DNA of 64,000 nt from Loripinus fragilis. Lineage: Eukaryota > Mollusca > Bivalvia > Lucinida > Lucinidae. The notes beneath the pieces are model-generated. The model had not been told where the DNA came from and did no database searches. It saw only the letters and a list, made by a program, of their open reading frames with translations. Every line of letters starts with the position of its first letter. Position 1 is the first letter of the stretch. Position numbers and translations under genes: made by a program. This document shows, piece by piece, positions 1-64,000 of this stretch. The DNA lies in assembly GCA_964019695.1 (NCBI GenBank), contig OZ026524.1:27196164-27260163 (forward strand), written 5' to 3'.

Positions 1-984
1 ACCCGTTTTTCCGCCATTTTGAAAATAGTAATCTAATTTCGACAACTCTTGTTGACCTGAAAAAAGAGGCCTCAAAAATGGTTGGATAGACAAAAAATCA
101 ATAGATGTTATGAGACAAACCATTTTTTTCATTCAATGAATATAAATTATTGTGAATCTTCTATCAATTAATTTATTGTAATCAAAAATATGTCAGTCAT
201 GTTTTTTTCTATATTCAATCCAATTTCAGATTGATTTGAACCCCTAGGTTCATTGGGGTGCTACCACACAGACAGTAAATGAAAAAGTAGACATAAAAAC
301 GTTCTTTTATGTACTTAAGGGATACATCAAGCCATTTCAGCCAAAAGATTGATATAATTTAACAAAAAATCAGTTTTAGATATATGGTCCGTACAGCTGG
401 TTATTAGCCATACCATTGTTTCTGAGTCTTAACATTAATAAGAACCCCCTTATGATAAAATCAATGATTTTCCCCACTTGGGACCCCAATACATCACTGA
501 GTTTTCTACCTCCATTGTGATGGTGTCAATGCAAATGAAGATGAAGGAAGCGATGTATTCAATGAATAAAACATATCAGGATCATAATTTAAAGATTGGG
601 GTTAAAAAAAATTAGTGAAAATGGCGGGAAAATATTGATGCAGATATGTGATCATTATTTTGCCACTCAGATATGCCTTTTCTTACTGCTAAAACAACTC
701 AACAGACAGCTTATCTTTTGCCCTTGGAAATCCCCTTTTCAGAATGAGCCTGTGATGTCACACAAGTGAAAAAACGGTAGGAATGTTCAATTGGCGAAAA
801 TACATTCTTGGCGAAATTAGCTTACTCCACTATAGTGTTTTGGACTCATAAGTTTGCAGTTGGAACTCATTGATATTGGAAACAGCGAGTCCCAGGACCC
901 ATAAGCCCAAAATTGTAGATGAATCACTGAAAGTCGCAGTTCTGCAACTAGGGGCTGCACATGCACCGGGCCCTGCTTCTTTTC
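1..984. other. Upstream intergenic stretch, no gene recognised
   Basis: AT-rich non-coding sequence. I see no convincing open reading frame, RNA gene or known repeat boundary. It lies upstream of the IFT80 promoter region. Confidence 0.5.
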
Positions 985-1624
985 TTGTGGGGCTAATAGG
1001 AGGTTTTATCGTGACGTACTTCCGGTTCTATAAATAGACTTGGGATATACTGGCCGTCAACAGTGTATTGTCTAGATAGGGAAAGCAGTAGAACTTTCAA
1101 CATTTTCCACAGATTTTAAGTTCCCTTGTTACAATTTGCTATTTAATTTATATAAATGTGAATTGTAAATGCATCTTGAATGCATCTAGAAATACTTCGT
1201 CAAATAATATTAACATTTATTGAGATAATTTGTCTGTCGTTGCGTTTAAAATGAATAAATCGGGAGCCGTTAAAAATTCAATTCAATTTAACACAACAAA
1301 AATTAACCATATTAAGGCAACTATTTTGATAATTAACGAACTTTTGTCAATGACACACTTCATTTATTTTCTTTAAAAAGTGTTTGCTAACAATAAACAA
1401 GGCGGTTGTTTATTTTTTTTTTTATTTATTTTATGTAACTAGACTCTGAAACCGAATGTAGATATTTTCAACTACATGTATTATTGTAAAGAACTTACAA
1501 ATGGAACACATTTTGAAATATATGAACATTGCATTATTTAATTGCATGTACGAAATTTCACCATGTCGCATCGTGTAGGAATTCATCTTGGGTGCAGGGC
1601 AACTCGACCCAAAAATGTATAAAA

Positions 1625-2240
1625 AATCCTCTCGAGCAGCGAAGGCTCATTTGTGCATTCTCGCAAGAACACACACTGCTAAAACAGCTATTTCAACAAA
1701 ACTGAATAGATGATTGAAGAAAGAAAGGAACTAACAAAAACAGAAATGTGCACTTAAAAAATAAAAAAAAACTTTCCTCTCCAGCAGCGAAGGCTCATGC
1801 GGGACTTCACATGCGCGCCATTTTCGCAAGAAAGTTTTGCCGGGTCTGCCCTGGGTCCAAGGTGTTTGAAAAGGTTATCAGCGGACGACACTAGTAGCAG
1901 ATGATTAAGGACACAAATGGGCGCTGAAAAAGAAACAGAGCAGCGAAGGCTGATACGAGTCTGCACATGCAGGCATTCTCGCGAGAACATTTTGTCGGGC
2001 CTGAACTGTTTTCAAAAGTTATCAGCAGTCGACACTTGTACATTTGATTGTGGACATAAACTAGGGGCTGAAATTAGAAAAAATATAATGTTGACTTTCT
2101 CCTCGAGTAGCGAATGCGCACACGATGGCGCTAAAACATAATTACATTTTCCTCTCGAACAGCGAAGGCTCATTCGAGACTGCACAATGTCAACTTGTTG
2201 CATTGCCTTAGGTGAGCCTGCGCAGATTCGCGGGAGCATA
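1625..2240. repeat. Array of diverged 150-170 bp repeats
   Basis: The block CAGCGAAGGCTCAT, followed by a TTCTCGC(A/G)AGAA-like block, recurs with decay at about 1636, 1783, 1940, 2106 and 2159. Several short open frames on both strands here share peptides for that reason and are not genes. Confidence 0.6.
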
Positions 2241-2303
2241 AGTAAGATGAAGATGGATATTCAGAAGAAGGAGTGGACAGTTATACGACAAAACATGCAC
2301 ATG

Positions 2304-2375
2304 TATCCGTCTGTCTGTCTGAACATGCACATGTATGTTCCTTTCCGTGTGCATGTTCAGACAGACAGACGGATA
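2304..2375. repeat. Perfect 28-bp inverted repeat (hairpin)
   Basis: Arms 2304-2331 and 2348-2375 are exact reverse complements around a 16-base loop. The arms contain (GTCT)n and CATGCACA. More GACAGACA tracts follow to about 2490. Confidence 0.85.
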
Positions 2376-2930
2376 GAAACATAAATACACATGTCCTGAC
2401 AGACAGACATTATATGTTAGCTAGTGCTTTTAATAAAAAAAACAGGCAATGAATTAAAATGAAACTGGCCCGTCTGACAGACAGACAGAAAATATATATT
2501 AGCTAGTGTTTATACAAAAACACGACCACGAATTAGAATGTAACTGATAGAGAACGAATTCAGTGTCGTTGCATTATGTCAGACTTGTTAAAATGTGTTA
2601 TAATCTCGGACCCAGTAATTTTGGATCCATTATGTCGGCATCCTTTAAAGATCTTTTATGACCCCCTCTTTTATTACACCAATGACAATCACTTGTGAAA
2701 ACACTCTGATTCCGCCAGTCCGCGGGGCGTGTCGTTCAATTATTCAACAGAGGGTGATAAAACGGATCTGTTAGAACGGTGTCAACTGCATGTGAAAATC
2801 AAATATTTAACTTGGAATTTTAGTTATTTCTTTGGGACAAATTAATCGTAAGTTAACTGTTTTAATTAGCCTAATTAAGCTACTTTTGGACTGTCAATAA
2901 TCACTTGTTTTGAGATGATATCACGGATGC

Positions 2931-2935
<5 letters not shown>

Positions 2936-2987
<52 letters not shown>
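2936..2987. repeat. (AG)n microsatellite
   Basis: About 50 bases of uninterrupted GA dinucleotide repeat. Confidence 0.95.
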
Positions 2988-2989
<2 letters not shown>

Positions 2990-3289
2990 AGAACTGGCAA
3001 ACAAGCAGGTGGATTCTGTTCATCATAAAAGTGAATAAACAAACCAAAATTTTACATGTTTAAAGTTTTTATGGGTTATATTGGAAGAAAATATCAGCGT
3101 TCTGCTCGACACTTCTGGACTTCCTGCAGCCTCATATTTTGCCTTTTAAATGGATAAACGTTTGTTATTCGGAACCATTATTTATCGGTAAGATGTATTT
3201 TGAATGTATATCAAAGAATAGAAACAAGTTTTGATATGACATTGGCTATAAAAGCCCATTTTCTCAAAATATAAACCCACATTTAACAC

Positions 3290-3884
3290 AGATTCCATAG
3301 AGCTGGACGAACCGTTGACGGCCACGGATATGCGCATGCGCGAAAATGACGTCACTTTGGGAATTCCTAAAACCTCCTATACCGGGCTATTCATTGTAGG
3401 CCATTGCCGTTTCTGTATCAAATACGGCAGCAACCGCAAAACAGGCAATAAAATAGAATGCGTCCGGTAAATCAGAGACTAGACATGTGTTGAAAATGTT
3501 GTTGTTCAATATGCATACCCCACCCACCAAAAACTAAATGCATTGTTTAGAAACAAATGATTGTTTAACCCCGTTATTTACCAATAAGCTATGATATGTT
3601 TATGGTCGTTCGCTACATATTTCTGCGCCTTTTGGGACCAAACAACTACATGTTATTTGTAAATGAACAATGTTTTCATTCGTAAAATAAATGAAAAACT
3701 TCCGTCTCCAGTGAAAACAAAGGTTGACTTCCGTAGCAATCTGTCCCACAATGCAACATCACCATTCCGTTTCCGGTGAGAAAAATTCCACAGTCGCTGT
3801 CTGCTATCGTCAGTATTTTTGCTGTCATTTATTTGTGTTTAGCTGAAATCTTTGGAACTTATCGACATATTGGATCAGAGAGCC
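3290..3884 (+). promoter_or_regulatory. Probable IFT80 promoter and 5' UTR region
   Basis: This stretch ends at the IFT80 start codon. It holds a palindromic NRF1-type site (TGCGCATGCGC, 3331-3341) and a consensus CRE (TGACGTCA, 3347-3354), and nearer the gene several ETS-like CTTCCG/TTTCCGG motifs (about 3700-3780). There is no clear TATA box near the ATG, as is common for housekeeping and ciliary genes. The transcription start is inferred, not seen. The NRF1/CRE block overlaps the inverted end of the 985-3400 repeat, so it may be repeat-borne. Confidence 0.45.
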
Positions 3885-3921
3885 ATGAGGCTCAAAACTA
3901 CGTTGCAGAAGGAACCTAAAC
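3885..3921 (+). CDS. IFT80: IFT80 coding exon 1 (start codon, U12-type donor)
   Basis: ATG at 3885 opens [12 protein letters not shown] plus one base. This matches the IFT80 N-terminus (MRLK...L.KEPKH). The exon ends at C 3921 and is followed by ATATCCTTTT, a perfect minor-spliceosome AT-AC donor. Reading on through the intron hits a stop after 22 codons. No canonical GT donor in the right phase exists here. Confidence 0.9.
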
Positions 3922-6900
3922 ATATCCTTTTTAACGTTTATTTCGATATTTAATATTGTATCACGTCACCCCACCCACTTGACAACACAGACAACAATTT
4001 GGAAAATATATCCTAGAGGCATGGGTTTTGACGCACTTAAGCACTATTTTATAACTTATGAAGTATACATGTAAAGACAGGTGAAGTTGCACTGTGTATG
4101 TTAATATGAACTTAGGCACTACCTAAACCGTGCAAAGCAAACAAATTAACTGTGCATCTTCAAGTCTAAATTTTAAAATAATTTAACCTGATATATTTAC
4201 ATACACTAATTATGAGGGTCTGGATGGGGTATAACGATAAGAGAATAATGGCCTTATTTTATAATGAATAGTGAATAATGAGCCAAAATTTAATGAATTG
4301 TGAATAATGAGGGCCTAAAAATAATGAATAATCCAATTTTTTTAATGAATTGAAGAAAAAATTAATGAATAGCGAATAATCAGATTTCTTTGCCACCTTT
4401 CTTACTTTCAATGAATAACTGGTCTTATTATAATAACCCAAAATTTTAATGAGATGAATAATGGGCTAAATTTTTAATGAATAGTCAGGGGACAAAAATT
4501 CCACTCGTCTGCTCGTATTTACGAGTGGATTTTAGAAAGGACGAGGGATTCTTCCCAAAGCGCTCGTCCTTCAGGACAAGTGCTAAAATCTGCGGGTGAA
4601 AATAGCATTTTCTGAATGGCAGAAAGCGTTTTCATCGAGCCACACACCTTTTCAATTCCGAAAGTAGAAACCGGACGTTGCGATTGCAAATGGCGAAAAA
4701 AAAGCTGCGCAGTATAATGCGCAGTAGTGTGGTAGACTGTATCAAAGTAAATATTGATTTTTTCAAAGCGCATTTTCATCAATGAAATAGGTTTGACAGA
4801 CTGTATCGCTGTAATTATTGAATTTTCTTCTTGACGGTCGTAATTCTGCTAAAATGTCTCCTGCATAAAAGGCGAAAGTTAACGCGATTTTGAGAAAAGA
4901 AAGTCGCAACATGAGACTGAGTATTGAATGTAAAACTCCTTTTGTCAGTGTATGGGATGCAGTTATGAAACTGACTGCAGTGGGTAAATATTATTTTAGC
5001 AGTGATATAAGGAACTTCAAAAACATCAACCCCCCCATACAATTTTTAAGGACGAGTGCATGTGTTTGCAGGACGAGTGAAAATTGTAAGTCACTCGTCC
5101 TGCAGGGCGAGTGCAATATTGTAATATTTTTGTCCCCTGATAGTGAATACCAGAACCCTCCCCCCATCCAGACCCTCAATTATAATGTCAGGACCTCATT
5201 TTAGCAAGGCAATTCACAAACTCCAGCACTATTGGGTTACAGGAAGGACTAATGAGTGCATAAAGTCTTGGCTATGCCACCGTCAACAAAGTTGTCATAG
5301 ACGGATCAACATCCCCCGACTCGGATGTCCTTTCTGGGGTTACAGGAAACAGTCATTGGACCACTGATGTTTCTGCTCTATGTTAATGACATCTGTAATA
5401 ACTTTTCCCCTCAGACATCCTTAAGCTCTTTGCAGATGACTGCCTTCTTTACAAGACCATCAATAGTATCTCGGATGAGGAGCAGCTCCAACAGGATTTA
5501 TATACCATGGTTGAGTGGTCCAATACCTGGTTAATGAGGTTCCAGAGCTACACTTTCTAGACAGTACAGCCCATGGTGTTTTTAATTGTAAAATACAACG
5601 TTTTAACCTCTTTCTGACGCCCCTTGTCTGATATGCGACTGCCCTGTGCAGTACTAAAGTAGAAGTAGAACAGACTCTGTTCGCAGACGATTATTAAAGA
5701 TATTCACAAAAGTTCTCTGCTTTGAATGAGATAATTCAGAGGATGGCAGCCCCCTGGACCTGCCGGAGATGGCAAAACACAAGTATACAGGACTTCACCA
5801 GTGTATGTTACTAATGAACACATAGTTCATCAGTTTCTGCTATTAATTATTTTCTGCATTGACCAAACTCTTGAAAATTTCAAAAGGAAACGGACCCCTG
5901 TGGTGCACAATATTTTTTTGAGAGTCATATGAAATGACGCATCTATGTTTATTCCATTTTTCTTACAACCTTTTTTATAAAATCTTGGAAACCAGGTTGT
6001 GTATAAGGTGAGAAGGCACCTTACCTATGTTAGAATACAACAAAATAGAAGAATTACTGTTGTCGAGTATATGATCTTACTTTAAAATTCAGACCTGATA
6101 TTCTGAAAATGGCAGCCATTTTGTTTTTTTAGTTTTGGGGGTGGGGCACTTGGAGAGGATATTCCTCTCACTTACTTTAAGAAACGTATCCAAATTGTTG
6201 ATGAAAATGTTCTTTAGACAGCATGCAGTAAAAATAAAAACTAATTTGTTCAATTTATTAATATCACTTGTGTAAACGAGTTGGGGAAAATATGCTAACA
6301 TATTTTGTCACTTTCAAGTTTATTAATAAATTTATATAAGACCTAGCACCACATCAAATGAAATTATTTTTTGCAAAGCATTAAAGCAATCATATGATTT
6401 GAAGGTGAATCACAAGAGCATATGCCAATGTAGCAGGGAAATAAAGTCTTTTATAACTGGAATAAAATTTGCCTATCAAAAATCGTATTTTTAATTGACA
6501 AAAATGTACCGTAAGAATTTTGGTAAAAAACAGGACCATTGTAGGTAAAGGGGCAGTAATATTCAAAGAAAATCAGAATTTTTACATTTTGTCGCCTAGA
6601 TGTATCCTTCTAATGTCATTCTACCTCAGCAATGCTAGAATATTGTAAATTAAATAGTGTAGCATCATATATTTGAAGAAAACGAAAGGTGCGTCAAAAT
6701 AGATGTGCGTCAAAATACATCACTGGAGGATACCATAGCGGTTAATTTTGGGTGCCTAGATTTACCGGAAAGACCCGATTTAGCGGAAAGACCGCCGAAA
6801 TACCGGAAAGACCAAAGAATAATAGAGAATAAAAATATGCTATTTGTATGTTTATTGCATTCTGTATTCTGTATTTAGGCCATCAGGCCACATAATCTCA

Positions 6901-9900
6901 CAGGTATCTTCTTATCACTGGTATAACTACACTTGTATTGACTCGAGGTATGCGGTGATGCATGTTATGAATTCTATTTTAAATTTGTGTGGCAAAACAC
7001 CTGGTTTCTGCCACAAAGTTCTCCAGTTCTGATAGTATGACGCTTCTCCAGTCTTTGTAAATGTCGTCCTGTTTTGCATTTAACAATAAGTTCATGTCCA
7101 AATGTATGATACCACATGTTGTGAAGAGCTTTTTTTCTGGTTAATTCTCTGGCTGTATCAAAATCATTGCACTCAAGCAGGTAGTGACTGACAGTTTCCT
7201 TTGCTCCACACTTACATAAATCAGAGTCTTGAAATTACACTTATGTAGATATTCATTAAGACCTACATATCCTGGGCTTTTACTAAAACACGGAACGGGA
7301 CGGAATAGAACGGGATGGAACAGAACGGAATGAAAATGGAACCCTACGGAACAGAGCATTAACGGAACAGGGAACAAAACGGAATGTTGCGGAACAGACC
7401 TAGGGAACGGAAATGATCATCACCGAACGTAAGCAGTACTACGGAACGTTGCGTCAGAACGAGACACAGTAACGTTGCTAAACATTATCAATTTAATTGA
7501 ACATAGTTAAAGTTGTTAATAATAGAATTATCTCAATAAAATGTAGAATTAATAAATAAAAATCCAATCTACAGATAAAAAAAATGGCACAAGCAGTGCT
7601 AGAAGCACAAAACGGAAAATACACAAGGGAATTGCCAATTGCAACAACAGAAATTTTGGCTTTGTTTAAGTCAAATGAAGTTGTTACAAGTATCCCTTTC
7701 CGTCCTTCTGGTGGTGATTTATTCGTATTAAGCACTGAAAATCCACTTAACATTGAGGTAGTGCTAGAATGGTAGTCCATTCCCAAAATGTCTATTCCCA
7801 AAATGTCTATTCCCACTATGTCTACTGTGCCAAAATGTCTATTCCCATTATGTCTACTGTGCCAAAATGTCTATTCCCAAAATGTCTACTCCTTTGGTAA
7901 AAATGAATTAATGATGAAGAACTGATATATGTTTTAGATATTTGGAAATAAGTAGGTTCTGCCATGGATATAATTGTGATTTAGGTCAATGCAGCAATTT
8001 TTTAAGACAGATGGGATTACCCGACCGACGGATGGACCTCAGCTCGATGGGTATACTGTAAGCTCACCATGTGAGCCTTTGGCTCAGGTGAGTTATTAAC
8101 TTTAAAATTTTGGACACCATAAAATCTGCTATAAAAGTCTACTTGGAAGTCATTTAATTATTTTGAATACTTCGGACGCACACATGGACCGACTTGAGTG
8201 TTCTTCATTAACTTTTAATGTACTGTTTATACCAATGTTTTGAGAAATGTTTATATAAAAATCTTTCATTTTTTCACTGACAATGTTTTGGTCTGAAATC
8301 CATTTCTCTTCGTCTTTCAGTATGATATTTGGATCATCTTTGATGGTACTTTATGGGGCAAGAAAGGTTTGATTGTTGGCCAGAAATCTTAGATAACGTG
8401 TCTTGTGTTGTTGTTTTGATTTTAAAGTTCTGCTATACTTATTTTTTTCCCCATTTTTTCCCCCATTAATTTATGTTTTTTTGATAGTAGACATTTTGGG
8501 AATAGACATTTTGGCACAGTATACATAATGGGAATAGATATTTTGGCACAGTATACATTATGGGAATAGACATTTTGGGAATAGACATTCTAGCACCTAC
8601 CCTTAAGATTGATGACTGGAAGGCAGACGGACATACGTAAGTACATTTTATTTTAACTTTTTACTACTCTGGATCCGCTGATGGTTTTATTATACATGTG
8701 TTTCACAGTTGTTTCCTTTGCTTTTACTTTGTTCTGCCTGTGTTTCTGATCGCCGTCTGATCGAGTTTTTTCGTTTTTACAGATGGACCAACCAGGGAAA
8801 CAAAAAGCCTCTGCCTAGGACCAACCCTAAATATTTGAAATCCTATTACTACATCAAGACAGAAAACCGTTCGAATAAAGGATTCCGTAAAGACGTGTAC
8901 TTTCCAATTGGCACTGGTAACATAATCGTACACTATCTTGGAGACGAATCGTTGTCAGTGATGATGCCACATGGCAATTCAAACAAAAAGGAGCCTTACT
9001 TTAGAACAAAACCCTCAGTAAAGGAAGAGATTCAAAAGAAAATTGAAGTAGAGAAGCCGCACATAGTATACAAAAACTTAGTTTGTGAGAACGTGGAAGG
9101 CCATGATGCAGTATCAAAACCAAGAAACGTGAGGCAATTACACAATGCAAAAGCCACTAAACAAGAAGAGATTCGCTTGACGAGGGATGCAATTTATAAC
9201 ACACATGAATTGGCATATGAGGGTGGATTTATCCATTTTCTGTCTACTTATCCAGATCTGTGCGTTGTTGCTGGTGATGTTGAAATGGTTCAGGAACTCA
9301 ACACCGTTATACAATTAAGAGACGAGGATCTGCTTTTGAGTTATGACACTACATTCAATTTAGGAGAATTTTATGTGTCTCCTTTGGTTTTCAAACATGT
9401 AATTTTTGAAGCCAATCCTTTAGTAGCTGGCCTTTTCCTAATCCATGAAAGAAAATTAAGCGAAACACACAAACATTTTTTTAAGATTCTCTCTTCCTTG
9501 GTAAAAAATATGAAAGGGGTACCAATCGTAACTAATATGGAATCAGCCATAGTAAAGGCAATAAGAGAAAATACAACATTAAAGCAGATTGGATGCTGGC
9601 GCCATCTCCGTCAAGATGTCCAAAGGTGGTTATCTGACAACTTACCCAAAGTAGAGCGGTCAAAATATGTGAATGAGCTTTATGACATTTTAAGAACCAC
9701 AACAGAACGACAGTGCGTTGATATGATGAAAAAGATGGAAAAGCAGTGGGAGGAAGGCTTTACCAGATATTTCAAGAAATCAATTGAACCAAAACTTGGT
9801 TACTTCTGTGCCTGGTCTATTGCCAATTTGTGTAAACTGGACCCAAAGAACGGCATTACTACAAACCAATCAGAGGGCTTTAACTTTTTGTTGAAAGACT

Positions 9901-12900
9901 TTCAAAGCTGGAAAGAAGTTCCCTTGGATTCGCTGTTAATGTCCCTCAAACTTATCCAAGGTTTTTGTCTTGAGGAAGTACATAGAGGAAAGGCCAACTT
10001 GGGAATGTTCAGATTAAAGCCAAAATATGCAAGGTACGTCTAGTTTTTTTCACAAGAAACAACAGAACAAAACGAAACAGAGTGTGTTTTTGTATCACTG
10101 TTCCGTTTTTGCAAAAATAGAAAGAGAGTAATATCTGGAAATACCGCAATCACAAACCGCAGACAACCCCATGGCACTGTTCCGTTTTTTGCACCACTGT
10201 TCCGTTTTTTCCACAACGAAACAAAAAACGGAACAGTGTGTTTTTGTACCACTGTTCCGTTTTTTGCACTTCTGTTCCGTTTTTTCCACAACAGAACAAA
10301 AAACGGAACAGTGTGTTTTTGTACCACTGTTCCGTTTTTAGCACCACTGTTCCGTTTTTTCCACAACGGAGCAAAAAACGGAACAGTGTGTTCTTGTACC
10401 ACCGTTCCGTTTTTTGCACCACTGTTCCGTTTTTTCCACAACAGAACAAACAAGACCAAACTCTGCTCTGGACCTGCGTCGCAGGAGCAAATCGTCAATG
10501 TGTAAACAGTCTATATGCAAAGTTCAAATAAACAGGAATGAAATCAGATTACACCCAAATTTCGCAATGTAATCTATAGTAAGCATTTCAGATGAAAAAA
10601 ATGTCTAAGTTCAACACCCGTCAAAAATGAGAAAAAATTTATGAAACGTGCACAATATAGGAGGTGCACATCTTCAATATGTGAACAATCATAAGGCAAA
10701 GTTTGAATGAAAAGGAATGAAAACTTATTGCGTTACAGATTACACAAACTTGGCACCCCTAAAATGTTGTGGACTATGAATCCAGAAAACTATTGTGCCA
10801 CCCAAAAGACATTGTGTCATCACTAAGAGACCGAGTGCTCAAAGAAATAGATGGAGATGAAAGTATAGATATGCCCAAGTCTGAAGATGCCCACAACAGC
10901 AGGGTTTTACGAGCAAAGTTGTTGGCATCAAGTGACAGCATTGCTTTTTCCGCCAAACTTGGTGTTTTTGTTATTGCTGACCAAACAGCTATTTACACAG
11001 TAAGACTCTATCCGACAGAGTCATGTACTTGCCCAATAAAAAGGAATTGTATCCACATTCTTGGAGTTAAGATTGGGCAAAGAATGACAATAAATGAGGA
11101 AGACCTGGCGATACAAAAGAATACAGCAGTTGTCAGAAAGAACACCCGCCCAACAAAGCAAAAGCCGGGAAGAAAACGTCCCAGACCAGGTGATATATCT
11201 CCAGTTCAGAAGAAAGAAGTAAAGATTGACCTTGACCAAGTTGTGAGAGGATTGGAAGAATCTGGAATACAGCCAGTGAACGACTCACAGCTTTCAAAAC
11301 AGAGTCTTGATGCACTCATTGAATAAGAACAAGAAATCCAAACTGAACTCAATGGCAAAAGTAAACTGCTACCAGATGGAACGGAACAACAAATGAACAC
11401 AGAACACCCAATGCACGAATATTCATTTATTAACATGATTACGTCAACACCAAAATCGCCTGAGCTCTTGAAAGATGTGCGTTACAGTCTGGAAGTTTGG
11501 GTACCTGCAGACAAGCAGAAACTTTTCCATAATTTGAATGTAAACGATCGAAAAATTCTACAGAAAAAGACTGGCTGGCTGAATGACACGATAATTGATA
11601 GTGCCATGAATTTGCTTCAGTATCAATTTCAGGGTTTAGAAGGGTTCCAGTCCTGTACATTAGCAGTTCAACTTGACTTTGAGCGTCATCAAAAATTATT
11701 CATCCAAATTATAAACCGCAGTCCACACACCAAAGGCACCCACTGGTTGACTGTAAGCAATATTAACTGTATGGCAGATGAGGTAGGCATATACGATTCA
11801 GTGTTTGATGATCTACCCCACAATGAACAACTGGTCGTTGCAAGCCTGGTGAAGACGGAAAAGAAAATACTGAAAGCTAAATTCAGCAATGTTTAGATGC
11901 AAACGAACGGGAATGACTGTGGTTTGTATGCAATTGCTAACGCAACTGCTCTAGCCTTTTGCCGAGATCCCTCAAAAGAACAGTATATACCAAGCAAATT
12001 TAGGGAACATCTCATTCAGTGTCTCGAAAACAAAGAAATGAGACCTTTCTCAACCGCAAAGGGAACAAGTAAAAGACGAAAGGCTATAAAAAAGACAGAA
12101 AACTTGCAGTTATACTGTGTTTGCAAAATGCCTGACACACACACTAATTATTTTCTTTGTGACCAATGTTCTGATGAGTACCACCCAGAATGTCTTGGGC
12201 TAGATATGTTACAACACAAAGACCGTTCATTTATATGCCCAGCATGTTGTAATCAATAAAAAAAAGGTCATTTAACATTGAGAATAGATCAAATAAAATT
12301 TTAAAACTTTTTACGTCGCTATAAGTGTTCCGTGTTTTAGTAGTTTCTCCTTTGTCAATGTTCCGTGTTTTAGAATGTTGTCTCTAGCCATTGTTCCGTG
12401 TTTTAGTACTTTAAATCTTCGTTCCATTCCGTCCCGTTCCGTGTTTTAGTAACGACCAATATCCTGTCCTTAATTGAGATATAATACTCTCCCCTACTGT
12501 TGATGCAAATGAATGTTTTATTGTATGTCCCACATTAGGTCTGAATGTATATAGGTTTCTACCTCTGTCTGAAGTCTCCCATCTGCTCTGCCACTTTACG
12601 TTACCGGATTCTTTTGCTGCCATCTTTACATCACCAAATGATGACACAGCTTGGAGATCTTCAGCATCTTTGGCTTCCTGAGCTGCTTCCTTTGCCTGTT
12701 GATCAGCCAGCTCATTTCCTTTGATATTTGCATGCCCAGGCGACCAAGACAGCTCAACCTCTACTCTTAAATCCTGTAACCTATTTATTTCTGACTTTAC
12801 CTCTTGAGTTGTAGTCCTATGAGATTTTGCTTCCCACTCAAGCGTCAACTGTCCAACCGCGCTCTGGCTGTCTGAAAAAATATGGACCTTTCTTAAGTCT

Positions 12901-15900
12901 GATGGTTTCTGTGTTTTGTACCTATAGAGGTATTGAAGGGCCATTTTAATTGCAACTACCTCTCCAAGGAGAATAGATCCTCTGCTGTTCACTGGCTGCT
13001 TTAGCAAAATTTCTGGAGGAAAGACACAAGCTCCAGCACTACAGGGTCCAGGATTTCCAAGACAGGAGCCATCTGTGAAAATAACTGCTGTTCCATCATC
13101 ACAACTGTCAAGAATGCTACCAATGATCTCTCTAGACAATTCCTCTTGATCTCCTGTCCTTGACTTTTAAGAACCAAGGATATTCCAATAATCTGGTTTC
13201 TGTTTACTTGGTTGTAGAGAGTCTAAGTAGTTACACTCCTTCTCTAAGTTGTTTAATGAAACACCAGTGTTTGAAATCATATCCGCCACCTGCATGTTCA
13301 TTTTCCCAAATGGGGATAACCTCTGCTCAGTTTCCTCTTTGTCCTGGAAATTATCCCAGCTAACTTTTATGTTTTCTTCATCCCCTTTCATCATTATCCG
13401 GACGGCTTGTCTAACAGCCAGTTCTTCTCTTCCTATCTCTAAGGGCTTTATCCCCGCTTCCACCTCTAACGCTTCCAAGCCAGCTGTTCCTGGAACACCT
13501 AAACATACAGCCAGTCCTTTCATCTGGATTTTTTCCAATGCTGCACAATTACCTATCTGCCATACTGCAGCTGCATACTCTAACTGTGGGGTGACTAAGG
13601 CCCTGTACAGCTGCAGCATACATTTTGTATTTATCGCTTCAGTTTCCTTCACCTTTCTTAGTAATGCAACTGTTTTCAATGCTTTCTGTTCCACTTTCTC
13701 TGTATGCAATTCAAACTTTAACTTTTCATCTAGGGTTACTCCAAGTAATTTTGGAGTTGGATTATGTTTGATTGTTTTGTCATCTATGGTAAAATTATAT
13801 TTACTGGCCTCTTCCAGGATGTGGTTATCCAAAGAAAACACACAGAACTCTGTCTTCATTAAACTTATCTTTACCCGCCATCTTCCTGCATATTCACATA
13901 CATGCCTCTTGAAGTCCTCCTTTAATTCATCCAGCAAATATCTCCAATCTTCTCCACTCTTCCATATAGTCCCATCGTCCGCAAATTTTACTTTCTTTCC
14001 ACTCACATTCTTGAAGCAATAAACTATGAACAGTAAAAATAACAATGGTGATAAAACCGACCCCTGAGGAAGACCAATCTTAATACAAAACTCTTGGGCT
14101 CTTTTTCCTGCCATGTTGATCACTGCTTTTCTGTCTTTTAAGAAACTCTTTATCCACTCCCAAACTCTTCCTCTTATTCCCAATTCCTTCAGCTTGAACA
14201 AAAGGCCCTCATGCCAAACACTGTCATATGCTTTTTCTATATCTATGAACAAGGCAGCAGTACTCTCTTTTTTGATAAAACCATCAACTATGTCCTGGGT
14301 CAAACGTAACAAGGCGTCTACAGTTCCTCTAAATCTTGGAATCCTTCCTGCTCTTTGTCTATGAGATTAAAGTGTTCTGCAAAGCCATATAATCTGTGCA
14401 TTACAATTCTTTCCATGGATTTGCATAAGTAACTGGTCAGACTAATAGGTCTGTAAGATCAAGGATCATGATAACTGTTTTTGCCATTCTTCCGTAGAAA
14501 TTTAACTTCCGCAACTTTCCATTTAGATGGTACAACTGCCTCATTCCAAGACCTCCAAAACAATTTACATATAGCCATTTTAAACTCTTCACCAGCATTC
14601 TTCAGTAACTCAGTGAAAACTTCATCGGGACCTGGAGACTTGTTAGTTTTGAGAAGCTGCAACGCAGCCTCCACCTCACCAATAGATATTTCATAATTTA
14701 GAAACTCGTTACAGTTAATCAATTCTTCTCTGCTCTTTTCTGATGATTCATCGTCGTTTACTAGTACCGACTTCTCCACAAACGTCTTGAACTGCTCATC
14801 AAACTTACAGTCATCCAAGTGTTTTCCAGCAAAGAAACCCTTTTCCAATAATGCACACTTTTCTTCTCTGTCAAAAACTGCCTTTCCTTCTTCGTCCTTT
14901 ACTGGCAATACACCCCCACTGTTGTATTCTTGATATGTTGTAAGTTTGATGAGGCTCTCCCACATCTCTTTTCCTGAGCTGGCAACCGAGATTTTACTAC
15001 ACAGTACCTGAGTCCAAGCCACCTTTGCTTCTTCTGCAGCCCAATCAAAGGCATCTTCAGTGTTTTTGAGTATTTCAAAATTGTCTGGGGTACTTCACCT
15101 CCTTAAGCTTTTTTTGGCTTTATTCAATTCATTCTTTGCTTCTGTAACTTTGTTGTTCCATTGTGGTGGTTTCTTCCTCCTATTCTGTATTCTACCTTCT
15201 TTTTTGGGGACTGCTTCAATCATACACTAAGTGTATACTTCCATAAATGAATCTGCCATCTCATCCACTGACTTGTACTTAAAATCAGATTCATTCCAAG
15301 CTTTGAACCTTTTCTCAGTGCACTCGCTTCAAATATTGTACTTAGCCTTACCAATAATAAATTTTTCAAGAATAGCATTTGTATATCTGTATTCTTCATA
15401 CACTTGTAACAATACCCCAATGTGATCAGACCTAATTACCTCATGCAACATCGTTTCACACATTGCTACCTCAGGTACTACCCTCGGGCTTACAATAAAC
15501 AGATCAATGACACTATCACTCTGTCGCCTGGTTGGCTTCCCATCATTTATACAAATTAGGCCAGACCTGTGTAAATAATCTTCCAGTAAATTTCCGCATG
15601 CATTTGATTTTTTGTTGTTCCAATCTATGCTTTTTGAGTTCGAATCTCCTGTCAATATTATATGTTTATAATCTTTCTACATCTGTCAAGTACTATCAAT
15701 AAGCCTTCCAACTGCTCTCTCTTTTCTGGGGGCACATACGCGACAACCAACATAAAAGAATTATTCTTGTTAGTCGTTACTTTAGAACATAATAGCTTCT
15801 ACCGTATCCAGCTCCAGTTCCGGTTTCCTTTCTATAATAACCCCATTCTCATCATCCTTATATAAAATTGCAACACCACCATAACCGACCTTTCTCGGTT

Positions 15901-18900
15901 TACTAATTTTAGACTATTTTCTGAATGTGACAGGCTCTCGAGCACTTTCAAAAGTCTCTGTCAAACACAAAACATCAACTCCATAGCTGTCCACCACCTC
16001 ACTGAAGTCTGATTTAGCCGTTTTCCAGGACTGACAGTTTATAGAAAATAATTTCATTTCTAAACTAAAACATACAATTCTTTCTGAATTTCTGCAAGAT
16101 TTCAGTATAATTTGGGCAATATTTAGATGAGCTTTTATGAAGACTGCCACAGTTGGCGCAGACACTTGGTAATGAACACTCTCCTGTTGAGGGATGGTCC
16201 TCTGATCCACAATTTTCACACCATGTTTTAAAAGTACAATTTGCAGCAATATGGTTAAAACGATGACACGAGAAGCAAGGAATGGCTTTTCTTTGTTTTT
16301 CTTCGTCACAAAATGCCTTCTTTCCATTTAATTTGAATATGTAATCCACCTTTATTGCCTTAGACAAGTCTGCATTGGACGCAAAGATAACCTTCCGTAT
16401 TGGCATGGGTTTACCACTGTTCCTATGAAACACTCTTCTAACTTCTAGAACATTGCCAATATAAATGTATCGTTTTAAATATTCAACCCTCTCTTCGAAT
16501 CTTGTTTATTCAAAGAAATGATAAATTGGAGTAATGCCCAATTAAAGGACCCTTGTTAACCTCTATTGATAACTAATAATCCCAATTAATGTGTCAATAG
16601 GGGAAATTGACCAGCCTAATTAAAGGACCCTTGTTAACACAAAGAACTAACAACCAAATCAATGTATATGATTAGTAAAGGTGGACCTATATACTAGTAT
16701 GTGAATAGTTGACACTGCATTTTTTCAAACTTATTGTATGACTCTCGTATTCCAAGATTAGATTTTTATTCTGTAATGTCCAATATATAGAAATGCATTA
16801 GTAAAAAATGTATATAGATCTATATCAAATTATAAACAAAATATTATTATATTCATCAATCAATAATCACCTATTAATGTTTCCCTATTATTCTTTGGTC
16901 TTTCCAGTATTTTGGAGGTCTTTCCGGTAATTCGGATCTTTCCGGTAAATCTAGGCACCGGTTAATTTTAGTAATTCACTTTGCAAACTGATGATGGGAT
17001 GTCATGTTTATCTCCATAATTATACTTCAACATTCCCTCATGGACATTTTATGCTGCTCTTTCTAGGTAGAAAATGGTTCATCTATCTTTTTCTACTGGC
17101 AGGATCGCATGCTAGTGAATTGAATATATGTTCCTATACAGGACACAGTCGTCCGCGAACAGGCTAACAGAAGACCTGATGTTATCCTGCAAGTTGTTTA
17201 TAAAAATAAGGAACAAGTGAGTCACTGATCAGCACCACCAATACTGTGTTTTAACCGAACTATATATCAAGAAACAAGCTTAGGTTAGACTAACTTTTGG
17301 AATCAATCTAGCAATGGAAGCTTAATACATAAAGACAATATTGATTTTCCCAATTTTTAATAGTCGAAACAACGCTAATTTTCCCAATTCCACGGGCCCC
17401 AGTCCCATTCCCAAAAGCCATGTCTTAAAAACACTGCAGTAATTAGTCACATCCCATCATCATCAATCAGTTAGTTTGTTTTCTCAGCTTCTGCTGTATT
17501 TGATAAAGTATCTACTCCAATCAGAATGACGACGGACATGCTCAACGGACATGTCTCATTGCCATAAAAATGTCCCAAATATTGTCTCACTCAGTCACTG
17601 CTTGGAGCAGTTATTGACTTGACTTGACTTGATCCTGAGTTTATTTTTCTACTGCTGCGGGTGAATCCCAGGTACAGTTATATTCATGCATTTTCAACAG
17701 TTGTGTAAAGGCATGTGAAAGTGCATGGCTTAATACTGTTTTTTTTTTAATTTTTTTTTTGTTTTACTTCCTGTCGTCGTTTGTATTGATGTGTACTTGA
17801 CGATTAGCAAATATGTCTTGTGCGTGTCAACTCATTAATTACACTAAACTTCCTGCTGACACCAAATTTGTTATCTTTAATATTGAAAAGAAAAAGGTTT
17901 TGAAATATCTTTCAAATATAGATATAAGTAAAGCAACAGGAACAGATGGCATTGGGCCAAGATTATTAAAGCTGGCTGCCCCAGATATAGCTGAACATGT
18001 TACCTTCATTTGTAATCACAGTATAAATAATTCTGTTTTCCCAAATAAATGGAAGGAAGCAAAAGTAACTCCCCTCCACAAAGGTGGTCCCTCTGAAGAA
18101 GTTAACAATTATCGACTAATTTCAATTTTGCCTGTTTTGTCAAAAGTACTTGAAAAGCATGTTCATGACTGTCTCTCTTACTTCCTTCATAATTTTAAAT
18201 TACTGCATAAAACTCAGTCTGGTTTCAGAGCTGGTCACTCATGTGAAACTGCTCTAATACACATGATTGATTCTTGGCTACATGCTATTGACAATGGCCA
18301 AATGATTGGTGTTGTATTAGTGGACTTCAAGAAAGCTTTTGATCTTGTTGATCATCAAATACTTTTGTCAAAACTTGAAATATATGGCATAAAAGATGAA
18401 GCCCTACAATGGTTTAAAACTTAAAATCTAACACAAAGAAAGCAGCAAGTTTATGTTAACAACAGTAAATCAGACATTGGACAAGTGTCCAGGGATGGAG
18501 TACTCATACTCATACTTGTACTCGTACTTACTCGAGTACTTTTTTTCAGTACTTAGCTGTACTCTGTACTTAGCAAAATTCATGAGTACATGTACTCGTA
18601 CTTACTTAAGTACTGTTACAAAAAAAAACCTGTACTCATGAGTACTTTACGAGTACTTTTTAAATTTCAATCAGATAGGGAAAAAAAAGTTAATTATATC
18701 TCAGGCCTTCCTTCATCTGTTTCAAATGCCCCTCATCTGTTTTTTTTCAGACTTGAAAAAAAGTGGCCTCCTCTATTTTTTTAGATGCCACAATCAAAAG
18801 ATTGTCATTTTTATGCTTAAAATGAACAAAAAAGGTGCCCCATTATGTTATGATCAAATAAAAAATAAAAAAGTGGCCTCATCTGTTTTTTTGAGAAATA

Positions 18901-21900
18901 AAAAATATAAATAAAATACCTGCCTGCCTCATCTGTTTTTCATAAAAGTGGCCTGAGAAACACTTGTTTAGCCATATCCTAATATTTCGAAAAAGTGTAT
19001 TTTACCTGTCAAGCTTTTTTAGGTTTGTGTGGCCACACTTATAATTAAGAATAATTTCTTTATTAACAAATTAATAACAATGGACTTGATGAAAGGCCTA
19101 ATGATGCATATAATTGACCAGGAGCAACACTATTTTGGATTACTACAATATACTTGAATAAGTATATTGTTGTATTTGTCACACTTGCTGCAAGATAAGA
19201 CACTGTATTTATCCCAAATATTGGGACAGATATATACCTGAGCAAACGGTGCCTACCCAGATCAGGAGCAGTCTGATAATGGTCTATACTGTTTGACATT
19301 TGATCTTCATTCTGACATGTACATGTATGCATTGATGAAACAGGCAGATCACTTTTTAGACAATTATGTCAATTCAGATTAGACAGGTATAGATTAAAAG
19401 ATGAAACATTTGAAAGATTGATGATGATAAGGTGTAACAATGAAGTGTCCAGTCCAGTTGTGAAAGACAATAAAAATATCAGGAAAAATACAATCTTAAA
19501 ACAGAACAGAAAAGTTCTCAAGCTCCACATTAAGCGCAAAAATGGAAATTTAGAAGACAAACACTGTAGATTCAGATGAGGCGGCTCATTATGAGCCGTC
19601 ACATCTAGATCTGCAGAGTGTGCAGAATCATCTATTGTTTTATTTAGTGCTTAAATGTTTCAGGTTTTATCTATTGAATCTTAGATGTCACTAATATGTA
19701 TGTGCTTGTAAATATTATAAATATCTGCAGCCTGTTTAGTTATTAAATTTGGCTTTTGTCTTAAATTTTCATTGCATACTTCATAGTACTCTGATGTACT
19801 CATGAGTACTTTTCTAAAGTACTCAGTACTTACTTAAGTACATTTACAAAATGTGTACTCAGTACTTACTCCAGTACTTTCAAAACAGTCAGTACTCAGT
19901 ACTTACTCGAGTACTTTTTCTTAGTACTCGCTTCATCCCTGCAAGTGTCGTATGGGGTTCCACTAATGTTGTATCGATGATTGATTATAATCGATGATCA
20001 ATCAAAAATTTCTTTCGATTCTACTAACAGGGATGAAGCGAGTACTAAGAAAATGTACTTGAGTAAGTACTAAGTACTGACTGTTTTGAAAGTACTCGAG
20101 TAAGTACTGAGTACACATTTTGTAAATGTACTTAAGTAAGTACTGAGTACTTTAGAAAAGTACTTATGAGTACATCTGAGTACTATGAGTACTATAAAGT
20201 ATGCAATGGAAATTTAAGACAAAAGTCAAATTTAATAACTAAACAGGCTGCAGATTTTTATAATTATTTACAAGCACATACCTAGTAGTGACATCTAAGA
20301 CTCAATAGATAAAACTTGTATTAACCATTTAATCACTAAATAAAACAATAGCTCTGCAGATTCAGATGTGACGCCGCCTCATCTGAATCTATAGTGTTTG
20401 TCTTCTAGATTTTGGTGCTTAATGTAATGAGCTTGAGAACTGTTCTGTTTTAAGGATTAAATTATTCCTGATATCTTTTTTTATTTAACAGTTAAAAAAT
20501 GAATATTTGGGGGGAAAATTCATAAATATTTGGACACCAAAAATTATTGACATAATTGTCTAAAAAAGTGATCAGCATGTTTAATCGATGCATCCATTTA
20601 CATGTCAGAATGCAGATCAAATGTCAAACAGTATAGACCATTATCAGACTGCTCCTGATCTGGGTGTGCACTGTTTGCTCAGGTATATATCTGTCCCAAT
20701 ATTTGGGGTAAATTCCAGCAAGTGTGAAAAATACAACAATATACTAGTTCAAGTACATTGTATTAATCCAAAATAGTGATGCTCCTGGCCAATTATATGC
20801 ATCATTAGGCCTTACATCAAGTCCATTGTTATTCATCTATATTGGTACGTTGCTCCGTCACAGTTTGACGATTATTCAACGGTTTGACTTCTATTGGTTA
20901 CGCATAAAAGATGAAATAAAAGAGAATAAAGACAGACAGAAGAAATATATAATAATACACAAGATATACAAATGTAGAATAAAAATGAGGAGAAAAGAAA
21001 AATATGTGTCAAATCTATAAATATATAAAAAGAGTAGAAGGAAGAAAGTTTTCCCAGTGGCCTTTGACTTGCCAGGTAGAGACCAAACTGCCTTCCTTGG
21101 AGGTACCAGGGCCCATACGTCCCCGACAGCATAGCTCCCCACCTTAGCAAGCTACTCAACCACTGGGCCCTTACCTAGATTTAGAATGAGAGGGTGGATA
21201 GCCCCCCTTTGAAGGATACCAAAGAAGGGGCCTCAGCTGTAACAGCTGGTAGAGAGTTCCACAAGGGTATTGTTCGGGGGAAGAAGCTAAACTTGAAGCA
21301 GTCTGTGGAAGGAGAAAACTGTCTGAACTTCTTAGTATGTGACGATCTGGTTCTTGCTGTCGACGGAGTCAAGTATGATGATGCGGGTATGTCAACTAGG
21401 TCGTGGACCACTTTATAGAAAAGGGTGAGTTGAATCTTACTTCTCCTAGCTTCTAGCGACTCCCATTGAAGATGGTCCAGCATAGAGGAAACACTACTGG
21501 TGTTTCTGTACCTATTCGTGGTAAACCTTGCTGCCCTTCTCTGAACCATTTCAACCTTATGTACTTGATCTTTATGATGTGGGCTCCATACTGATGAGCA
21601 GTACTCCAGTACTTCTATTAAAGAAGTCAATGTGGCCACAATAACATAAACAGCTTGATAGGTAAAATACACTTTTTCTAATTATTAGGAAATGGCTAAA
21701 AGTGTTTCCTAGGCCACTTTTATGAAAAAAAAGATGTCAGACAGGCAGGTTTTTCATTATATGTTTTTGATTTCCCAAAAAACAGATGAGCCCACTATTT
21801 TTTATTTGATCGAAACATAATGGGACACCTGTTTTGTTCATTTTAAGCATAAAATGCCAATATGTTGATTTTGACATCTGAAAAAAATAGATGAGACTTC

Positions 21901-24900
21901 TTGTTTTTCAAGTCTGAAAAGACAGATGAGGGGCATTTGAAACAGATGAGGGTCTGAGAAACAATTAACTTTTTTTTTCTACCTGATTGAAATTTAAAAA
22001 AGTACTCAGTAGTACTCATAATGTACTCATAAGTACAGAGTTTTTTTGTGACGGTACTTAAGTAAGTACGAGTACATGTACTCATGAATTTTGCTAAGTA
22101 CAGAGTACAGCTAAGTACTGAAAAAAAAGTACTCGAGTAAGTACGAGTATAAGTACAAGTACGAGTACTCCATCCCTGTCTACTAATCGATTGTGTTTGG
22201 TAATAATCGATTATAATTGAAAAGATTCACACCTGACCCTCCTGTAGGCTACTATTCTAAAGGGCTAAGTTCACGAAGGGGTAAAATCGGCCCTGTAAAA
22301 TCCTATTTTAGAAATGTATGAATATAATATAAATGACATTATTTCTGAAGAAGACGATCTTCCCTCTCTTCAAATACATACCAAACAATTTCTAGGATGC
22401 TTCCTTTATACCGCAAAAATCCATATTATGACCCCCAGTTTCCCCAAAATGGCTGAAATTGTGGGGATTTAGTGTAAATATATCCATAACAAAACATGAG
22501 GCCGTTATTTCGACACCACAATTTTTGGCTTAGCTGTGCAAATTAACATTGAGAACCCATGACCAAAGATTTCAAGGTGTCGAAATTATGGCTTCATAAT
22601 GTAGTATTACGTAACCTAAACGATCACGTTTGGATATATTGTCTTTGTTTGGTCTTTTCAGGCCATTTATACATGTTCTAAGGCTTAAAATATACAGATA
22701 TGACTACATTATCTCTTGAAAGCAGGGCTGGACTATTTTAGAAGCCGAAAATACGCCTACATTCTCACATTTTCAGTGCAAACAATGCCGTTTCCGAAAT
22801 AATGTTACGTCTGAAATTTACATTCAGTAAGAGACGCTCGTCTTGCTACCGTTAGTTTTTGTCTGCTTTCGCAGGTATATACTACCGTTTTTGGTTAACG
22901 GGATGTAAATTTATTCATAAATCACTATGAGAAAAATACACGGGGTCATATTTTACAATTAATGAGTGTCAGCTTGTTTATTTTTGTATATTTCTAAAAG
23001 CCTATTGTTGTTTTGTTCGTATTTAAAAATATATAATTTTAAGTGCGCTGCATTTAAATATAAGCATCTACGTGGCCGTGCGGTTAACTCCAGGAAAAGT
23101 CCTTGTGTTTTGCAAGGAGTCCAGGGTTCAATCCTCAACGACGTCAACTTTTTTTTCTTTCCTTTTTTGTCACCTTTCTCTTAAAATGCTAGTTTATATA
23201 TTATTGCAAGCTTTGAGGTTTATCTGATAGCTGAAAACAATTAACCACATGTACTGGTCGTTTTTTTTCAGAAATCATCCACTGTCCCGTATATACATAC
23301 GCCAAGCATATTTGACATGCCTTCATTATATTCCATAAACTCACTAAAAATGTAATTTTTGGTTCCAAAGGGGGTCCAACAATTTCCAGGGGTGGGGGTC
23401 GAACTCAATTGCTTATTCCATATAGAACTTGTGATTTTCAAGGTGAGTCCGGGCCACCTGTTACCCCCACCTCCTCTCTGGGTCCGTGCATGACTGATCC
23501 CTCACAAAATGACCGTGTTTCATGTCTTAATCATGAGTTAAGTTTAGTCTGTATTGCACTGATTTTCCTATTGCAAAAATAACGTATTCGATTGCCAATA
23601 TGCATGCGTATCTTTAGAAATGTGACACAGTTGGAGACCGTTTTGAAAGAAAAGTCGCATTTGGCATTGGCGATGAGGTGATAGGTCTACTATATTTATG
23701 TCCCTCATTGTCCCCGTGTACCCCATGTGTAAGCTGCATGTAGTGTTAGGAACTGGGGATTCTTTGGTCAATAATCGGTAATGACGCATGTTTCACATAC
23801 GTTCGGCAAGACAGGGAGCGCAGTGGCTCAGTGGTAGAGTGCTTGACTCGAGACCGAGGGGCCGCAGGTTCGAGCCTCACCGGCGTCACTGCCGTTGTGG
23901 TATTTGAGTAAGACACATTTATCCTAGCTTAGTACTGGTTAAACCCAGGAAGACCCGTGTCTGTTTAACTGAAAGATTGTTCATGGGACGTAAAGAATCA
24001 AATCAAACAAACAAACAAACAAACGTTCGGCAAGACATACAGTTGATTCAAAGATAGATGAGAATCGTTGTAAACAAAAATATGAACTAATCCAGGTAAT
24101 GTGTATTTTATACAGGTATATTACATTAACTGCCTCAAACTGCAGTATTTCATTGACCGTAATTTACCCGTTTCAATGGAAAAATACAATGTGGTATAGT
24201 CTGATTATTTTGCATCTTTGAAACATCAGTACGAGCAATCTGTGGGGTGAACGGATTTTTTTTATACTTTGTCACACTTGTATTTACATGGGCATAATAA
24301 AGGAAGGTGATATAATTTAGGATTTATCATTATTTCAGGAGTCAGGCACCTCTTTTTGAAAAAAAAAAGATCCATGTATAACTTAGAAGATTGAATTATA
24401 CTAACAATTAAACTCCACCTGAAATGTTTTCGACCTGTTTTTGCGATGATTTTTACCACGTCATTTTTTCGAAATCCTTATCCCGATGAAAGGTATTCAG
24501 AAACATCCCTGCCAACTTCTCAAAACAGTTCCAACATCCAAGATGATGATGTTACATCTGTGCATAGCACAAATATAACAAGTCAATAGATGTCATTCAA
24601 AATGTTACATTGTACCGCCACAATTCAGTTGTTAAAGCGATGTATGGCTTGTTCGAATATATTGGAAATCGCGCCTGATTCGCACGTGCGTTAAGCAAGT
24701 GGGGATTCGCACGTGCGTTAAGCTAGTGGGATCATCTCGGAACCGTAAATTTTAAAAACCTGCAAAGGAAAATGGCACGTTGTGCAAAAATCCAAACTTT
24801 GTTTGTACAAATGAGCCTGTCTGACGTTGATTCTGTGCGTGCACGGAAAATTCTGGGCATGCAAATGGCAGTTCTATCACTTTCATGTTACATGTATACA

Positions 24901-27900
24901 CAACCTTTGAATAACAGGATTTTCATCGTTCACGATTTTTTTTGATAATACCTCTTTCTGACACGTCCAAACGAATTTTACCCGTCAATAAAACAAACTT
25001 TGAATTGTTAAACGAATTCAATTAATTGCAATTTTTTTTATCTAAATACAGTTGAATCTCGTTAATTCGAAGTCCTAGGGACTAGAGGTTTTATTTCGAA
25101 TTATCGAATTATAGGTAGGTAGAAATACATGTAAAAGATATATAGCCCCCAGAAAGTATAATGATTATTTTTTTCTTATCAAATAAATGTTTTGTGTCTA
25201 TAAAAGAAACGTCTCAGGGAGACGTTTCTTTTACGCACCCAGAACATATATTATTTTAGAAAGTTTTCAAAATAGATCATGAATATGTCCTATACTCTGA
25301 ATTCAGTGTGTCCCAAATTTATTTCGAATTAGCCAGTATTTCGAAAAATCGGAGCTCGAATTTTTGAGGTTTTACTGTACACAAAATCTGTACGTGTAAC
25401 AAAAACCAGACCTTTAGGAGAAGTTGGCGGAAAGTCTTCTCTACCGCTTTATCGTTAACACATCTTGCTAAAATTGAATACAAAAACGTTACTGCGAAAG
25501 AATAGCAGCTAGATTTTTTTTTCATATCGTATAATAACTTATTTTCAGGATTGAGAAATTGAGATTTACTGTCGTGGTAGAGTGCTTGACTCGAGACCGA
25601 GTGTCCGCGGGTTCAAGCCTCACCAGCGCTGCAACGTTGTGCCTTGAGCAAGACACATTAATTCAAGCTTAGTAATGGGTTTACCCAGTAAGACCCGTCC
25701 CTACCTCATTGAAAGATTGTTGATGTGACTCATGGCAAACAAGGTTCTACTGTTATCACTATTGAATTCCGTCCATCAAAAATGTTCGTTTTGTGTAAAT
25801 GCTTAGTGTAAGTCCCATTACCATATCTTGACAAGCCTGCCCCACTTTAGCGAGGCGGGGAGAATCAAAAATAGCAGCTTACCATCGGCCCAGCAATATG
25901 CAATTACCTTTCGCCGTTGGCCGATAGTGGTTAGCTTTAATGTTCTTTCTGGGACTTTATCAAAAACGAATGATTTCACAAAACATGCACATGAAACTTC
26001 TACGCTGTCTTTAATTTGAGCGGGCAGTATCAGGGAAGGTTCTGGCTAGTCTGTTCGAATGCTAAATTTAGCCTGCACCTGCGCTGGTCGCCAATGATAA
26101 AAAACATAAATACCTTCTGAGCTGACTTAACCCTTAATGCGCCAATCGCAACAAAAGTCGTCTGCTTTCTCGTCTGCTGAAATGTTTAAGAAGCCTCTAT
26201 GGAAAACAGTGTGGGCCAAGATAAGACTGCTCCTATAGGAGCACTCGGGAGCACTCGGTTCTGGGTCCACACTGTTTGCTTCTATACTTAATTCGTCAGT
26301 AATGCTAGGAAATTATTTTCAGCAGATGACTTCAGCAGACGACATTTTCCGATGCATTTTTTTCTTGGCGCTTTAAGGGTAAAATATTACAGCATCACTC
26401 TACAATAAGTTACATGTACCACGTCCAGGAAACCCAACTATATATATATATATATATATAAGCACGGGCATTTAAGATCAGTCAGAATGACAAGCTTCTG
26501 TCTGAAAATGACGAGACTACCGTAAAATGACCAGCATAAAAAATGCGTTACGATTGTGTTATCCATCGCATCAGTAATATAGTGTGCATACAGTTTAAAT
26601 ACGCTTTTTCTCGGACCCGCGAAGCGTGGTCGGCAGAGTTCTATTTATAGTCTGACTTCTATGGACTAGTCCTGAGGGGGGGGGGGGTCATGAATCATGA
26701 GTTTAAACCCTTGTATAGTTTTGTTGAAATTATTTTCTCTCTTCTACTGATTCCGATGAGAGAATTTAGTAAGTACTTGATATTGAATCACTGTTTGTAA
26801 AGCAGCGGTATAGGATACATTGACCGCTACCGTGATATGACTAAAATTGCTGAAAATTACATGGACATAAAGCCTCAAACAAACATGCACATTTCAGAGG
26901 GTTGGCGGGCGTATCGCCATGATAGACTTTTTATCGAGGTTTATAATACATTTTGGCACAAATTTGGATGCAACACACACTTGTTTAACATAAATTTGTT
27001 AACAAAACTTAGCGACGTCTTTGGCGTTACATTGCAATGTAAATGACGTTACTTTTTGCGCAAAATTAACAGAGGGTCCTTGTCTTTAGAAACCCATAGT
27101 TTTCACAATTTAAGCACTAGGCAGATAAAATTTCGATTTTTCTCAATGAAATAAACCATATTAACATATTTTAAGTCAAGTTGCATTTCTATGGCAGGGC
27201 CGATTTCACCCCTTCGTGAACCTAGCCCTTTGCAACTTTGCTACAAGAAAATGCAATCCATAAATTCGAAGGTTTATAAAGAAATAAACTGTAGCCTGGT
27301 TTGCTATGTATTCTATCCCCTTTAAAATCGTGACTAAGAAGTCTTCAATGCAATCTTAACCCATTGTATGCTAATTACTCCTAAATGCGTACTTTAGGCC
27401 TAAATTAAAATTTTATTTGTTTCCCCTTACCCGACTGACCCTGAAAAAAGGCCCTACTCAAAAAAATTTATTACAATTTTTAGTGAAGAATAATTTTTTT
27501 AATTTCATTGCAACCCGAGAGAATTGTCCAATGTAAACAGTGTTATCTCAGCAAATTGTTTGTGTATTTAATCTTATTGCCTTTAGTAGGACTATACAGT
27601 AAAACCTGCCTAAATGGGCGCTAAATGCAGGTCAAAAGTATTCTGCAATACTTTTGAATTGCATTATGCGATGTCTTTTTTGAGTGGCCTCTTAAAGCAG
27701 GTTTTACTGTATACAATTAAGCTTAATTGGTAACCAATTTGAGATTTTTAGTTAAATAAGTTTCCGACCGACCGACCCATACCGGTAAAATAGGGTCTGG
27801 TAAGGGGAACAAAAATATTTTTAAGGTTGGCCTTAACAAAGAGTGGAAACTCTGATAAAATGCCACAAAATGCAGCATTTCAACGGGTTATACACTGTTT

Positions 27901-30900
27901 GCTATTAAGAATATAAAAGATCCTCAGAGAAAGAAATATTTATTTGGGAATGATAACCTGTGACCCCTTGATGTTTACAATGGACCTTCCCAAGTTTATT
28001 GTTTCAACCAGAATGAAAAATCCATAAGCGTACATGTATAAAGGGTTTTAAATGCCAATGGCTGTTAATTTGAGTTTGCTGTCAGGACTAGTTGTGGTAT
28101 TTGATGCTAACAATTTTTTTTAAGATTTAAGAGTTTCAAGCAGTACAAGAGTAGACATTTTATGGGATGGTACCTGTGTTTCCCTTTCATTTGATAACTT
28201 TTGATTATAATCGATCATCAATCGAAACCTCCTGACCGATTATTTTCGATGATCGATTATGAGAATCCAATAATCCAACAACACTAGGTTCCACAAGGAT
28301 CTATTTTGGGCCCTCTTTTATTTCTTCTTTTTATAAATGACTTACCTCTATATGTCAACAATGTTAATACAGATCTATATGCCGATGATACAACTTTGTA
28401 TGACATCCAGAATTCAGTAGAAGATATTGAGAATAACCTACAAATTGCTTTGGACAGGCTAAATACCTGGTGCAAATGTAATGGAATGCTTCTCAATTCA
28501 TCCAAAACAAAAATCATGCTTGTAACAACAAACCAGGAGAGGCAAAGACTTGATAAAGAAATTCTTGACCTAAAATTTAATGAAGAGTCACTTAGTATGA
28601 TCTCTAATGACAAAATCTTAGGAGTCTTTGTTGATCAGAACTTGACCTGGTCTGATCATATTAGACACCTAAGCAAAAAGATTACTTCAAGTATCTGGCT
28701 TCTCTCGAAAGTAAAGAAATTTCTTTCTCAAGAGCACAGCATCCTATTTTATAAGTCTTATATTCAACCCCATATTGATTTTTGTGATATTGTTTGGGGT
28801 AGCTCCTCGCAAATGAATAAGCAGAAAATTCTTAGGTTACAGAAAAGAGCATGTCGAGTAATTTTAGATTACAAGGTTGAAGACTCCTCCCAAGCAATGG
28901 ATACTTTGAAAATTCTCTCTATATATGACAGGTTATATCTTAGAAAAGCCAAATTTATGTTTAAAGTGTACTAGCATATTACACCTGATTATATATCTGA
29001 ACAGTTTACTTTACGAAATAATGTCAATACATCTGTTAACTTAAGATCTGCTACAGCTTGCTGCTTTATTCCACCAAAGCCCAGAACAGAATATTACAAA
29101 CACAGTTTAAGATATTCAGGATGTCTGGTGTCGAACAGTCTACCTGATGAAATTAAAAGGGCAGAGAGCCTAAATACTTTCCATAACAGATGTATAACAT
29201 GGTTAATTAAATGTATTTATTCAAATTTAGAAAATAGTCACTCAATCCAAATATGTTTGTTTCATTTTATTTTTCCTGATTACATCATGTAAATATTTGT
29301 ATCATATGTAATGATTACATATTTCCTCTTCTAGTAAGCTAGGTTGAAAGCTTATAGCAACTATGTAAAATATCTTTGATTTGGGGAACAAAAGAAGGTC
29401 TTGATCAGCCAGCTTCAGAATGAATGTGTTGGCTGACCAGAGCCTTCTTTTTCCTGGTAATAGAAGACCATCTCTAACATTAGGCTTAAATGAAATATAT
29501 GTGTGGTTCTGTTGCCTACCTACCCTAATATTTTTGACCCTACCCTAAACATTAACATGGTCTTTGGAGAAAAAATACCTAAAATGGGACCTTTTTCAGA
29601 TTTTGTCACTATTTTCTTTGTTAAATGTTATAACAAAATTTAATAATTTCCCTACCCACCTACCCTAAATTTTGTTGGTATGCAACAGGAACCACACATA
29701 TATTTCATTTAGGCCTTATGTAAACACATCTGGTATTTACATCTTGATTTATATATAGTTGTGATCTGCTTGTATTTTATAAATATGTATACAATGTATA
29801 TTTTGAGGGCCTCATGGAAGATTAGTTATTACATTTGTCATAATTTGTATACACTAAATGTAGTCACCCTCGTTAAATAAAGCCTTTACTTACTTACTTA
29901 CACTTGCAACTGAAGAAAATGTTGGTAATGTATGAGAGTCTGCGCATGTTGCAATCACTTTCCAATTACTTGAAATGAGTTCTATCACAACACCCTATCA
30001 AACAATTCCGAATATTGTCACAAGGTACATTTTTCAAAGATTTTTTTTTTTTTTTTAAATATCGGCGATTTTACCGATCTGCATAATGAAAAAAATCGAT
30101 CTGGAAAGTTTGTGGAATCATTTTGCTTACTGGAACTCGTGTAAATGTTTACCAAATTTCGTAAACCTGGCAGCCCTAACTCACTGGGTGACTGGGCCCC
30201 TGTTAGTCTTTTTCCCTGCTGCTGTATATAATAATGTATTATGATATATAAATATCTTGATCTTAATTTCCTTAACATTGATCACATACTGAACTTGTTA
30301 GCTGTGTTGGCTGGACAACCCCAGAGGAGCTGTTTTCAGGAGCCGATGATCACCTTATTTTAAAATGGAATCTCCTCAATAATGAGACGACAACACTTGT
30401 CAAGCTGCCTGAAGATGTATACCCAACTGACATGCACTGGTTCCCTAAGGCAGCATCTGGTGGTAGTAAGAAGGCGGGATCAGATCTCTTTGTCTTGACA
30501 TCTACAGATGGTAATGACTATTTATTATATGGGCTGCTACTTTAGAAAACCTGTCTTTGGGGGTTTGCGAACAACACAGGCCCAGACTAGCCTGCGCATC
30601 CGCTCAGACTGATCAGCGCCTTTGTTATTCGCTTTTTGGGAAGTATCATAGGTAAACTTGCTACAGGTGAAATCTCAATTTTCTAGACCGGTTTGAAACT
30701 TGCTTTGACGGAAACCCCGAAGACATGTTTTCTCACGACATATAGGCCTCGATGTGAGAAAACCTTTCTTTGGGGTTTACGACCAGGTCATACCCAAACC
30801 AGCCTGCTCAAATACAAAGACTGGCTAGAAAATTGAAATTTCGCTTGAAGCAAGGTCAGATATGATATTTTCTATTTACTTTTTATAAGTGAATAACAAA

Positions 30901-30963
30901 GGCGCTGATCAGACTGCACTGATGTTCAGGCTGGTCTGCACCTTTTAAAATTGTTGTTTGCAG

Positions 30964-30998
<35 letters not shown>

Positions 30999-33900
30999 TT
31001 TTGAACAGCTCTAAATGTTTTACAGGCTTAAGTTCCCAATTTCTGAGGTCTACATTTTGGTGAAAATCTCACGAAAATCAATTCAAAAATATGAAGTAAG
31101 GTTACAGATGCATTAACATTTGTATTTTTATGGAAATTTTCATGTGTTTTTTTAAGATGTGCATTTAAAGCAACGAATATGTTTCAGCTTTACACTGCTA
31201 ATAGTTTTTAATCCATTTACAAAATGTAAAAGGGCGGTCCAGTACTTTTGGACTGCATCAAGTTCTTCCAATTATGATGATCCAAATGTTTTTCCCCTAA
31301 ATTCAACAGGCCCCTGGCCTGACTTCAGAAAGGTAGAATAATCTCTGTCTTAAATCAATTTATATATCCTTATTCAAATTGTTGCTGTTTTATAGGTAAA
31401 TTCCACCTAATTGGTAGGACTGGGAGAGTAGAAAAGAGCGTGGAGGCTCATAAAGGTGCTGTCTTGTCTGGTAGATGGAGTTATGATGGATCAGCTCTTC
31501 TTACAGGTAAGGTTTTCTATTGTAAAAGGTAACTATGAACTGTTTTGAATACTTATTGGCAGGTGAAAACACCATTATTTTACCTTATATGAGGCTGACC
31601 TTAAAAATGTTGGTTTGTCATGCTCCTACCTACTCACCCAAAACAGGCCCTCTCCCAAAAAAAATATTGAGAATCTTTTTTATTCTTTTTTTTTTTATTT
31701 TTCTCTAATTCTGTTAACAAACCCTTCTTTAAAATCATTAAAATCTCTATTTTAATTAAAGAAACTGTTACAGAGACTGTAATTATATGCATTCTTTCCT
31801 TATTTTCAGCATTTGTAGACCTAAAAGTGATAGCAGGGTGATTTTTTCATATCTTTCCATGGAACTATTTGTTTTGGTGCTATTTGGAAGCATCTGAGTA
31901 CCCACACATATGTTTTCATAGAGAAACATACATTTTATAGGACATGGATACACTTGCACACAGTACATATATAAGGAAATAGGTTTGAAGCTAGTGTCTG
32001 GGTTGGAATGGTGTTTTCCACAAGTGCCAGCCCTGGCTCAGCAACCAGCAACTTTACCTGCTGCTTGGACCTGAGGAGCCTGCTACTTTAGTGCAGAACG
32101 TAGCTATTTTGCTTATTTTTATGCCCCCAAAGGAACTTTGGGAGGCATATAGTAATCGCACTGTCCGTCCGTCAGTCCGTCCGTCCGTCAGTCCGTCCGT
32201 CCCGCCTTCGTGTCCGGTCCATATCTCCTATATTCTTTGATATAGACATTCCAAATTTGGTGTGTGGATACATCTTGGGATGGCGGAGTGTCGCGTACCA
32301 TTTTTGGGTCACTGTGACCTTGACCTTGACCTCTGACCTAGTTTTGAGAATAATCGTGTCCGGAGCATATCTTTTATATTATTTGAGGTAGGAATCTCAA
32401 ATTTGGTGTGTGGATGCATCTTGGGATGACGAAGTGTCGCATACCATAATTGGGTCACTGTGACCTTGAACTTGACCTCTGACCTAGTTTCTTGAAAACT
32501 GCATTGAGTCTGGTGCATATCTCCTATATTCTTTGAGATAGGAATTCCAAATTTGGTGTGTAAATGCATCTTGGGATGACGGGGTCTCACATCCTATTTT
32601 TAGGTCACTGTGACCTTGACCTCTGACCTAGTTTTAAGAATTGTTGTGTCTGGAGCATATCGCTTATATTCTTTTATTTAGGAATTCCAAATTTGGTGTG
32701 TGGATGCATCTTGGGATAGCGGAGTGTCATGTACCATTTTTGGGTCACTGTGACCTTGACCTCTGGCCTAGTTTTGAGAATAATCTTGTCCATAGCATAT
32801 CTCATATATTATTTGAGGTAGGAATCTCAAATTTAATGTGTGGATGCATCTTGGAATGATGAAGTGTCCTGTACCATAATTGGGTCACTGTGACCTTGAA
32901 CTTGACCTCTGACCTAGTTTCTAGAAATTACATTGAGTCTGGTGCATATCTCCTATACTCTTTGAGATAGGTATTCCAACTTTGGTGTGTAAATAGATCT
33001 TGGGATGATAGGGTGTCACATACCATTATTGGGTCACTGTGACCTTGACCTCTGACCTAGTTATAAGAATTATTGTGTCCCAAGCATATCTCATATATTC
33101 TTTGAGTTAGGAATTCCAATTTTGGTGTATGGGTGCATCTTGGGATAGCGGAGTGTCATGTACCATTTTCGGGTCACTGTGACCTTGACCTCTGACCTAG
33201 TTTTTAGAATAATCATGTCCAGAGCATATCTCTTATATTATTTGAGGAAGGAATCTCAAATTTGGTGTGTGGATGCATCTTGGGATGATGAAGTGTCACT
33301 TACCATAATTTAGTCACTGTGACCTTTGAACTTGACCTCTGACCTAGTTTCTAGAAACTGGTGCATATCTCCTATATTCTTTGAAATAGGAATTCCAAAT
33401 TTGGTATGTAAATGCATCTTGGCATGCCTGAGTGTCACAAACCATTTTTGGGTCACTGTGACCTTGACCTCTGACCTAGTTTTCAAGATTTATTGTGTCC
33501 AGAGCATACCTCCTATATTATTTGATGTAGGAATCCCAAATTTGGGGTGGTGATTCCTCTTGGAATGGCGGAGTGGTGCATACCATTTTGAGTCACTTTG
33601 ACCTTGACGTTGACTTCTGGCCTCATTTCTAGTTTTTCGTGCTATATTACAGCTATATTTCCTCAAATGTGTCTTATGCTAGACCAATTCCTTTGGGGGC
33701 ATTCGTCACGTGTTTGTGACATTTCTTGTTGTGAATGAAACAACTACAATAAAGGCTTTAAGTACCGGTTACTTTTACAGCTAAACCATCTTTAAAGCTT
33801 TGGGAAAACACTGTTAGAAATCCTTGAAGCACCCTTTAATACCAACTTAAGCATGAACTATCTCATAATGTGCAAGGTCTTCCAGGACTTTACTTAAGAG

Positions 33901-36900
33901 TGCTTATCGAATATCTAATTTTCTTATTTCTCAACCAAAACATATGTTGTGGGTGCTCAAAAGAACCGTCTCAATGAGACGGTTCTTTTGAGCACCCAAA
34001 AACATCTGTTAAAACTGATGGGTAAGAAAATATTTACAATTTTACACTTGTGGTCTTCACTGATATAGGTGGTATGAAATAGTTACATCATGGTTGTCCA
34101 CCTGTTTTGGAGGTAATACACTCATTAAAGCTCAGTGTTTGTTTTTTTTCGAGAAAGTGTTATTTACATTTTTGTGAAATGAAGAATTTACTGCCTGGTC
34201 TGTGCATTTTCAGAAATGCAAACCAAAATCAAATGGTCACCTTTATGATCTGAGAATTGTAGACTTATTATTTTCGCTCAACACAATGACTGACACATTT
34301 TCCTCAATGATAACACATCTATAAATATATATGAGCCACAAAACTGTGAAAACCAGCCTTAATGACGGAGTCGTCAAAATTTAGTTAATTACACACACCT
34401 AATCTACGAAGTGTTAAGAAGTTATCATGCAAATGTTGTGCAGTTATCTCCATTATTCATGGAAATATGGTCTTTTGAAACTATACACTGTCTTAATTTT
34501 AATACGCAATGTCAGAAACGTCAAGACGTTACTAATAAAGTCCAAGTTAACTTCCTGATTTGCTGGTTTGTCGGGTGCATGAACAGCATGCTATTTCTTG
34601 CTACCCTACTTTTTATTATTCTTAGCTTGTGTGCAATAAAATTAGCAGCAAAAAGCTGACACTGATTTATTTTATCCTAGAGTTTGCATGATCTGGAAAC
34701 GACTGACCATACTTTAAAAATTCTGACAGTCGCTAAGGTAAAGTTGTTGCCATGGAAACATACGGCATGATAATGAATAAGTTTAATCAGAAATAATTGC
34801 CAGTGTTATCTTACTATCCACCTGAACAGGTTTTAAGGCAATATATAAACATGTCAAATTTCTTAAAGTTTTGGTGTTTTTCAAATGATTTTTGCATAAA
34901 AAGTCCTAAATGTCATAAAGGCAGGTTTTCACAGACCGCAGCTCATATCTTTGATGCACAATGGACCTATGTACAAAGAACTTTGCTGGGTATTTTCGTA
35001 ATATTTTTGAAAAATTAGTTACAGTATTAATGAGTGTATAGCAAAGGTCCTGATAAATAGTATAAGTCAGATTATGATCTTTTCTTTCAGTCTAAACATC
35101 CTGTTTTTCATTTCAGCTGGGGAAGATGGGCAAGTTAAGATCTGGTCAAGAAGCGGGATGTTGAGATCTACTCTTACACAAAACAGTAAGCTACTCATGG
35201 GTGAAAGTTTTCAGGATTATTTCTGAAGTCAGGATTTTGAAGCTGACTTTCCACAGAAAGTCAGCCTCAAAATGCTGAATTAGGGGGATCATAATAGCTT
35301 CTCTGATTTATTTTCAGTCTGTCTAAGGACATTTGATCAATTAAACTTGAAATTGTGAGTGAATATTTATTGGGCATACTGCAAGTTTTTAGATTGGAGT
35401 TTCGAAAGTTCAGGATTTTGGAAATTTTGAACTTTCACACATGGCTACAGTCAACCTTGGTCCTTGATAAGATGCTTTTTACCCCCCCCCCCCCCCCCCC
35501 CCCCCCTCACCTTCTAAAAAGGTGATAATTTTCTGTTAAAAATCTCATTCATATTGGGTTAATGGGAGAAAAATCTCATAGCAAATTGTAAAATTGCTGA
35601 AAATTCTAAATTTCTCATGTTTGACTTCCAATGAATGAGTACCCACAACAAATTACCAGCACACACTATTTTGGTGCTTATTCCATATATGCAGATAATG
35701 TCATATAAATAGAATAACATTCATGCTCCTATATAAATTAACATTTTCAAAGCAAACCTTTAATGAATCTTTAGATTTTTGCAACCATTCATAGCCTCAT
35801 AAAAGACATAAATTTGATTGACAGCTGCCAAGCTCACTTGCCTGTGCAATAAGCTTCAAACATCGAATTAATTTGTCAGAAGTGACACTGGTTTTGTGAT
35901 TGACATCTAGTCACACCTGATTTGCATGTGCAAAGCAAGCCTCTTGTTTGCTCCATTGGCTGTCAGTGTTCACACTTGCTGTTCCGCATTTCAGTTTTAC
36001 ACTCCAACAAATTCGTTAATACGATTACGTATTAACTACAAAACTGTTTTGTTTCCTAAATTATAAATAATTTCTATATATTAGATATTAATAATAAAAT
36101 GTAAATTATAAGCAATAAATTCAATTTTTGGTCTGTTCATGGGATCATGAATACTTCTGGCCTCATGCAAAGTTAACGTTAACTTTGCAAGATACTCAAA
36201 GTATTCATTATTCCATGAACATTCCTAAAACTGAATTATTTTCTTTAAATATAACTGGATTTATTAAACTTGTGTAAAAGCGATAAAATGCCTGGCAAGC
36301 CTGCATTTTATCTCTTTTTCCCCATCTTGTTTTATAAATTCAATAAAATATGAGCCCTCATGTAAGATTCTATATTTGAGCCGTGACATGTGATTTCCAA
36401 CAACATGGCATTTTGACAAGTGTAGACTCAGACTGGCCTGTGCAGCCTCATTTTAAGTTTAGAAACTCCAAATGATGTTCAGCCAGAAGCTTAACACTTG
36501 TAGAAGATTCAGACGACGAGCAAAGGCTCTGATTAGACTGCGCGTATGCGCAGGCTGATCTGAGGCTTTGCTAGAGGCACATACCACATTGTTGGAAATC
36601 TCATGTCATGGCTCATTTTCTTTTAGGCACTGCTGTGTATGGAGTTGCCTGGGGACCTGACTCTGACCAGATTCTTTTTACCAACGGACGACAGCTAGTC
36701 ATAAAATCATTACAGGCCAACGCCAAACCAACTATGGTAGGTATATAACAAGTCCTAACACACATTAGATATTACTACCAAGCAACCACCAATTTAGCAT
36801 TTCGTTCTAATGAAACATCTAAAGATTAGCTGTCAATAATATATAGGCGGAGTTCGTGCGTTAACCAGACTATAGTCCAGTCCCTTTAGTCGGACCAAAG

Positions 36901-39900
36901 AGCGATAAATCTCTCTCTGGTTGTATGCACTGCGCAGGTCTGGTTTCACTAGAGGAACCAGACCAAATCTGTGGTCGGACCATAGTTGATTGGTTCCCGT
37001 CCTCCAATGCAAACTTGGAATGGCCGGAAACCTTTATGTTTTTTATCGATGGCTGTTATTGGTTGACTGTTTTACTGGGGAGGAACGCTGACAGTCGGAA
37101 GAGCAACTATGGTCTCTATGGTTAACGCGCAAACTCCACCATAATTGGCTGTTGTATGTAAACTACTCAAAAAACTTGTTCATTTCTACAGGCTCATTAC
37201 ACTGAAACATAAAAGTAGTTGAGAAGCTTGTGAAAAACACACATTTATTGAATTGACATAATATGTTGTATGTGCACATTGGAATTGCCTCTATATGTCT
37301 TTAGACTTTTTTTAAAACCAAACAGATAGCCTCTGACCACTGAAGTTTGGCTAAGAAGAATAGAATTATTTGTTCCTAGGGTTCTTGACTAAAACATAGC
37401 ATTTTAATGGGACCAATCATCCAGATAAGTGTGTGTAAATGAAAATTTATTTTCTTATTTCTCAACCTAAACGCATGTTGTGGGTACTCAAATGAACTGT
37501 CTCTTTGAGACAGTTCTTTTGAGCACCCAAAACATATGTTAAAATTGATGTGTAATAAAATATTTACAATTATACACACAAAAAAAGTTGCTTATCTAGA
37601 CCTATGGGGACTAAACTTCAGCAGTATCGAGTATGGGTACTAAACATCAACTGTATCAAGTATGGGGACTGAACTTCAACTGTATCAAGTATGGGGATTA
37701 AACTTCAACTGTATTGTGTATGGGGACTAAACTTCAACTGTATCTAGTATGGAGACTAAACTTCAACGGGGACTAATCTTCAACTGTATCGAGAATGGGG
37801 ACTAAACTTCAACTGTATTGAGTATGGGGACTAAGCATCAACTGTATCGAGTATGGGGACTAAACATCAACTGTATCGAGGATGAATGAAAATAAACCTG
37901 TTCATTCTGTTTATTATTTTGAATATTTTCACAGTGGAAAGGTCATGAAGGTGTGATACTTCAAGTGGACTGGAACCCTGTTAGTAATCTGATCCTGTCA
38001 GGTGGAGAAGATTGTAAATATAAGGTAAGACTGGGAGTGTATTTTGGCTTGCCTTACATAACTCTTCATAAACCTAATTTTTTTTATTTGTCAAGCCCCT
38101 AGATAAGACTGGGTAATCAAGATTTAATTATTTTGCAACCAAAACATAAGTTGTGGGTACTCCTTTTGATCACCCAAAACATACGTTAAAAGGGACGGGT
38201 AAGAAAGTATTCACAATTTTACACTACCAGGCTGCGTAGCGCAGTCGGTAAAGTGTCTGACTACAGATGCATGTCTGACTGAAGATCCAGGGGTCACAAA
38301 TTCTATCCCGGCCCACACCATTACTTTTGTGGAGATTGATCACAAAATAATTTCTACGGCCATTCTCCTCCCTTCCCCTGATTCATGAAGGGTTGTTGTC
38401 ACTTACAAGCGAAAGAAAGTGCACAAAGTACTGGTTTACCACTTAGTCAAGCTTGCCCAGGAAAAAAGTGTTGTTAGGTGAAATGACCATCCCGACATGA
38501 CCGTAGCTGTTGACTGGGATGTTAAGCATCAAACCAAACCAAAAAAAACAAGTGTACGCTCAAGAATTTGTTACCTAAATTGTAATTAAAAAACAAGTGT
38601 ACGCTCAAGAATTTTGTTACCTAAATTGTAATAAGGGAGCACAGTGGTAGAGTGCTTGACTCGAGACCGAGCGGCCGCGGGTTTGAGCCTCACCGGCGTC
38701 ACTATGTTGTGTCAGCAAGACACATTAATCCTTGCTTAGTATTGGTTTATCCCAGGAAGACCCATCCAGACATAACTGAAAAATTGTTGACTGGGAGGTA
38801 AAGAATCAAATCAAACCAACTAAATTGTAAGGATCATTGACACTTGCTATGGGTAAATGCCTATGGTTTTAAGTAAAAATAAAAGTTTGTCAATCATCCC
38901 TTTCTTCGCCTTGATGCTACCCTGACCTGAGTACTTTATGGCTGTGAAATCCGTTTTCGATATTAAATGCTTCAAAGATGTAAAATTTTGGGTAGAACAA
39001 TTAGTTTTACATTAAGATATATAGGAATCCGAAAACATTTTTTAAAATATCATTCCCACCCGTGTGCCAGCAAAAGCTTTTGCCTGCATATGTGTTACCA
39101 TATTTTACACTTTGTATTGAAGTGGCTTGCTGGCACACGGGGGGGAAAGATGTTCAGCAGCCCAAAAACCCAGGGCCTAAGCCCACAAAATGCCTTTTCT
39201 ACCAAATAAGAAATTAATGACAGTCATGAAGTTCTCTAGAACCAACCTCCTAAATTGCTTTGCATTCTGTGCTCGTTTAATATAAAGTACTTAAAAATTA
39301 AAAGTAGGATTAGCAAGGTTTTATGCATTTTTTCATAAGAAAAAATCTCACTGTTATTAAATGACACATTATTTTGAAAACGTCCTGTACTTATCTATTT
39401 GCATGCTAGGGAATTGTTCATGTTTTTATTTTCGTCTGCTGAGTTTCTTCAAAATTAAGTTTTTAAAAAATAAACCACCCAGGACCACCATCAGAGTGTC
39501 AAACAGTTTGGATCCAGATCAAGACCGACATTCTATTGGTCTTCATCTGGGTTCAAACTGTTTGCAAAAGGCTATTGACAGACGACAAAATTATCCACTA
39601 GCATGCAAATAGTTATAACAGGTAAATACTTTAGTGTTCAATATATTGTCTCATATAGGGATATACATGCATCATGTATACCATAAATATTAGGACACTT
39701 TAAATACATTCAACATGCTATGCCCTTTAAACAAAGCAAAAGTAATATTCAAAGGATCTAGTTAGAATCAGTTTTACTTCCAATGCTAAATGGGACACTT
39801 TCATTCCTTCAAAAATATTTATTTCATTTGTTGAGCTTTCAGTTTTGTATTATTTACGGTACATGTAGTCAAAAATGTACAGGTAACTTCTAAATTATCT

Positions 39901-42900
39901 CCCCAAAATCATTTAATTACAAAACATATTTTGTTTTTAAAACAATTTCATCAATAATCGTGACTAGATAATACTCTGCATATGGTATGTTCAATAGATA
40001 TCACCATGCCTACCAAATAAATCAAGAAAACGTGCAGAAATCACTTTTTAAAGCACTTTTTATTTTCATGAAATTTCAGACCCCCTCCCCTTTCTAACCG
40101 TCATAGCTCTCAAGTGCGTAGGAATTTTGAAATATTTTGCTAGCTGGCTCTTGCCATTAGATTCACCTATTGCACTGATACTACATGCACCACACTAGAA
40201 GCTCAAAAGCAGCGTTCTGGGAATCAGAAAAATAGGCGTATAAGGCCCAAACCGTCAATGATCCTTTAGCAAGTACAGGATTTGTTGAATAAGATTCAAG
40301 ATTAGAAAGTAAAGTTGAAATTTTTGTCTGTATAGCATACATGTGTGAGCAACAAAGGCTCTTGTGAGCCAGCACATCCATGTCACTCAACAAATTAAAT
40401 TGGTTGGCTTCCTTCCTGCCATTTTAGGAGATAGCGAAACAGATGGACAGACACACTGACACACAGCAAAAACAATATCCCTAACACTTTTTAAAAAGCT
40501 TGGAGATAACATCAAAAATTTGTATATGCTTTTTTACTTATTTTAAGGGAGTATGCCTTTAACCCATTTAAGCCGAATGGAATTTCCCACTTTTATCAAT
40601 TGGACCAGCCAATTACCATTTTAAGGGTTGTTGGGTGGTAGTTTTCATTTTTATTCAAATTTCAATAGAACATTCTGTAAGCAGACTGTGGAAACTGTGC
40701 GGTGTCTGATCGGGGTCTGCACTCTTGTCTATGTCCCACAAAAAGGATGCTCTACTAAGCTTATATGGGTTAATGGTGAATTTCTGTAAATGATAATATA
40801 TACTTTATTTGCAGGTGTGGGATACATACAGTCGCCTGTTATATAGTAGCGCTACCCATGATTACCCAATCACATCAGTGGCATGGACACCTGATGGGGA
40901 ATTGTTTGCAGTTGGATCTTTCAATACTTTAAGATTATGTGATAAAGCTGGGGTAAGATTACTTATTCAGATGTACTTAAAGTCTTCTAATAATCATACC
41001 CCCCCCCCCCCACACACACACAAATTAAACTTCAAACTTACTGAGTATGCAAATGATGTCACTGAAATGTACACACACAAAAGTAAGGATTATGCTTGTT
41101 GATATCCAATATCACAACTTAAACCGTCTAAAGCATTTTTCCTTATCTAAGGTGCTAAAATTAACCAAAACAATACCAACTTAGGTTACATATCAATTAT
41201 TTGCAGTAAAATTGGTTAAGGGCTATTCCAGAAAAAACACCTGTGGGGGTGGGGGAGAAGGCACTTTTTTTTTACCCAATCACCCATGGAATTCAATTTC
41301 CTCCGGCACCAACCACCCATGTAATCAGAAAGTTCGGTACACCAACTACCCATAGAATTAGAAACCATAGAATTCAATTTTCCTAAGGCCCAGTGGTGTA
41401 AAATTCCCCATTTGCCCACTAGCATTGGCTAAACGTCGGGTTTGACACGTAAAATGCATTTTTTCCTTTAGAGAAGACGAAACAAAGGTAAAAATACAGC
41501 TGGTCGATCTTTTTCATCGCAAACCGGATGTTTATACCAAACAGTTGCAAGTACGCATGCGCATCTCTGTGATTAAGTCCCCAATGGCTTGTTTGTTGAA
41601 TTTTGTAAAATCTATGGGTAATTTTTGTAAGGTGTTTGCAGCCTATAAACAAGTCAGAGATTCCACGGCTTTTCTTTATCAAATTGCTGGTATTCTGCTT
41701 TTGTTTTCTACCACAATAAAGTCTTGGTATCTCTCGAAAGGTTTCCGCTCTTACCGTTTCTAAAACCTAGTGGTGTAATCAAATGGAATATGCTTAACTT
41801 GATGTCAATTATAGTATATATTAGATTAGATAGTACTGAGTGTCACTGCAAGCAACTGTAGAGAAACAATTTTATTTTTACCTTTAAATTCATCCAAGGG
41901 AGGTAAGTCAAAATGTAATACCTGATGAGCAATCATACAAAAATCTAAAACTGTGTTAGTGTTATGGAGCACACTAGCTTTCCCCTTAAATGTTCACGCA
42001 AGGAAGATAATTCAAGCATATAGCAAAGGAGACAACTATTTATTACTGCACATAATATGCCACATTGCCCTGATAAATATGCCTGCCATGAATCATCTAA
42101 ATATTTCAAAATGTATAATAATTATGGATTAACAAGGTTTCCACTTTAAGTTCTTTCAAGGGAGACAATTAAACAGGGAGCTAGGGAGAGCAACCATGCT
42201 TGCACAAGACACATCATCTAGATCTGATATGTATGCCTACCAATTACCATTAATATATCTCAAAAGGGTTTAAATTCATTGAGCTGTCTTCACCTGATAT
42301 ATATGAATGCCAAATATTAGCAAAATATCTCAAAGGGTATAAGAGTTATTAAGCGCACAAGCTTTCCCCTTAAAGTTCTTTCAAGGGGGATAACTCAAAA
42401 GACAAGCAGGGGAAAGCAACCATTCTTGCAGGTGACATACTTTCTTGACCTGATGTAGATGCCTACCAAATATTATCAAAATATCTCAAAGGGTATTAAA
42501 GTTATTGAGCACACAAGATTTTGTCTATGGATGGACAGAGAGACAAGATGGACGTATGCCAGGCTTATTGCTATATCCCATGAAATTTGCCTGTCAGGGT
42601 GTTGATATGTTAAATACTTGAACAATCAGTATGTAGTCATCAAACAAGTGTATGTTAATAAGGTGAAGAATTGAACAAAAGCAAAAAAAAAACATAAGAT
42701 AATAAAAGCTTATACTTGTTAGATGTTATAAAGGGAGACAACCAACTTTGTTTTTATCAAAATAACTTTTTCAAAAAGCGAAATGAGATTTCTTAACTAG
42801 CCTATCTTAAATGAAAGAAAAAATAATAATGAAAAATATTGAAATGCTGAAAAATCAAATGGTTTTGATTCAAAGCAGAACTGAATTTTACATGCTATTC

Positions 42901-45900
42901 GTTGTTACAGTTTTATAGTTCAATGACAAGTGGAGCCCATTATTTCGTCACAAATACAACTTCCCAAAGTTGAAAGCAGAGGACCCACAATATTAGAGTG
43001 TCCAACCACTGGAGAAATGGTTGGACATGTAGGGACATCAAAAACATTTATTTGGTGTTTTTTGGCTAGATTAGATAAAACTTCTCTCTTTTTTTTGGCA
43101 GATAATATTGTTTCTTCCCCTTCCACCCAGCGAAACACCAACCACCCATGTAACACCAACCACCCATGTAATTAGATTTGGTCAAACACCAATGACCCAT
43201 ATAATTTGAAAACTTTCCGCACCAACCACCCATAGAAAAATATATTGCCTGCCGTCTTCTCCTCCCAGGTCTTTTTTTCTGGAATAGCCCTAAGTGGAAA
43301 AGGACATATTTGCCTGTCAAATTGTAAACAGCATTTTCTAAACTGTAATCACTAAATGATGTCAATTTTGATACAGTTTGGTGTTTCATCAACATAGCAA
43401 AAGTCATTAGAAAAAGAAGTTTGTAGTAATACCAATTAAATTATTTGAGTTGGGCAAAGCAGTTCCTTCAATTTACATGTGTGTCCACATATGTACATTC
43501 TAATCAGCTTGTTGAGCCCTCCTTGGATAGTGTGTATTCAAAACGGTTTCATGTGGTCTGCATAGATCAGATTGCTCAGAGGCCCAGGCTGAAGACATTA
43601 GTTTCTGTGCTTACTAGAAGTGTCTTGTCAAGACACTTCTAATCTATGTTGATGCGAATGTTTACTTTTAGAAATAAATACATTGTAGAGTACAGGACAT
43701 TAATTAATTTTTTGAGCAATTGGGTATGTTACTCACTCCGTTTTCATTCATTTGGGTATTTCAAGTTTTAATGGTGTACTCAAAATTTCTAACAAATGCT
43801 TATTTGTGTATTTTGCTTTTTTCAATTGGGTATTTTCGTAGATGTTAAAATTTTCCATGATTTTACAGTTTGTTTTAGACACATTCACTCCTGAATGGAA
43901 GCTACTTTCAGTTTCAATTTCAAGGATGTCCATGCTCGTTGAAAATTGAGGATACGATTCTGAATCCTGGTCTAACATACTTTTAAAGCAGTTCAATTAG
44001 GGTATCAACAATATCTGAACGAAGACTTTCTCAACCGTTATTCTATTGCTTTGCTGCACAAAATTAGCCTTTTTTCGTCCTCTCTTTGATTTGGCAGCCA
44101 TTTTGGGCAAACACAATTTTTCTTCCAATACTTGTTCTCTGCTGTCATTCAATTGTTGTATAATTATAGAATAATTGCTGAAAACCAGTCAGTTGACTGT
44201 GTTCTTTTAGCCATATTGAACTAAAACCGAACCGTGAACGGTGCAAACTCCCCAATAGTGTCAAACATCATTCCAGTCGATCTTTTAACGGAAAAAGGGG
44301 GAGCTTACAGACCGCAAAGTGATAAAAGACTGTTTGACAGCTGTTTATTTGCATTGTGTATTCGTAATTTCTCTTGCGTTTTGTTATGCTACCGATTCAG
44401 TTATAATTGCTTTGGGATAATTAATTTGGGTAAATATGCAAATACGCTTACTAATTAAAGTACTGGAGTATTATTAATCTAAAATTCCCTATTGAATAGG
44501 GCTCAAATAATTTGTTTGATTATATTATCAAGTGGTCCCATGCCTTAGAGAAGCCTAACACAGGAAGTATGTTCAAGTTAAGCTGGTCCAGTGATGGTAC
44601 ACAGATAGGTGGGGCCTGTGGGAATGGACAGGTGTTGATAGCTCATATCATAGAAAGGTACGTAGCATACGTTCGAGATAAAAAAAAGTTTAACGTAAAT
44701 TTGTGAATATTTTCTTGCCCATCAGTTTTAACCATTATGATTTGTTTTGGATGCTCAAAAGAACTGTCTCCTTGAGACAGTTCTTTTGAGCACCCACATC
44801 ATTATACAATCGATGCATTCTTTTGAGGTTGACATCAGGATTTGTCAACCCGAGAACAGTGATGTTCACCGAGGCGAAGCCGAGCTGAACATCAGTTTTG
44901 AGGGTTGTCTAATCCTGATGTTAACCGAAAAAGAATGCACCAATTGTATATGACACTGTCTCTCTGTTCCTAGTTTTATTTAAAATATTTTCATAATTAT
45001 AAAAAAATGTTTGTGGCCATGTTTCTTGTCTATAACCATTACTGACCAGGGGTGTTTATGTTGTTTTTTAGCTCACCTGAGCCGAAGGCTCATGGGTGAG
45101 CTTATAGTATACCAGTCACTCAGGCGTCCGTCCGTCCATCGTCCTCCGTACGTCCGTCAACATTTTCAAACATCTTCTCCTCTGAAACCACTGGGCCAAT
45201 TAAACTCAAATTTCATATGGAGACTCCTTAGAACGCAAGAATGAAAGTTAGTTCAAATGGTCCTGGTCACATGACCAAGATGGCCCCCTTGCCCATATAT
45301 GGTAAAAACCCTTTAAAAATCTTCTTATCCAGAACCAGAAGGCCGATGACCTTGGGACTTGGTATGTAGCATTGGGGGTGTTGTGCCTACCAAGTTTACC
45401 AAAACTCAGGTGAGCGCTTAAGGGCCACTTGGCCCTCTTGTTTAAAAAGTCTCATTTGACAGACTGAGAGAAGCTGGGAATTGAACCTGCAACCCCTGGT
45501 TTAATACAAGGCATAGGCTTATCCCCTACAGCTCAAGCCAGATGTTCCTAGTGCACTTTCACTAGGAAGATTATTTCAACAACTATCTTCTTAAATTTCT
45601 GTATGCAAAATAATTGCATTCTTTCTAATTATCGTTCTCATAAAATGATCAAATTCTGGATTAAAACATTTTACCTGTGAAATATACATAAGAAATCAGT
45701 CAGTGTTGCAGTATCATTTTTTAGCTTTCAGGCAGCAGTGACAAAAGTCATATCACCTGGGCTATATTTAGTTCAATCTATTTTAGCTGTCTGTCAGCAC
45801 TGACAAAACTAATAGCTCATCACTGTTTGACATCAAGATCTATCACAACCAGTGCAATCTAGTTTCAGCCAATCAGAGGAGGTATTTTATAGGAGTCATA

Positions 45901-48900
45901 TAACAAATGTTTTGGTTGAGAATTAAGAAAAATAATTTACTAACCCACCCTTATCTAGCGGCCTGGTACATAGAATTTCCAGCAATTATACTGGCCACTT
46001 ATGGCTTAGTCTCAAGTTTTGAGCTGTGTTGAGGCATATTGTTAATGTCATGAAATTTGAAATGAGTGACATCACTAAATTTACATGACAACCTGTCTTC
46101 ATGGTTTGCGACCAGGTAAGGCTTAATCTTGGCTACCTAGCTACAGAGACTAGCTAGAATATTGAAATTTTGCACACAGCAAAGTTTAGCTGTTATACTT
46201 GCCAGAGAGAAAACAGCAAAGGTGCTGACCAGACTGCACAGTTGTGCAGTCTGGCCAGCACCTTTGTTGTTTGCATACAATTGAGTCAGACTTTTAGTTT
46301 CAGAGGACATGGCCAATTAAGCAACAGGCAAATTTTTCCATGATGGCAAAATCATTTTTAAGCCTTGTCTGAGAACATTTAAAACATTTATGAATGTCAT
46401 ATTTTAATCTCATAAATATCCTCTTAGAATTCTGTATTAGATTTATGAATTTTTTAACCACAAAGAGTATAATGTAGGAATGTATCAATGCATTATAGAA
46501 AAAAACTGAAAGGTGTGAACCATTCATTACAAACTTCCCTCATTTTGAAATCCTAGAGTAGACCCCCGCATTTATAACATAGCAATTTTTGAAGAAAGGG
46601 AGTTGTGTATTAATGAAACAAGAACAAGGAATAACAAAGCCAACACTATAAGGTTTACTCTGCAACCAATGCCTTAAATTTCGTACATATATAAACCCCA
46701 TTCTATTCTGAGTGTAATGGGTTTAACTATTATACACCTGTAAGGACCAAAACTCTATGGAGTTTTTTAGCCATTCTTGGGACAATATAGTTAAAATTTT
46801 GACTTTTGGGCCATTTTTGGTGCAATAGGCTTAAAATCTGGAGTTTTTTTATTTTGGCAGATCTTGGTGCAGTAAGCTTAAAATCTGGAGTTTTGTCCTT
46901 TCTGTGTGTAATATGGCTAAAATCCGGAGTATGGGCCATTCTGTGTGTAATATGGTTTAAATCTTGAGTTTTGGCCATTCTATGTGTAATATGGCTAAAA
47001 TCCGGAGTATTGGCCATTCTGTGTGTAATATGGTTAAAATCTTGAGTTTTGGCCATTCTGTGTGTAATATGGTTAAAATCTTGAAGTTTGGCCATTCTGT
47101 GTGTAATATGGTCAAAATCTTGAGTTTTGGCCATTCTGTGTGTAATATGATCAAAATCTTGAGTTTTGGCCATTCTGTGTGTAATATGGTTAAAATCTTG
47201 AGTTTTGGCCATTCTGTGTGTAATATGGTTAAAATCTTGAGTTTTGGCCATTCTATGGTTAAAATTCAACCTTTGACTTTTATTATTGCAGGAGACTGGA
47301 GTGGAGTAATTTTGAAGCTACCTTAACAGAAAGTAAGAAGATCACAATACGAAATGTTCTCAATGACAGTCACGAGAAACTGGACTTCAGAGATAGAGTT
47401 ATCAAGGCATCACTGGCATTTAATCATCTTGTAGTCGCTACTTCGTCACAATGTTATATATACAGGTAATTTAATCATCTTGTAGTCGCTACTTTGTCAC
47501 AATGTTCTATATATAGGTAATTTAATCATCTTGTAGTCGCGACTTCATCACAGTGTTATATATACAGGTAATTTAATCATCTTGTTGTGGCTACTTCATC
47601 ACAGTGTTATATATACAGGAAATTTAATCATCTTGTAGTCGCTACTTCATCACAGTGTTATATATACAGGTAATTTAATTATCTTGTAGTAGCGACTTCA
47701 TCACAGTGTTATATATGCAGGTAATTTAATCACCTTGTAGTGTCTACTTCATCACAGTGTTAAATATACAGGTAATTTAATCATCTTGTAGTCACACCTT
47801 CATCAAAGTGTTATATACAGGTAATTTAATCATCTTGTAGTGGCTATTTCATCACAGTGTTATATATACAGGTAATTTAATCATCTTGTAGTCGCTACTT
47901 TATCACAGTGTTATATATACAGGTAATTTAATTATCTTGTAGTCGCGACTTCATCACAGTGTTATATATACAGGTAATTTAATCATCTTGTAGTTGCGAC
48001 TCCATCACAGTGTTATATATACAGGTAATTTAATCATCTTGTAGTCACTACTTCATCACAGTGTTATATATACAGATAATTTAATCATCTTGTAGTTGCG
48101 ACTTTATCACAGTGTTATATATACAGGTAATTTAATCATCTTGTAGTCGCGACTTCATCACAGTGTTATATATACAGGTAATTTAATCATCTTGTAGTAG
48201 CGACTTTATCACAGTGTTATATATACAGGTAATTTAATCATCTTGTAGTTGCAAATTCATCACAGTGTTATATATATAGGTAATCTAATCATCTTGTAGT
48301 CGCGACTTCATCACAGTGTTATATATACAGGTAATTTAATAATCTTGTAGTTGCAACTTTGTCACAGTGTTATATATACAGGTAATTTAATCATCTTGTA
48401 GTTGCGACTTCATCACAGTGTTATATATGCAGGTAATTTAATCATCTTGTAGTCGCGACTTCATCACAGTGTTATATATACAGGTAATTTAATCATCTTG
48501 TAGTTGCGACTTTATCACAGTGTTATATATACAGGTAATTTAATCATCTTGTAGTCGCTACTTCATCACAGTGTTAGATATACAGGTAATTTGATCATCT
48601 TGTAGTCACTACTTCATCACAGTGTTATATATACAGGTAATATTTAAGGCCCCTGTATCAAAGATTGCAAGGATATATTGTGTTTTGGTCTGCATGTATT
48701 TTTAGAGTATATCAAAGTGAAAGACTTGTTTATGTCATGTTAATATTGATGTTTTTATGTCCAAAAACTTACTTTTTATTCAATAATCATTGTTTGATAC
48801 AAACCCTCCTATTATTAGGGGACATACCAGACGTAGTAATGTCTGAGCATGTTTGGGTATGGAGGAACATTAATACAGCTACTTTCTCCCAATAACGGAA

Positions 48901-51900
48901 ACTGTAGATAGTTGACTGTGTTGAGAAAAGCTGGATATTTGATAAACTGGTTAATAACCAAACAGTGCGGTTGTAAATTTTTGATGTTTTAATGTCTCAA
49001 AGCTACCCATTTGTGGATATAATTATTGTTTTATACAAACCCTCCTATTATAAGAGGACATACCAGACGTAGTAATGTCTGAGTATGTTATTTTCTTGCA
49101 CAGTAGAAACTATAGTAGTCGCCTGTGTTATGAAAAGGTGCACATAATATTTGCTCAGAGCCAAACCATACATGTATCTTCAAGTTCCAGGAGTTGATTT
49201 AACCTGCTCTTGGACTGAAATCAGCATATGGGCTGCGGTGACACAAGAAAACTTGTCTTCAGGGTTTCTGACAAAGTGAGATTCAAACCAGCTTGCTCAG
49301 CTACACATACTAGCTAGAAAATTGAAACTTGGCTTGTAGTAAGTGTAGATATGATACTTTCCAATAAGCAAATGATAAAGGTGCTGATCAGTCTACTGAA
49401 ATGTACAGGCTGAAATGTAGGACTGTCTGCACCTTTGTTGTTTGCAAACCCTGTAGACAGGTTTTCTTGCGTTGAGGCCCATATTTGTATAATGATTTTT
49501 AAGTAGCTGCAGAATGATTACGAAGAAATTCAATATATTTTGCAAATTTCAGTCTGTGGTCCCTTAAGATATATAACAGGCCTTTAGTTAAGAGTATGTG
49601 GCAGAAATTGAACCATCACATTGAGACCCCACAACATATGTTTTGGTTGAGAAATAAGAAAAAAAATGTGCATTCTTAACTAAAGACCTGTAATGTATCA
49701 AAAATAGTTTGTCTTATGGCTGGGTGCGACAAGTTTAAAAATACTAAAACAAGGCTATCAATATCATTAACTTTGTAAAGCATTCGACGAACCTCCTAAT
49801 ATTAGGGGACATACCAGACCTAGTAATGTCTGTTTGGGTAGGGAGGAACAGTAACAGCGCTACTTTCTCTGAATACACACTCAACAGGTAGTGCCCTTAG
49901 TAGAGATTAGCTGGACATAGGCTATCAATATCATTAACTTCGTAAAACATTTATCAAACCTCCTATTGTTAGGGGACATACCAGACCTAGTAATGTCTGA
50001 GTATGTTTGGGTAGGGAGGAACAGTAACACTACTACTGTCTCTGAATACAGGCTCAACAGGTAGTGCACTGTGTAGAGATTAGCTGGATATAGGCTATCA
50101 ATATCATTAACTTCATAAAGAATTTGTCAACCCTCCTATTAGTAGGGGACATACCAGACCTAGTAATGTCTGAGTACGTTTGGGTAGGGAGGAACAGTAA
50201 CACCGCTACTGTATCTGAATACAGGCTGAACAGGTAGTGCACTGTGTAGAGATTAGCTGGACATAATTATGCCATTGTTATGCCTCAACTGCTTGTAAAA
50301 TTACTTAAAATTAATTATACATTAAGTATTGTAAATTCAGAATTTTTGCGAGGGTTTTTGATTTGCGAAAATTTACATATGCAAAGTTTTGTGAAAATAA
50401 AATCTTCGGGAAATGGGGAAAACACACTTTTGTTTACTGATATAGGTAAATCATACCCTAGTTGCAAATTTTTAACATCACAAATAGTTCTTTTAATGCT
50501 ATTCGAGAAAATTAAATTCTCGCAAAAATTTCCGAATTGACAGTAAACTGCTTATCAAATTTCATCTGAAGGGAAGCAATACACTTCTTAAAGCTCACTC
50601 TATAAAAAAAATGAACTTACAATATTTTAAATTGATTACATATTAGGCTCAGATAAGCAAACAATTTGTGTGTAAAATTGTCATTATTTTCTCATTGTTC
50701 AAGTAAGACATATAATGTGAATGCTCGAATGAACCTAATCCCACTAAATGAGACTTATAAATTCAGTTATTATCATTCACATCTACATTTACATTCTGTC
50801 TTTTTATATCCATGTTTATATTTTACATTGACAGTCTAAATTTAACGCTAGAAATGTCCGATGATAAAAAATGAAATCTGAACCCTAAAAATTGGTGTAA
50901 AAATCTCATTGAGATTTTTCTTTGGAGCACCCACAACAGATGTTTTGGTTGAGATGTTTCATTACACATTTTTATCTGGCAGTCTATTATGATATACTGG
51001 ATATTTTCAGTGGGGAAGCAAATAACAAAGCAGAGAAAGTGTTAACTTTTAATAGTAGGAACCATTAAGTCATCATCTGCTGTTTTATTTAAACTCATTG
51101 ATCATTGAATTTCAAAATCAAAGGATAGAAATATGTATGACCTACTGAATTATTTCCTTTGTTTTGCAGTACCAAGAATTGGAACACACCAATGATCTTT
51201 GACCTGAAGGAGGGCAGTGTCTCACTAGTTATACAGGCAGAAAAGTAAGTAATAAAATTTTGTAATATTTCTCTGTGCATGTTGTGTAATTTTTTTCAAC
51301 TTTTTATCGTCTACTGCCTTTTTTCTCCAAAATTAAGCAGTAATTGGTCTTGAAAACCAGTTTTAGGTATTTTTGAGAGTGGCAATTTTACACAGGTTTT
51401 ACTGTAAATAAAATTTGGATGGTTTATTCCTTGCATGCTGGGTAAGTTTTCCAATTTTTTTATCTTTTGCTGACATTTTTTCAAAATTAACTTTTTAGAA
51501 AAATAAGATTAGGAAAACTCTCTGAGTGTCAAACAATTAAGATCCAGATCAGGACCGACAGCTTGCCTGTCCTGATCATGATCCAAACTGTTTGCAAAGG
51601 TTATCAGCAGATGTCAAAAGTCGCTGCTTGCAAGCAAAGAGTTAAAGAGCAAAATTTGTTAACTCTTTGCCTGCTAGTGTCTTCTGTAGATAGCTTTAGA
51701 CCCTGGCCCCGAGTTTATAAAACTTTTTTCATGTTCAACTTAACTGAGCACTAAATTTCAACTGCTCACAAAAACTAAAATACCGACAAATAAAGAAGTT
51801 TTTTGCTTTGACTCTCTCAGATGTTGTATTTATCATGCTAATAAATGTTAAAATGCCCACAAAAAGGACGCCAGGCTTATATTGGCTAAAAGCCTTGTTT

Positions 51901-54900
51901 TCTTTCAATTTCAGACATTTCCTCTTAGTTGATGGTGCAGGAGTCTATGTGTACACTTATGATGGAAGATTAGCCTGCGCCCCTAGATACCAGGGTCTAC
52001 GGGCCGACATACTTAATTCACAGACTGTCTCTCTTAGCAATGATACTGTTGCTATCAGAGATAAGACTGATGAGAAAGGTTAGTGTCTTACCAAAGGTCG
52101 AAATATAGCAAAAAAATGAGCATAGACTTGAGAATATTTTCTTATCCATCAGTTTTACATTTGTTTTGGATGCTGAAAATAACCGTCTCAATGAGACAGT
52201 TCTTTTGAGTACCCACAACATAAGTTTTGGTTGACATAGGGATCATTCCATCCGTGTTGTCATCAGTGTCGGAGGCGGCTGGTACTCTTGGTTTCAGGGT
52301 CAAAAACTTCTGAAAGGATGCATCAATTTCATTCAAATTTAACAGAAGGGTAAAGCAAAGTAAAATACAGATCAAGAATTAAATTTGGAGATCATCTGCA
52401 AAATTTTGACTGAGTTATGGCCCTGCTTGACTTGGGTTTTGCCAGGCAACTCATCTGATTCTTGGACTTCTAGTTTATGTTAACCCTGACCCGATCAATT
52501 CATAAAAAGAAGTTCTATTCATGAGTTGGGAATGTATACAATTTATACTTTATGTACTTAAAGTATTCAAAAAAGTCTAAAACTACAAGGAAACGTTTTA
52601 ACCCTTTGTTAATAGTGACTCCTAAATGTGTACTTTGGCAAACAGTGAAGACTCAGATGAAATGCTGCATAATGTGGCATTTCATCAGGGCCTACACTGT
52701 TTAATTTACTGAGACAAAATGATCTTTAGAGAAAAAAATATTTGTAGATTGTATCCATTAAAATTATGTGAGAGTTACTTACATGAATGGCCTGTGCAAT
52801 GGCATTTCATCAGGGTCTACACTGTTTACTAATAAAGACAAAACAATCATCAGAGAAAGTTTATTTGGAAATTTTATGTTGTGACTCCTCAATATACACA
52901 ATGAACCATCCCATGTATATTGTATCCAACCAAAAGGAAGAATCCATTAGTGTGTAAAGAGTTAACATCAAAAACTTCTCTCAAACAGATCTAATAAAAT
53001 AGTTCAGATATTATTCCTCAGATTTACAAAATCCTGGTCAAAATAACAAACTGTTAAGATGCTTATCAGACAGCTCATTAAACCTTTTCATTCTGGGTAT
53101 CTGCAATCAGTTACTTTTGCAAACAGTGAAGACCCAGATGAAATGCTGCTTTATTGCAGGATTTCATCAGTGTCTACAGTGTTTGTGAAGATAAACACAA
53201 TCTTCATGAACAAATATGCATCATTGTTTAGAATCTTTTTACCTGTGACCCCTCAAAACACAAATTGGGCAATCCCATACTTATTCTTTCAACATGTCTG
53301 GGAAAACCCATCTGAATGAAAAGGGTTGATTTATTTTTCAAACTGTAACGGCGCTTATCAGATTGCTCATGAATTTATTTTTTCAGTGGTATATGTGTTT
53401 GATGCTCAAAGTGGTAAACCTCTGGGAGATGGAAAACCTATAACACATAAGGTAACAAATCACTTTAGATTAAACAATTTTTCCAATCTGCAATTAGCCG
53501 CTGCTTTGAACTGGTTTAAACCAGGAAGACAGGAAATCATCCTGACATGACCGAAAAGTTGTTGATTGGGATGTTAAGCATCAAAACAAACTAAAAAACA
53601 ACATTCTAACACACCTCGCCTACATAGCCAATTGTTAAACTCAGTGATTTATTTGTTGATAAATCACTGCATGTACTGGGCACGGACCAGCGTGACATCA
53701 TTTGGTCGCAAGTTTGATTTTCATGACGTCATCTATCACATACGGGATTGTAACGTTGACCATAGACAGTGTAACGTTGTTTTTACAACTACTTGACATT
53801 CAAAATTTACGTAAAAATGCGCGTTTCAGTCTAAACAAGAGTTGAGGGAAATTCTGACAGTGTGTTCAAGATGGCGGAATCGTTATCGACTATGAAGAAT
53901 TTGTTCATATTTTTAATATTTTGTGTGTTAGAATCAAAATAAATTCGCACTGGCAGTGATTCGTTGCTTAATATATCACTGTCTGTCAGTCAGTCCTAAG
54001 TGGATAAATCATTCGCGCTTCACGCTCATGATTTATTCACTTTAGCAACTGACCTCCAGCCAGTGATATATTAAGCAACAAATCACTGCAAGTGCAAATC
54101 TATTTCTTAAACTATCTGCCATGAAAGTACATATAAAGGGACAGTTTCACAAAGGAAATATAGGTGTACAAAGGTCATTTTCCAATAATTCCTTTGTGAA
54201 ATTCCATGGAAAAAAATTGGGATTTACAACGTGACCATGCTATATTCAAATCTGTTATAACGAGGTGTGTAATAAGGGGACTACACTGTAATACCTGATC
54301 AGACTTCAAATGTGCTTAATGGCTGCTATCCCTTAAATGATTCATTTGCATTTCGATAAATATGGGTCCATACTGTTTGGCACTCTGATGAGATCCCCGA
54401 AAGAATTTTTTGTAAAATGTTAATTTTGAAAAGAAATAAGGCCTAAATGAAATATATGTGTGGTTCCTGTTTGCTGCCAAAAAAAATTAGGGTAGGTAGG
54501 TAGGCCCTAACATTAAATTAAGACATAACATTAAAATCACATGACGGCCTAAAATATGATACAGAATATACATGAAGTACAAGGGAGTCAATAAACATAT
54601 TTTGATATATTATAGATAAATTAATATTTTATGTCAGAAATATTTGTTTTGTTTGTTTTAACTGTGCATTTCTGAAACCAGTCATTTGAGTCCACTAAAT
54701 TAGATAAAGAAAGAAAACTACCTTGTACGCATGTTACCAAGGATTATGGATAGAATTGACTCACTTCATATTATGAAACATGGTGATGCCTCTATATGCA
54801 GTTGTGCTGTGTTTCTCATCACATGATGCAGTGTTCAGAGCTGGTTTCCTTTGCTTTGTGTTCCCAGTGTCTCATGATTGTTGTGTGGCTCTTCCTTATG

Positions 54901-57900
54901 GTGACACAGGCTTGTCTGCAGTTTGTGATTGTGGTATTTCGTGTTCATACTCATTATTTTCAATCTAGAACACCCCATTGGCCCATTTGAAAGGCGATTG
55001 GCGCAATTTTGGATGTCTACCGGTCTTCTGTTCGTAGAAAACTGGGTTCTGTATAGGAAAATATATTCACTTCAGGACTGTCTCATCCTGCAAGAAGAAT
55101 TTAACTCACTAGCTTAGGACAGTGGGAAGCTGATTGGCAAATGAAATTTTATGAAGACAGATGTCACTCTGTCACCCCCTGGGGGATCTTCACCCTGGAT
55201 TCTGCTGTTGTCAAAACACAACATTTGTTTAACTTTGGTTCGGCCTATAATCTTGAGAATGCAGCACTGATTTGAACCCCACATACAGATTTGATTTCAG
55301 TAATTCTTTACGTCCCATCAACAATCTTTCAGTTATATAGGAACAGGTCTTCCTGGGTTGAACCAGTACTAAGCTAGGATAAATGTGTCTTGCTCAAGGA
55401 CCACAACGCAGTGATGTCGGTGAGGCTCACAGCCCGCGGCACTTCGGTCTTGAGTCAAGCACTCTACCACTGAGCCACTGCGCTCCCAAAAAAAACCCCA
55501 CATACACTCTAAAACTTAGATTAAATTGAGAACGCTCTGAGGACGGCAGCCCGTTGGACCTGCAGATGGCGAAATGCAAGTAGTGTTTAGCAAAATGCTT
55601 GATGAGTTTGAGTGGACATCTCTTGAGGCCTGCATTGTGGGTATTGGTCTTCTTTCCTTCTCTTCCATAGGGTTCATTGTGGTGCTGTGTCTATCGAAAA
55701 AGACACATACTTAAACCTGCCCACAGTTCGAAAGTTACCAGGTTATCACATTGGATACTAGAAATACGCCCCCAGAAATATAGTTATCAAGTGCGGATCC
55801 AAAGGGGGAACAGGGGGTCCGGACCCCCCCCCCCCCCCCCTGGAAAATCACAAGTTATATGGGTTTCTATAGGGAATAAGCAATTTGACCCCCCCCCCCC
55901 CCCCCCCCCCCCCCCCTGGAAAAAGTTGGACCCCTCTGGAACCTTGAAAAATGACAGATTTCTTTGAATTTGACCATTTGACTTCTGTAAAATAAGTTGA
56001 GGACTAAAAAAAAAAAAAAAACGTTGTCAGAGCTTATTTTTGACAGACTGACCTTGACCCCCCCCCCCTGACGAAAATTCCTGGATCCCTGCATGGTTAT
56101 GTCCTGAAGAATAAGTTTTTCCCCTTACTGTTCCCACTTTGAAATATTTCTCCTAATGCTGTCACTACCCATACAACAGAAGAGATGAAGGCTCTCTCAT
56201 TTCTTCCAAACACAACAAAAAGTTCGTTGTTTATTCTCCAAACTTCAAAATTAGCACTCCTATCCGTAATTACCAGCATAAAGAAGATATTTACTGGGGC
56301 CGAAATCGCGCGGTACGAATCTTGCGCGCTACGAAAATATGATTATCAGCTTATTTGCAATCTATTTTCCGTAAAGTAACAATTTATTTTCGTGTTTTTA
56401 TCGGTAATAAAATATGAAGAAGGTTGGTATGTTTCTAAAAGTTACTTTATTTCATATTAGTTCCATCTTTGTTGCTGTCTTGAAGGCCAATTACAAATGT
56501 CATTAGTTTTCGTGACCATTCCAGTTCCGATGAACTCAGAAAAAAAACATGTAGATTTTGACTGTTTTATCACCTGTTAGTATGAAGGCCCCTTCTTTTT
56601 CTGAATGACCCCTTTTATAGATTATATGAGCCCTATTGGCATATAGATTGAACACAGCACATGGCGGCACCAGCTACGGAAAACGGTCATTTTATCCATT
56701 TTTTTTTTACAGAAACACCATTTTAATGTTTAGGGTCGCAGGTTTTTAAATAGGCACGGTCGGCAACCGGAACCACACATATATTTCATTTAGGCCTAAG
56801 CAAACAACAAAAAAAGTGTTCACAGAGTTAATGTTGTCCAATGACATGGGTAGCCTTGTTGTTTCAGCTTGAGGTTATGGGTTATGAAGGTAGCTCATAA
56901 TCAGTGTGGTACAGCAGGAGAACTTTGAACTTTCGCCCATGTGCATGTGCATATTTCTTAACTAGATCCATGCATGGTAATTTTTCATGCTTTTGTTATC
57001 GTCTGCTGACTTTTTTCATAATTAACTTTTTCAAAAAAATTTCCCATGAACACTATCAGAGTGCCAAACCGTTTCGATCCAGATCAGGACCGACATTTGT
57101 CGGTCCTGATCTGGGTCCAAACTGTTTGCAAATGTTATCAGCAGACGACAAAAAGTCACCGCTAGCAAGGAAAGAGTTAATGCCCTTTAATGATAAGACT
57201 TGTAATGTTTTCAGCTTGAGGTTATTAGCTCTTAATCAGTGTGGTACAGCAGAAGAACTTTGAACTTTCACCCATCTGCATGTCGATATTTCTTGACTCT
57301 TTGCATGCTTGGTAATTTTTCATGCTTTTGTTGTCGTCTGCTGACTTTTTTCATAATTAACTTTTTCAAAAAAATCACACATGAACACTATCAGAGTGTC
57401 ATATGGTTTTGATCCAGATCAGGACCGACATTTTGTTGGTCCTGATCTAGGTCCAAACTGTTTGCAACTGTTATCAGCAGATGACAAAAAAGTCGCTGCT
57501 ATCAAGGAGAGAGTTAATGTCCTTTAATGATAAGACTTTTAATGTTTCAGCTTTAGGCTATGGTGGTAGCTCTTAATCAGTGAGGTACAGCAGGAGAACT
57601 TTGAACTTCCACCCATGTGCATGTGTATATTTCTTAATTTTTTGCATGCTGGGTAATTTTTCATGCTTTTGTTGTCGTCTGCTGAATTTTTTCATAATTA
57701 ACTTTTTCAAAAAATCACCCTTGAACACTATCAGAGTGTCAAACGGTTTTGATCCAGATCAGGACCGACATTTTGTTGGTCCTGATCTGGGTCCAAACCG
57801 TTTGCAAATGTTATTAGCAGACGACAAAAAATGGCCTCAAGCAAGGAGAGGGTTAATGCCCTTTAAAGATAAGACTTTTAATGTTTCAGCTTTAGGCTAT

Positions 57901-60900
57901 GGTGGTAGCTCTTAATCAGTGAGGTACAGCAGGAGAACTTTGAACTTCTACCCATGTGCATGTGTATATTTCTTAATTTTTTGCATGCTGGGTAATTTTT
58001 CATGCTTTTGTTGTCTTCTGCTGACTTTTTTCATAAGTAACTTTTTGAAAAAATCTTCCATGAAGACTATCAGAGTGTCAAACGGTTTTGGTCCAGATCA
58101 GGACGGACATTTTGTCGGTCCTGATCCGGATCATAACTGTTTGCAAATGTTATCAGCAGACGACAAAAAGTCGCCACTAACAAGGAAAGAGTTACTGCCC
58201 TTTAATGATAAGACTTGTAATGTTTCAGCTTGAGGTTATGGAGGTAGCTCTGGATCAATGTGGTACAGCAGGAGAGAGAAGACTAGCCATTATCGACAAG
58301 AATAGAGACTTGTACTTAACCTCAGTGAGGGTATTTGGAACAGACAGAAAAACAGTCAAACTGGGTAAGAAAATATTAATCATATTTGACCTAGTACGCA
58401 ACCAGAGTTCTCACTAGGATTTTGAAAACAGGATTCATAGAATCCATCCCTGGAAAAAGTTGGAGTCAAAATTGAAAAATTGGAGTTTGACCTGGAAAAG
58501 TTGGAGTTTTTAGTTTTAGCCGAAATATGAAAGTTTTATTTACGAATGTAATGTCTTTTATCCTGCGAAATGGCAATTTCAAAATCCTTGTGAGGACTAG
58601 CTGTGAACAAAAAAGATTTTAGACCAAAAATAATAGTTTTTATCAGGTTACCGTGACAAACTTAAATACCACTCTTCCCCAACCCCTACACAATATTTCT
58701 AAACATTGTTGGGGGATTTCAAAGGGGCTATATTGTTTTTCCCATCTTCTCCATCAAAATAAGAATATTTTCATTTTTTAAATTTCAGGTATCATGAAAC
58801 ACATATTTTTATGTTTGGCCTTAAAAATGAAAAGCTAATACTATTGATACATGTAGTTGTTTTATTCATTTACAAGCAGACAGACAGACGAACGGATAGA
58901 CAGACGGATCTTTTGCAGATGTATAGAGCTAGCTCAATCATTTAATTATTTCCATGCATGTGCTTTTTTTGCACCTAGTCTAGCTAGTCTATGGCGATTG
59001 TTCCAAAATTATTAAAGATGATTATTTTGATTTCCTACCTACGTGCGAGATGATTTCAATGGTATAAAATGAATGGGTTTTCTTGCTGAAAGTCATATGT
59101 CTAAGAGTAGTTTATTTGATGGATAAAACGCCGTTAATTGATTTTATCAATAATTTGTTGCTAATGACGCTTCATTCGGAACGTTTGCCTTATCAGACGT
59201 TATCCTATTTGGTTTACCGATGTACCATCTTATTTTTATTTTATCAACTATCTGTCGAACTCGAGCTGTGTAAGCAATTTTATGTGTTCAAAAAAGTTAG
59301 AAACATTTAAACGAATGTGCGACTATCATTTGTCTTTACATGCACTCGGAAAAGCTAAAACAACCGACCATGTGCTTCTCAAATTTGCATCGTCATCATT
59401 ATTGTCTTGTCAATAAAGAGGCTGTCGCTGTGCAACGGTCTGATTGGCCGAGAGCCAAATGAGATCATGCCTACTGCTATCGGTCGACTGGAATTTTATG
59501 ACAAACCCTGGGGCATCGGATTAGCGGCGACCTTTTGATCTTTTGTGGCGGAAGCCAAATTTGGACTCCCGCTGTCGTCTTCAGATGTTTTTAAGGAGTT
59601 TGAGACGTGTCAGCAGAAAAAAAATTGGCTTAAAATAGAATCCCCAGCAGGTAAATGTACGCATACAAAACCAAAAGTTGGCCTAAAAATATGCCTGATT
59701 CGGCGTTTCCGAGAACTCTGGCAACTTTATCAAACTTCTACCCTATCATTCAGGGGTACTGTGGTGTAGTAGATAAGCCACTCGCCTTGTAAACCAGGGG
59801 TCAGGGCAGGGGACAAAATTTCCACTTGTCCGCTCATAATTACGAGTGAAATCTGGAAAGGACGAGCAATTCTTCACAAAGCACTTGTCCTGTAGGATGA
59901 GTGCTTTGGGAAGAATTACTCAAGGAAGTCATATTGCATATTACTCCCTTATGTTCTTTATTGCATACGCTTTTAAAGGACAAGTGCATGTGTTTGCAGG
60001 ACAAATGAAAATTGTAAGTCACTCGTCCTGCAGGACAAGTGCAATATTGAAATATTTTTGTCCCCTGTAGGGGTTTGATTCATGGCTTCACCAATCTGAA
60101 GAGTTCAAGACTTGAAACTGTGGCCCACGTCTCCATATGACCTTAGCTGTTGGTGGAACATAATACAAACAAATCGTGTGGATCCCGGGAGTGCAGTGGC
60201 TCAGTGGTAGAGTGCTTGACTCAAGACAACATCACTGTGTTGTGGTCCTAGAGCAAGACACATTTATCCTAGCTTAGTACTGGTTCAATCCAGGAAGACC
60301 CGTCCCTGTTTAACTGAAAGATTGTTGATGGGACGTAAAGAATCAAATTAAACAAACAAAAAGTGTGGATCCTGATCAGCTGGCATCATCACACTGTTTT
60401 TCATCCACTTGAGGAATGAATACCACCAGCGTTACTGCACCACTGAGTTGACTTGAATTCCTACTGTCAAAAACCTGCAATGCAATCAATGTGCACTTAT
60501 TCTGAGCGCAATAGGATAAATGGCTCTGAATTCCTGCAGTAGAACACTATCAGTTCAGATGATGAAATATACTTAAGGACTTTGAAAACGCATCACCCAG
60601 ATTAAATCCTTTATTACACAAACCCTGAGAATGTCAGCGAGATAATTGTTATTGCATATCGTAGTCTGACCAGCTTGTAGTATGTCCTAGAAAATTCATG
60701 GTTGTAAGTTTACTTTAAGGTATTGAAAAAGTATCCGTTTTAAGACATGGCTGGTCAATTTTGAAGGACACAAATTCAGTTGCAAGTTAACACGCGTTAG
60801 TTTTTATTACTGACTCAACAGATTTGCGTCCTTTGCTTCTTACACGATTGATGACATTTATCATTGAACGATTAGAAATGAAATGACAGGTCGGTATGCT

Positions 60901-63409
60901 CAAAATTACATCCCTTCAAAAATACCGACATACCCCACCCACCCTGATAACTATAGTCTAGTAATAAAATTCAACACCTTGGGCCTTTCAAAGTTTTGAT
61001 TTTTTACGTCCGGTTTTATTGGAAGAGGCTAAGGGCATACACAAATGACAGATTATGCATAAATTACGCTTGTATCACATGTTTTTTGTATTGTGCAAGT
61101 GAAGTTCGCGTACTTTTTTAAGACGTTCTCGATCACATGACAGCAGATTTCCTGCCATGATTTACGTCAAAACGTCTTCCCCATATGACTGCCAGTGTAT
61201 GTAATCAATATCAGTAATGAAAGCGTGTATAAAGGTAACTTATGAAGATGTTTCTAAAAAGGAGCTATAAATTGATGTTCATATTTGACGTTTATTTTCG
61301 AAATATTGAAGTTATCAATTACTTTTAAATAGAAAAAGTCTAAAAACTCTTTTAGTGATATGTTATCATACACGCCACAGATTAGTCATAAAAATAATCA
61401 AAACGCTTCATTTAACTGTGTAGAAAGGTGCTGGATGCTGTATGTACCCATGTGATGTCATCAGCAGCGTCGCGTGATAGTGCAGTCAAATTAACGACTG
61501 ATTCATACCAGTTCTGGGTTGCACATTAAAACCTGTGAGTAACGTTTCAATCGCATATACGGTTTGCAAGAAAAGTGCAAAAATATGGTGATGCATTTTC
61601 AAAGTCCTCTAGTATAAATTGAATGCACATTATGTTATAGGCAAGGGTGTATTATATAAAGTGAAACATAGTATACTATTCAGGGATGAGAATCGAATAC
61701 TTTTTAGAGGTTTTCCTCCTTTTTTTTTGTTGCTAAAATTGCTGTAACTACCAAAAACTGTCAGATTTGAACAAATATGTCCTAATCTAATGTATTTTGT
61801 ATATAGGGGTAAGGGTGTTTCCTGTTTTTTATCCCCTGACGAAGTCGGAGGGATATAGTTTTGGCGTCGTCCGTCCGTCCGTCCATTCCGTCCGTCCGTC
61901 CTTCCGTCCGTCCGTCCGTCCTCACTTTTTGTCTGTCCGGAACCATATCTCAGTACCTATTGGTTAGATTTGATTTATTCTTGGTACAAATGATTAGTAC
62001 CATGGACTCTCGATATCCTATAAGTTTGGTCAAAATCGACCCCTTAACACTTGAGTTATTGCCCTTGTTTTAGTATAGGCAATTATAAGGCAAAACCTAT
62101 ATTAGCTTTTTTTGTGTGATGATCTTCACATTTCATCAAAGCTATTATATTTAACAACTTCTCACTATTAGACCATGATTGCCAAGTGCCTGTAGATAAG
62201 GATGGCAGTGTCAAAGTTTTACCCCACTCCCTTTGACCCCACCTAAGGGGTCAAAGGTCAAATATTTAAATTTCGCAATAACTAAGGCAATTGTTAATAT
62301 TTTTTTGCTGAAATTTTGCATACAGGCAGAGCAGCAATAGATATGAAACATATCAAACGCGATTTCAGTTTGAAGGCCTGGGTCCGAGCCTGTTGGGTGG
62401 ACTTAGGGGGTGGGGCCGAGGTCAAAATTAAACTTTTTCAGAATATGGTCATGTTGCATATCAAATTAAAGCTGACGACTTTTGCAGCAACATGGTAGCA
62501 AATATTTTGCCCACAGACACACCCTCGACCCAGGGGGTGGGGTCAAAAGGTCAAACTATATATTTTCTGAAAGTAGTCATGTTGCATATCAAATTAAAGC
62601 TGACGACACTGGCAGCAACATGGTAGCAAATATTTTGCCGACAGACATACCCTCGACCCAGGGGGTGGGGTCAAAAGGTCAAACTATATCTTTTTCTGAA
62701 AGTAGTCATGTTGCATATCAAATTAAAGGGAATTGAGCACAGAGCACCATAAAAGCAAACATGCTGTCATTACACACACCAACAACCCCTGGGGTGGGGT
62801 CAAAAGGTCATTTTATTTTTATTTTCTAAAAGAGGTCATGTTGCATATCAAATTAAAGTGGAAGAAGTGTAGACCTACATGCAAGGTAACACTTTGAATT
62901 TACACACACCCCTGACCTCTGGGGTTGGGTTTAAAGGTCAGATATTGAAATTGTGCAGATGTAAGTATATTTTTTTTATTAAACTAAGCACTAAAACATA
63001 CTTGATAGGTGTTTTTTATGATCTGAATAATACTGAAGGTGAACTAAGGGTCAGATAAATGGGATTTATGTTTTGTGATTTACATGTTTCTCTCAAATAA
63101 CCCTTCGTCGGGGGATATAAATTCGTCGAATTTGTCTTGTTGTCTTTAAGTTGCATTTTTGTAGGAAGTCGTTTAGTTCTGTATAGCCTGTCCTCAACTG
63201 AGATAAGATTTTTCCACACTGAACCACTGCCCTCCGCTATATATTTTGATATATTTTCCAGGTACAATGATTATGTCTTTATCATGGAATGATAACACCA
63301 ACATGCTGGCAGCATTGGCCGATGGTAAATTCACTGTCTGGTACTACCCAAGTGCTGTGTATGTTGATAGAGATCTCCTCCCTAAAACTGTGTTCGAGAA
63401 AGAAGCCAG
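3885..63409 (+). CDS. IFT80: Intraflagellar transport protein 80 (IFT80), partial, 14 coding exons
   Basis: IFT80 is a subunit of the IFT-B complex, which carries cargo outward along cilia. The family has two N-terminal WD40 beta-propellers and a C-terminal helical region. The coding exons are 3885-3921, 30286-30510, 31396-31506, 35117-35185, 36627-36736, 37935-38024, 40815-40952, 44533-44657, 47292-47465, 51170-51244, 51915-52078, 53387-53451, 58229-58364 and 63262-63409. The phases join without a frameshift into about 555 codons, covering most or all of both propellers; the family length is near 770, so the 3' exons are outside the window. Identity rests on many conserved stretches recalled from vertebrate IFT80, such as [79 protein letters not shown] and VYVDRD. 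Introns carry a very heavy repeat load. Identification is secure; exact exon ends are inferred from splice sites and homology. Confidence 0.95.
3922..3931 (+). other. U12-type AT-AC 5' splice site
   Basis: ATATCCTTTT directly follows IFT80 exon 1 and matches the U12 AT-AC donor consensus at every position. It opens a 26,364-bp intron. Confidence 0.9.
4214..5177. mobile_element. TIR element, 964 bp, in IFT80 intron 1
   Basis: The ends are exact 16-bp inverted repeats (GAGGGTCTGGATGGGG at 4214-4229 and its complement at 5162-5177). Both are flanked by AATTAT, a likely 6-bp target duplication. The inside repeats AATGAATAGTGAATAATGA-like motifs and carries the nested element at 4486-5139. No coding capacity is seen. 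Confidence 0.75.
4486..5139. mobile_element. Nested TIR element, 654 bp (CAGGGGACAAAA family)
   Basis: The termini CAGGGGACAAAAAT and ATTTTTGTCCCCTG are flanked on both sides by ATAGT, a 5-bp target duplication. Subterminal CTCGTCC/GGACGAGT motifs recur on both strands. A shorter member of the same family is at 59807-60067. Confidence 0.8.
5195..5545 (+). pseudogene. Decayed LINE reverse transcriptase fragment
   Basis: Across shifted frames the translations give a [11 protein letters not shown] stretch, then an [13 protein letters not shown] motif at the expected spacing, then DEEQLQQDL and WSNTWLM. These are the RT fingers and catalytic-loop region of a non-LTR retrotransposon. Frameshifts break it. 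Neither the 5' nor the 3' end of the LINE is present. Confidence 0.7.
5570..6750. other. Intron 1 stretch with no recognised feature
   Basis: Non-coding and AT-rich; no TIR pair, SINE or coding fragment recognised. It ends at the target duplication of the outer nest element. Confidence 0.5.
6838..7274 (-). pseudogene. LINE 3' end: C-terminal cysteine-rich region and 3' UTR
   Basis: The minus-strand translation gives GLNEYLHK, then [16 protein letters not shown]. This CxC...H....C knuckle is typical of the tail of LINE ORF2 after RNase H. It continues the coding sequence broken at 12467. A frameshift separates the two parts. Confidence 0.8.
7757..8601. mobile_element. 845-bp TIR element inside the MULE transposase gene
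   Basis: The ends GGTAGTGCTAGAATG and CATTCTAGCACCTACC are inverted. They carry inverted arrays of CTATTCCCA(A/T)(A/T)ATGTCTA repeats. Flanks CTTAACATTGA and CTTAAGATTGA form an 11-bp target duplication with one mismatch. Removing it rejoins the MULE reading frame into an (..ENPLKIDDW..) stretch. The inside includes a CTCACC...GAGCC block shared with the element at 45071-45440. Confidence 0.85.
10180..10447. repeat. Minisatellite in MULE intron 2
   Basis: About three and a half copies of a roughly 75-80 bp unit. The unit contains GTTCCGTTTTTT twice on the + strand and AAAAAACGGAACAG on the other. Open frames on both strands come from this repeat and are not genes. The ACGGAAC core resembles the MULE's own terminal motifs. 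Confidence 0.85.
12467..13139 (-). pseudogene. LINE RNase H domain
   Basis: The minus strand shows the acidic residues of a type I RNase H in order: [12 protein letters not shown] (Asp), GEVVA (Glu), [11 protein letters not shown] (Asp), then [15 protein letters not shown] (His and final Asp). The frame is cut at 12467 by the MULE. It is the most intact domain of this LINE. Confidence 0.88.
13167..14450 (-). pseudogene. LINE reverse transcriptase domain
   Basis: The minus strand reads [12 protein letters not shown], then [13 protein letters not shown] and KFADDGTIW, with the catalytic FADD present. After that come a thumb-like region and a long connection. An upstream frameshift near 14330 separates it from the N-terminal RT part. 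The product would copy LINE RNA at the target site. Confidence 0.88.
14451..15060 (-). pseudogene. LINE pre-RT and RT N-terminal region
   Basis: The minus strand contains [19 protein letters not shown] and [20 protein letters not shown], the conserved RT 0-2 motifs of LINEs (SPGPDG-like and P..WK). It continues to the main RT domain after a frameshift. Confidence 0.8.
15220..16050 (-). pseudogene. LINE apurinic-like endonuclease region, decayed
   Basis: The minus strand gives a start-like [21 protein letters not shown], then VLCLTETF, later [12 protein letters not shown] and finally VIDLFIVSP...RSDHIGVLL. The T-E, GD.N and SDH motifs mark the EEP-type nuclease. Frameshifts between 15656 and 15910 break it. 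Confidence 0.75.
16065..16500 (-). pseudogene. LINE ORF1 C-terminal part with three zinc knuckles
   Basis: Minus-strand translation shows three Cys-rich knuckles ([44 protein letters not shown]), as in gag-like ORF1 proteins of I-group LINEs. The N-terminal part is missing, cut where outer-element sequence begins near 16505. Confidence 0.8.
16960..17812. other. Intron 1 stretch between the two nests
   Basis: No coding fragment or clear TIR pair. It lies between the right target duplication of nest 1 and the start of a second LINE. Confidence 0.5.
17813..18489 (+). pseudogene. LINE 2 reverse transcriptase, 5' portion
   Basis: Translation contains [67 protein letters not shown] and [14 protein letters not shown], the RT core of a Jockey/CR1-like LINE. 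A stop at 18422 interrupts it. The frame breaks at 18489 where a hAT-like element was inserted. It resumes at 28287 with the [11 protein letters not shown] motif. Confidence 0.88.
18490..19941. mobile_element. hAT-like element, copy A (1452 bp)
   Basis: The ends CAGGGATGGAGTACTC and ...CATCCCTG are flanked by a perfect 8-bp duplication CAAGTGTC (18482-18489, 19942-19949). Both factors fit hAT elements. Subterminal GAGTAAGTACTGAGTACT-like motifs are dense. No transposase remains. Confidence 0.9.
20028..22178. mobile_element. hAT-like element, copy A' (2151 bp)
   Basis: Same family as copy A, in the opposite orientation. Termini CAGGGATGAAGCGAGTACT and GTACTCCATCCCTG are flanked by a perfect 8-bp duplication TCTACTAA (20020-20027, 22179-22186). 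It is about 700 bp longer than copy A because it holds a LINE fragment. Confidence 0.9.
20840..21640 (-). pseudogene. LINE 3' fragment inside hAT copy A'
   Basis: The minus strand encodes [27 protein letters not shown] and [13 protein letters not shown], the C-terminal region of a LINE RT protein. Copy A lacks this segment at the matching place, so it was inserted after the two copies separated. Confidence 0.8.
23066..23149 (+). tRNA. tRNA-like sequence, probable pseudogene
   Basis: An A-box-like GTGGCCGTGCGGTTAAC, a stem CCTTG-loop-CAAGG, and a perfect B-box-like GGGTTCAATCC are followed by a T-run terminator. The acceptor stem pairs only in part (CTACGTG against ACGACGTC). The D arm and anticodon are unclear, so no amino acid is assigned. 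Confidence 0.45.
23813..24025 (+). repeat. tRNA-derived SINE (family 1)
   Basis: The head is GTGGCTCAGTGGTAGAGTGC with a B box GGTTCGAGCCTC; a body with TAGTACTGGTT follows, and the tail ends in (AAAC)n. Other copies: 25565-25735, 38636-38820, 55300-55490 (minus) and 60187-60360. Confidence 0.85.
25049..25377. mobile_element. Mariner/pogo-like MITE (329 bp)
   Basis: The ends CAGTTGAATCTCG and GAGGTTTTACTG are flanked by TA on each side. Subterminal TTCGAATTA/TAATTCGAA blocks match across the element. It includes the short palindrome at 25201-25233. No transposase. Confidence 0.75.
25201..25233. repeat. Hairpin of the GTCTC/GAGAC family
   Basis: Perfect 15-bp stem (TAAAAGAAACGTCTC and complement) with an AGG loop, followed by CGCACCCAGAACAT. 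It resembles the hairpins near 33951, 37482, 44753 and 52171. Confidence 0.85.
25565..25735 (+). repeat. tRNA-derived SINE (family 1), partial
   Basis: Begins inside the A box at GTGGTAGAGTGCTTGAC; the B box and most of the body are present. It lacks the (AAAC)n tail. Confidence 0.8.
26440..26460. repeat. (TA)n microsatellite
   Basis: About ten TA units. A run of G lies further on near 26677. Confidence 0.9.
27597..27709. mobile_element. Short mariner/pogo-like MITE (113 bp)
   Basis: The ends CAGTAAAACCTGC and GCAGGTTTTACTG are perfect inverted repeats with TA on both flanks. Confidence 0.85.
28287..29240 (+). pseudogene. LINE 2 reverse transcriptase, 3' portion
   Basis: It resumes LINE 2 with [19 protein letters not shown], then [10 protein letters not shown] (the catalytic ADD) and [20 protein letters not shown], then a C-terminal tail ending near [13 protein letters not shown] at 28971 interrupts it. 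The LINE 3' UTR probably runs to about 29900, where AATAAA and a (TTAC)n tail are seen. Confidence 0.88.
29483..29715. mobile_element. Harbinger-like MITE (233 bp)
   Basis: The ends GGC(C/T)TAAATGAAATATATGT and complement are flanked by TTA on both sides. TIRs starting GG and a 3-bp TWA duplication fit PIF/Harbinger. A 2357-bp relative with the same ends is at 54440-56796. Confidence 0.85.
30268..30285 (+). other. U12-type branch site and AC acceptor
   Basis: TTCCTTAAC (30268-30276) matches the minor-spliceosome branch consensus. The intron ends in AC at 30284-30285, about ten bases later. Using this end gives the conserved [10 protein letters not shown] junction. The TTAG at 30298-30301 would give the wrong phase. 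Confidence 0.9.
30286..30510 (+). CDS. IFT80: IFT80 coding exon 2
   Basis: Begins with the last two bases of a His codon, then [11 protein letters not shown]; contains [27 protein letters not shown] and FVLTSTDG. First blades of propeller 1. Donor GTAATG. Confidence 0.95.
30534..30955. repeat. Dispersed repeat, two head-to-head copies
   Basis: Contains AAAACCTGTCTTTGGGG, CTGATCAGCGCCTTTGTTAT and CTAGAAAATTGAAATTT blocks, first in one orientation and then in the other. Related copies are near 36415-36600, 46085-46280, 49225-49475 and 63575-63805. A poly-C run (30963-30998) follows. Confidence 0.7.
31396..31506 (+). CDS. IFT80: IFT80 coding exon 3
   Basis: Encodes [20 protein letters not shown] and the following WD strand [13 protein letters not shown]. 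Acceptor TATAG, donor GTAAGG. Confidence 0.95.
32120..33705. mobile_element. TIR element with three-monomer higher-order tandem repeat
   Basis: The ends ATGCCCCCAAAGGAA and TTCCTTTGGGGGCAT are inverted. A (CCGT)n tract (32161-32205) follows the left end. Inside are ten monomers of about 145 bp in the order ABC ABC ABC A; A-type monomers recur at 32283, 32717, 33147 and 33567. TGACCTTGACCTCTGACCTAG is in every unit. Short open frames here come from the repeat. Confidence 0.8.
33951..33997. repeat. Hairpin of the GTCTC/GAGAC family, perfect 22-bp stem
   Basis: Stem GGGTGCTCAAAAGAACCGTC and on, 33951-33972 with 33976-33997, and a three-base loop. It sits in a wider repeat with ACCAAAACATATGTTGT upstream and GGGTAAGAAAATATT downstream. 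Confidence 0.9.
34747..34760. promoter_or_regulatory. RFX X-box in IFT80 intron 3
   Basis: GTTGCCATGGAAAC matches the RFX consensus, with two half-sites and a two-base spacer. RFX factors drive ciliary genes. It lies 356 bp before exon 4 rather than in the promoter, so its role is unproven. Confidence 0.6.
35117..35185 (+). CDS. IFT80: IFT80 coding exon 4
   Basis: Encodes [19 protein letters not shown], a complete WD40 strand pair. Acceptor TTTCAG, donor GTAAGC. Confidence 0.95.
36135..36220. repeat. Long imperfect palindrome with perfect 24-bp centre
   Basis: The centre TGCAAAGTTAACGTTAACTT plus four bases (36166-36189) is self-complementary. Outer arms GTTCATGG...ATGAATACT and AGTATTCAT...CCATGAAC extend it to 86 bp. 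Confidence 0.8.
36627..36736 (+). CDS. IFT80: IFT80 coding exon 5
   Basis: Encodes [20 protein letters not shown] and [12 protein letters not shown]. Acceptor TTTTAG; donor GTAGGT was chosen because it keeps the next exon's WKGHEG in frame. Confidence 0.92.
36846..37140. mobile_element. TIR element (295 bp) in IFT80 intron 5
   Basis: The ends GGCGGAGTTCGTGCGTTAAC and an inverted GGTGGAGTTTGCGCGTTAAC match imperfectly. ATA on both flanks may be a 3-bp duplication. Confidence 0.65.
37482..37528. repeat. Hairpin of the GTCTC/GAGAC family
   Basis: Same layout as 33951-33997, with two stem mismatches; the inner stem reads AACTGTCTC / GAGACAGTT. Confidence 0.85.
37605..37885. repeat. 29-bp minisatellite in IFT80 intron 5
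   Basis: About nine units of TATGGGGACTAAACTTCAAC plus TGTATCGAG, with point changes and one short unit. Ends 50 bp before exon 6. Confidence 0.85.
37935..38024 (+). CDS. IFT80: IFT80 coding exon 6
   Basis: Encodes [20 protein letters not shown] and SGGEDCKYK. Thirty whole codons; donor GTAAGA. Confidence 0.95.
38120..38226. repeat. Hairpin-family repeat lacking the hairpin core
   Basis: ACCAAAACATAAGTTGTGGG is followed almost at once by TTTTGATCACCCAAAACATA and GGGTAAGAAAGTATT. This is the context of the 33951 and 37482 copies with most of the palindrome gone. Confidence 0.75.
38228..38545 (+). repeat. tRNA-derived SINE (family 2)
   Basis: Head GCTGCGTAGCGCAGTCGGTAAAGTG; tail GACTGGGATGTTAAGCATCA. 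A 3' tail of the same family is at 53500-53595. Confidence 0.75.
38636..38820 (+). repeat. tRNA-derived SINE (family 1)
   Basis: Head with GTGGTAGAGTGCTTGACTCG, B box GGTTTGAGCCTC; the copy has lost part of the A box. Ends in AATCAAACC. Confidence 0.8.
39058..39141. repeat. Inverted repeat, 15-bp arms
   Basis: CCCGTGTGCCAGCAA (39058-39072) pairs with TTGCTGGCACACGGG (39127-39141). Confidence 0.75.
39396..39612. mobile_element. GCATGCT/TTAA-type MITE in intron 6
   Basis: Shares TGCATGCTGGG-like start, TCGTCTGCTGA, GTGTCAAACAGTTT and GATCAGGACCGACA blocks with the units at 56822-58228 and with 51424-51662 and 63415-63565. The centre is a GATCC.GATCAGGACC palindrome. Confidence 0.75.
40815..40952 (+). 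CDS. IFT80: IFT80 coding exon 7
   Basis: Encodes [36 protein letters not shown] and LRLCDKAG. Donor GTAAGA follows; a poly-C/(CA)n run is nearby. Confidence 0.95.
41220..43290. mobile_element. Harbinger-like element (2071 bp) in intron 7
   Basis: The ends GGGCTATTCCAGAAAAAA and complement are flanked by TAA on both sides. CACCAACCACCCATG motifs repeat near both ends, all on the + strand. No transposase is recognised; the inside has repeated AAATATCTCAAAGGGTAT blocks. Confidence 0.85.
43300..44530. other. Intron 7 remainder, no recognised gene
   Basis: No conserved coding signal or RNA gene seen; the small open frames have no recognisable motifs. A short perfect inverted repeat (AGAAGTGTCTTG/CAAGACACTTCT) is at 43616-43639. 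Confidence 0.5.
44533..44657 (+). CDS. IFT80: IFT80 coding exon 8
   Basis: Encodes [20 protein letters not shown] and [20 protein letters not shown]. Donor GTACGT in phase 2. Confidence 0.95.
44753..44791. repeat. Hairpin of the GTCTC/GAGAC family, perfect 18-bp stem
   Basis: GCTCAAAAGAACTGTCTC with its complement around CTT. A C-to-T change on one arm is matched by G-to-A on the other, compared with 33951-33997. Confidence 0.9.
44803..44950. mobile_element. Short TIR element (148 bp) in intron 8
   Basis: Ends TATACAAT(C/T)G(A/G)TGCATTC and GAATGCACCAATTGTATA are inverted, continued by GACATCAGGATT / AATCCTGATGTTAAC. Confidence 0.75.
45071..45440. mobile_element. Dispersed element with CCGTCC tract in intron 8
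   Basis: Starts GCTCACCTGAGCCGAAGGCT, has TCCGTCCGTCC at 45126-45140, and ends with CAGGTGAGCGCTTAAGGGCC. Part of the same family is inside the 845-bp element near 8060. Confidence 0.7.
45445..45550 (-). repeat. tRNA-Thr-like SINE fragment (family 3)
   Basis: On the minus strand: GGGGATAAGCC, CCTTGTATTAAACC and GGTTCAATTCCC (B box). Related sequences are at 59754-60100 and 63880-63985. Confidence 0.6.
46085..46280. repeat. Dispersed repeat of the 30534-30955 family
   Basis: AACCTGTCTTCATGGTTTGC, CTAGAATATTGAAATTTTGC and AGCAAAGGTGCTGACCAGAC blocks. Confidence 0.65.
46765..47262. repeat. 39-bp minisatellite upstream of IFT80 exon 9
   Basis: About a dozen units of TTTTGGCCATTCTGTGTGTA plus ATATGGTTAAAATCTTGAG. 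The length is a multiple of three, so long open frames appear on both strands; these are not genes. Ends 30 bp before exon 9. Confidence 0.9.
47292..47465 (+). CDS. IFT80: IFT80 coding exon 9
   Basis: Encodes [36 protein letters not shown] and [19 protein letters not shown]. Donor CAG|GTAATT, the first of 24 such donors. Splicing AG to the T of exon 10 gives the conserved YSTKNWNTP. Confidence 0.95.
47466..48636 (+). repeat. 51-bp tandem array copied from the exon 9 3' end and donor
   Basis: Twenty-three units (23 x 51 minus a 2-bp deletion = 1171 bp). Each repeats the last ~47 bases of exon 9 with its GTAA donor. Unit: AATTTAATCATCTTGTAGTC, then a variable CGCTACTTCATCACAGTG, then TTATATATACAGGT. 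In the IFT80 frame each unit reads TAC AGG TAA, a stop. Confidence 0.95.
48795..50270. repeat. Repeats of about 173 bp in intron 9
   Basis: CCTCCTAT(T/G)(A/G)TTAGGGGACA, then TACCAGAC.TAGTAATGTCTG occurs near 48805, 49040, 49795, 49962 and 50132. The last three are tandem (period about 173). Small mirror open frames on the minus strand are repeat products. Confidence 0.8.
49225..49475. repeat. Dispersed repeat of the 30534-30955 family
   Basis: CTAGCTAGAAAATTGAAACTT and AAGGTGCTGATCAGTCTAC blocks, ending CAGGTTTTCTTGCG. It interrupts the 173-bp repeats. Confidence 0.65.
51170..51244 (+). CDS. IFT80: IFT80 coding exon 10
   Basis: Encodes [20 protein letters not shown] and IQAE. Acceptor TTGCAG, donor GTAAGT. 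Confidence 0.95.
51424..51662. mobile_element. GCATGCT/TTAA-type MITE in intron 10
   Basis: CTTGCATGCTGGGTAAG start, GTGTCAAACAATTAAGATCC, GATCAGGACCGACAG with complement, and CAAAGAGTTAA end. A short partial repeat follows from 51661. Confidence 0.75.
51915..52078 (+). CDS. IFT80: IFT80 coding exon 11
   Basis: Encodes [40 protein letters not shown] and [10 protein letters not shown] in the second propeller. Acceptor TTTCAG, donor GTTAGT. Confidence 0.95.
52171..52214. repeat. Hairpin of the GTCTC/GAGAC family, decayed
   Basis: TGCTGAAAATAACCGTCTC faces GAGACAGTTCTTTTGAGTA with several mismatches, including an uncompensated C-A at the position that covaries elsewhere. Confidence 0.75.
53387..53451 (+). 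CDS. IFT80: IFT80 coding exon 12
   Basis: Encodes [20 protein letters not shown] and K. Acceptor TTTCAG, donor GTAACA. Confidence 0.95.
53500..53595 (+). repeat. SINE family 2, 3' tail
   Basis: CTGGTTTAAACCAGGAAGAC, CATGACCG and TTGGGATGTTAAGCATCAAA match the tail of 38228-38545. Confidence 0.65.
54440..56796. mobile_element. Harbinger-like element (2357 bp) in intron 12
   Basis: GGCCTAAATGAAATATATGT and complement at the ends, flanked by TAA. No transposase is recognised. It contains a minus-strand SINE (55300-55490) and poly-C runs near 55826, 55889 and 56060. Small open frames inside have no recognised motif. Confidence 0.85.
55300..55490 (-). repeat. tRNA-derived SINE (family 1)
   Basis: Minus-strand copy: head GTGGCTCAGTGGTAGAGTGC near 55485, body and TAAAGAATTACTGAAATC tail near 55300. 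Confidence 0.85.
56822..58228 (+). repeat. Tandem units of 336-347 bp carrying the exon 13 acceptor
   Basis: Four units before exon 13. Each begins with TTTCAGCTT(G/T)AGG and about 55 bp copied from the exon 13 5' end, then holds a GCATGCT-type MITE ending in CAAGGA(A/G)AGAGTTA. Decoy AG positions: 56867, 57214, 57550, 57889; the true one is 58228. All four decoys hit a stop within about 11 codons in the exon 13 frame (two at the second codon). Confidence 0.92.
58229..58364 (+). CDS. IFT80: IFT80 coding exon 13
   Basis: Encodes [37 protein letters not shown] and TVKLG. Acceptor TTTCAG is the last of five copies; donor GTAAGA. Confidence 0.95.
58420..59750. other. Intron 13 stretch, no recognised gene
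   Basis: Contains repeated TGGAAAAGTTGGAGT motifs near 58450-58510 and a GACAGACAG tract near 58878. No coding motif or TIR pair seen. Confidence 0.5.
59754..60100 (+). repeat. tRNA-Thr-like SINE interrupted by a MITE
   Basis: TACTGTGGTGTAGTAGATAA, CGCCTTGTAAACC (anticodon-loop-like with TGT), then after the 261-bp insertion GGGGTTTGATTC (B box). Confidence 0.7.
59807..60067. mobile_element. CAGGGGACAAAA-family MITE (261 bp)
   Basis: The same termini and CACTTGTCC/GGACAAGTG subterminal motifs as 4486-5139. Flanks CAGGG and TAGGG agree at four of five bases. Confidence 0.8.
60187..60360 (+). repeat. tRNA-derived SINE (family 1) with B-box deletion
   Basis: Full head GTGGCTCAGTGGTAGAGTGC, but the sequence jumps from CTTGACTCAAGAC to ACATCACTG, losing the B box. 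Confidence 0.8.
60370..61825. other. Intron 13 stretch, no recognised feature
   Basis: AT-rich non-coding sequence; no coding fragment, TIR pair or RNA gene recognised. Confidence 0.5.
61830..63140. mobile_element. TIR element with CCGTCC tract and internal tandem repeats
   Basis: Left end ATCCCCTGACGAAGTCGGAG and right end CCCTTCGTCGGGGGATAT are inverted. A (CCGT)n tract (61868-61920) follows the left end. Units of about 125 bp with CATGTTGCATATCAAATTAA and GGGGTGGGGTCAAAAGGTCA repeat from 62440 to 62900. Confidence 0.75.
63262..63409 (+). CDS. IFT80: IFT80 coding exon 14 (last in window)
   Basis: Encodes [40 protein letters not shown] and VFEKEA. Donor GTGGGT runs straight into a MITE. 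The gene continues beyond the window. Confidence 0.93.
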
Positions 63410-63413
63410 GTGG

Positions 63414-63565
63414 GTTAACTCTTTGCCTTCTGGGTAAATTTTCATGCTTTTTTGTTGTCTGCTGATTTTTTTCAAAATTAACTTTTTAGAAAAATTATTT
63501 CTGGAATACCATTAGAGTGTCAAACAGTTTGGATCCGGATGATCTGGATCAATACTGTTTACAAG
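63414..63565. mobile_element. GCATGCT/TTAA-type MITE, truncated, at the exon 14 donor
   Basis: Starts TTAACTCTTTGCCTTCTGGG five bases after exon 14 and has GTGTCAAACAGTTTGGATCC. The right part is missing. Confidence 0.75.
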
Positions 63566-63574
63566 CTGGGTATA

Positions 63575-63805
63575 TGTGCCTGGTCGCAACAAAACCTGTC
63601 TGCGAGGTTTCCAACAAAGCGAGTTTCAAACCAGTCTGGTCAGCTACAGGGACTAGCTAGAAAATTGAAATTTCTTCTCATATGATGCTTTCCACAAAGC
63701 AAATAACAAAGGCGCTGATCAGACTGAGCGGATGCGCAGGCTGGTCTGCGCCTGTGTTGTTTGCAAACCCCTGAAGACGGGTTTTCTCGCGCCGAGGCTC
63801 ATATA
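63575..63805. repeat. Dispersed repeat of the 30534-30955 family
   Basis: AAAACCTGTCTGCGAGGTTTC, CTAGCTAGAAAATTGAAATT, GGCGCTGATCAGACTGAGC and GGGTTTTCTCGCG blocks. Confidence 0.7.
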
Positions 63806-63879
63806 TGGGCTTATCATGGTTAACCCAAAATTTTTATGACAGATAAACTGGCTTTCTAGTGAGTGAGTGAGTTTAGGTT

Positions 63880-63985
63880 TAACCAACCCATAGCTAAGAG
63901 TCTCATCCGACAGACTGGAGGAGCCGGGGATGGAACTAGGGACCCCTGGGTACGAGGTGAGTGGCTCCTATAGGTGGTCTAATGC
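63880..63985 (-). repeat. tRNA-like SINE fragment (family 3)
   Basis: GAGTCTCATCCGACAGACTGG and GGGGATGGAACTAGGGACCC resemble the 45445-45550 copy, minus strand. Confidence 0.5.
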
Positions 63986-64000
63986 ATGTATAATTAACCA

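Follow-up and report, generated by a model that had tools for sequence, protein, structure and literature searches.

A tandem array of splice-donor copies at exon 9 of a bivalve IFT80 gene, probably a near-neutral minisatellite

The window (the whole 64-kb stretch of DNA analysed here) holds a 14-exon model of IFT80 at 3885-63409, free of internal stops, and the gene extends beyond the window. A peptide joined by hand from the window matched the IFT80 proteins of many animals (1,372 proteins at E <= 0.001 among 7,995 candidates scored; homolog comparisons rest on the best 120 of these 1,372) as well as the solved IFT80 chains 8bd7 and 5n4a, bearing out the gene identity that had been proposed in an earlier, sequence-only reading of this DNA. 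Among the matches listed, P0001 was the closest (555 residues aligned with the model without a gap, at 95% identity), and the closest named ones came from Dreissena polymorpha (87%) and Mya arenaria (83%), which makes a bivalve the most likely source of the window. The label 'exon 9', also from that reading, is correct when numbering begins with the first coding exon, of 37 nt, at 3885-3921. Exon 9 is flanked by introns of 2,634 bp (intron 8) and 3,704 bp (intron 9), and exon 13 by introns of 4,777 and 4,897 bp. The features around these two exons are as follows (a slash marks the splice point):

46765..47265 (BLAST) or 46878-47254 (Tandem Repeats Finder), plus strand: a distinct minisatellite of 39-bp units within intron 8, stopping 26-37 nt short of exon 9
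47292..47465, plus strand: IFT80 exon 9 (174 nt long), which contributes its final 48 nt to array unit 1; AG acceptor at 47290-47291, GT donor at 47466; exons 8-9-10 gapless against P0001
47418..48639, plus strand: the 51-bp array, a largely exonic unit 1 followed by 23 extra units, 24 in all and one of them only 49 bp long, from Tandem Repeats Finder and a split against the consensus
47466..47467, plus strand: donor 1 (CAG/GTAATT), the sole protein-preserving donor; with exon 10 opening on T ACC AAG, the join reads S T K, matching the homologs
47466..51169, plus strand: intron 9, its first 1.2 kb being the array
47469..48639, plus strand: the 23 extra units, of which 21 have AG/GT and 18 match CAGGTAATT exactly; units 4 (47619) and 13 (48076) have lost the GT
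51170..51244, plus strand: exon 10, from the gene model
56852..58275, plus strand: 339-bp array carrying the acceptor of exon 13 together with the first 47 nt of that exon, from Tandem Repeats Finder and BLAST of the exons against the window
58229..58364, plus strand: genuine copy of IFT80 exon 13, from the gene model

The 51-bp units run head to tail (Tandem Repeats Finder: 47418-48641, period 51, 24.0 copies, 91% matches, score 2014). Unit 1 consists of the last 48 nt of exon 9 plus GTA and is followed by the 23 extra units; the repeated unit spans an exon end and an intron start, its first copy is a genuine exon end, and most downstream copies carry donor sequence. The sequence-only reading had assigned 23 copies to 47466-48636, and the length arithmetic (1171 bp, or 23 x 51 - 2) is sound, with the 2 bp absent from the array accounted for by a 49-bp unit at 47775-47823. 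It had also placed a donor in every extra copy, AG/GT at every junction and TAA straight after each one, which is nearly but not wholly so: AG/GT is present at 22 of the 24 junctions, unit 4 reading GA and unit 13 AT in place of GT, and TAA follows directly at 23 of the 24, with unit 4 the exception. Because CAGGTAATT occurs 19 times on the plus strand of the window, every time within the array, and 0 times on the minus strand, the array is not a product of chance; these 19 occurrences fall at 19 of the 24 junctions. The last junction reads CAGGTAATA, and the exon side reads TAG in units 2 and 17. Past unit 8 the genomic frame is offset by 2 nt, which is immaterial because the frame has been closed well before that, by the TAA straight after donor 1.

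The extra units differ from the majority base at 57 of 1,171 bases and diverge from one another by 8.0% on average, and some non-adjacent units are identical (units 3, 15 and 21; units 14 and 22). This variation bears on whether the copy number is an assembly error, an explanation that we consider very improbable: tandem arrays are error-prone in assembly, but the units carry many private combinations of changes, which a false expansion would not invent, and the origin of the repeat at the exon border is independent of the unit count. The changes are clustered in a GTCGCG stretch (columns 19, 20 and 22 of the unit, with column 27 nearby), where, in the exon copy, two of the variable columns are fourfold degenerate; some of this variation may stem from CpG mutability, though not the T/G change. 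An apparent excess of synonymous changes in the extra units (10 synonymous and 16 non-synonymous distinct variants, Fisher p = 0.036) was rejected, since it was lost when transitions and transversions were split (p = 0.12 with and 0.07 without continuity correction), and half of the synonymous variants lie in columns 19 and 22. A coding role for the array was likewise rejected (the consensus unit has a stop in all six frames, and stop-free runs in the array reach 33 codons at most). Among the 8 lags tried for higher-order periodicity of units, the best was lag 8 (p = 0.011; lag 3, p = 0.044), not significant after correction, and no unusual RNA folding was seen for exon 9 taken together with five complete extra units and the greater part of another (z = -0.42; 34 of 100 shuffles folded at least as well).

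We assessed which donor would preserve the protein by joining exon ends and comparing the product with homologs. The AG that ends exon 9, joined to the first bases of exon 10, completes the S-T-K of the homologs, in agreement with the earlier claim that only the first donor is compatible with the protein. The repeated peptide is present once in each of the 120 listed homologs (threshold at least 8 of 15 identical residues), and in 112 of them it runs directly into exon 10 sequence (a looser pattern gave 113, by including P0002); therefore, donor 1 is the one that preserves the protein. The other eight are P0002 (Dreissena), with a short insertion at the joint, P0023, which joins exon 11 sequence directly, and six proteins that lack two residues. 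The P0002 insertion, SWGNFLQCVKNFNTP, sits exactly at the exon 9/10 joint and is a possible alternative splice. TAA directly follows donor 1 when the intron stays in there, and in model translation any decoy donor leads to one common product, 360 residues long and ending CYIYR-stop. An mRNA with a stop upstream of later junctions is expected to be degraded, and decay of the decoy mRNA is expected for that reason.

A second exon edge of IFT80 has also been amplified. When the 14 exons with 150-bp flanks were compared with the window (approximate exon ends, E <= 1e-4), exonic sequence was found copied elsewhere in the window for exons 9 and 13 only. At exon 13, Tandem Repeats Finder reported a 339-bp array at 56889-58275 (4.1 copies), to which an additional partial copy from 56852 can be joined, and the 339-bp unit includes an interspersed repeat found elsewhere in the window. 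Four decoy acceptors lie upstream of the genuine one, with TTTCAG intact in all (exon-side first bases at 56868, 57215, 57551 and 57890; genuine, 58229). IFT80 therefore has a donor-edge array downstream of exon 9 and an acceptor-edge array upstream of exon 13, a pairing that is new here, and the orientation of both is what survival requires, because added copies have to lie in the intron, outside the exon. Many further tandem arrays were found in the window (Tandem Repeats Finder).

We predicted the pairing of the donors with U1 (not forced to the exact splice position). Donor 1 and 19 of the 23 extra copies gave the same value, -8.1 kcal/mol, within the range of the 13 listed IFT80 donors (-4.5 to -11.5 kcal/mol) and at a level reached by 2.2% of the 1,851 other GT sites in the gene region. 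So many predicted strong donors in one place, each leading to the same premature stop, would suit an array under selection to regulate how much IFT80 is made, as a U1 decoy or a splicing control; the sequence-only reading had suggested a decoy or control of this sort. Selection for such a role was not supported by the distribution of changes. The nine donor positions of each unit had 5 changes in 207 sites, as against 52 in 966 elsewhere (two gapped cells counted), a difference in the expected direction that falls short of significance (Fisher p = 0.076); without the hypervariable columns 19 and 22, which hold 23 of the 52 non-donor changes, the donor positions were no more conserved than the rest (5/207 versus 29/920, Fisher p = 0.82), and 25 of the 51 nine-base circular windows, the donor window itself counted, had as few changes or fewer. 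The changes are few, so a modest conservation effect on the decoy donors is compatible with these counts. Two donors have been lost, and the presence of an acceptor-edge array elsewhere in IFT80 points to a mutational process of a general kind; taking both sides together, we regard selected decoy function as highly unlikely.

The AG/GT junctions are formally zero-length exons, which makes recursive splicing formally possible, and they could instead serve as both ends of new introns in multiples of 51 nt. Tandem duplication of AGGT-bearing segments can create introns, with reported cases in vertebrate ATP2A1, potato RdRp, Drosophila and fission yeast (PMC4974935, PMC2891723), and in fission yeast genes a 24-bp exon segment containing AGGT is described as occurring several times in tandem (PMC4974935). 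The IFT80 array resembles these in its tandem AG/GT-bearing units, and differs in that an existing intron has been lengthened at no new intron position: 2.5 kb of other intron 9 sequence lies between the array and the exon 10 acceptor, and intron 9 does not look new, judging indirectly by the protein models of two other bivalves, each of which is interrupted at this joint (the P0002 insertion and the P0023 join to exon 11). Pyrimidine content at -20 to -4 averaged 0.52 before the array AGs versus 0.69 for the 13 listed IFT80 acceptors (one of which, at exon 2, belongs to an AT-AC intron and was scored one base off), and was 0.58 before the second AG of the unit (TTGTAG). A typical unit does equal the weakest authentic acceptor, that of exon 13, at 0.53. 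The lower mean pyrimidine content makes recursive use of the array AGs less likely, and we give very little credence to recursive splicing or intron birth as an account of the array.

We favour, as the probable explanation, a splice-donor minisatellite that arose by duplication of the exon border, has since undergone ordinary repeat turnover and is near neutral because donor 1 is the one used. In support, unit 1 lies in conserved coding sequence with the repeats running on into the intron, and the window holds both many tandem arrays and a second amplified exon edge in the same gene. The second donor would have come from a tandem duplication with one breakpoint in exon 9, 48 nt from its end, and the other 3 nt into intron 9; the duplication joint runs from GTA (intron +3) to ATTTAATC (48 nt inside the exon), and both borders contain ATTTAA (GGC-ATTTAATC and GTAAT-ATTTAAGG), which is compatible with a short-homology event as the starting duplication. 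Later unequal exchange or slippage would have raised the array to 24 units, a turnover that we infer from the mean divergence among units together with the identity of non-adjacent ones. Because the duplication crosses the 3' edge of the exon and the extra copies all lie within intron 9, the intact exon 9 and donor 1 stay put. Donor 1 would be expected to win and the array to be removed together with intron 9, since exon 9 is flanked by long introns and exon definition favours the donor nearest the exon's acceptor; occasional decoy use would yield the single truncated protein on an mRNA expected to be degraded. The array would then probably be of little effect, because the first, true donor is the one used. 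The genuine exon 13 acceptor is also expected to be in use, with less support than donor 1.

Studies of human splice-site competition bear on this expectation from several sides. Between near-equal competing donors, the upstream one is reported as preferred in 60% of events; strict exon-definition cases lean upstream and strict intron-definition cases downstream, and in five exon-defined minigenes with two identical strong donors the upstream one alone was used (PMC9225289). The same source reports that, with no strength filter applied, about 60% of events favoured the downstream donor (these being human, not molluscan, exons) and that for acceptors the upstream preference was merely reduced with long introns, not plainly reversed. 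Against the minisatellite explanation, the decoy farthest downstream would be the one chosen under the classical intron-proximity rule, the donor sites do look slightly better kept when all columns are counted, and 'near neutral' may be too mild a description by analogy with the loss of CBS activity described next.

Donor-bearing repeats are already known, and rare. The minisatellite of IFI6 (6-16/G1P3) reportedly provides multiple splice donors, to go by the title of Turri et al. 1995. Two downstream repeat units of IFI6 are described as serving as donors (PMC4526556), so that the repeat-unit donors there are used and give isoforms, whereas each IFT80 decoy would introduce a stop. The closest likeness is the human CBS 31-bp VNTR, c.1444_1467+7(16_21), at the exon 13-intron 13 boundary (PMC2630376, PMC1395315, PMC5188458), whose unit, by its name, comprises 24 nt of exon end and 7 nt of intron in 16-21 copies; the name implies that the donor is repeated in each unit. 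Gene, unit length and lineage differ from those of the IFT80 array, and for CBS both polymorphism and an effect on activity are reported, enzyme activity being lower as repeat number rises (PMC5188458). By that analogy, IFT80 exon 9 is plausibly a variable-number locus. The analogy also lends some weight to a copy-number-dependent hypomorph, in which some transcripts would use decoys and longer arrays would lower full-length IFT80 with no selected function. The 21 extra copies that keep AG/GT, and the 19 whose predicted U1 pairing equals that of donor 1, speak for such an effect, whereas exon definition predicts that donor 1 is preferred; we hold this possible, at tentative confidence, and it is compatible with the splice-donor minisatellite.

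The exon 13 array has a human counterpart of the mirror type in CBS c.844_845ins68, a copy of the intron 7/exon 8 junction at which the distal site is strongly favoured (PMC2630376, where the sites are termed donors); CBS has one extra 68-bp copy, IFT80 exon 13 four extra copies of a 339-bp unit with an interspersed repeat. In the literature searched, donor-bearing repeats were found in two human genes (CBS and IFI6), with a short AGGT repeat in fission yeast genes, and a narrow search on bivalve minisatellites returned nothing on topic by title, from which we do not claim that a mollusc precedent is absent. The present case extends the known kind to another animal lineage, and the exon 9 array stands out by its count of intact decoys, its lineage and its paired acceptor array. 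It also offers a natural experiment on splice-site choice, since the intron-proximity rule and the exon-proximity rule make opposite predictions for exon 9, and automatic gene prediction could misplace the end of exon 9. A bolder reading, which we think rather doubtful, would make IFT80 a natural double test of a cross-exon proximity rule: the 21 downstream decoy donors of exon 9 and the four upstream decoy acceptors of exon 13, although their sequences are intact, would be ignored, each being farther across the exon than the true site, with leakage scaling with copy number and tuning or degrading IFT80 output between individuals.

Other features of the gene are noted here in their own right. 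Exon 9 sits between two arrays, the 39-bp one in intron 8 and the 51-bp one in intron 9, and intron 5 has a 29-bp array at 37603-37884 that stops 50 bp short of exon 6. Intron 1 (3922-30285, 26,364 bp), which we take from its motifs to be of the minor, AT-AC type, has ATATCCTTT at 3922, TTCCTTAAC at 30268 and a terminal AC, and neither of the two motifs is found a second time on the plus strand of the window. Human IFT80 is listed as a minor-intron gene (PMC13216214). Intron 1 also contains a retroelement fragment and transposon-like long open frames, at 12411-16505 (minus strand) and 8682-12259 (plus strand), the transposon likeness being judged by eye; a Pfam scan of two of these open frames gave no match, and a reverse transcriptase domain (PF00078) lies within 13167-14366, in the retroelement fragment.
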